IMG/VR virus record: IMGVR_UViG_3300044846_000612
Span: 1-32,563 of that record
DNA length: 32,563 nucleotides
From: a virus
Reading direction: 5' to 3' (one strand)
The notes beneath the pieces are model-generated. The model saw only the letters and a list, made by a program, of their open reading frames with translations. It ran no database searches and was not told where the DNA came from. This document shows positions 1 through 32,563 of the stretch, in pieces. A program made the translations under genes and the position numbers. Within the stretch, counting starts at the first letter, position 1. The number at the start of each line of letters is the position of its first letter.

Positions 1-2
1 GT

Positions 3-1049
3 AGTGCAACTATTCATGTGAAACCTTACGACGATACCAGTTCAACAAGAATTACCGATGGTATTCATCAGGATGCAGGACTGTATTACAATCACTCTCG
101 TAGAAAGTTTGCAAAAGGAATAACTCAAGCCCACAATGGGTTGAAGTATCGCACACGATCGGATGATGGCGGAAAAACTCATTCAGTTCATATTTCTCCA
201 ACTACAGAAAAAAATATGCGGGACGGATCTGCTAGAGAAGTAAAAGAAGAAGTCGAAGGTCTCGACGAAATTTCTGCAATGAAGGCAATTAGAACTTCTG
301 TAAAGCGCGAAGTTTCAGGAGTAACTAAGGCAATACAAACTGGTGATCCCGATGATGCTAACCAAAAGAAAATTGACAATAACAAAGATCGCATTCATAA
401 AAAGTATGGATATAGAGCCGCAAATATCGCGCATAATGTAGCAGGAAGAAGACTTGATTACATGGATGGACCCTATCAGCCACGTCGTGTGCGTAAGGAA
501 GAATTCGATTTCGATTTATTCGAATCAATTATGCTAGGCGAAGGCGATCTATCCATTCGCACCTTGTATAACAAATATGCTGACCATGCTCTGGGTGCTG
601 GAGATAGTCCAGATCCTAAGAAAGCTGCTGCAGTCAAGAAAGCAATTGTCAAGGTCCATGGTGCCACTGTTATGGGTCATCTAGAAAAAGCCAAGAATGC
701 TGCTGCCAAAAATGATCAAGATTCAGAAAGCAATCATTTTAACAATGCTAGAAATTCAGCAAAAACAGACACTATGAGTGCAACTGTTGGCAAGAATCGT
801 TCTTCTATGCGTAAAGAAGAAGTCGATCTAGACGAGAGTCGTATGAAAGATCTGGCGATGGACATGGAATCATTGTCACATGCAGATTTTAAAAAAAAGC
901 ATAGAAGATCAAAGCAAGAAATGCAAGATGCGTTAAAGTCTGAAGAACTAAAGGGCAATCAACATAAGATTGATGCCAATAAGAATGGTAAGGTTGACGG
1001 ACACGATTTCAAGATTTTGCGTAATGCAAAGAAAGCAAGATACCAGTAA
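3..1049 (+). CDS. Left-truncated phage protein with repeated acidic motifs and an EF-hand loop (probable virion protein)
   Basis: The frame is open to the left edge, so the real start lies outside the window; the GTG at 18 is only an internal codon. I do not recognise a family over the full length. Visible: a basic, low-complexity protein with three spaced acidic segments of the type KEE-x-x-x-LDE (near bases 243-275, 496-525 and 811-838), and close to the C-terminus a canonical 12-residue EF-hand calcium loop, D-A-N-K-N-G-K-V-D-G-H-D (bases 972-1007), with oxygen ligands at loop positions 1, 3, 5, 9 and 12 and Gly at 6. It lies upstream of the prohead protease, where T4-like phages keep portal and prohead-core genes, so a head or virion role is inferred from position only. 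No RNA or DNA enzyme motif is seen. Confidence 0.8.
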   Translation, partial: SATIHVKPYDDTSSTRITDGIHQDAGLYYNHSRRKFAKGITQAHNGLKYRTRSDDGGKTHSVHISPTTEKNMRDGSAREVKEEVEGLDEISAMKAIRTSVKREVSGVTKAIQTGDPDDANQKKIDNNKDRIHKKYGYRAANIAHNVAGRRLDYMDGPYQPRRVRKEEFDFDLFESIMLGEGDLSIRTLYNKYADHALGAGDSPDPKKAAAVKKAIVKVHGATVMGHLEKAKNAAAKNDQDSESNHFNNARNSAKTDTMSATVGKNRSSMRKEEVDLDESRMKDLAMDMESLSHADFKKKHRRSKQEMQDALKSEELKGNQHKIDANKNGKVDGHDFKILRNAKKARYQ

Positions 1050-1059
1050 GGAATAACAG

Positions 1060-1437
1060 ATGGCGGACAAAGCAGTTCTAAAACTAACACAGATTCATGG
1101 TGTTGTAAAAGTGCGTGGTACTGGGTCAGCCACAATTGCACTTGCTACAGACTTGAAGAAAACATCCGAATCCCAGTCTTCACCAAAGGCAAACATTCGC
1201 ACCATTCATTGGGCAATGTCAAATGGAGATACCGCGACCATTACTAGAAATAGTGTAACTTTATATTATCTGTCTGGTACAGGTAAGATGGAATTCTTGG
1301 GCTGGTCTGATAATGAAGAAAATGGTTCAGACATCGTAGTAAATTTTGCATCGGGTACTGGATCTGTAGTTCTGGAACTCGCTAAGATTTCCGGATATGG
1401 TTCGCAGCAACATCAGAACCAAGGAGATCTAGGATAA
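1060..1437 (+). CDS. Conserved-looking small beta-rich protein upstream of gene 21
   Basis: 125 aa, starting 10 bp after the preceding stop, with a weak AAGGA upstream of the ATG. The sequence is rich in short alternating hydrophobic stretches (VVKVRG, SATIALATDL, SVTLYYLSGT, SVVLELAKI), suggesting an all-beta fold, and it ends in a Gln/Gly-rich tail. No signal peptide, membrane segment or catalytic motif is visible. Its stop (TAA) overlaps the ATG of gene 21 by one base (TAATG), so it is translationally coupled to the protease. In T4 the equivalent place between genes 20 and 21 is held by prohead core genes 67 and 68, but I see no clear similarity to those. Structural or assembly role is inference. 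Confidence 0.8.
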   Translation: MADKAVLKLTQIHGVVKVRGTGSATIALATDLKKTSESQSSPKANIRTIHWAMSNGDTATITRNSVTLYYLSGTGKMEFLGWSDNEENGSDIVVNFASGTGSVVLELAKISGYGSQQHQNQGDLG

Positions 1438-2105
1438 TGAAACTTATTACTGAAGTCGTTGAAGATGTAAACCTTTTAATCGAAGAAACCGATGGTAAGA
1501 AAACACACTTTATTGAGGGTGTGTTTCTGCAATCTAATTTGGCAAACCGCAATGGTCGTGTATATCCAAAAGAGATAATGTCAAAAGAAGTCGAGAGATA
1601 TAATGAAAGTTATGTCAAGTCGAATCGTGCTCTCGGAGAACTCGGTCACCCAGATGGTCCATCGATTAATCTAGATCGCGTTTCGCACATGATTGTTTCG
1701 CTTAGAGAAGACGGTGACAATTATATTGGTAAAGCAAAACTCATGGATACTCCAATGGGTAATATTGCTAAAGGTCTTATCGAGGGTGGTGCTAAACTTG
1801 GTGTTTCTTCCCGTGGTATGGGTACATTGAAAGCAAACAAAGAAGGTATTAATGAAGTCCAAGACGACTTCTACCTTGCTACTGCTGCTGACATTGTAGC
1901 AGATCCTTCTGCTCCTGACGCATTCGTTCAGGGCATTATGGAAAATAAAGAATGGGTCGTGGTTAATGGTGTGTGGACAGAGCAAGCATGCGACATGTCT
2001 AAGAAGTTGATCAAGAAAGCATCCAGAAAAGAATTGGAAGAAGCGAAGTTGAGAGTATTTGAATCTTTCTTAAATCGTGTCTCCCGTAAAACAAAAGTTT
2101 TATAA
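1437..2105 (+). CDS. 21: Prohead core protease gp21
   Basis: 222 aa, close to T4 gp21 length. This serine protease (herpesvirus assemblin-like, U9/S80-type family) sits in the prohead core, activates itself, then cleaves scaffold and capsid proteins before DNA packaging. Visible marks are the N-terminal GVFLQSNLANRNGRVYPKE block, the conserved G-E-L-G-H-P with candidate catalytic His71, and G-V-S-S-R-G with the nucleophile Ser at 124/125. The start overlaps the previous stop (TAATG) and has GGAG about 10 bases upstream. The stop codon lies inside the late promoter of gene 22. Position directly before 22 and 23 is the T4-like order. Cleavage consensus of the family (L/I-x-E) is found in gp23 and other proteins here. 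Confidence 0.96.
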   Translation: MKLITEVVEDVNLLIEETDGKKTHFIEGVFLQSNLANRNGRVYPKEIMSKEVERYNESYVKSNRALGELGHPDGPSINLDRVSHMIVSLREDGDNYIGKAKLMDTPMGNIAKGLIEGGAKLGVSSRGMGTLKANKEGINEVQDDFYLATAADIVADPSAPDAFVQGIMENKEWVVVNGVWTEQACDMSKKLIKKASRKELEEAKLRVFESFLNRVSRKTKVL

Positions 2106-2108
2106 ATA
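2101..2108 (+). promoter_or_regulatory. T4-type late promoter of gene 22
   Basis: Exact TATAAATA, the complete late-promoter -10 element recognised by gp55-RNA polymerase in T4. It overlaps the stop codon of gene 21 and lies 31 bp before the gene 22 ATG, leaving a leader of about 24 nt. No -35 is required in T4 late promoters. The assignment rests on exact motif plus position. Confidence 0.85.
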
Positions 2109-2138
2109 TTATATAATCTCGAATTCTAGGAGAAGCAA

Positions 2139-3257
2139 ATGAACGTAGAAAACAAAATCAGAGAGTTGCTTACAAAAAAGCAACTATCCGAGGAAAATGC
2201 TGGTCCGATGGGCGCAGCAAAGGGTAAGGATACTTCTATCCCTGCAAAAACTGCAGGCGACACAAAGAATCCGCGTCAGGGATCGTCGGAAGACGCAACT
2301 ATTGCAAGCGAACGTGATCAGGAAACTGACAATCCAGGCGCTAAAGAAGCTTCGCCAGTTTCTGATAACAAGAGCAAGATTTCACAATCGGGCGCAGGTG
2401 CTGCTCCAAACTTTACTACAGTTGCTGATCCAACGTCGGTTGTAAACCAAGCGTCTTCAAAAGGTAATGTTCATCAAGAAGAATATGATCCAGAAGAAGA
2501 TGAAGATCTAGAAGATGGTGAAGATGAAGATCTTGAAGAAGATTTCGCTGCCGATCTAGCATCTTTGTTTGATGGTAATGAAAACCTAACAGAAGATTTC
2601 CGCGACAAGGCATCATCGCTTTTCGAAGCAATGGTTGTTGCGAGAGTTTCCAATGAAGTAAGTTTGATCGAAGACCGTTTGGTTGAAGAAGCTGCTGAGT
2701 TGATGGAAGAATATAAGTCGGAACTCGTAGAGAAGGTTGATTCTTATCTCGGTTACGTAATCGAAAATTGGATCGAAGAAAATCAATTGGCAGTAGAAAA
2801 CGGTCTCCGTACTGACATTGCTGAAGATTTCATCGACGGTCTAAAAACACTTTTCGCTGAGCATTATGTTGATGTCCCAGAAGACAAATACGATGTTCTA
2901 GGTGAAATGCAATCACAGATCGAAGAAATTTCTTCGAAACTGGATGAAGCAATCGCTGCTAATGTAGAACTACACGATGCTAATCTTCACCTCAACAAGG
3001 AAAGTGTTCTTTCTGTAGTTGCTGAAGGTCTTGCAAAAACAGACGCTGAGAAATTCAAGTCGTTGGTCGCTGATGTAGAATTCGAGAATGCAGATATCTT
3101 TGAAGAGAAGTTGAATGTCATCAAGGAAAATTATTTCCCCAAGACAAGAACTCTTTCTGAAGAGAAGTTTGACGATGGAGTTGACAATGACTTCAGCGAA
3201 GGATCAACCGTAAGTCAGTATATCAAGGCACTTGACGTACTTGCTTCTAAAAATTAA
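2139..3257 (+). CDS. 22: Prohead core scaffolding protein gp22
   Basis: 372 aa, larger than T4 gp22 (about 270 aa). The main prohead scaffold is consumed by gp21 during maturation. The N-terminal ~110 residues are low-complexity (Ser, Gly, Thr, Asn, Lys). An extremely acidic patch follows (around residues 115-135, almost only Glu and Asp), then a long alpha-helical, coiled-coil-like region rich in Glu, Leu and Val. Several L-x-E or L-F-E type sites fit gp21 processing. The start is chosen by AGGAG 7 bp upstream. Assignment relies on position between protease 21 and capsid 23 plus the acidic helical composition, because scaffolds diverge quickly in sequence. Confidence 0.9.
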   Translation: MNVENKIRELLTKKQLSEENAGPMGAAKGKDTSIPAKTAGDTKNPRQGSSEDATIASERDQETDNPGAKEASPVSDNKSKISQSGAGAAPNFTTVADPTSVVNQASSKGNVHQEEYDPEEDEDLEDGEDEDLEEDFAADLASLFDGNENLTEDFRDKASSLFEAMVVARVSNEVSLIEDRLVEEAAELMEEYKSELVEKVDSYLGYVIENWIEENQLAVENGLRTDIAEDFIDGLKTLFAEHYVDVPEDKYDVLGEMQSQIEEISSKLDEAIAANVELHDANLHLNKESVLSVVAEGLAKTDAEKFKSLVADVEFENADIFEEKLNVIKENYFPKTRTLSEEKFDDGVDNDFSEGSTVSQYIKALDVLASKN

Positions 3258-3262
3258 ATTTA

Positions 3263-3270
3263 TATAAATA
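3263..3270 (+). promoter_or_regulatory. T4-type late promoter of gene 23
   Basis: Exact TATAAATA in the short gap between 22 and 23, 31 bp before the capsid ATG: the same spacing as the gene 22 late promoter. A strong ribosome site (AAAGGGGA) lies between it and the start, as expected for the most abundant virion protein. Confidence 0.87.
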
Positions 3271-3301
3271 AATCTATTGAACACCTAAAGGGGAAAACTA
3301 A

Positions 3302-4588
3302 ATGTTTCTTTCAGAGCAACTAACAAAAAAGTGGGAACCAGTTCTCAATCATGACGGACTTGGCCAGATCACAGATAAATACAAGCGTGCGGTTACTGCA
3401 GTAGTTCTTGAAAACCAAGAGAAGGCACTTCGCGAAGAGCGCACTGCTCTTTTCGAAACTCCAGCAAACAACATCGCTGGTACTGGTGCGTCTGACATCG
3501 ATCGCTACGATCCAATCCTAATCTCGCTCGTTCGTCGTGCGCTGCCTAACTTGATGGCATATGACGTTGCTGGCGTTCAACCTATGACTGGTCCAACTGG
3601 TCTTATCTTCGCAATGAAGTCGCGCTACAGCACACAAGATGGCACAGAAGCTCTCTTCAACGAAGCAGATACAGACTTCTCGGGTAGTGGTTCTCATGAT
3701 GGTTCAAACCCAGTTGATGGTACTTACACCACTGGTGTTGGTATTGCAACAGTAGACGCTGAGCAACGTGGCGAATCTGGCGGAACTGACTTTGGCCAAA
3801 TGGCATTCTCGATCGAGAAAACAACTGTAACTGCTAAGACACGTGCTCTTAAAGCAGAATACACTGTAGAACTCGCTCAAGATCTCAAGGCAATTCACGG
3901 TCTTGACGCTGAAGGCGAACTTTCCAACATCCTTTCACAAGAAATTCTTGCTGAAATCAACCGCGAAGTTATCCGTACGATCTACAAAGTTGCTAAGACA
4001 GGTGCCGCTTCGACTGCAACTGCTGGTACTTTCGATCTTGACGTTGACTCAAACGGTCGTTGGTCAGTTGAGCGTTTCAAGGGTCTTCTGTTCAACATCG
4101 AACGTGACGCTAACGTAATCGCTCAAGACACCCGTCGTGGTAAGGGTAACTTCATCATCTGTTCGTCAGATGTTGCTGCTGCTCTCGCAATGGCAGGTAT
4201 GCTTGACACAGGTGGTGCGCTTAATGGTTCGCCAACTCTTCAAGTTGATGACACAGGCAATACCTTCGTTGGTACGCTGAACGGTCGTTACAAAGTATTC
4301 GTAGATCCATACTCAGCAAACACTGGCGCTGCATCGCAGTTCTATGTTGTTGGTTATAAGGGTTCTAATGCTTATGACGCTGGTATCTTCTATTGCCCAT
4401 ACGTTCCACTACAAATGGTTCGTGCTATCGATCCTAACACCTTCCAACCAAAAATTGGTTTCAAGACTCGTTACGGGATGATCGCTAACCCATTCGTAAC
4501 TCAGTCGAACGGCACAACTGACGCTGATACATTCACTGCTAACCGCAACCAATACTATCGTCGCGTTAAGGTTACTAACCTTATGTAA
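3302..4588 (+). CDS. 23: Major capsid protein gp23
   Basis: 428 aa, shorter than T4 gp23 (521 aa) as in many exo-T-even phages. It forms the hexamers of the head (HK97 fold). Clear T4 gp23 blocks are visible: LVRRALPNLMAYDVAGVQPM, then PTGLIFAMKSRY, the central LKAEYTVELAQDLKAIHGLD, the EILAEINREVIR helix, GNFIICSSDVAAAL, and near the end YCPYVPLQ and GFKTRYGM. The N-terminal delta domain ends with a candidate gp21 cleavage site, Leu50-Phe-Glu52, followed by Thr53. Codon use is strongly biased (CGT, GGT, AAC, GAC), typical of very high expression. It has its own late promoter and an efficient terminator behind it. Start chosen by AAGGGGA 8 bp upstream. Confidence 0.97.
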   Translation: MFLSEQLTKKWEPVLNHDGLGQITDKYKRAVTAVVLENQEKALREERTALFETPANNIAGTGASDIDRYDPILISLVRRALPNLMAYDVAGVQPMTGPTGLIFAMKSRYSTQDGTEALFNEADTDFSGSGSHDGSNPVDGTYTTGVGIATVDAEQRGESGGTDFGQMAFSIEKTTVTAKTRALKAEYTVELAQDLKAIHGLDAEGELSNILSQEILAEINREVIRTIYKVAKTGAASTATAGTFDLDVDSNGRWSVERFKGLLFNIERDANVIAQDTRRGKGNFIICSSDVAAALAMAGMLDTGGALNGSPTLQVDDTGNTFVGTLNGRYKVFVDPYSANTGAASQFYVVGYKGSNAYDAGIFYCPYVPLQMVRAIDPNTFQPKIGFKTRYGMIANPFVTQSNGTTDADTFTANRNQYYRRVKVTNLM

Positions 4589-4594
4589 TCGATA

Positions 4595-4613
4595 CCTTCC
4601 CATTAGAGGAAGG
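4595..4613 (+). repeat. Small stem-loop after gene 23
   Basis: A 6-bp perfect stem (CCTTCC with GGAAGG) with a 7-nt loop, beginning 6 bp after the gene 23 stop and followed by GTTGC and A-rich sequence rather than a T-tract. It stands just before the main terminator hairpin, so the capsid mRNA 3' end would carry two tandem stem-loops; a role in protection from 3' exonucleases is inference. Confidence 0.55.
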
Positions 4614-4627
4614 GTTGCAAAAAAACT

Positions 4628-4660
4628 GGGGGGAGCAGAAATGCTCTCCCCATTTTCATT
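4628..4660 (+). terminator. Rho-independent terminator after gene 23
   Basis: A 10-bp stem (left arm GGGGGGAGCA, right arm TGCTCTCCCC, one G-U pair) closed by a GAAA tetraloop and followed by ATTTTCATT. It separates the highly expressed capsid gene from the next late unit, whose TATAAATA begins at the last base of the terminator. Confidence 0.88.
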
Positions 4661-4667
4661 ATAAATA
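4660..4667 (+). promoter_or_regulatory. T4-type late promoter of the tail gene
   Basis: Exact TATAAATA immediately behind the gene 23 terminator, 22 bp before the next ATG, so the leader would be about 16 nt and just able to hold the GAGGGTAA ribosome site. It gives the tail gene an independent late start. Confidence 0.85.
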
Positions 4668-4689
4668 GTATGAAACAAATGAGGGTAAC

Positions 4690-5274
4690 ATGGTATTAAA
4701 AACATCGCTGGGTGTAACAGAAGCAAACTGGGTCAATCAACAACCCAGCGATCTCGATTATCTTAAACCAAATGGGTTTAAGTTTCAGGTTCACAATCTA
4801 CCAAATGTTTCATACTTCTGTCAGGCAGCAAATATTCCTGCGATACAACTCGGATCTCCTACATTCCAAACACCACTGTCAGATATTCCAGTTCCTGGAG
4901 ATAAATTAACATATGGTGACTTGGTAATTCGGTTTCTTGTTCAAGAGAACATGAGCAACTATCTTGAATTATATAACTGGATGGTTGGTCTAGGATTTCC
5001 AGAGTCTAGAGATCAATATAAAAACTGGAATGAATCGCAACGTTATAGATTTCCTGCCATTTCAGATAAACGTCTCGGCGCATTAGGAAACTTCTCAGAC
5101 GCAGACTTCTTCATTCTTGACTCGGACAACAATCCGAATGTTAAAATTACATACTATGATGTGTTCCCAGTTAGTCTTGAGGCATTAGACTTCGACATCA
5201 GTTCTGGTAGAGCAGATTACTTGGTTGGTATTGCTGCATTTAAATATCGCCAATATACAGTTGCGGCACTTTAA
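4690..5274 (+). CDS. 3: gp3-like tail completion and sheath stabilizer protein (gp19 tail-tube fold family)
   Basis: 194 aa. The pattern FQV-x-NLP-x-V-x-Y-F-x-QA-x-NIPAI, then IPVPGDKLTYGDLVIRFLVQENMSNY in the first half, and YYDVFPVSLEALDFD with KYRQYTV at the end, matches the T4 gp19/gp3 tail-tube fold: compare T4 gp19, with FQ-CKA-LPAG, a VAGDR segment, and LWPTNVGELQLDWD with a final YW. In cyanophage-like T4 relatives the gene between 23 and uvsY is annotated as gp3, the terminator of tail tube and sheath, which is why I prefer gp3 over a second tube protein gp19. It has a late promoter of its own and GAGGGTAA upstream of the ATG. The alternative is a gp19 paralogue; the fold assignment is surer than the gene number. 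Confidence 0.75.
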   Translation: MVLKTSLGVTEANWVNQQPSDLDYLKPNGFKFQVHNLPNVSYFCQAANIPAIQLGSPTFQTPLSDIPVPGDKLTYGDLVIRFLVQENMSNYLELYNWMVGLGFPESRDQYKNWNESQRYRFPAISDKRLGALGNFSDADFFILDSDNNPNVKITYYDVFPVSLEALDFDISSGRADYLVGIAAFKYRQYTVAAL

Positions 5275-5277
5275 AGC

Positions 5278-5306
5278 TTGACATTCCAAGCAAAATTTAG
5301 TATACT
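5278..5306 (+). promoter_or_regulatory. Sigma70-type promoter of uvsY-uvsW
   Basis: TTGACA (5278-5283), a 17-bp spacer and TATACT (5301-5306), ending 26 bp before the uvsY ATG. The -35 begins 3 bp after the preceding stop. It marks the switch from late virion genes to host-polymerase-driven recombination genes. Confidence 0.85.
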
Positions 5307-5332
5307 TATATTATTTTTCTATTGAGGGCATT

Positions 5333-5773
5333 ATGAAACTATCTGAAATTCAAGAGTCATGGACTAAAGACTGCAAGATCGACCAATTAAATCTTGGTCC
5401 AGAATCAACCAAAACTCCAGAGTTGCATTCTAAGTATCTTAACATACTATCAAATTCTAAACTGCAGTTGCGCAAGGCAGAGGCAGATTATTATCGCTTG
5501 CGCAGAACTAAGATGCGGTATTATCGCGGCGAACTTACTCGTGAAGAACTTGAAGAACATGGGTGGAATCAATACCAAGGTCTCAAACCATTAAAAAATG
5601 AGATGGACGATGTTCTTCAGTGTGATGAAGAGATGATCAAACAACAAGACAAGATTGATTATATCAAGGCAGTTTTATATCAATTAGAGCAGATTCTGCG
5701 GTCACTAAATAGTAGGACATGGGATATTAAGTCCGCAATTGAGTGGACCAAATTTACAAATGGATTAATGTGA
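5333..5773 (+). CDS. uvsY: Recombination mediator UvsY
   Basis: 146 aa (T4 UvsY is 137 aa). UvsY is the hexameric mediator that loads UvsX recombinase on gp32-coated single-stranded DNA. Sequence blocks resemble T4 UvsY: an N-terminal MKLSEIQESWTKD, an LHSKYLNILSNSKLQLRKAEADYYRLR helix with the K-R-x-Y-Y-x-G step (RTKMRYYRGEL), and the C-terminal region ending in RSLNSRTWDIKSAIEW-KF. The ribosome site GAGGG lies 5-6 bp before the ATG. It ends with ATGTGA, giving a 4-bp overlap with the preferred GTG start of uvsW. The partner UvsX is encoded at 25.3 kb. Confidence 0.92.
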   Translation: MKLSEIQESWTKDCKIDQLNLGPESTKTPELHSKYLNILSNSKLQLRKAEADYYRLRRTKMRYYRGELTREELEEHGWNQYQGLKPLKNEMDDVLQCDEEMIKQQDKIDYIKAVLYQLEQILRSLNSRTWDIKSAIEWTKFTNGLM

Positions 5774-7272
5774 CCGATCTAACCATCACTAAAAAAGATG
5801 AAGTGTATCTGAATGTGGAATGCGACCCCAGTATTTCGCAGGAACTATTAGAGTATTTTACGTTTGATGTTCCAGGTGCAAAATTTATGCCTACCTACCG
5901 TGCTAAGTTATGGGACGGTAAGGCAAGGTTGTTTAACATGTGGACTAAAGAACTATACGTTGGTCTCCTTCCATACCTCAGAGAATTTTGCCAGCGCAAT
6001 GAATATGAGATGGACGTTCAAATCGAACGTATCGGCGATCCCATAACCTATGAAGAACTGGTTGAATATGCTGACTCACTGAATCTCCGCTCACAAGGTA
6101 ATCCGATCGAAGCAAGAGACTATCAGTTGGACGCAGTTAAGTATGCGATTCGTATCGGTAGAACTCTGCTACTGTCACCAACTGCATCAGGTAAGTCGCT
6201 GATCATTTATCTGTTGATGCGTTACCACCAAAAGTTTGACCGCAAACAATTAATTATTGTTCCTACCACATCTCTGGTTGAACAAATGTATAAGGACTTT
6301 CAAGATTATGCCTCGGAAACAGACTGGAAAGCAAGTTATAATTGTGCGAGAATCTATTCGGGGTTCGAGAAGTCGAATGAGTATCCCATTACAATATCAA
6401 CATGGCAGTCAATCTACAAGTTACCTAAAAAGTTTTTTGATGAGTTTGATGTTATATATGGAGACGAAGCGCATCTTTTCAAAGCGAAATCGTTAACATC
6501 AATCTTCAATAAATGCACCAAGACTAAGTTCCGCATCGGAACAACAGGAACTCTTGATGGAACTAAGACGCATAAGTTAATCCTCGAGGGATTGTTTGGT
6601 AAGGTTCATAAGGTTATCTCGACCAAAGAATTAATGGATCAGGGATCCGTTGCCGATCTAGACATAACTTGCATCGTGTTGGATTATACTGATGAAGAGA
6701 AGAAATCACTAACCAAGTATACCTATCAGGAAGAAATGGACTGGTTGGTAACACATCAAAAGCGCAATAACATCATCAAGAATCTGGCAACCACCCAGAA
6801 GGGCAACACGTTGGTGCTATTCCAGTTTGTTGAGAAACATGGCGCTGTTTTGTATGACTTGATCAACGAGAAGATCGGAAAGTCTCGCCGAGTATTCTTT
6901 GTCCACGGTGGAACTGACACTCAGCAACGCGAGAAGGTTCGAGAGATTACCGAGAAAGAAAAAGATGCAGTTATCATCGCATCTTATGGCACCTTTTCAA
7001 CGGGAATAAATATAAGGAATCTGCATAATGTCATATTCGCTTCTCCGTCGAAATCTAGAGTAAGAAATCTTCAGTCGATTGGTAGAGGATTGCGTAAGGG
7101 AGATGACAAAACTTCCTGCCGTCTTTTTGATATTGGTGATGACTTATCTTGGAAGAGCAGAAAGAATTATACTCTACTACACATGATAGAGAGAATTAAG
7201 TTATATAATGAAGAAGGTTTTAAATACAAACTCGTGAGGATATCTACTGATGGAAACTCCAAAGGTAATTAA
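5770..7272 (+). CDS. uvsW: RNA-DNA and DNA-DNA helicase UvsW
   Basis: 500 aa from the GTG at 5770, the same size as T4 UvsW (about 502 aa). This SF2 helicase unwinds R-loops and branched DNA and helps shift from origin- to recombination-dependent replication. An N-terminal UvsW-specific domain (MPTYRAKLWDGKARLFN corresponds to T4 FNPRFRYGNWDGRIRLL) precedes Walker A PTASGKS (137-143), DEAH box (232-235), motif III-like TTGTLDG, TGI in FSTGINIRNLHNV, and motif VI QSIGRGLR (435-442). An upstream GTG at 5743 is in frame, but 5770 gives ATGTGA coupling to uvsY and an N-terminus of family length. The box is DEAH, where T4 has DECH. Confidence 0.95.
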   Translation: MTDLTITKKDEVYLNVECDPSISQELLEYFTFDVPGAKFMPTYRAKLWDGKARLFNMWTKELYVGLLPYLREFCQRNEYEMDVQIERIGDPITYEELVEYADSLNLRSQGNPIEARDYQLDAVKYAIRIGRTLLLSPTASGKSLIIYLLMRYHQKFDRKQLIIVPTTSLVEQMYKDFQDYASETDWKASYNCARIYSGFEKSNEYPITISTWQSIYKLPKKFFDEFDVIYGDEAHLFKAKSLTSIFNKCTKTKFRIGTTGTLDGTKTHKLILEGLFGKVHKVISTKELMDQGSVADLDITCIVLDYTDEEKKSLTKYTYQEEMDWLVTHQKRNNIIKNLATTQKGNTLVLFQFVEKHGAVLYDLINEKIGKSRRVFFVHGGTDTQQREKVREITEKEKDAVIIASYGTFSTGINIRNLHNVIFASPSKSRVRNLQSIGRGLRKGDDKTSCRLFDIGDDLSWKSRKNYTLLHMIERIKLYNEEGFKYKLVRISTDGNSKGN

Positions 7273-7618
7273 ATTTAAAAATGGCGACCTAGTAATCGCA
7301 TCGATAAGAGACAGTGAAGCGAATGAATTATTCTGGATGGATAATCCTATTGTGGTAGTTCCTTATCCTGTCATCCAAGAAGATGTTGTTGGAGAAACGT
7401 TTCTTCTGAAACCATGGATTGGTATTACTACAGAGAAAACTTTCCTGATACCCAAATCTGAAATAATTACTGTCTGTCTTTTGAGAGAGAATCTCCTCGG
7501 TCAGTATGAAAGATATATCTCAGGAGAAGTAAAGTTCCCCGAGGAAACTCAAGAGGAAAATACAGACATCGATATGCTGCACTCCCGACTACTCAGAAGC
7601 AGGAACCTACTCAATTAA
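7250..7618 (+). CDS. Sm-like-fold phage protein, paralogue of the 21.8-kb gene
   Basis: 122 aa. It starts 23 bp inside the end of uvsW with a GTGAGGA ribosome site, so it is co-translated. The N-terminal strand pattern VIKFKNGDLVIASI, followed by a Pro-containing strand pair (NPIVVVPYPV), LLKPWIG and EIITV, resembles small Sm-like (LSm) beta-barrel proteins common in T4-like marine phages as hypothetical genes. The same order of blocks (K-x3-GD-x-I-I-A, KP, L-x-P-F, ITV, Y) is found in the 99-aa protein at 21802. The C-terminal ~35 residues are an added charged tail. RNA binding is suggested only by fold analogy. Confidence 0.75.
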   Translation: METPKVIKFKNGDLVIASIRDSEANELFWMDNPIVVVPYPVIQEDVVGETFLLKPWIGITTEKTFLIPKSEIITVCLLRENLLGQYERYISGEVKFPEETQEENTDIDMLHSRLLRSRNLLN

Positions 7619-7720
7619 GCAGTAGTAAAGCTATTATTCATCATACTCGACATAGTCATTATACCTCGAAACGCGAGTGTTGTCAAGCCTTTATCGCGAA
7701 ATAATAGTGAAAAAAAATCA

Positions 7721-7749
7721 TTGACTAATAAGAAAAAGTATAGTATAAC
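7721..7749 (+). promoter_or_regulatory. Sigma70-type promoter of gene 55
   Basis: TTGACT, 17-bp spacer, TATAAC, with the flanking sequence AAAAAGTATAGTATA that recurs in the promoters at 21169 and 28514. It stands in the 154-bp gap 7619-7772, the largest in the window; the rest of that gap shows only a weak CTCG/CGAG stem near 7665-7677 and no T-tract, so I call no terminator there. Host-type recognition fits production of gp55 before late transcription. Confidence 0.85.
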
Positions 7750-7772
7750 GGTATGTATAGATGGAGTTATAA

Positions 7773-8384
7773 ATGACTGAAATACCAGAAAAAAATGTGA
7801 AGAAACCATTCAAAAAGAATAAGAAAAACAACATACATTATGTAGATAACTCTAAGTTTCTTGAAGAGATTACTAAGTATCGAGATAGTGTTATTGCTGC
7901 AAACGAAGCAGGAGTATTGAAACCACGAGTTCCCAACTATATCGGAGAATGCTTTCTAAAGATCGCAACTCACTTGGCATACAAGAGTAACTTTATCAAC
8001 TACACATATCGAGAAGAAATGGTGTCGGATGGTATTGAAAATTGTATTACTTACATCGATAACTTTAATCCTGAGAAATCTAAGAATCCCTTCGCGTACT
8101 TCACTCAGATAACATACTATGCTTTCCTTCGTCGTATCGCTAAAGAGAAACGCCAACAGCAAACGAAGTATCGATACATGAGAAACATTGATGTTCATGA
8201 CTTGATTACTCAAGACCACGATACAGGTGACTATGGTAATGAGTTTATTGACTATGTTAAGAAGCAGATGGACATGATTGATGACTTCGACAAACCAGAA
8301 TCAGCAAAGGTCAGTAACATACCAAAACGTCGACCAAAATATTTAGACCAAAAAATCATTGACAATTCTCTTGATATAGAGTAG
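7773..8384 (+). CDS. 55: Late-transcription sigma factor gp55
   Basis: 203 aa (T4 gp55 is 185 aa). This divergent sigma directs host RNA polymerase to TATAAATA promoters and is activated by the sliding clamp and gp33. The T4 gp55 core is visible: REEMVSDGIENCITYIDNFNPEKSKNPFAYFTQITYYAFLRRIAKEKR corresponds to [47 protein letters not shown] (sigma region 2-like). The N-terminus is Lys-rich and the tail long. T4 gp55 ends in a hydrophobic clamp-binding peptide after SLD; here the protein ends in SLDIE, so that epitope is shortened or altered. Six TATAAATA elements in promoter positions in this window fit its activity. The ATG follows GGAG (GATGGAGTTATAA). Confidence 0.95.
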   Translation: MTEIPEKNVKKPFKKNKKNNIHYVDNSKFLEEITKYRDSVIAANEAGVLKPRVPNYIGECFLKIATHLAYKSNFINYTYREEMVSDGIENCITYIDNFNPEKSKNPFAYFTQITYYAFLRRIAKEKRQQQTKYRYMRNIDVHDLITQDHDTGDYGNEFIDYVKKQMDMIDDFDKPESAKVSNIPKRRPKYLDQKIIDNSLDIE

Positions 8385-8387
8385 AAT
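8359..8387 (+). promoter_or_regulatory. Sigma70-type promoter inside the end of gene 55
   Basis: TTGACA (8359-8364), 17-bp spacer and TAGAAT (8382-8387); the -10 overlaps the gene 55 stop. The flank GTAGAATGGAA resembles the AGGGTAGAATG promoters at 13.6-16.5 kb. It would start an mRNA about 26 nt before the membrane-protein ATG and read into 47-46. Confidence 0.82.
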
Positions 8388-8419
8388 GGAATTATTAAAG
8401 ATTGTTAAAGGAGTTGTTT

Positions 8420-8734
8420 ATGACTGAAGTAAAAACTAACAAGTACGTTGCATGGTTCACTGAAAACTGGTTTACTGTATTTGTCTTTCTTGCGTTTGCA
8501 TTGATTATCGCGGCAGTATCCAGTAATATTAGCAACCATAGGAATGGCGTCCAAGGTGTGTCTAAGCAGAATGCAGGGTGCATCTATCTTGAGTCAAGTG
8601 ATCTTGGCGAAGGTCAACACTACATGATCTGCGACGGTCAAATTGTTCTTAAGCGCCTCGCAGAAGAAGGTGAAGCAGAACCAACGACTGAAGAAAAGTT
8701 GGAAGAAGTAGTTCCTACTGCACCTGCAAAGTAA
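8420..8734 (+). CDS. Small single-span membrane protein between genes 55 and 47
   Basis: 104 aa from the ATG at 8420, chosen because AAAGGAG lies 6-12 bp upstream (a TTG 18 bp earlier is in frame but lacks a site). One hydrophobic segment, about residues 17-36 (WFTVFVFLAFALIIAAV), is followed by a soluble part with two Cys (NAGCIYLES and MICDGQIV) and a Glu/Pro-rich tail. No lipobox or cleavage site is convincing, so it is probably an inner-membrane protein. I do not recognise it. Its own promoter ends 32 bp upstream, and 15 bp separate it from gene 47. Function unknown; the pair of Cys could form a disulfide if the C-terminus is periplasmic. Confidence 0.82.
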   Translation: MTEVKTNKYVAWFTENWFTVFVFLAFALIIAAVSSNISNHRNGVQGVSKQNAGCIYLESSDLGEGQHYMICDGQIVLKRLAEEGEAEPTTEEKLEEVVPTAPAK

Positions 8735-8749
8735 TTAGAAAGTTCAAGT

Positions 8750-9805
8750 ATGAAGGTTGCGTTGATCACAGACACTCACTTCGGTGCTAGGTCAGATTCT
8801 ATTCCGTTTGATAACTTCTTCGCGAAGTTTTATACTGAGGTGTTTTTCCCACACCTTGAGCAAGCAGGAATCAAAACCATTATTCATCTTGGTGATGTTT
8901 TTGATCGCCGCAAGTTTATCAATTACAACACACTAAAAAAGTGTCGTGAGTATTTCTTCGATAAAGCACGAGATCTCGGCATCGACGTGCACATGATCGC
9001 AGGAAACCACGACACATTTTTCAAGAATACCAATGAGGTAAACTCACTAGACCTGCTGCTTCGTGAATATGGAAACGTTATTACATATTCTGATGCAGAG
9101 GAAATTAAGATTGATGGGAAGAATCTATTGCTCGTGCCATGGATTTGTTCTGGTAATTATGATGAAACCATGGAGGTTGTAGATAAAAGTAATGCACAAG
9201 CAGTATTCGGACACTTTGAATTTTCAGGCTTTGAAATGTATCGTGGGCATAAAAATGATCATGGGATGGGCACTGAACGTTTTGATAGATTTCCTCTCGT
9301 TTGTTCTGGTCATTTTCACCATCGCAGTCGGACTGGTAACATTCTGTATCTTGGTAATACCTATGAGTTTACTTGGTCTGACTATAATGACCCTAGAGGG
9401 TATCACTTATATGACACGGAAACTAACGAGGTAGAATTTCATGAGAACCCATTTCAAATCTTTCATAAAATCTATTATGATGATACTACTAGTGATCCTA
9501 ATAGTATGGACCTTGGACCAATTGTTGGTAGTTGCGTAAGGTTGGTCGTAGTTAAGAAGACAGACTTCTATAAGTTTGATCGCTTCGTTGATAAACTATA
9601 TGACTGCGATCTAATCGAACTAAAGATAATTGAAGACTTCTCTGAGTTTGAGGCAGATGTAATTGAAGAAGACAAGATGGACGTTGAAGATACGATGACC
9701 GTACTATCTGATTTTGTTGATACTGTTAGCACTGACCTCGATAAAGATAAAATTAAAAACATGTTAAGAACTTTGTATATTGAGGCACAGCACGTTTCTG
9801 TATGA
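8750..9805 (+). CDS. 47: Recombination nuclease subunit gp47 (Mre11/SbcD-like)
   Basis: 351 aa, about T4 size (339 aa). This metallophosphoesterase nuclease subunit of the gp46/gp47 complex resects double-strand ends for recombination-dependent replication and host DNA breakdown. Calcineurin-type motifs in order: D8-x-H10 in ITDTHFG, G-D49 in HLGDVFDRR, G-N-H-D (85-88), a GHFEFSG segment and G-H-F-H-H in CSGHFHHRS. The C-terminal capping and gp46-binding region follows. The spacing to the preceding gene is 15 bp with only a weak AGAAAG ribosome site. It ends in ATGA overlapping gene 46, so the two subunits are coupled. Confidence 0.96.
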   Translation: MKVALITDTHFGARSDSIPFDNFFAKFYTEVFFPHLEQAGIKTIIHLGDVFDRRKFINYNTLKKCREYFFDKARDLGIDVHMIAGNHDTFFKNTNEVNSLDLLLREYGNVITYSDAEEIKIDGKNLLLVPWICSGNYDETMEVVDKSNAQAVFGHFEFSGFEMYRGHKNDHGMGTERFDRFPLVCSGHFHHRSRTGNILYLGNTYEFTWSDYNDPRGYHLYDTETNEVEFHENPFQIFHKIYYDDTTSDPNSMDLGPIVGSCVRLVVVKKTDFYKFDRFVDKLYDCDLIELKIIEDFSEFEADVIEEDKMDVEDTMTVLSDFVDTVSTDLDKDKIKNMLRTLYIEAQHVSV

Positions 9806-11517
9806 TAATTTTTAAAACTATACGTTGGAAGAATTTACTTTCAACAGGTAATGCTTTCACTGAAATTAAACTCAACCGTTCGCCCAGCACTTTGATTGTT
9901 GGTGAGAATGGTGGCGGTAAATCGACTATGCTCGATGCTCTTTGCTTTGGATTGTTTGGTAAACCATTTCGCGGCATCAATAAACCGCAACTGATGAATT
10001 CTATCAACAAGAAAAATCTTCTGGTTGAAATTGAGTTTGACATTGGTGGTAAAGATTATAAGATTGTTCGTGGTATTAAACCGAACATCTTCGAGATTCA
10101 ATCTGGCGGCGAAGTAATCAATCAGGATGCTGCTGCTCGAGACTATCAAAAGTATCTTGAGGAATCAGTTCTCAAACTAAACTACAAGTCGTTTACTCAG
10201 ATTGTTATTCTGGGTTCAGCATCCTTCACTCCATTCATGCAGTTGCCGCCATTTACTCGTCGTGAGATCATTGAAGATATTCTTGACATTCAGATCTTCA
10301 CGACAATGAATACTGTTCTGCGCGACAAGATGAACGAACTGAAAGATAGTCTTCAGGATGCTGATGGTAAACTAGAAGTCCTGAAGCAGAAAGCAACAAT
10401 TCAGAAAGAATATGTCGATACGCTCGAAGCGAATAAAGAAAAGAGAGTTGATGAAATTATCTCACGAATCGAAGAAGGTGAATTATCCATCGCCAGTTTC
10501 CAGAGTCTTGTTGGAACTCTCGAGGGCAAGAAGATTACACACGAAGATGCCAAGGCAGTGCTTGGAGATCTCAGTGCAAAGCAAAAGAAACTCGACTCGT
10601 TCAAGACCAAGTTTTCCACCCAACTCCGCGATCTCCAAAAGGAGGTGGCATTCTACAAGGAAACGGATGAGTGTCCGACATGTCGGCAAGGCATTGCTCA
10701 CGATCATAAAGAAACCATCGTATCATCCAGACAAGAGAAAATGCAAGAACTATCTTCAGGAATGGAGAAACTCCAAGAAGAATTTACAAAACTTGGAGAA
10801 CTTATCGAGGAAAATGAGACTCTTTCCGAACAAATTTCTGGATTGAGCGCAGAGATTATTGCGAACAACAACGAAATTATTGTTCAACAGCGTCTGATTC
10901 AAGCACTCAATTTAGAACTCAATGACATTGCAACCAAGACTGCAGATATTGATGAAGAAAAAACAAAACTCAAGTCATATGCTAAGGAAGTTCTGACGCA
11001 GAACGAAGAGAAGGCAAGACTGAATGAAGAAAAGCATTACATGGAAGTTGTCTCGACGCTGCTCAAAGACACTGGTATTAAGACTAAGATTATTCGGCAG
11101 TATCTTCCAGTTATCAATAAGTTGGTGAATAAATATCTACAGGCAATGGACTTCTTTGTTCAGTTTAATCTAGACGAGAAGTTTGACGAGACAATCAAGT
11201 CTCGCCATCGCGATGACTTTAGTTATGCTTCGTTCAGTGAAGGTGAGAAGCAGAGGATCGATCTGGCGCTGCTGTTTACTTGGCGCACAATCGCTAAGAT
11301 GAAAAACAGCGTAGCAACTAATCTGCTTATTCTCGATGAGGTATTTGACTCCTCGCTGGATAATAATGGCACCGATTATGTTATGGCATTGCTTGATACT
11401 GTCGGCGAAGATACTAATGTGTTCGTCATCAGTCACAAGGGCGACCAACTGTTCGATAAGTTCCGCAGTTTGATTAAGTTCGAGAAGAAAAATAATTACA
11501 GTGAAATGGTGGTATGA
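9802..11517 (+). CDS. 46: Recombination nuclease ATPase subunit gp46 (Rad50/SbcC-like)
   Basis: 571 aa (T4 gp46 is 560 aa). This SMC-like ATPase pairs with gp47. Walker A is GENGGGKS (34-41). Two coiled-coil arms surround a zinc hook with C291-P-T-C294. The ABC signature is SFSEGEKQRIDLALLF, Walker B/D-loop is LLILDEVFDSSLD and the switch His is in VFVISHKG. The start is the ATG of the ATGA overlap with gene 47; the stop overlaps the deformylase start in the same way. All catalytic elements are intact. Confidence 0.97.
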   Translation: MIIFKTIRWKNLLSTGNAFTEIKLNRSPSTLIVGENGGGKSTMLDALCFGLFGKPFRGINKPQLMNSINKKNLLVEIEFDIGGKDYKIVRGIKPNIFEIQSGGEVINQDAAARDYQKYLEESVLKLNYKSFTQIVILGSASFTPFMQLPPFTRREIIEDILDIQIFTTMNTVLRDKMNELKDSLQDADGKLEVLKQKATIQKEYVDTLEANKEKRVDEIISRIEEGELSIASFQSLVGTLEGKKITHEDAKAVLGDLSAKQKKLDSFKTKFSTQLRDLQKEVAFYKETDECPTCRQGIAHDHKETIVSSRQEKMQELSSGMEKLQEEFTKLGELIEENETLSEQISGLSAEIIANNNEIIVQQRLIQALNLELNDIATKTADIDEEKTKLKSYAKEVLTQNEEKARLNEEKHYMEVVSTLLKDTGIKTKIIRQYLPVINKLVNKYLQAMDFFVQFNLDEKFDETIKSRHRDDFSYASFSEGEKQRIDLALLFTWRTIAKMKNSVATNLLILDEVFDSSLDNNGTDYVMALLDTVGEDTNVFVISHKGDQLFDKFRSLIKFEKKNNYSEMVV

Positions 11518-12032
11518 TGGAATTAATTAAATTTACAGACCCTGCTCTACGCAAGGTTCCAGAGATCTTTGACTTTGAAACACAGAACGCACAAGAACTT
11601 GCCGATACATTGTGGGAAGAATCTAGACGTCTACGAGGACTTGGACTTTCTGCCAATCAAGTTGGTATTGATTCTAAGGTTTTTGTGATGGGATCTGACG
11701 AGACCAATCGTAAGGATGTTTTTAATCCCCATGTAGTTTCTGTCTCCAAGGAAACAGAACTTGCGCGAGAAGGTTGTTTATCATATCCTGGATTATGGTT
11801 GTCTGTTAAGCGTCCCAAGGAAGTGACTCTTTCATATCAGACTGTTACTGGAGAATATGTGGTTGAGACTTTTACGGGTCTACCTGCAAGAATCGCCCAG
11901 CATGAATTTGATCACATGGAAGGATTAAACTTTTCTGATCATGTCTCGCAGTTGAAACTCGACATGGGACTGAAGTCTTTAAACAAACGAGCAAGAAAGT
12001 ATCTGAAGAAATATGTCAAACAAAACTTATGA
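11514..12032 (+). CDS. def: Peptide deformylase
   Basis: 172 aa, the length of bacterial deformylases. It removes the N-formyl group from nascent proteins using a metal held by Cys and two His. All three motifs are intact: G44-L-S-A-N-Q-V-G51, E86-G-C88-L-S, and Q129-H130-E131-F-D-H134. Unlike short cyanophage deformylases it keeps a long C-terminal helical part (residues ~140-172, rich in Lys and Arg). ATGATG gives two possible starts three bases apart; the first overlaps the gene 46 stop. Phage deformylases are known in marine T4-like phages and are thought to help process phage-specific proteins; here it is in an apparent operon with a ClpP-like protease, suggesting a small protein-maturation set. 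Confidence 0.95.
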   Translation: MMELIKFTDPALRKVPEIFDFETQNAQELADTLWEESRRLRGLGLSANQVGIDSKVFVMGSDETNRKDVFNPHVVSVSKETELAREGCLSYPGLWLSVKRPKEVTLSYQTVTGEYVVETFTGLPARIAQHEFDHMEGLNFSDHVSQLKLDMGLKSLNKRARKYLKKYVKQNL

Positions 12033-12384
12033 TTTTGGATTCACATTTGAAGATCCAACCGAAACCGTGGTTCACGTTCGAGAACCATATAATGCCCAAG
12101 AAGATATAGATACCAGCGGTCTCAAAGATGAGATCATGGCAAAACTCTACGACATCGAGTCTCGCATTTTAACTGCAGACCAGACACTAATGATCTCTGA
12201 ACACAAACGACTCGTCGAAATGGAAGTTACAGAGAAACTGAAACAAGTCGAAGATCTAATTCTTCCCCTACTTCATAATCTGATGAAGAATCCTGAGAAG
12301 GAGTATATTCATTGGCCAAACAGGATACCAATTATTGATGCACAAATTGACAAAATCACCGCGATCACGCGACACTATGAATGA
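12013..12384 (+). CDS. Conserved unknown between deformylase and ClpP-like protease
   Basis: 123 aa, overlapping the deformylase end by 20 bp (ATG in AAATATGTC, with GAAG just upstream). The N-terminus is acidic and disordered-looking; the middle is a long amphipathic helix (residues ~35-85). The conserved-looking end contains LLPLLHNLMKNPEKEYIHWPNR followed by IDAQIDKITAITRHYE, a pattern I have seen in hypothetical proteins of T4-like phages but cannot name functionally. Eight bases overlap with the preferred start of the protease gene. No enzymatic motif is visible. Confidence 0.8.
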   Translation: MSNKTYDFGFTFEDPTETVVHVREPYNAQEDIDTSGLKDEIMAKLYDIESRILTADQTLMISEHKRLVEMEVTEKLKQVEDLILPLLHNLMKNPEKEYIHWPNRIPIIDAQIDKITAITRHYE

Positions 12385-12997
12385 TCCTGATCTGCCCTAT
12401 TTTCCCAGAGCAAAATTCTTTCAGCAACCAGTAGCAACTGCTGTAACATTTTATCTCTGTGGTGAAATTAAACCAGCAGAAGATTATGTTGAATGGTTTC
12501 AGATTCTGCGAGCAGCAGGTGAGACTGATATAATTTACATTCGTATTAACAGTGAAGGTGGTGACTTGTTCTCTGCTTTGCAACTGGTTCGTGCGATTCA
12601 GGAATCAAATGCCACTATCGTCTGTTCGGTCGAGGGTATTTGTATGAGTGCTGCTACTTTAATCTTCTTATCAGCAGATAGGTTCGAACTATCTGACCAT
12701 ACCATGTTCATGTTCCATAACTATTCCAGCGGAACAATCGGTAAGGGTGGTGAGATGTATGACCAAATCACACACTTCAGGTCTTGGTCAGAAAAACTGT
12801 TTGATTATTTCTACAAAGACTTTTTGACACCAGATGAAATTAAGTCCATGCTTGATAACAAGGACATCTGGTTAGATGCAGATGAGGTTGGGAAACGATT
12901 GAAGAATCGTATTGCTGCCCAAGAACCAGACGAAGAAGTTGTCGTTGAGGAAACCCCAAAACCAAAACGTGAAAGAAAAAAATCAGTAAACGAATAA
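12377..12997 (+). CDS. ClpP-like serine protease (phage ATP-dependent protease subunit or maturation protease)
   Basis: 206 aa from the ATG at 12377, close to ClpP length. ClpP/crotonase-fold features: YIRINSEGGDLFSALQLVRAI corresponds to ClpP I-x-S-P-G-G; the nucleophile region is E-G-I-C-M-S91-A-A; the catalytic His is in MFMFH114NYSSGTIGKG; the third member is probably Asp163 in DIWLDADEVGKRL. The C-terminal ~25 residues are an acidic then basic tail. An earlier in-frame TTG at 12335 would overlap the previous gene by 50 bp and lacks a ribosome site, so I prefer ATG 12377 (8-bp overlap). No Clp ATPase gene is present here, so it may use a host unfoldase or act alone. Confidence 0.92.
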   Translation: MNDPDLPYFPRAKFFQQPVATAVTFYLCGEIKPAEDYVEWFQILRAAGETDIIYIRINSEGGDLFSALQLVRAIQESNATIVCSVEGICMSAATLIFLSADRFELSDHTMFMFHNYSSGTIGKGGEMYDQITHFRSWSEKLFDYFYKDFLTPDEIKSMLDNKDIWLDADEVGKRLKNRIAAQEPDEEVVVEETPKPKRERKKSVNE

Positions 12998-13003
12998 ATA
13001 GGC

Positions 13004-13032
13004 TTGACTTTTACTAAAAAAGCAGGTATACT
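13004..13032 (+). promoter_or_regulatory. Sigma70-type promoter abutting the HAD gene start codon
   Basis: TTGACT (13004-13009), 17-bp spacer, TATACT (13027-13032). The start codon begins at 13039, only 6 bases after the -10, so the predicted transcript would start at or next to the A of ATG. The upstream flank GGCTTGACTTTT is shared with four other promoters in the window. Confidence 0.82.
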
Positions 13033-13038
13033 GATTGT

Positions 13039-13650
13039 ATGATAAATTTTAAAGATTATATTTTTGAGCGTAAAGAGGGTGCTGGTCTGACCATTTGGGA
13101 TATTGACGAGACCCTCTTCAACACAAAAGCACTCATCTATGTGATGAAGGGTGGAGAAGTCTCCCGTAAGTTATCTAATCAAGAGTTTAACACCTACAAG
13201 TTGGGTGCTGGTGAGTCCTTTGACTTCCGAGAGTTTCGCGATGCTAAACATTTCCGCGACACTTCTGAACCTATCGCAAAAGCGATCAATAAACTAATCG
13301 CGATTCATAAGAACGTAAAGGCAAAGGGTAGCAAGATGATTGTTATCACTGCTCGTGCTGACTTTGACGATCGTGACATGTTTCTAGATACCTTCCGCAA
13401 GCAGGGTATTGATATTGATGACATCCATGTGCATCGCGCTGGTAATCTGAATGCACCAAACTCTGCTGCTGGAAAAAAGATTTTCATTAAACAGTATCTC
13501 GACACAGGCAAGTATGCTCGTGTTCGTTTGTTTGATGATGCGACTTCAAATCTTGACATGTTGATTGGTTTAAAAACCGAATATCCAGATGTTGACTTTG
13601 AGGCGTATCTTGCGCATCATGATGGTTCCATGACAAGATATCGTAAATAA
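13039..13650 (+). CDS. HAD-superfamily phosphatase with capsid-targeting-like N-terminus
   Basis: 203 aa. HAD hydrolase motifs: D21-I-D23-E-T-L-F (nucleophile and acid/base), S/T motif in MIVITARADF, Lys in KKIFIKQYL, and the acidic motif LFDDATSNLDML. Such phage HADs resemble 5'-nucleotidase or polynucleotide 3'-phosphatase-like enzymes; the substrate cannot be told. The first ten residues, M-I-N-F-K-D-Y-I-F-E, have the same spacing of aromatic, aromatic, Ile and Glu as the T4 internal-protein capsid-targeting peptide MKTYQEFIAE, and I-F-E fits a gp21 cleavage site. The start is fixed by this N-terminus; the only ribosome-site-like GCAGG is 12 bases upstream, inside the promoter. Promoter spacing suggests a leaderless mRNA. 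Confidence 0.9.
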   Translation: MINFKDYIFERKEGAGLTIWDIDETLFNTKALIYVMKGGEVSRKLSNQEFNTYKLGAGESFDFREFRDAKHFRDTSEPIAKAINKLIAIHKNVKAKGSKMIVITARADFDDRDMFLDTFRKQGIDIDDIHVHRAGNLNAPNSAAGKKIFIKQYLDTGKYARVRLFDDATSNLDMLIGLKTEYPDVDFEAYLAHHDGSMTRYRK

Positions 13651-13654
13651 GGGC

Positions 13655-13683
13655 TTGACTTTTGTTGGGTTTTAGGGTAGAAT
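13655..13683 (+). promoter_or_regulatory. Sigma70-type promoter, GGGCTTGAC...AGGGTAGAATG family
   Basis: TTGACT, 17-bp spacer, TAGAAT (13678-13683); preceded by GGGC 4 bp after the HAD stop. It is nearly identical to the promoters at 14080 and 16425 in the -35 flank and in TTTAGGGTAGAATGGAATA. Confidence 0.86.
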
Positions 13684-13706
13684 GGAATAATAGAAGGAGA
13701 AAGTTT

Positions 13707-14054
13707 ATGATTAAATCTGTTGTCGTAAGTTTGGTTGCCCTAAGTGTTGCTTTTGTTCCTGTCGCTGCTGAGGCACGCAACCGAGATGGAAATGGTTGGG
13801 AACAACGTAGGGATGACCGCCAGCATAGACGTTCGCGTATTAGCACGGGTGAGGCAATTGCTATCGGCGTAGGTGCATTTATTCTTGGTGCTGCTGCTAG
13901 TCGTAAACAACCCGCAGAACGTGAAGTTGACCGTGAAGTCTATGATCGTGAATATGGTTATCACTATCGCCGCCAGAATTGTCGCGAAGTTTTTACCAGC
14001 GGCATAGACAGATATGGTGACTACTATGAAAAGCGCATCACTCGCTGTAATTAA
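13707..14054 (+). CDS. Secreted or envelope glycine-zipper-type protein
   Basis: 115 aa from the ATG at 13707 (GAAGGAGAAAG site 5 bp upstream; an in-frame TTG 45 bp earlier lies within the promoter). Signal peptide: MIKSVVVSLVALSVAFVPVAAEA, probable cleavage after AEA near residue 23. An Arg/Asp/His-rich stretch follows, then a Gly/Ala-rich hydrophobic segment (EAIAIGVGAFILGAAAS, about residues 49-65) of glycine-zipper type, and an Arg/Tyr-rich C-terminus with two Cys (QNCREVF and the penultimate Cys). This looks like small envelope proteins of proteobacteria rather than a standard T4 gene, so host origin is likely. It may alter the infected cell envelope; that is inference. Confidence 0.85.
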   Translation: MIKSVVVSLVALSVAFVPVAAEARNRDGNGWEQRRDDRQHRRSRISTGEAIAIGVGAFILGAAASRKQPAEREVDREVYDREYGYHYRRQNCREVFTSGIDRYGDYYEKRITRCN

Positions 14055-14059
14055 TTTAT

Positions 14060-14077
14060 CCTAAACGTAATTTTAGG
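14060..14077 (+). repeat. Short stem-loop directly before the VWA-gene promoter
   Basis: CCTAAA and TTTAGG form a 6-bp perfect stem with a 6-nt loop, ending two bases before the TTGACA of the next promoter. No T-tract follows. Together with the promoter it resembles a stem-loop/promoter cassette. Confidence 0.45.
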
Positions 14078-14079
14078 GC

Positions 14080-14108
14080 TTGACATTTCTACCACAATAG
14101 GGTAGAAT
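14080..14108 (+). promoter_or_regulatory. Sigma70-type promoter of the VWA/metallopeptidase gene
   Basis: TTGACA, 17-bp spacer, TAGAAT, with TTTTAGGGC before and AGGGTAGAATGAAATA around the -10: a near copy of the promoters at 13655 and 16425. The ATG follows 28 bp later. Confidence 0.88.
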
Positions 14109-14135
14109 GAAATATATTAATTGATGAGGTCTGTG

Positions 14136-16394
14136 ATGTCTATTTCCCATAAGTCTACCCTTGCTAAGTTGCTCGCCACTGAGAACCTTCGGATTGAACA
14201 TCAGAAGGTTCCGACCGCGATGTTCGACCTGAAGAACCGCACCCTTATCCTCCCCATCTGGAAAGACATGTCGTCCGACCTTTATGACCTGCTTATCGGT
14301 CATGAGGTCGGTCACGCATTGTTCACACCTGCTCAGGGTTGGCACTCAGAACTTGATGCTCGTGGTATGGGTATCAAGTCTTATCTGAACGTCCTTGAAG
14401 ATGCTCGTATCGAGCGCAAGATTAAGGACAAGTTTCCTGGTATCCGTCGTAACTTCTTCGCTGGTTATCAGGAACTGTTCGACAATAACTTCTTCGGCGT
14501 TAAGGGATATGACCTCAGCAAGTTGCGTCTCATTGACCGTATCAATCTGCACTATAAGGTTGGTTCTTTCCTCAATGCACCGTTCAGCGCTGATGAGAAT
14601 CAATATCTTGCTCGCGTTGATGCCTTGGAAACATGGGATGATGTTGCTGCGCTCGCAGTAGAACTCTATGAACTCGCTAAATCTGAACCTGAGCATGACT
14701 TTGATTCGTCAAACTTCATGGGTGACATGGGTGCGTTTGATGAGGACGGTGACACAGCAGAGATTGGTGATCAGTGGGGTTCCGACGTGGGTGACGAGTC
14801 AACTGATGAAACTGCACCTTCTAATGGCAATCCTGCTGATGCTGAAGATTCTGATGAAGATGCTAATGATTCTGGTACTTCTGCCGCTGGCGAAAGCGGC
14901 GAAGAAGAAACTGACAAAGAAACTGATACTGACGAAGATGGTGGTATTGCTCCTAATGTTGGCGAAAAACTTCCAGGTTCAGATGATACGCCAATCTTGA
15001 ACGATGACCCTGTTTCTATCACTGATCAAAACTTCCGCGACATGGAAGATACATTCATTGACTCAAAGTCGCGCGAGTATGCGTATGGTATTCTCCGCAA
15101 GGTTGATACCAAGAACTATGTCATCCCCATGGACTGGGTTCTAGAAAACATGCGCCCAACTGTGTATTCTGACAGGTGGTATACCAAGACTGTAGATTAC
15201 GACCCAATCGCGCAAGAAGTTTTCTCTGAGTTCCGCAGCAACAACCAGAAGTATATCAACACCATGGTTCAAGAGTTTGAAATGCGTCGTCGCGCTTCAG
15301 AGTTTGCTCGTGCGCAGACTTCTAAGACTGGTCGTCTTGATGTTGACCGTGTTTGGGCACATAAAATTAGCGAAGACTTGTTCGCTCGCAACACAGTTGT
15401 TCCTAATGGTAAAAACCATGGTATGCTTTTGTTCCTTGACATGTCTGGTTCCATGGCAGGAAACATGCGTGGTACGATTGAACAGTTGGTCACACTGATG
15501 ATGTTTTGCCGTAAGGTTCGTATCCCGTTTGAAGTGTATGGTTTCACCAACAATGGTGTCGTCAATGACAAGTATTCCAAGTCTGATGCCATGCGTGCAA
15601 ATCGTGTCAGTGGCATGGGTTCATCTGACAAGGAACTTGAAATTGGTGACAATTCTTTCAATTTATTGCAGTTTGTTTCCGATACCTGTTCAGTCGCTAA
15701 GTTTAATGAGGTAGTTCGCACTCTTCTTATGTGCGCTAAGGGGTATGATTATTCTGCTCGTCCTTCTCGTCGTGCTGAAATATTCGTTCGTAATTCTCAT
15801 ATCATGGGTCTTGCTTCGACTCCTCTTGAAGAATCAATCATGGTTGCTCGTTCGATTGCTGACAAGTTCCGTGCTAAAAATCGCGTAGAAGTTCTCAATA
15901 CCGTGTTCCTCACCGATGGTGATGGTGATAACAATATCAGTGTCGGAAGTCGTTATGGTGCGCACCATGTCAATATCACAGATGCAAGCACCAATGCTTC
16001 GGTAACAGTTAAGTATAATGATGATGTTTATCGCACTCAACTGCAAGTTGCTCTTCTAGAACTCTACAAGAAGGCAACAGGTTCACGTCTTATCAACTTC
16101 TTCATCGCTCCTCACAATCCCAAGTGGGCAGCAAAGCGTATGCACAATACCACTGAAGATTTTGACACAAAGTGGAAGAATGAATGGAAGCAAAAGTTTT
16201 TCCACACCACAAAATCGTTTGGTTTCGATGATCGCTTTTTGATTCCTGGTGGTAGCGAGTTGACTATCGGTGAAGATGTTTTTGACTCTGAAAGCAGCGA
16301 CCCGAAAGATCTTCGTCGGGCATTTAAGAAGTTCCAAAATACCAAGCAGACCAACCGAGTTCTGCTGAATAAGATGATCCAAGCAGTCGCATAA
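14136..16394 (+). CDS. cobT: CobT-like protein: HExxH metallopeptidase-like domain plus VWA domain
   Basis: 752 aa from ATG 14136 (GAGGT 6 bp upstream). The N-terminal domain has H56-E57-V-G-H60 followed by N85-V-L-E-D-A-R-I-E93, the extended zinc-peptidase-like signature known from CobT/VWA proteins (HExxH with downstream E). Residues ~190-300 form a long acidic, low-complexity linker rich in Asp, Glu, Ser and Gly. The C-terminal von Willebrand A domain holds a perfect MIDAS, D435-M-S-G-S439. Partner: the MoxR/CobS-type AAA+ ATPase 360 bp downstream. In bacteria CobS-CobT drives cobalt insertion with CobN; no CobN is present here. A MoxR-VWA chaperone or proteolytic role is equally possible. 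Both the metal-ligand triad and MIDAS are intact, arguing for an active protein. Confidence 0.9.
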   Translation: MSISHKSTLAKLLATENLRIEHQKVPTAMFDLKNRTLILPIWKDMSSDLYDLLIGHEVGHALFTPAQGWHSELDARGMGIKSYLNVLEDARIERKIKDKFPGIRRNFFAGYQELFDNNFFGVKGYDLSKLRLIDRINLHYKVGSFLNAPFSADENQYLARVDALETWDDVAALAVELYELAKSEPEHDFDSSNFMGDMGAFDEDGDTAEIGDQWGSDVGDESTDETAPSNGNPADAEDSDEDANDSGTSAAGESGEEETDKETDTDEDGGIAPNVGEKLPGSDDTPILNDDPVSITDQNFRDMEDTFIDSKSREYAYGILRKVDTKNYVIPMDWVLENMRPTVYSDRWYTKTVDYDPIAQEVFSEFRSNNQKYINTMVQEFEMRRRASEFARAQTSKTGRLDVDRVWAHKISEDLFARNTVVPNGKNHGMLLFLDMSGSMAGNMRGTIEQLVTLMMFCRKVRIPFEVYGFTNNGVVNDKYSKSDAMRANRVSGMGSSDKELEIGDNSFNLLQFVSDTCSVAKFNEVVRTLLMCAKGYDYSARPSRRAEIFVRNSHIMGLASTPLEESIMVARSIADKFRAKNRVEVLNTVFLTDGDGDNNISVGSRYGAHHVNITDASTNASVTVKYNDDVYRTQLQVALLELYKKATGSRLINFFIAPHNPKWAAKRMHNTTEDFDTKWKNEWKQKFFHTTKSFGFDDRFLIPGGSELTIGEDVFDSESSDPKDLRRAFKKFQNTKQTNRVLLNKMIQAVA

Positions 16395-16397
16395 AAT

Positions 16398-16419
16398 TAT
16401 TTTCACCGAAACGAAAATA
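16398..16419 (+). repeat. AT-rich stem-loop before the 16.4-kb promoter
   Basis: TATTTTC and GAAAATA form a 7-bp stem with an 8-nt loop, starting 3 bp after the VWA gene stop. No T-tract follows; the next element is GGGCTTGACA. It occupies the same place as the stem-loop at 14060. Confidence 0.45.
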
Positions 16420-16424
16420 GGGGC

Positions 16425-16453
16425 TTGACATTTATCTCATTTTAGGGTAGAAT
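16425..16453 (+). promoter_or_regulatory. Sigma70-type promoter of the 65-aa gene
   Basis: TTGACA, 17-bp spacer, TAGAAT; flanks GGGGC and TTTAGGGTAGAATGAAATATA are nearly the same as at 14080. The predicted start point near 16460 excludes the ATG at 16462 as a normally led start and supports ATG 16486. Confidence 0.87.
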
Positions 16454-16485
16454 GAAATATAATGATTGATAAGGAAAATTTTATT

Positions 16486-16683
16486 ATGGTTGACTTCCCC
16501 TCTGAACTTGAAATGATCGCCCTCTGTGACTGGTCGCGTGATGAAAATGGTGTTCTTCGCGCTGTGTACCCTAACGGTGCTGGGTTTATGCTTCTTCGCA
16601 ATGAAACCGTTGAATATTATGATTTCTGTAATGACGGTTCTTCTGAATTAGTTGAGTCGCGTGAATTGATTATTTCTAAATAA
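16486..16683 (+). CDS. Small acidic protein between the VWA and AAA+ genes
   Basis: 65 aa from ATG 16486, chosen because AAGGA lies 10 bp upstream; an in-frame ATG at 16462 has no ribosome site and lies at the predicted transcription start. The protein begins MVDFPSELEMIALCDWSRDENG, has two Cys and many acidic residues, and no recognisable motif. It has its own promoter and is followed by another, so it can be expressed independently of its neighbours. Its place inside the CobT/CobS-like pair suggests, but does not show, a shared process. Confidence 0.75.
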   Translation: MVDFPSELEMIALCDWSRDENGVLRAVYPNGAGFMLLRNETVEYYDFCNDGSSELVESRELIISK

Positions 16684-16688
16684 AAGGC

Positions 16689-16717
16689 TTGACTTTTATT
16701 TCGTTTTATGGTATAAT
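16689..16717 (+). promoter_or_regulatory. Extended -10 sigma70 promoter of the AAA+ gene
   Basis: TTGACT, 17-bp spacer and a consensus TATAAT preceded by TGG (extended -10, TGnTATAAT). GGCTTGACTTTT is shared with the 13004 and 13655 promoters. It is the closest to consensus in the window, 36 bp before the ATG. Confidence 0.9.
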
Positions 16718-16752
16718 GTTTATATTGATGATGTGATGTGAGGAATTTTTTT

Positions 16753-17898
16753 ATGATGAATCGTGATGTTTTGGTTGAATACCTTTCTGCCCGTAATAAT
16801 AACAACGGAATTTTCCGTACCCGCGATCTTGTTGAAGCATCTGATGCTTTGGGTCAGCGGTATCCGTTTTGGTTGGCGACTGATGAGCGTCGCGTGAAGC
16901 GTGGCACCTATGACCTGTCGGCGTTGATGGTTGGTGCGACATCGTCCGTCGTTCAACTTCCCGTTGCTACACCCAAGATGGTTATTCAACCGAAGTTGCA
17001 GACAGTGATTGAGAATCTTGTCCCACAGGTTGACCCGACCTATGTCCCGTTTGGTTTTTATCGCGATCTCTCGAAGGTCGTAAAGTCGAATAACTTCTAC
17101 CCAACTTTCATCTCTGGTCTGTCGGGTAACGGCAAGACCACCATGATTGAGCAGGTCTGTGCCAAGTTGAAGCGCGAATGCATGCGCGTTAACATCTCTA
17201 TCGAAACCGATGAAGACGACCTGATTGGCGGTAACACTCTCGTCGACGGTAACGTTGTTTATCGTGAAGGTCCAGTTCTCACTGCCATGAAGCGTGGTGC
17301 TATCCTCATCCTAGACGAAATCGACCGTGGTTCGAACAAGATGATGTGCCTTCAAGCAATCCTTGAAGGTAAACCATACTTCAATAAGAAAACTGGTGAG
17401 ACAGTTTACCCCAAGTCTGGGTTCAATGTCATCGCTACAGCGAACACCAAGGGTCGTGGGTCTGACGATGGTAAGTTTATGTCTGCCCAGATTCTTGACG
17501 ATGCGTTCCTTGAGCGTTTTGCTATCACGGTTGAACAGGAATACCCTTCGCTCAAGATTGAAAAGCAGATTATCCTCAACAAGATGGAAAAGGTTAACAG
17601 CGTTGATGAGGAATTCGCTGACAAGTTGGTAACTTGGGCGGATATTATCCGCAAGACTTTCTATGAAGGTGGTGTTGAAGAACTCATCTCGACTCGTCGT
17701 CTTGAGCATATCGTCAATGCCTTTGCTATGTTCGGTTCGCGTTCTAAAGCAATCGAACTTTGCGTCAATCGCTTTGATACTGACACCAAGTCTGCCTTCT
17801 TAGACCTCTATAAGAAAGTCGACAGCGATGCAGTGCCAGACGATGGTGTAAATGAAGACGCATACTTCCAGTCTGTTAATGAAGAAGTTCCATTCTAA
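16753..17898 (+). CDS. cobS: MoxR/CobS-type AAA+ ATPase
   Basis: 381 aa. ATGATG start after GAGGA. An N-terminal ~55-residue segment looks like a small helix-turn-helix-like domain (LVEYLSARN to LATDERRVKRGTYDL). The AAA+ core has Walker A G122-L-S-G-N-G-K-T129, Walker B L-I-L-D188-E189-I-D-R, sensor 1 FNVIATANTKG, an arginine-containing LDDAFLERF, and a lid domain. The DEDDLIGG and VYREGPVLTAMKRG segments are typical of the MoxR/CobS clade. CobS-like genes are widespread in T4-like cyanophages. It is the likely motor for the VWA/metallopeptidase protein encoded upstream. The C-terminus ends in an acidic EEVPF. Ordinary MoxR chaperone activity is the main alternative to a chelatase role. Confidence 0.92.
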   Translation: MMNRDVLVEYLSARNNNNGIFRTRDLVEASDALGQRYPFWLATDERRVKRGTYDLSALMVGATSSVVQLPVATPKMVIQPKLQTVIENLVPQVDPTYVPFGFYRDLSKVVKSNNFYPTFISGLSGNGKTTMIEQVCAKLKRECMRVNISIETDEDDLIGGNTLVDGNVVYREGPVLTAMKRGAILILDEIDRGSNKMMCLQAILEGKPYFNKKTGETVYPKSGFNVIATANTKGRGSDDGKFMSAQILDDAFLERFAITVEQEYPSLKIEKQIILNKMEKVNSVDEEFADKLVTWADIIRKTFYEGGVEELISTRRLEHIVNAFAMFGSRSKAIELCVNRFDTDTKSAFLDLYKKVDSDAVPDDGVNEDAYFQSVNEEVPF

Positions 17899-17907
17899 GG
17901 AGAACAC

Positions 17908-18402
17908 ATGACAATTAATTACAAGTATGATGAGGGTGATCTCCTTCGGGAGATCACCCAGTATATTGATGCCACCTATGGTGAGCATTACTCGCAGAAT
18001 CAATATCAAGCAACCGAGTTTATTATTGACGGTGGACATGGTATTGGTTTCACTGTAGGCAATATCCTGAAATATGCCCAACGCTACGGTCATAAGGGAA
18101 CACCTGAAGACTGGCGTAAGGATTTGTTGAAAGTTATTCACTATGCAATCATTGCGATGCATGTGCACGACAAGGAACAACAGATTAGTATACCCGAAAC
18201 AACCACAAAAGTCAATACTAAAGTTTATGAATTGAAGACATCTTTGTCTCTTTCAGATACTATTTCTGTTAAACCTGACTATACAATTGCTCCCACCTGG
18301 AACAACATGGGTTCCACTTCTCTATTGACTTCTGACACTATTCCAGGTATAATTGAATTTACTGAAGAAAACAGTAAGAAACTTAAAACGAAGAAAGACT
18401 AA
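17908..18402 (+). CDS. DUF3310-like protein (nucleotide-kinase-like family)
   Basis: 164 aa, 9 bp after the AAA+ stop with AAGGAGAA before the ATG. The first ~95 residues carry the family pattern: EHYSQNQYQATEFIID, GHGIGFTVGNILKYAQRYG and DLLKVIHYAIIAMHVHD (compare H-Y, F-x2-GN-x2-KY-x2-R, DL-KA-x2-Y of DUF3310). The remaining 65 residues are polar and Thr/Ser/Lys-rich and look disordered. DUF3310 proteins are common in phages but their function is not established. A very strong hairpin lies within its first codons (17934-17959). Confidence 0.78.
   Translation: MTINYKYDEGDLLREITQYIDATYGEHYSQNQYQATEFIIDGGHGIGFTVGNILKYAQRYGHKGTPEDWRKDLLKVIHYAIIAMHVHDKEQQISIPETTTKVNTKVYELKTSLSLSDTISVKPDYTIAPTWNNMGSTSLLTSDTIPGIIEFTEENSKKLKTKKD
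17934..17959 (+). repeat. Perfect 11-bp RNA hairpin with C(UUCG)G tetraloop inside coding sequence
   Basis: Left arm GGGTGATCTCC, loop TTCG, right arm GGAGATCACCC, all pairs Watson-Crick. It starts 36 bp after the AAA+ stop and lies in codons 9-18 of the next gene. C(UUCG)G hairpins are exceptionally stable and were first noticed in T4 intercistronic mRNA. No T-tract follows, so an mRNA-stability or translation-level role is more likely than termination. Confidence 0.8.
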
Positions 18403-18408
18403 TATATT

Positions 18409-19068
18409 ATGAAGATTTCATCCGATACCCTTGCGCTTCTAAAGAACTTTGCAAGTATTAATACCAACATCCTTGTTCGTCAGGGTAATGTTCTTTCCAC
18501 TGTCAGTGCAGGTAAGAATATCCTGTCTCGCGCAACAGTCGCCGAAAGTTTTGACCGTGAGTTTGCGGTCTATGACTTGAACAACTTCCTTGCATTGCTG
18601 AGTCTCTGGGAAAATCCTGAGATTGATTTTGAAGAAACAGGTATGTTCCTTCGTGAAGGTAAGTCTGAGTTTGAGTATGGTTATGCTGATCCCAGTGTAG
18701 TTACCGCTGCTCCAGATAAGACTCTTGAGATTGATCCATTCTTCGACTTCACGTTGACTGCTGCTGATATCAGCATGGTACAGAAGGCAGCGAACGTTCT
18801 CTCGGCACCAACCATGAGCATTGTCTCTAAGGATGGTAAGGTGACATTGAGTGTCAGCGACCCGAGCAATCCACGTGCCAATGCGTATCGTAAGGAACTG
18901 ACTACAACTGATGTTGGTGACTTTGATTGTCGACTCAAGGTTGAGAATCTGAAGGTCATTACTGATGACTACACAGTTGCTCTTGGTCGCAAGAAAGCAA
19001 TGCACTTTAAGCATGCAACCAAGAACCTTGAGTATTGGTTGGCGATGGAACCATCGTCAGTAGTTTAA
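18409..19068 (+). CDS. 45: DNA polymerase sliding clamp gp45
   Basis: 219 aa (T4 gp45 is 228 aa). The trimeric clamp gives processivity to gp43 and, when tracking on DNA, activates gp55-dependent late transcription. The T4 start pattern (MK-L-S-DTLALLKNFASIN-IL) is clear, as are LNNFLALLSL and the C-terminal FKHATKNLEYWLAMEP segment. It is 6 bp from the previous gene; the upstream region (GAAGAAAGACTAATATATT) has only a weak ribosome site, which may matter for regulation by RegA as for T4 genes 44 and 45. The clamp loader genes follow. Confidence 0.95.
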   Translation: MKISSDTLALLKNFASINTNILVRQGNVLSTVSAGKNILSRATVAESFDREFAVYDLNNFLALLSLWENPEIDFEETGMFLREGKSEFEYGYADPSVVTAAPDKTLEIDPFFDFTLTAADISMVQKAANVLSAPTMSIVSKDGKVTLSVSDPSNPRANAYRKELTTTDVGDFDCRLKVENLKVITDDYTVALGRKKAMHFKHATKNLEYWLAMEPSSVV

Positions 19069-19081
19069 TTGGAGATTAAAA

Positions 19082-19264
19082 ATGAATAAGATAGAAATTA
19101 ATTTCAGTGCTCGCGTACCATACAACAGCGACGAAGACCATCTCAATCGCTCGACCAGTATGGATTTCGATGTTGAACTTGATAATAACCCAGAAGAAAT
19201 TGTTCGCCAGTTTAATAAGTTTCTGGTATTGAATGACTTTGAATTTGTTGTTGGTGTGAAGTAA
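19082..19264 (+). CDS. Small unknown protein between clamp and clamp-loader genes
   Basis: 60 aa; 13 bp after gene 45, with a good TTGGAG site. Acidic, with an alternating pattern in its first 30 residues (IEINFSARV, SMDFDVELD) and a short helix (PEEIVRQFNKFLVLND). No recognisable domain. Placed in the core replisome operon of this phage; in T4 small inserted ORFs such as 45.1 and 45.2 are found near gene 45, but I cannot claim homology. Confidence 0.68.
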   Translation: MNKIEINFSARVPYNSDEDHLNRSTSMDFDVELDNNPEEIVRQFNKFLVLNDFEFVVGVK

Positions 19265-19287
19265 CTTCGCTTCGACAATATTGAATG

Positions 19288-19303
19288 CTGGTTAATAAAC
19301 CAG
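19288..19303 (+). repeat. Stem-loop in the 45-44 gap
   Basis: CTGGTT and AACCAG form a 6-bp perfect stem with AATA loop. One base later the terminator-like hairpin begins, so the gap holds two tandem structures. Confidence 0.5.
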
Positions 19304-19304
19304 A

Positions 19305-19343
19305 GTCCGTGGATGTACTTACTTCGTGACGGACATTTTTTTT
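19305..19343 (+). terminator. Terminator or attenuator before gene 44
   Basis: GTCCGT pairs with ACGGAC across an 18-nt apical region and is followed by ATTTTTTTT (eight T). It has the layout of a rho-independent terminator, although the perfect stem is only 6 bp. No convincing promoter lies between it and gene 44, so it would reduce rather than stop clamp-loader expression relative to the clamp. Confidence 0.6.
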
Positions 19344-19358
19344 ATTATGGAGAATATT

Positions 19359-20300
19359 ATGGAAAATAATCGTGACCAGTTCCTCTGGGTTGAACGTTAC
19401 AGACCTCGTAAACTTGATGACTGTATTCTACCCGATGATCAACTGAAGACATTTCGCGAGTTCGTCGCGACTGGTGAAATCCCTAACATGCTTCTCTGTG
19501 GTTCAGCAGGTGTTGGTAAGACTACGATTGCTCGAGCAATTTGCGAAGAACTTGGGTGTGATTACATCATCATTAACGGATCCGAAGAGTCTGGTATTGA
19601 TGTTCTTCGTACTAAGATTCGAGAGTTCGCTTCATCAGTTTCCTTTGGTGGTAAGACTAAGGTAGTTATTCTTGATGAGGCAGACTATCTGAATCCAAAC
19701 TCCACCCAACCAGCGTTGCGTGCATTCATTGAAGAGTTCGCAAACAACTGTCGGTTTATCTTCACATGTAACTTTAAGAACCGAATCATTGCTCCTCTTC
19801 ATAGTCGAACTGCTGTCATCGAATTTAAGTTGACCAAGGCAGATCGTCCTAAGATGGCAGGTCGTTTCATGAAGCGTCTGTCTGACATTCTTGCAACTGA
19901 GAATGTAACATTCGATGAGAAGGTTGTTGCCGAAGTTCTCAAGAAGCATTTCCCTGACTATCGCCGTGTCCTAAACGAACTGCAACGTTACAGTGTTTCT
20001 GGAACTATTGATGAAGGTATCCTCGTCAATGTTCAAGAAGTCAACATGAAAGAACTTGTTGCCTCGTTGAAGAGCAAGGACTTCAAGAAGATGCGTAACT
20101 GGGTGGTCGATAACATTGACAATGACCCAAATCTTATCTTCCGCAAGATCTATGACACCATTCTAGATGACGTCAAGTATCCTTCGCAGTTGGTTCTGCT
20201 GCTTGCAGATTATCAGTATAAGGCAGCGTTCGCTGCTAATCCTGAGATCAATCTGGTTGCTTGTCTTGCTGAAATCATGGCAGGGATGGAGTGGAAATAA
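19359..20300 (+). CDS. 44: Clamp loader large subunit gp44
   Basis: 313 aa from ATG 19359 (T4 gp44 is 319 aa); GGAGA is 5 bp upstream. An in-frame ATG 12 bp earlier and a GTG within the terminator stem lack a site. It is the AAA+ ATPase of the gp44/62 loader. Walker A G48-S-A-G-V-G-K-T55; Walker B I-L-D106-E-A-D109; sensor 1 FIFTCNFKNRI. The arginine-finger motif is S149-R150-T151, where most loaders have SRC. The N-terminal LWVERYRPRKLDDCIL is typical. The stop overlaps the gene 62 ATG (TAATG), coupling the 4:1 subunits. Confidence 0.96.
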   Translation: MENNRDQFLWVERYRPRKLDDCILPDDQLKTFREFVATGEIPNMLLCGSAGVGKTTIARAICEELGCDYIIINGSEESGIDVLRTKIREFASSVSFGGKTKVVILDEADYLNPNSTQPALRAFIEEFANNCRFIFTCNFKNRIIAPLHSRTAVIEFKLTKADRPKMAGRFMKRLSDILATENVTFDEKVVAEVLKKHFPDYRRVLNELQRYSVSGTIDEGILVNVQEVNMKELVASLKSKDFKKMRNWVVDNIDNDPNLIFRKIYDTILDDVKYPSQLVLLLADYQYKAAFAANPEINLVACLAEIMAGMEWK

Positions 20301-20755
20301 TGGACGGAGTACTCGATGGATTGGGTGCTCCGAAAGTTGAATATGATGCTGAGGAGTACAAGGAAAAGAAGAAGGGTATATCTCCCTTTGACTTTATCAA
20401 AGATATAAACTATGAAAAGAAGAATCTAATTGTTGATGATTGGTCTGAGAAACAATACAATCCTTGGATCATTAATCGTGGGTTGACATTCAGTATTGAT
20501 ACTGTCCACCCTGCAAATGAAATGAACTGCCGACCCCATCTCGATAAGAGCATGCAAAACCTGTATCTTATAAATACTATTCGTGCTAGAAAGCGGTTTG
20601 ATAAATGGATCAAAATCGAAGACGATGCCGATGTGGAGATGGTGAAAGAGTATTATGGTTATAGCAATGATAAAGCTCGCCAAGCACTCACAATTCTCTC
20701 TGAAGAACAAAAAGAATACATAAAAGAGAAATTGTTTAAAGGTGGTAAAAAATGA
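20300..20755 (+). CDS. 62: Clamp loader small subunit gp62
   Basis: 151 aa from the coupled ATG at 20300 (T4 gp62 is 187 aa; exo-T-even versions are shorter). An upstream in-frame GTG (20291) is possible but the TAATG coupling is preferred. Pattern: SPFDFIKDINYEKKN, SEKQYNPWIINRGLTFSIDTVHPANEMN, then LDKSMQNLYLINTIRARKRFDKW and a C-terminal helical region. These are the blocks of gp62 in cyanophage-like relatives; T4 keeps the RGKRYGKW step. An internal TATAAATA occurs at 20569. Confidence 0.9.
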   Translation: MDGVLDGLGAPKVEYDAEEYKEKKKGISPFDFIKDINYEKKNLIVDDWSEKQYNPWIINRGLTFSIDTVHPANEMNCRPHLDKSMQNLYLINTIRARKRFDKWIKIEDDADVEMVKEYYGYSNDKARQALTILSEEQKEYIKEKLFKGGKK

Positions 20756-21168
20756 GCGAAGATTTTTTTGACATTGATTTTCCAGGGTATGCACCCTTGG
20801 AAGTTAATTTAAAGAATCCTGATGACTTCTTGAAAGTTCGCGAGACCCTTTCCCGTATTGGTGTCGCATCAAGAAAAGAAAAGATTCTTTACCAATCATG
20901 TCACATTCTACACAAGCAGGGCAGATATTTCATCGTGCACTTTAAAGAACTCTTTGCTTTGGATGGTAAAGATGCAGACTTTAGTGACAATGATTTACAA
21001 CGCAGAAACACGGTAGCACATCTTCTTTCGGATTGGGGATTAATCACTATTCTAAATCCTGAGATTCATGAGGATAAAGCACCACTAAATCAGATTAAAG
21101 TAATTGCGTTCAAAGAAAAAACTGAATGGGAACTCGTTCAGAAATATAACATTGGTCGTAAAAAATAA
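20752..21168 (+). CDS. regA: Translational repressor RegA
   Basis: 138 aa (T4 RegA is 122 aa). RegA binds U-rich sequences around start codons of early mRNAs, including those of clamp and clamp loader, and shuts down translation. Near-identity to T4 in the core: NPDDFLKVRETLSRIGVAS, KILYQSCHILHKQGRYFIVHFKELF-DG, and LLSDWGLI, then FKEKTEWELVQKYNIG at the end. The extra ~15 residues at the N-terminus are acidic and aromatic. ATG overlaps the gene 62 stop (ATGA), as in T4 order 45-44-62-regA. Confidence 0.97.
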   Translation: MSEDFFDIDFPGYAPLEVNLKNPDDFLKVRETLSRIGVASRKEKILYQSCHILHKQGRYFIVHFKELFALDGKDADFSDNDLQRRNTVAHLLSDWGLITILNPEIHEDKAPLNQIKVIAFKEKTEWELVQKYNIGRKK

Positions 21169-21199
21169 TTGACTTTCTTCTAAAAGTATAGTATAAATA
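21169..21199 (+). promoter_or_regulatory. Overlapping sigma70-type and late promoter of hsp20
   Basis: TTGACT (21169-21174), 17-bp spacer and TATAAA (21192-21197). The same bases form an exact late element TATAAATA (21192-21199). Transcription from either would begin near 21204-21206, within the following hairpin. The flank AAAAGTATAGTATA matches the promoters at 7721 and 28514. The -35 begins at the base after the regA stop codon. Confidence 0.8.
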
Positions 21200-21201
21200 G
21201 A

Positions 21202-21230
21202 AGGTGCCATGCTTCGGATGGCACCTTTTT
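21202..21230 (+). terminator. Strong hairpin with C(UUCG)G loop and T-tract directly at the hsp20 promoter
   Basis: Stem AGGTGCCAT with ATGGCACCT, one bulged G, then a C(TTCG)G apex, followed by five T. It ends the regA transcript, but because the promoter at 21169 starts just here it would also form the 5' end of the hsp20 mRNA. A new transcript probably begins inside the left arm, shortening the stem by a few pairs. Confidence 0.85.
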
Positions 21231-21255
21231 AACACTCGCTTAATAGGAGCAAAAT

Positions 21256-21744
21256 ATGAAATTTGATACAACAAGTTTACCGCACATCGACCGTTATTTT
21301 GTTGGCGCTGATCGCGTCATGAAAAGGTTAGCAGATATTGCTGATCAATCGACACTGATGATGCCAATTAAGTATCCCCCATACAATATCAAGAAAGTCG
21401 ATGAGAATCGCTACGTAATCGAACTGGCAGTTGCTGGTTTCGGTAAGTCGGAGATTGATATTGAATTGCAAGAAGGCAAGTTGTCCATCCAAGGAAAGTG
21501 TGACTCGCCTGAATCCACTGAATATCTTTACAAGGGAATTGCTGAGCGAGGATTCAAGCGTGAATTCACTCTCGCTGACAATGTTGAAGTAAAGAGTTCT
21601 TCGCTGGTAAATGGTATGCTAAAAATTTGGTTGGAAGCATTCATTCCAGAAGAAAAGAAAGCAAAGAAAATCGACATCAGTGATGAGGATAATGAGTATC
21701 CATCGCAAGCTGCCGAATTCTTAGCAGAAGGTAAAACAAAGTAA
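21256..21744 (+). CDS. hsp20: Small heat-shock protein Hsp20
   Basis: 162 aa. Alpha-crystallin-type chaperone, a core gene of many exo-T-even phages next to regA. IbpA-like N-terminus (DRYFVGADRVMKRL), the alpha-crystallin domain YPPYNIKKVDENRYVIELAVAGF-EIDIELQEGKLSIQG, then YLYKGIAERGFKREFTLADNVEVKSSSLVNGMLKIWLE with the A-x-x-x-G-x-L-like GMLKI. The acidic C-terminal tail lacks a clear I-x-I/V motif beyond KKIDI. AGGAGCAAAAT site before ATG. Probably assists folding of virion or host proteins. Confidence 0.94.
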   Translation: MKFDTTSLPHIDRYFVGADRVMKRLADIADQSTLMMPIKYPPYNIKKVDENRYVIELAVAGFGKSEIDIELQEGKLSIQGKCDSPESTEYLYKGIAERGFKREFTLADNVEVKSSSLVNGMLKIWLEAFIPEEKKAKKIDISDEDNEYPSQAAEFLAEGKTK

Positions 21745-21752
21745 TTTAAATC

Positions 21753-21781
21753 TGGTGGGTGGGATTAATTCTCACCCACCA
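21753..21781 (+). repeat. 11-bp stem-loop after hsp20
   Basis: TGGTGGGTG with CACCCACCA, extended by two further pairs (one G-T), and a 7-nt AT-rich loop. Only AATAACAATG follows, no T-tract, so it is more likely an mRNA 3'-end stabilizer or inefficient terminator. It stands 9 bp after the hsp20 stop. Confidence 0.7.
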
Positions 21782-21801
21782 ATAACAATGAAGGTGAATA
21801 C

Positions 21802-22101
21802 ATGAGCAATATTAGATGTGTGAAGTTATTAAGTGGCGATGAAATTATCGCTGATATCGACGAGTCAATCGACGGTCTTATTGTTTTAAAGAAACCTATG
21901 CAGATCATGATGATTCCTAATCAGAATAATCAATTCGGTATAGGACTAGCACCATTCTGCCCGTACGCGAAAGATGACATGGTTCCTCTTCGTTCTGGTG
22001 CAGTTATCACAGTTTTTGAACCAGAGACTGGCATGTTAAACGAGTATAATACTCGCTACGGTTCAGGTCTGGTTGTTCCAGAAAGTAAGATTATCATATG
22101 A
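21802..22101 (+). CDS. Sm-like-fold phage protein (second copy type)
   Basis: 99 aa; ATG after GAAGGTGAAT. Pattern CVKLLSGDEIIADI, then LKKPMQIMMIP, GIGLAPFCPYAKDD, AVITVFEP and the end VVPESKIII: a compact five-strand-like protein I recognise as a conserved Sm-like hypothetical of T4-like phages. It shares block order with the protein at 7250 but not close identity. Its stop overlaps the nuclease ATG (ATGA). Confidence 0.8.
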   Translation: MSNIRCVKLLSGDEIIADIDESIDGLIVLKKPMQIMMIPNQNNQFGIGLAPFCPYAKDDMVPLRSGAVITVFEPETGMLNEYNTRYGSGLVVPESKIII

Positions 22102-22742
22102 AACCATTAATCGCTCTCGCATTATTCCTGATTCCAGGGACAGCATTCGCTTCTCCTTGTGATCAGTTCTATCCGAACGGTAAGGAAATCGTAGTACCAA
22201 ACACCAAGGTTCTCTGCAACTCTTTCTTCGCAATTGTGTATGATGACAACCGCAATGCAAATGTTTTCTCGACTGAGATTGCGCAGGAACGAGCAAAGAA
22301 AACTCCACGTACTGACGACTTCCGTCCAGATAAGCGTATCGCTGACTCGCCAACCCATGCTGACTACACCAACTCTGGTTACGATCGTGGGCACATGGTT
22401 CCTGCTGCAAACGCAGACGATGCCAATGAAATGTCAGACACCTTCTTGATGACGAACATGACTCCACAGTTGCCTTCGGTCAATCGCATAGCATGGAAGA
22501 ATCTTGAAGAGCGTGTTCGGTCAGTTCCCTTCAAGTGGGTTGTGACTGGTGCACATTACTCTAAGAATCCAACATTGATTGGTAAGAGTAAAGTTCCTGT
22601 TCCAGACTTTCTCTATAAGGTTGCATTTTTCGAGAGTGGAAATGTTGCAGTCTATATCGTAGACAATCTAGTTCCCAAGTCGCAGGTTTCAACTATGAAA
22701 CTGGAAGATCTAGAAGCAAAGATAGGATATAAGTTACGGTAA
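22098..22742 (+). CDS. Secreted DNA/RNA non-specific endonuclease (NucA/Serratia nuclease family)
   Basis: 214 aa. Signal peptide MKPLIALALFLIPGTAFA, probable cut after residue 18, so the product acts in the periplasm or outside. Beta-beta-alpha metal nuclease motif: D96-R97-G98-H99 with general base His99, then T-N120-M-T-P-Q and N129-x3-W133-x2-L-E137 containing the Mg-binding Asn. Cys21 and Cys40 may form a disulfide. The ATG overlaps the preceding stop. A phage-coded exported nuclease could degrade competing or host-released DNA or supply nucleotides; the signal peptide would also keep phage DNA in the cytoplasm safe. Role is inferred. Confidence 0.94.
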   Translation: MKPLIALALFLIPGTAFASPCDQFYPNGKEIVVPNTKVLCNSFFAIVYDDNRNANVFSTEIAQERAKKTPRTDDFRPDKRIADSPTHADYTNSGYDRGHMVPAANADDANEMSDTFLMTNMTPQLPSVNRIAWKNLEERVRSVPFKWVVTGAHYSKNPTLIGKSKVPVPDFLYKVAFFESGNVAVYIVDNLVPKSQVSTMKLEDLEAKIGYKLR

Positions 22743-22748
22743 ATCCCT

Positions 22749-22777
22749 TTACTTTTGTTATGTTTTATGGTATAGTA
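22749..22777 (+). promoter_or_regulatory. Extended -10 sigma70 promoter of gene 43
   Basis: TTTACT, 17-bp spacer, TATAGT preceded by TGG (extended -10). Spacer text TTTTATGG matches the promoter at 16689. It ends 23 bp before the polymerase ATG and is 6 bp after the nuclease stop. Confidence 0.82.
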
Positions 22778-22800
22778 GTATTTGATGATGAGGGATTTAC

Positions 22801-25338
22801 ATGAAATTTTATACATGCGCACACCAGTATGGTTCCAAGGTTCTTGTCCGTGGAGTACATAACGGTGTGCGCTTCACCAAACGAGATGACTTCAGTCCCA
22901 CCCTGTTTGTAAAATCCAAGGGTGGTGAAAAAACACAATACAAGACGTTATATGGTGACGATCTTCAACCAATTGAGTTTGAAGATAACAATGCTGCCAA
23001 GCAGTTTGTCCAGACCTATGGTCAAGTAGACAACTTTGAGATCTTTGGGCAGACCAACTATGGTTACCAATACATCACAAAGAAGTATCCTGGAGAAATT
23101 CAGTGGGATATATCTCAACTTAATATTCAGACTATCGATATCGAGACCTCTGCCGAGCATGGGTTTCCTGATGTAAACAATCCTATTGAAAGTGTTCTCT
23201 TGATCACGGTCAAGAATCTTATTACTCGACAGATTACCACATTCGGTTGTGGTGATTTTGATGATAAGAATTCTGAGATTGTTCAGACCCTGAGGGATGC
23301 TGGCAACAAGTTTCTCTATGTAAAATGTGATGATGAACGTGACTTGCTAGAAACCTTTCTGCGTTTCTATTCTGATGATCATCCAGATATTATCACAGGT
23401 TGGAACTGTGAACTGTTCGACATTGCGTATCTAATCTCTCGGATAGATCGTCTGTTCTGCACCGAAGAAGATACAACCATGCGCAAGAAGTTCTCGCCAT
23501 GGGGTCTGGTTCGTCGTAAGAATTTGACAATCATGGGTCGCGAACATATCTCATATGATATTACTGGTGTCGCAGTTATCGACTATCTCGATCTCTATAA
23601 GAAGTTTACATACGTTCGTCAAGAGAGTTATAAGTTGGATCATATCGCCAAGGAAGAACTTGGTAAGAAGAAACTTGAGCATCCGTATGAGACATTCCGC
23701 GAGTTCTATACAAAAGACTGGACACGGTTCGTAGAGTATAACATCATCGACGTTGAGATCGTTGATGAACTTGAGCGCAAGATGAAACTGATTGAACTTG
23801 TGCTTACAATGGCATACGATGGTAAGTGCAATTATACAGATGTTTTCTCACAGGTTCGTACGTGGGATTGTATCATTTACAATCACCTACATGATAAAAA
23901 CATTCAGATACCCCAGAAGAAAGAAAACAGGGGTAGGACTATTGAAGGTGCGTATGTGCAAGAACCAAAACCAGGAAGGTATGACTGGGTTGTTTCCTTT
24001 GATGCTACATCGCTGTATCCATCAATCATCATGCAGTATAATCAATCACCTGAAACTATCGTTCAGAATGGTGCAAAAGATACAACAGTGAAGGGGTTGC
24101 TCGGTCAAAAGTATGACCTCGATGATCTCAAGGATGCTGATCATTGCATGACTGCGAATGGTTATTGCTTCACTCGTAAAAAGATAGGCATGTTTCCCGA
24201 GATTGTTCAGAAGTTTTTCGATGACCGACAGAAATATAAGAAACTGATGATCATCGCTCAGAAAGAATATGAGCAAACTAAAAATCCTAAACTAAAGAAC
24301 GACATCTCAAAGTATAATAACTTTCAGATGGCAAGAAAGATTCAGTTGAACTCACTGTTCGGTGCGTTGGCAAATGAATATTTCCGATACTATGATTCCC
24401 GCATTGCCGAGGGTATCACGATGACTGGTCAGTATATTATTCAGAAGGTTGGTACGGCACTTGATGTTTATCTTAATAAGGTCGTAGGAACAAATGGACA
24501 CAACTACTCTTTCTACTCTGATACTGATTCTTGTTATATTTCCTTGGACCCTCTTGTTCGTAAGTATTATGGCAATCTGGATCGCGATAAACTCATTGAT
24601 GTTCTCGATAAAATCTGCGAGGAGAAAATCACAGAGGCAATCAACAAGAGTTGCGATGGACTTGCGGACTACACGAATGCATTTCAAAAGAAGATTATCT
24701 TCAAACGTGAGGCAATCGCGGAACGTGGTCTCTGGGTTGCAAAGAAAAGGTATGCACTCAATGTCTACGATAACGAAGGTGTCCGATACAAAGATCCGAA
24801 ACTCAAAGTCATGGGTCTCGAGATTGTTCGTTCCTCGACTCCAGCACCTGTTCGCGAAAGTCTTAAAGAAGCAGTAAGACTATCGTTGACTGCAGATGAA
24901 GCAACTCTTCAGAAGTTTATTGAACACACTCGTGGGTTGTTTAATAAAATGGAACCTGAAGATATTGCTTTCCCGCGAAGTGTTAATGGACTTGCTAAGT
25001 ATACATCAAGAGCAGACATATATGGCAAAGGAACACCGATGCATGTTCGTGGTGCTTTGATGTATAATCACCTGCTCGAGAAGCACAATCTTAGTATGAA
25101 GTATGAAGCAATTCAAGAAGGCGAGAAGATTAAGTTTCTATACTTGAAGGAACCAAATACTATTCGTGAAAATTGTATTGGTTTCATTGGTAAAATACCA
25201 AAAGAGCTTGACATACATCGGTATGTAGATTATAATACAATGTTCAATAAGAGTTTTCTTGAACCATTAAAACAAATTGTAGAAGGCATTGGTTGGAATA
25301 CAGAACCAGTTGCCACGTTAGAGGATATGTTTACATGA
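22801..25338 (+). CDS. 43: DNA polymerase gp43 (family B, with 3'-5' exonuclease)
   Basis: 845 aa (T4 gp43 is 898 aa), intact. Exonuclease motifs: Exo I D113-I-E115 in IDIETSAE, Exo II W-N-C-E-L-F-D-I-A-Y, Exo III Y-N-I-I-D-V-E. Polymerase motif A D401-A-T-S-L-Y-P-S-I-I, motif B K-I-Q-L-N-S-L-F-G-A, motif C Y-S-D574-T-D576-S. The N-terminal domain and C-terminal thumb are present; the last residues (LEDMFT) hold the hydrophobic tail expected to bind the clamp gp45, as T4's C-terminal LDFLF-like peptide does. GAGGG precedes ATG. The stop overlaps the uvsX ATG (ATGA). Confidence 0.98.
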   Translation: MKFYTCAHQYGSKVLVRGVHNGVRFTKRDDFSPTLFVKSKGGEKTQYKTLYGDDLQPIEFEDNNAAKQFVQTYGQVDNFEIFGQTNYGYQYITKKYPGEIQWDISQLNIQTIDIETSAEHGFPDVNNPIESVLLITVKNLITRQITTFGCGDFDDKNSEIVQTLRDAGNKFLYVKCDDERDLLETFLRFYSDDHPDIITGWNCELFDIAYLISRIDRLFCTEEDTTMRKKFSPWGLVRRKNLTIMGREHISYDITGVAVIDYLDLYKKFTYVRQESYKLDHIAKEELGKKKLEHPYETFREFYTKDWTRFVEYNIIDVEIVDELERKMKLIELVLTMAYDGKCNYTDVFSQVRTWDCIIYNHLHDKNIQIPQKKENRGRTIEGAYVQEPKPGRYDWVVSFDATSLYPSIIMQYNQSPETIVQNGAKDTTVKGLLGQKYDLDDLKDADHCMTANGYCFTRKKIGMFPEIVQKFFDDRQKYKKLMIIAQKEYEQTKNPKLKNDISKYNNFQMARKIQLNSLFGALANEYFRYYDSRIAEGITMTGQYIIQKVGTALDVYLNKVVGTNGHNYSFYSDTDSCYISLDPLVRKYYGNLDRDKLIDVLDKICEEKITEAINKSCDGLADYTNAFQKKIIFKREAIAERGLWVAKKRYALNVYDNEGVRYKDPKLKVMGLEIVRSSTPAPVRESLKEAVRLSLTADEATLQKFIEHTRGLFNKMEPEDIAFPRSVNGLAKYTSRADIYGKGTPMHVRGALMYNHLLEKHNLSMKYEAIQEGEKIKFLYLKEPNTIRENCIGFIGKIPKELDIHRYVDYNTMFNKSFLEPLKQIVEGIGWNTEPVATLEDMFT

Positions 25339-26405
25339 ATGCACTAATAGATAAAATTAAAAAGAACAGCACCATTAAAGAGACTAATGTTCTCTCTAAG
25401 AGTAAGTTGTTTAGCACCGCAGATCTGATTCAAACATCAGTTCCTGTGTTAAACGTTGCCCTGTCTGGTAAGTTAGATGGTGGTCTCACACCAGGACTGA
25501 CTATCTTTGCTGGCCCATCGAAGCACTTCAAGACAGCATTTGCTATGATGTTGATCCAGAGTTTCCAAACTAAGTATCCTGACGGTGTCATCCTGTTTTA
25601 TGACTCTGAGTTTGGTGCACCACAATCATACTTTGATAACTTCGGTATTAATACTGACATGGTCATTCATACACCAATCACTGACATTGAACAACTAAAA
25701 CATGATGTTATGCAGCAGATGAATCAGTTTGAGCGCAGTGATCATGTGATGATTGTTGTTGACTCTGTTGGTAACTTGGCATCCAAGAAGGAAGTTGATG
25801 ATGCACTTGACGGTAAGTCGGTCGCAGACATGACTCGCGCCAAGCAAATGAAGTCCTTGTTCCGTATGATTACACCACATCTTACCATCAAAGACATTCC
25901 GATGGTAGTTGTCAATCATACTTACATGGAAATCGGTATGTTCCCCAAGGCAATCGTCTCTGGTGGTACAGGCATCTACTACTCGGCTGACAACATCTTT
26001 ATCATTGGTCGCCAGCAAGAGAAGCAGGGCACCGAGGTAGTTGGTTATAACTTTATCATCAACGTAGAGAAGTCACGTTATGTTCGTGAGAAGTCCAAGA
26101 TTCCTATCGAAGTTACCTTTGAAGGTGGCATCAGTAAGTGGTCTGGTCTGTTGGATATCTCACTCCTATCTGGTCACGTCGTGAAACCAAGTAATGGTTG
26201 GTACCAGCGTGTCGGTGAAGAAAAGAAGTATCGTCTCAATGATACTTACAACAAGGAGTTCTGGTTGCCTATTCTTACCGATCCAACATTCGGTGATTGG
26301 ATTGAGAAGCGTTATCGCATGGCAGGTGGGCAAATGATGGAGGGTGACGATGTGGACATTTCTGATGCAGATATTTCAGAAGAATACGAAAATCAAGATA
26401 TGTGA
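25335..26405 (+). CDS. uvsX: Recombinase UvsX (RecA-like)
   Basis: 356 aa from the coupled ATG at 25335 (T4 UvsX is about 391 aa). Strand-exchange ATPase. T4-type unusual Walker A G60-P-S-K-H-F-K-T67 (no GKT), FYDSEFGAPQSYFDNFG, Walker B VMIVVDSVGNL, and the DNA-binding loop region around MPKAIVSGGTGIYYSADNIF. A shorter C-terminus ends in acidic residues (EGDDVDISDADISEEYE), common in RecA-like regulators. An in-frame start at 25293 would overlap gene 43 by 46 bp and is not supported. Mediator UvsY is at 5.3 kb. Confidence 0.96.
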   Translation: MNALIDKIKKNSTIKETNVLSKSKLFSTADLIQTSVPVLNVALSGKLDGGLTPGLTIFAGPSKHFKTAFAMMLIQSFQTKYPDGVILFYDSEFGAPQSYFDNFGINTDMVIHTPITDIEQLKHDVMQQMNQFERSDHVMIVVDSVGNLASKKEVDDALDGKSVADMTRAKQMKSLFRMITPHLTIKDIPMVVVNHTYMEIGMFPKAIVSGGTGIYYSADNIFIIGRQQEKQGTEVVGYNFIINVEKSRYVREKSKIPIEVTFEGGISKWSGLLDISLLSGHVVKPSNGWYQRVGEEKKYRLNDTYNKEFWLPILTDPTFGDWIEKRYRMAGGQMMEGDDVDISDADISEEYENQDM

Positions 26406-26580
26406 TCAATGTGGGGTCGTTCTGAAAAAGAACGACCCTGCCATGTGTCTTCATGGTATCGAAGAGGGTCTCGAGTATGAGATGTTTGTTTGTGAACCAT
26501 GTTGCATTAGAATTGCAAATGAATATGATGAGATAGAGGATTTAAAAGTTGCAGAAGATCGAGACGATTATACTGAGTAA
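26350..26580 (+). CDS. Small zinc-ribbon protein overlapping uvsX and gene 41
   Basis: 76 aa from ATG 26350, chosen because GGAGGG lies 5 bp upstream, inside uvsX. Two Cys pairs: C18-D-Q-C21-G and C48-E-P-C-C52 are spaced as a treble-clef or zinc-ribbon knuckle; the C-terminus is acidic. It overlaps uvsX by 56 bp and gene 41 by 32 bp. A perfect hairpin lies over codons just after the uvsX stop. I cannot name a family. A later ATG at 26365 is a possible start. Position suggests a role near recombination or helicase loading; not shown. Confidence 0.75.
   Translation: MWTFLMQIFQKNTKIKICDQCGVVLKKNDPAMCLHGIEEGLEYEMFVCEPCCIRIANEYDEIEDLKVAEDRDDYTE
26414..26438 (+). repeat. Perfect 10-bp RNA hairpin just after the uvsX stop, inside the zinc-ribbon gene
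   Basis: Left arm GGGTCGTTCT, loop GAAAA, right arm AGAACGACCC. It starts 8 bp after the uvsX stop and encodes part of the first Cys knuckle region. No T-tract follows. It is well placed to protect the uvsX mRNA 3' end or to influence translation of the overlapping gene. Confidence 0.78.
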
Positions 26581-27937
26581 GTTGTTTTCTGATGAAGACT
26601 ATGCTCGCAAGGTTATACCATTCATAACACCAGAATATTTCCATGATACTTCCGAGCGTAAGATTTTTAATTATGCTAGAGAGTTTATCGAGAAGTATAA
26701 TTCACTTCCGACAGTCGAAGCAATTGAAATCGCAGTGCAGAATGACCGTGGCATAAATGAAAATGAATTTAAAAACATTAATGAAAAACTAACTCAACTT
26801 GATGATTCGCTTGATGTGAATGAGAAGTGGTTGCTCGAGGAGACTGAGAAGTTCTGTAAGGACAAGGCAGTTTACAATGCAATCATGCAATCGATTCAGA
26901 TTATCGATGGTGATGATAAGCAACATACTCAGGATGGTATCCCGTCAATTCTGCAGGATGCATTGAGTGTTTGCTTCGACAATAATGTCGGACATGATTA
27001 TCTTGACAATTCAGAATCACGGTATGACTTCTATCACCGTGTTGAAAACAAGATGCCATTCGATCTTGACATGTTCAATAAGATTACCAATGGTGGTCTG
27101 CCAAACAAGACTTTGAATATTGCTCTTGCTGGTACTGGTGTTGGTAAGTCTTTGTTCATGTGTCACATGGCAGCAGGTGCTTTGGGTCAAGGTAAGAACG
27201 TTCTGTATATCACTATGGAAATGGCAGAAGAACGTATTGCCGAACGTATCGATGCGAACTTGATGAATGTAAACATTCAGGATCTTAAGGATCTCTCTAA
27301 GTCCATGTTCGATAATCGTATCGATAAGATTAAGAAAAAGACTGAAGGTAAGTTGATCATCAAGGAGTATCCAACTGCTAGTGCGCATGTCGGTCACTTC
27401 AAAGCATTGCTAAACGAACTACAACTCAAGCGTAACTTTAGACCTGATATTATTTTCGTAGATTATCTTAATATCTGTGCATCCAGTCGATTTAAGGCAG
27501 GTGCTGGCGTCAACTCTTATACATATGTAAAGGCGATTGCTGAAGAACTTCGTGGGTTTGCAGTTGAGTTTGATTTACCTGTTGTTTCTGCCACCCAAAC
27601 TACTCGTGGTGGATATGCAAACAGTGATGTTGACCTGACTGATACTTCGGAATCATTTGGTTTGCCTGCAACTGCTGACTTGATGTTTGCTCTCATCTCT
27701 ACTGAAGAACTTGAGAACATGGGTCAACTCATGGTCAAACAGTTGAAGAATAGGTATAATGATCCTGCTATAAATAAACGGTTCATGGTTGGGATCGACC
27801 GTGGTAAAATGAAACTGTATGATCTAGAGTTATCTGCTCAACAAGGTATCACCGATTCGGGGCAAGATGCTGTTCCTGTTTTTGAGCGGACTCCAACTGG
27901 ATCTCGAATGAGGGAGTTGTCTAAATTTGACTTCTAA
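26549..27937 (+). CDS. 41: Replicative DNA helicase gp41 (DnaB family)
   Basis: 462 aa (T4 gp41 is 475 aa). Hexameric 5'-3' helicase that associates with primase. The N-terminal IETIILSKLFSDEDYARKVIPFI lines up with T4 VEIILSHLIFDQAYFSKVWPY, which fixes a TTG start at 26549 with GAGGA 9 bp upstream. Walker A G195-T-G-V-G-K-S201, helicase motif MEMAEERIAERI, Walker B IIFVDYLNIC, motif QTTRGG, then SESFGLPATADL and the arginine-finger region KNRYNDP. The overlap with the preceding gene is 32 bp and with the following one 11 bp. Confidence 0.95.
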   Translation: MQKIETIILSKLFSDEDYARKVIPFITPEYFHDTSERKIFNYAREFIEKYNSLPTVEAIEIAVQNDRGINENEFKNINEKLTQLDDSLDVNEKWLLEETEKFCKDKAVYNAIMQSIQIIDGDDKQHTQDGIPSILQDALSVCFDNNVGHDYLDNSESRYDFYHRVENKMPFDLDMFNKITNGGLPNKTLNIALAGTGVGKSLFMCHMAAGALGQGKNVLYITMEMAEERIAERIDANLMNVNIQDLKDLSKSMFDNRIDKIKKKTEGKLIIKEYPTASAHVGHFKALLNELQLKRNFRPDIIFVDYLNICASSRFKAGAGVNSYTYVKAIAEELRGFAVEFDLPVVSATQTTRGGYANSDVDLTDTSESFGLPATADLMFALISTEELENMGQLMVKQLKNRYNDPAINKRFMVGIDRGKMKLYDLELSAQQGITDSGQDAVPVFERTPTGSRMRELSKFDF

Positions 27938-28517
27938 TTTTATAGAACTGTATCCGAACGTATTGACTGCTGAGGAATGCGCCGAGGCATGCGATAGAAT
28001 CGATGATATTATTTCGCGACCAGATCCTGGGAATGCTTGTATTTTGTCCGATAATAGTTCTAGAACCGATTGGAATATATTTACCAATAGATATGGTTCC
28101 CTGAAACCGACAGAGGAAAAGATATTTGAAGCGTTGTCCCGTGGTTGGCGCAAGTATAATACTGCATATTCTGCATCCTCTAAATCATTTTTCGAAGTCT
28201 TGTCGCCAGGATGGAAATTCCAGCGCTCCGACACAGGAGGAGGATTTCATCAATGGCACCATGAACAAGGTTCAGGAAGGCAATCTCCAGGAAGATTTGC
28301 AGTTTGGATGTTATACTTGAATGATGTTGAAGAAGGTGGAAAAACTGAATTTAAACACCAGGAAACATCATACACACCTACTGCTGGAACATTGGTTATT
28401 TGGCCTGCTGCATATACTCACATTCATAGAGCAAATCCAGATCTGGTCGGGAAAAAATACATTGCAACAGGTTGGTTTTTTTATCCTGAGAAGGATAGAT
28501 TTCGAGAAAACCGTTGA
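27927..28517 (+). CDS. 2-oxoglutarate-Fe(II) dioxygenase (prolyl-hydroxylase-like)
   Basis: 196 aa from TTG 27927 (GAGGGAG 10 bp upstream; 11-bp overlap with gene 41). Double-stranded beta-helix oxygenase: metal ligands W-H111-H-E113 (H-x-E instead of the usual H-x-D), the WMLYLNDVEEGGKTEF strand, P-x-A-G-T-L-V-I-W-P, distal His in YTHIHRANP, and the cosubstrate-binding segment GKKYIATGWF. Similar small hydroxylases are widespread in T4-like cyanophages; substrates (protein Pro, other residues or nucleic acid) are unknown. It begins the AT-rich accessory block that also holds two glycosyltransferases. The tRNA promoter overlaps its stop. Confidence 0.9.
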   Translation: MTSNFIELYPNVLTAEECAEACDRIDDIISRPDPGNACILSDNSSRTDWNIFTNRYGSLKPTEEKIFEALSRGWRKYNTAYSASSKSFFEVLSPGWKFQRSDTGGGFHQWHHEQGSGRQSPGRFAVWMLYLNDVEEGGKTEFKHQETSYTPTAGTLVIWPAAYTHIHRANPDLVGKKYIATGWFFYPEKDRFRENR

Positions 28518-28542
28518 CAAATTCCAAAAAGTATAGTATAGT
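28514..28542 (+). promoter_or_regulatory. Sigma70-type promoter of the tRNA gene
   Basis: TTGACA, 17-bp spacer, TATAGT, ending 12 bp before the mature tRNA 5' end. The -35 overlaps the oxygenase stop. AAAAAGTATAGTATA is shared with the promoters of gene 55 and hsp20. Confidence 0.87.
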
Positions 28543-28554
28543 TAAATAGTAATT

Positions 28555-28631
28555 GGTGCCATAGCTCAGCTGGATAGAGCAAGAGCCTTCTAAGCTCTAG
28601 GTCGTAGGTTCGAATCCTACTGGTATCACCA
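28555..28631 (+). tRNA. tRNA-Arg(UCU), CCA end encoded
   Basis: 77 nt including CCA. Cloverleaf: acceptor GGTGCCA with TGGTATC (two G-T pairs), D arm GCTC...GAGC, anticodon stem AGAGC/GCTCT with loop CTTCTAA (anticodon TCT at 28589-28591), T arm GTAGG-TTCGAAT-CCTAC, discriminator A and CCA at 28629-28631. It reads AGA (and AGG by wobble). AGA is frequent in the neighbouring AT-rich genes, while capsid and replication genes prefer CGT, so it may support translation of the accessory block. Confidence 0.96.
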
Positions 28632-28648
28632 TTTTTTAAGGATAGATA

Positions 28649-29020
28649 ATGACCGAAGAAACTGAATCGCAAGAATTAAATTTGAAGTTGGTCGCAACCA
28701 CATTGGTTTGGACCAATGCAGGAACAGAAGACATGCCTTTGTGGAGAGCATCTGGCGGCAAAGAATATATTATTGCCCGATTTGATTACGAACCAACGCT
28801 ACCAGAGATTGGTGAGGTTATGGATTCCAAGCGACACATGATTGAAAATCATTATCCGCAACTGCATGAAACTCTTTCGGGATGGCAACTGTATATTGAT
28901 GGAACAATGACACACAATGAATTCATGCAGTATAACTTGACGCAAGCGGTGGACTTTCCTGCAACCGACTTGACTGTCGTTGATGCCTCTGAGGAGATGG
29001 CGGGAATTGTCGCGCAATAA
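28649..29020 (+). CDS. Unknown 123-aa protein after the tRNA
   Basis: AAGGA 6 bp before the ATG. Acidic start (MTEETESQELN), then mixed sequence with LVATTLVWTNAG, a central EYIIARFDYEP, and a helix MDSKRHMIENHYPQLHETL. No signal peptide, membrane segment or known motif. It overlaps the start of the first glycosyltransferase by 14 bp (with the TTG start) and is probably co-transcribed with the tRNA and the two transferases. Confidence 0.75.
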   Translation: MTEETESQELNLKLVATTLVWTNAGTEDMPLWRASGGKEYIIARFDYEPTLPEIGEVMDSKRHMIENHYPQLHETLSGWQLYIDGTMTHNEFMQYNLTQAVDFPATDLTVVDASEEMAGIVAQ

Positions 29021-29714
29021 TATAACAATTATTCAAACGTATTACAATGAAAGATCCCATCTCGAAACTCAAATCGAGAGATGGAATTGCTATAATACTC
29101 CAGTAAATATTATATTAATTGATGATGGTTCTCAGATAGAACCTGCAGAAAATGTTCTTAAGGAACATACACTAGATGATAATATTAATTTTTCATTGTA
29201 TAAAGTCACTGAAGATATTGGATTTAACAGTCATGGTTGTCGCAATCTTGGCGCAAAACTGGCACAATCTAACTGGTTATTGTTTCTAGACATAGACTAC
29301 ACACTGCAACCATCTGATCTCAAGAAGTTGCAAACCGAAACCCTCGATCTTAATTCTTGGTATGAAATGAATGCCAAGTTTCAAGGTCGAGGGAATCCGT
29401 ACATGGCATTAAACCAATTTATCATTACTAGAAAAATGTTTTTAGAAGATGGCGGATATGATGAGTCTTGGGTTCCATTTCACATGGGTGATAGAGAATT
29501 GCTCGCAAGATTGGAAAGCAAATACAACAAGAAAAACCTTGATTGGTTAAATTTAACATGTCGCCGTGGAGGTCGAAAAGCAGTCATTGATGATACTGCT
29601 ACGATTCCAGTATACGATGATGATAAAATGATATTTTATACTCGTCGTTTTGATATAAAATATATCGTGCACAAAGATACTAAATTGAATTTCAAATGGG
29701 AGAAAGTCATATGA
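29007..29714 (+). CDS. Family-2-type glycosyltransferase, copy A
   Basis: 235 aa from TTG 29007, preferred because GAGGAG lies 10-15 bp upstream and the N-terminus (NNITIIQTYYN) then aligns with copy B (MNSIAIIQTYYD). An in-frame ATG 24 bp earlier is possible. GT-A fold: IILIDDGS (nucleotide-binding), VTEDIGFNSHGCRNLGA, and the metal-binding D-x-D motif in LLFLDIDYTL; later GGYDESWVPFHMGDRELLARL. The end LNFKWEKVI matches copy B. Acceptor and sugar are not predictable; phage DNA, virion proteins or host surface glycan are all possible. Confidence 0.88.
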   Translation: MSRNNITIIQTYYNERSHLETQIERWNCYNTPVNIILIDDGSQIEPAENVLKEHTLDDNINFSLYKVTEDIGFNSHGCRNLGAKLAQSNWLLFLDIDYTLQPSDLKKLQTETLDLNSWYEMNAKFQGRGNPYMALNQFIITRKMFLEDGGYDESWVPFHMGDRELLARLESKYNKKNLDWLNLTCRRGGRKAVIDDTATIPVYDDDKMIFYTRRFDIKYIVHKDTKLNFKWEKVI

Positions 29715-30418
29715 ATTCTATTGCCATAATCCAAACATACTATGATGACCCCAATTATTTACAGCAAGCGATTAAAACTTGGAATACGTATGAAATTCCT
29801 ATTTCCATCATCTTGATAGACGATGGATCTCCGCAGTATCCTGCGTCTGAGGTTTTGTCTCAATTTACAATCTCCAATAATGTTAACGTTTCTTTATACA
29901 AAGTGACAGAAGATATTGGATTTAATAGTCATGGATGTAGAAATCTTGGCGCAGCAGTATCTAAATCTGACTGGTTGATTTTTTTAGACATTGATCATTT
30001 CCTGGATCCCGATCAGTTGAATGAATTGTATAAAATGAACCTTTCTGAAGATTCTTGGTATGGGTTTACCACTATTCACAATGGACATAATTTGCTTATG
30101 GGTGGCGGTCCATCAAACACTTTTATGTGCACAAAAACAATGTATGAACAAGGTGGAGGATATGATGAATCGTATACACCATATCATTATGGTGATAGGC
30201 AATTTTTGGCGATGATGAAATCTAAATTCGATTGGATTAAACTAGAAAATATTATAATTGATTGTCGAAGAGCCGGAAGAAAAATGACAATCGACGCCAA
30301 TATAAGTAAACCAATTTATGATAATGATACATGTTCAATAACACACCCTCCATATAATTTGGACGCAGTAGAATTTCACGACAAACGATTGAATTTCAAA
30401 TGGGTACAATTATTATAA
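29711..30418 (+). CDS. Family-2-type glycosyltransferase, copy B (tandem paralogue)
   Basis: 235 aa from ATG 29711 (overlaps the previous stop as ATGA; GGGAGAAAG site). Same order of motifs as copy A: IILIDDGSPQ, the identical run VTEDIGFNSHGCRNLGA, LIFLDIDHFLDPDQ with D-x-D, GGYDES-TPYHYGDRQFLAMM, CRRAGRKMTIDA and final LNFKW. The catalytic core is kept in both copies, while the acceptor-side segments (residues ~115-150: ENGHNLLMGGGPSN-like in B versus NAKFQGRGNPYMALNQ in A) differ, so distinct acceptors are plausible. It ends just before a late promoter. Confidence 0.88.
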   Translation: MNSIAIIQTYYDDPNYLQQAIKTWNTYEIPISIILIDDGSPQYPASEVLSQFTISNNVNVSLYKVTEDIGFNSHGCRNLGAAVSKSDWLIFLDIDHFLDPDQLNELYKMNLSEDSWYGFTTIHNGHNLLMGGGPSNTFMCTKTMYEQGGGYDESYTPYHYGDRQFLAMMKSKFDWIKLENIIIDCRRAGRKMTIDANISKPIYDNDTCSITHPPYNLDAVEFHDKRLNFKWVQLL

Positions 30419-30421
30419 ATA
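30414..30421 (+). promoter_or_regulatory. T4-type late promoter of the DUF6267-like gene
   Basis: Exact TATAAATA overlapping the stop codon of glycosyltransferase B (as at gene 22), 29 bp before the next ATG. It places the two following genes in the late class. Confidence 0.85.
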
Positions 30422-30450
30422 GGGGGTAACATTTTTTTATTAGGATCCCT

Positions 30451-31566
30451 ATGCAAAGTTTCTTATCATTCCTTTCCGAAGCAGCAATTCTTCATATTGA
30501 GCATCCATCCGATAGACTATTTGATGGACCGCAACCAGCAAAGCATGCACTGAAGACATTAAAGCAGGTTTCTGCCAGTAAAGCACCGAGTATGACTCGT
30601 AAGATTGATGACAAAATGTCATTCAATGTTATTCGCGCAGCAGATGGCAAAGTTGGTGTTAAGTATAAGGGAACGGGTTCTTCTTACAATTTTTCTCAAG
30701 ACGAGATTCAAACGCAGCATGGTCATAAACCATATCTTGCGAAACCACTTGGGTTACTTCTACAACATCTTCCAAAAGTTATTCCGCATACTCCAGGCGA
30801 GTATCAGGGCGGATACATGTCAGATCGTGAATCTAGAGCGCATGAAAATGGAAAGATTTCTCATACACCAAACACAATTAAATATGAGACAGATGCTAAT
30901 AGTCCTGAAGGCAAGGCACTTGCTAAATCTAAAGTAAGCGCTGTCATTCACACTAAGATTACCCCAGCAGGAGCAAAACCTCTTACTAATCTTGATGGTT
31001 TCAATCATCACCCTGATGTTCATCTTGTTCAACACCTTGTGTCAAAAGATCAAGCGGTTATTCCAAAAGAACATAAGTCTAAAGCAGATAACCATCTGAA
31101 ACAGGCAGAGCAAATGATGGCATCGCATACGTATGACCATCATGTTGGGCACGAACGAACACTTCGTCAGTATATTAACTCAACCTTGTCGTCTGATGAT
31201 ACACCATCAACACAAGGGTATAAGGGTTATCTTGCAAAGTGGCATCAGAAAAAGATTGATTCAGTTAAAACTGACAAGGCGAAGGTTGCTAAGAAGAAGG
31301 TGATGGATGACGCCATCGATCATGCTTCCAAAAACCAAAAACAATTCAACGACACCTTAGAAATACATCACCATTTGCAACAGGCAACTAATCACCTTTC
31401 GAGAGGATTAGATTCTTCTGGTGCAGGTGGTTTCACTACATCTATTGCTGGTGAAGCAGCAGGTGGTGAAGGTCATGTTTATAATGGTCTGAAGGTTGTT
31501 GACCGTCAAGGATTCTCCGTCGCAAATCGTGCTCGCAGTGAAATTTTGAAAACGAGCAAAGGATAA
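30451..31566 (+). CDS. DUF6267-like protein with predicted capsid-targeting peptide
   Basis: 371 aa. First ten residues MQSFLSFLSE followed by Ala match the spacing of T4 internal-protein targeting peptide MKTYQEFIAE|A, and F-L-S-E|A resembles the T4 gp23 cleavage F-L-T-E|A, so gp21 processing after Glu10 is predicted. Then AAILHIEHPSDRLFDG, a KIDDKMSFNVIRAADGKVGVKYKG block and LGLLLQHLPKVIPHTPGEYQGGYMS, the order seen in phage DUF6267 proteins, which resemble nucleotidyltransferase/ligase folds (K-x-D-G and Y-Q-G-D-L-M in typical members). Here the Gly of K-x-D-G is Asp and YQGDLM is YQGGYM, so the catalytic residues look altered. The His/Lys-rich C-terminal half is helical. Weak ribosome site AGGAT. 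Confidence 0.8.
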   Translation: MQSFLSFLSEAAILHIEHPSDRLFDGPQPAKHALKTLKQVSASKAPSMTRKIDDKMSFNVIRAADGKVGVKYKGTGSSYNFSQDEIQTQHGHKPYLAKPLGLLLQHLPKVIPHTPGEYQGGYMSDRESRAHENGKISHTPNTIKYETDANSPEGKALAKSKVSAVIHTKITPAGAKPLTNLDGFNHHPDVHLVQHLVSKDQAVIPKEHKSKADNHLKQAEQMMASHTYDHHVGHERTLRQYINSTLSSDDTPSTQGYKGYLAKWHQKKIDSVKTDKAKVAKKKVMDDAIDHASKNQKQFNDTLEIHHHLQQATNHLSRGLDSSGAGGFTTSIAGEAAGGEGHVYNGLKVVDRQGFSVANRARSEILKTSKG

Positions 31567-32177
31567 TGAGTGAAACACATCACTTGACAATAGGTAGATT
31601 CGCACCTGTTCATGCTGGTCATGCATTGATGATCAACAAGGTTTTAGATGCAGCAAGATCTGACAATGCAACTCATACTATTCTAACCACTGCTTCCCAT
31701 GATGGCAATAAAAACCCTCTTACTCCAGAGCAAAAGGTCAAGCATCTCAAGAGAGCATTTCCTTCTGCGAATATTGAAGCAATGAGCAAGGGTGCACCAA
31801 CTCTACTCCATCACTTGTCTAAATTGCACAGTCAAGGTGCGAAAAATATCGTTGTTCATGCTGGATCTGATAGAGCGCATGAATACCACACATTAATACA
31901 CAAGTATAATGGTGTCGAATCTCGCCATGGTCATTACAATTTTGATTCGATAAAGGTGAAGACAGTAGGTGCAGTTAGAACTGATGCTGACGAAGGTGTC
32001 GCTGGTGCATCCGCAACTAAGATGCGTAACGCAGCATCTTCGGGTGATGAGAAAACATTCCATGCCATGTCACCAACTTCTATGTCAACTACTCATAAAC
32101 GTGAGATGTATAAGGATGTTCGACGTGGTCTGGGAATTCAAGAGTCGATCTCATTCAAACAGTTTTTAGATATATAA
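31566..32177 (+). CDS. HxGH nucleotidylyltransferase (NMNAT/cytidylyltransferase-like)
   Basis: 203 aa, coupled to the previous gene (TAATG). Adenylyl/cytidylyltransferase fold: GRFAPVH16-A-G-H19 near the N-terminus and G-A-S149-A-T151-K-M-R154, the I-S-x-T-x-x-R-type signature. ILTTASHDGNKNPLTPEQKVKHLKRAFP and NIVVHAGSDRAHEY are usual elements of phage members annotated as cytidylyl- or nicotinamide-nucleotide adenylyltransferases. The C-terminus, ESISFKQFLDI, is unusual in repeating the F-x-x-F-L pattern of capsid-targeting-like peptides. Expression would be late, from 30414. Substrate is not determinable. Confidence 0.88.
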   Translation: MSETHHLTIGRFAPVHAGHALMINKVLDAARSDNATHTILTTASHDGNKNPLTPEQKVKHLKRAFPSANIEAMSKGAPTLLHHLSKLHSQGAKNIVVHAGSDRAHEYHTLIHKYNGVESRHGHYNFDSIKVKTVGAVRTDADEGVAGASATKMRNAASSGDEKTFHAMSPTSMSTTHKREMYKDVRRGLGIQESISFKQFLDI

Positions 32178-32180
32178 ATA
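32173..32180 (+). promoter_or_regulatory. T4-type late promoter of the spanin gene
   Basis: Exact TATAAATA overlapping the end of the transferase gene (stop 32175-32177), 16 bp before the next ATG; the leader would be about 10 nt with AAGGA at 32185-32189 at its start. Confidence 0.82.
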
Positions 32181-32196
32181 TAGCAAGGAATTAAAT

Positions 32197-32563
32197 ATGT
32201 TCGGTATGATCCCATTACCATATAAGTTACTGGCAGGTGCTGCTTTAATACTTGGTGTGTTTGTATATGGATACATGAAGGGATCTGCTTATGCCGAGGC
32301 AGAACTACAAAGATTTGCTGCTAAAGCAAGCGCACAAGTTGCTGAACTGGAGAAAAAAAATTCAGAGATTAGCAATAATGTAGTTACTGAATATGTTGAT
32401 AGAACAAATACAATTAGAGAGAAAGAATATGTTTATGTTGATGCCGCTAAAAACACTGTTCCTAGTCAGTCTGTTATGTCTAACGGTTGGGTGTTCACGC
32501 ACGACATTAGTGCCAGTGCCAGTGATGCCGACGCCACCAGAAGTTCTGATGCGTCCCCCTCAG
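32197..32563 (+). CDS. Inner-membrane spanin (Rz-like), truncated by the window end
   Basis: 122 complete codons are visible; the stop lies beyond the right edge. Start ATG 32197 with AAGGA 7 bp upstream. One N-terminal transmembrane segment (KLLAGAALILGVFVYGYMKG, residues ~10-29) is followed by a helical coiled-coil region (EAELQRFAAKASAQVAELEKK) and then SNGWVFTHDISASA with D-A-D-A-T-R and D-A-S-P-S, the block seen in Rz-like i-spanins (N-in, C in periplasm). Spanins fuse inner and outer membranes at lysis, so the host is Gram-negative. Late promoter 16 bp upstream fits a lysis gene. Confidence 0.82.
   Translation, partial: MFGMIPLPYKLLAGAALILGVFVYGYMKGSAYAEAELQRFAAKASAQVAELEKKNSEISNNVVTEYVDRTNTIREKEYVYVDAAKNTVPSQSVMSNGWVFTHDISASASDADATRSSDASPS

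Follow-up and report, generated by a model that had tools for sequence, protein, structure and literature searches.

The N-terminal ten residues of the DUF6267 protein encoded by an uncultured T4-like virus of bacteria form a real and very likely functional tag, and comparison with phage T4 supports its assignment as a T4-type capsid-targeting sequence, present in a phage with its own gp21 prohead protease and on a gene located behind a late promoter. We consider it probable that the protein is packaged as cargo in the phage head. The stretch of viral DNA analysed here (32563 bases, hereafter the window) holds the DUF6267 gene at 30451–31566 (+) and that of a cytidylyltransferase/NMNAT-like partner at 31566–32177 (+); a DNA-level search of the isolate collection of known phages, using this gene pair, gave no match.

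The N-terminal tag of the DUF6267 protein

The DUF6267 open reading frame begins with the ATG at 30451 and encodes 371 residues, with the N-terminus MQSFLSFLSEAAILHIEHPSDR. Its match to PF19782 (DUF6267; E 7e-37, 128 bits against a cut-off of 27) spans residues 14–359, and the tag thus lies outside of the DUF6267 domain. In the AlphaFold2 model, which has a pLDDT of 88, residues 1–14 are disordered (pLDDT <50). The tag itself, MQSFLSFLSE, is encoded at 30451–30480 (+), with a gp21 cut predicted after codon 10 and the codon for Ala11 following directly at 30481–30483. As the preliminary description of this DNA had pointed out, MQSFLSFLSEA agrees with T4 IPIII at positions 4 and 7 (aromatic), 8 (Ile or Leu), 10 (Glu) and 11 (Ala); the T4 sequence gives MKTYQEFIAEA for both IPIII and IPII, and MKTFKEFTS for IPI. 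IPII and IPIII carry a capsid-targeting sequence (Mullaney and Black 1996, as reviewed in PMC9026906), in which IPIII mutations have assigned residues 4 and 7 to targeting and residues 8 and 10 to processing (PMC9026906).

The late promoter and the phage's own gp21 that had also been claimed were both found. A T4-type late promoter −10 box, TATAAATA, is located at 30414–30421 (+), upstream of the DUF6267–cytidylyltransferase pair, and 79 of 80 homologues likewise have the box no more than 80 nt ahead of DUF6267. The window contains eight copies of the box as compared to 1.5 expected, with at least eight seen in none of 100 shuffles, and such boxes precede gp22, gp23, the tail tube gene, DUF6267 and the next gene. 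Judged from its promoter, DUF6267 would hence be a late-expressed gene. The gp21 protease is encoded at 1437–2105 (+) (phrog_207, E 3e-83), the gp22 scaffold, presumed to be the binding partner of the tag, at 2139–3257 (+) (phrog_237, E 2e-71), and the gp23 major capsid protein at 3302–4588 (+) (phrog_138, E 2e-161). A gp21 site in gp23 of the window is predicted at LFE52|T, as read against FLTE65|A of T4, where gp23 is cut by gp21 inside AFGSFLTE|A.

With regards to the surroundings of the pair, two adjacent and similar GT-A glycosyltransferase-like genes (28980–29714 and 29696–30418), both untagged, are found directly upstream of DUF6267. Downstream, an Rz/spanin-like gene (32197–32562, cut by the window end) has its own late promoter box at 32173–32180 (+), which bounds the transcription unit of the pair.

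Scanning every ATG, GTG and TTG start in six frames of the whole window with the pattern M..[FYW]..[FYW][ILVM].E gave two matches, both of them at genuine genes. One was DUF6267 at 30451 and the other a HAD phosphatase (PHROG polynucleotide kinase family, 13039–13650 (+)) having the tag MINFKDYIFE at 13039–13068, and ATAAATA was found upstream of both starts. Using a chance rate of 7.4e-5 per start, as taken from internal 10-mers of the long ORFs of relatives, 0.0028 matches would be expected among 38 genes, giving a P of about 4e-6 for at least two. The HAD tag was kept in 77 of 77 homologues, with Leu allowed at position 4 in five of these.

Among DUF6267 homologues of the window clade, 79 of 80 had kept the tag. 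Counting position by position over 28 distinct N-terminal DNA sequences of the homologues, we found Phe in 26 and Leu in two at position 4, Phe in 21 and Tyr in seven at position 7, Leu in 19 and Ile in nine at position 8, and Glu in 27 and Pro in one at position 10. These key residues are almost fixed, their synonymous codons being freely mixed, while positions 5 and 6 hold six and four different residues, respectively, and the linker between the tag and HIEHPSDR varies in both length and sequence. The homologue alignment that had been suggested as a check thus gave the anticipated pattern for the window clade, and the conserved positions are exactly those mapped by mutation in IPIII.

Tagged proteins in other phages and in cyanophage virions

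In the 169 kb genome of T4, the strict pattern M..[FYW]..[FYW][IL].E, applied to ORFs of at least 60 residues, matched IPII and IPIII only. A filtered scan found several tagged plausible starts in each of most gp21-bearing phages and none at plausible gene starts of P1, SPO1 and N4, for which no gp21 match was found; in S-RSM4, which has gp21, none of the plausible gene starts carried the strict tag. Several small proteins were tagged in the whole genome of RB69, and relatives of the window had a handful of tagged genes, encoding HAD, DUF6267 and DUF6321 proteins and a basic protein. An intact K-[WY]-D-G accompanies the tag in the DUF6267 proteins of Stenotrophomonas phage DLP6, C48C1 and Methylophilales phage Melnitz. 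The core tag pattern was matched by 59 of 80 DUF6267 proteins in C48C1-like contigs, most of the others being off at one position, and the tag pattern also by 51 of the 70 cytidylyltransferases next to DUF6267 there; in Melnitz-like contigs, 44 of 80 DUF6267 proteins matched. Going by these sequences, the tag is modular, being common to the unrelated HAD, DUF6267, DUF6321 and small basic proteins.

The tagged DUF6321 proteins (MLSFKEFVAEAAVDGKGHKSS) were seen in related contigs (L098:9827-10114, L115:13945 and L110:5146). One DUF6321 protein is fused to a CxC/GYKRKPGTKPC stretch, and there that stretch carries the tag instead.

Cyanophage-like DUF6267 proteins had the tag in 0 of 79 cases, and S-RSM4, S-8S53, MED4-213 and ACG-2014f all have gp21. 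Homologues lacking the N-terminal pattern in gp21 phages, named in the preliminary description as a refutation of its proposal, thus count against it for the family as a whole but not for the window clade, and the view of the tag as belonging to every DUF6267 protein was given up. In many cyanophages it is the cytidylyltransferase gene adjoining DUF6267 that has the tag. In these cyanophages the N-terminus of the cytidylyltransferase bears the tag and DUF6267 is untagged, whereas in the window DUF6267 is the tagged protein and its partner has a C-terminal motif.

Cytidylyltransferase has been detected by mass spectrometry in virions of S-SM1 (PMC3037559), S-SZBM1 (PMC9146016) and S-CREM2 (PMC10665884), and NMNAT, which is of the cytidylyltransferase family, in those of S-SCSM1 (PMC9602691). 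These cyanophage proteins (T4-GC190) belong to the same family as the window partner, being 31–41% identical to the product of 31566–32177, and in S-SM1 and S-SZBM1 the gene adjoins DUF6267, as in the window. All four were found to be tagged, with the N-termini MKKFSAFLNEA (S-SM1), MKNFSSFLTEA (S-CREM2), MRFRQFIIEA (S-SZBM1, shifted by one residue) and MKSFLQFLKEA (S-SCSM1). The untagged DUF6267 proteins of S-SZBM1 (ORF 141) and S-CREM2 (58848–59774) were absent from the virion tables of the respective phages.

The four well-tagged starts of S-CREM2, ORF6 (SAM hydrolase), ORF14 (kinase), ORF136 and ORF154 (cytidylyltransferase), were all among the 52 virion proteins of that phage, ORF136 fitting only with Phe allowed at position 8. 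ORF30 (MNFKKWFKEW), which fits the loosest pattern, was absent from the list. Taking approximately 219 genes in total, Fisher P was 0.003, or 0.012 counting the doubtful ORF30, in a test that is small and partly post hoc, with ORF6 and ORF14 scored blind and ORF136 and ORF154 seen before the scan. Of three tagged S-SZBM1 proteins larger than 100 residues, one was in the list of 30 virion proteins; the tagged proteins _191 and _192 were absent. Pooling of the two phages gave a P of 0.003. Near-matches were furthermore seen in two other virion proteins of S-CREM2, namely LRFASFMAEAA near residues 17–27 of ORF12 (Cas9-like) and MKDLHSFLTEQ in ORF13. In S-CREM2, with its region 3000–15000 among the parts read, the virion SAM hydrolase, APH-like kinase, Cas9-like nuclease and ORF13 carry the tag.

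The authors of the S-CREM2 (PMC10665884) and S-SCSM1 (PMC9602691) studies left undecided whether the non-structural enzymes of their virions are cargo or contamination, and noted that these may be carry-over from the CsCl preparation. That several such enzymes carry the T4 targeting peptide speaks for real cargo in the phages examined. No targeting peptide is named in the section of the S-CREM2 paper that deals with virion-associated proteins, nor in the parts considered of the S-SM1, S-SZBM1 and S-SCSM1 virion papers. In the open literature searched, cyanophages and capsid targeting were joined nowhere except in a T4 review, and DUF6267 was unmentioned. Virions of S-CBWM1, an unrelated cyanophage, were reported to contain an NMNAT-like protein whose N-terminus bears no tag of this kind, which indicates either another packaging route in that phage or carry-over.

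The ligase-like protein and its nucleotidyltransferase partner

The Pfam match, alignments, the AlphaFold2 model and Foldseek point to a possible remote ligase/nucleotidyltransferase-like fold for the DUF6267 protein. Nearly all top Foldseek matches in the PDB were DNA or RNA ligases, weakly so (E at least 0.048, TM about 0.2), while a search of BFVD gave a phage RNA ligase model at E 1.2e-3; a profile search of PDB sequences with DUF6267 returned coiled-coil noise only. Lys51, Asp53, Glu340-Gly341 and Lys348 were invariant in 69 DUF6267 sequences, as would be expected for ligase motifs I (K51-x-D53), IV (EG) and V (Lys). The sole changed residue among these motifs is the Gly of motif I, which is Asp in the window clade. 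The earlier portrayal of the protein as catalytically altered is therefore doubtful with regards to these invariant motifs, and the view of DUF6267 as catalytically dead was set aside for the same reason.

The partner gene starts with an ATG that overlaps the 3′ end of DUF6267. Its product matches PHROG 3041 (E 1e-44), PHROG 395 (E 9e-42) and Pfam CTP_transf_like (PF01467, over the cut-off), and has the motifs GRFAPVHAGH (HxGH type) and SATKMR (SxTKxR-like), by which it is assigned as a nucleotidylyltransferase of the HxGH type. The front half of PHROG 455 matches DUF6267 and its back half the nucleotidyltransferase, which indicates that some phages encode the pair as a fusion, and in BFVD a 591-residue S-PM2 protein named for a cytidyltransferase domain matched the DUF6267 model.

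The N-terminus of the window partner is without the tag. Our view of this protein as wholly tagless was nevertheless revised upon seeing its conserved C-terminal SFKQFLDI (32151–32174 (+)), which we propose as a C-terminal, uncut form of the targeting signal. Within the last 20 residues, SF..F[LIV] was found in 74 of 77 partner orthologues, whereas the 551 other ORFs from the same loci with 150 residues or more had it in no case. The C-terminus of gp21 in the window, VFESFLNRVS, also carries F-x-x-F-L, kept in relatives. A reading in which SFKQFL is merely the end of a folded domain, or a site for binding of DUF6267, and unrelated to packaging, is a serious competitor to which we give somewhat less than even weight. 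It gains from the cleavage-site Glu being missing in most members, and we know of no C-terminal targeting peptide for T4 cargo. It sits less well with the complete lack of the motif among the other ORFs and with the similar C-terminus of gp21, and also with the motif not having been found in the remaining homologues, cyanophage-like ones included, of which many are N-terminally tagged instead.

An F-x-x-F-L resembling the targeting core (VFESFLN, VFEDFLGKL) was seen at the gp21 C-termini of the window clade and of most cyanophages examined.

Proposed packaging and related systems

In the account that we favour, and regard as probable, the first ten residues of DUF6267 would work as a T4-type capsid-targeting sequence. 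The protein would be made late in infection together with the partner nucleotidyltransferase, and aromatic residues 4 and 7 of the tag would bind the gp22 scaffold core of the prohead, whereupon gp21 would cut after Glu10 to give a mature enzyme beginning at Ala11. This enzyme would be retained in the head and enter the next host together with the DNA, with the partner probably co-packaged by means of the related but uncut C-terminal SF-x-x-FL peptide; in cyanophages the tag would have moved to the N-terminus of the partner. For the window's DUF6267 we infer packaging, cleavage and ejection, and the finding of a tagged partner enzyme inside related cyanophage particles suggests that the tag probably marks injected enzymes. 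No neo-N-terminus is known from the literature.

Three other explanations of the N-terminal tag were weighed. The tag could bind the prohead core with DUF6267 helping in the core or in assembly, after which maturation would see it degraded or expelled, so that it is never injected. That gp21, a core worker, ends in the same F-x-x-F-L would suit such a role, and we found no literature report of DUF6267, tagged or otherwise, in a virion. We nonetheless hold it to be unlikely, as tagged proteins are present in the mature virions of four cyanophages and of T4, and as the tagged cargo consists of diverse enzymes rather than structural parts.

Still less probable, to the point of being improbable, is that the peptide forms an amphipathic helix for docking or membrane binding in general and has no relation to the head. 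The F-x-x-F-[IL] pattern is amphipathic, and the model has a short helix at residues 4–9, but the tag needs Glu10, is tied to gp21 phages and missing at the gene starts of P1, SPO1 and N4, and matches a T4 peptide proven to target capsids. As for chance resemblance of a short N-terminus, four constrained positions in ten residues do hold little information for any one protein; the conservation of the tag refutes this explanation, which is left with next to no probability given the P value for two matches in the window, the tagging of nearly all relatives with synonymous drift around fixed residues, and the independent occurrence of the tag on unrelated families.

By its sequence, the DUF6267 protein of the window would thus join the known class of T4-type internal proteins. 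The earlier suggestion of a new kind of internal protein went too far, since enzymes inside T4-like virions had already been reported. The T4 Alt ADP-ribosyltransferase is a head-packaged enzyme that is trimmed by gp21 and injected; it is of a different enzyme family than DUF6267. Cleavage of Alt by gp21 is mentioned in PMC9026906. In P1, an N-terminal capsid signal sends the injected protein DarB into the head (PMC9024508), which parallels our proposal for DUF6267 in that an N-terminal peptide directs an injected protein to the head, but the DarB signal has no consensus in common with the tag and P1 is without a gp21 match.

One portable tag on many enzymes, possibly at either protein end, is of greater interest than DUF6267 alone. 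A wider reading, which we offer tentatively and rate as somewhat less probable than its negation, is that T4-like phages of water bacteria inject an enzyme kit marked by a portable F-x-x-F-[IL]-x-E, either N-terminal and cut or C-terminal and uncut, which shifts between the ligase-like and nucleotidyltransferase partners. It would predict the injected proteome from sequence alone, including cyanophage Cas9-like nucleases, SAM hydrolases and kinases, and as a part of it the pair could be self-feeding, with an NMN-adenylyltransferase recharging a NAD-using ligase. The tagged set of DUF6267, HAD phosphatase and nucleotidyltransferase might, at a guess, be an end-repair or NAD-related kit, and one may speculate that, in the first minutes of infection, the cargo acts on nucleic-acid ends (the ligase-like protein and the HAD phosphatase), on NAD, or on both. 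Enzymes that are injected act ahead of all phage gene expression and thereby bear on counter-defence and host takeover, and the tag provides a simple sequence rule for listing candidate injected proteins of T4-like marine and freshwater phages.

The closest parallels are IPII and IPIII of T4, also a gp21 phage, with the same first ten residues having aromatic 4 and 7, Ile or Leu 8 and Glu 10, then Ala; these are small, phage-specific proteins, whereas the cargo of the window is a conserved 371-residue ligase-like enzyme with a nucleotidyltransferase partner. Among small proteins, a T4 ORF at 19130 (54 residues, MKTFKEFIKED) is a further candidate internal protein, as are tagged ORFs of 76–78 residues at 116296 in RB69 and 102832 in RB49 (MVLEFKQFLYEASIDEFM and MISFKRFLVEAAIDGFM, respectively).
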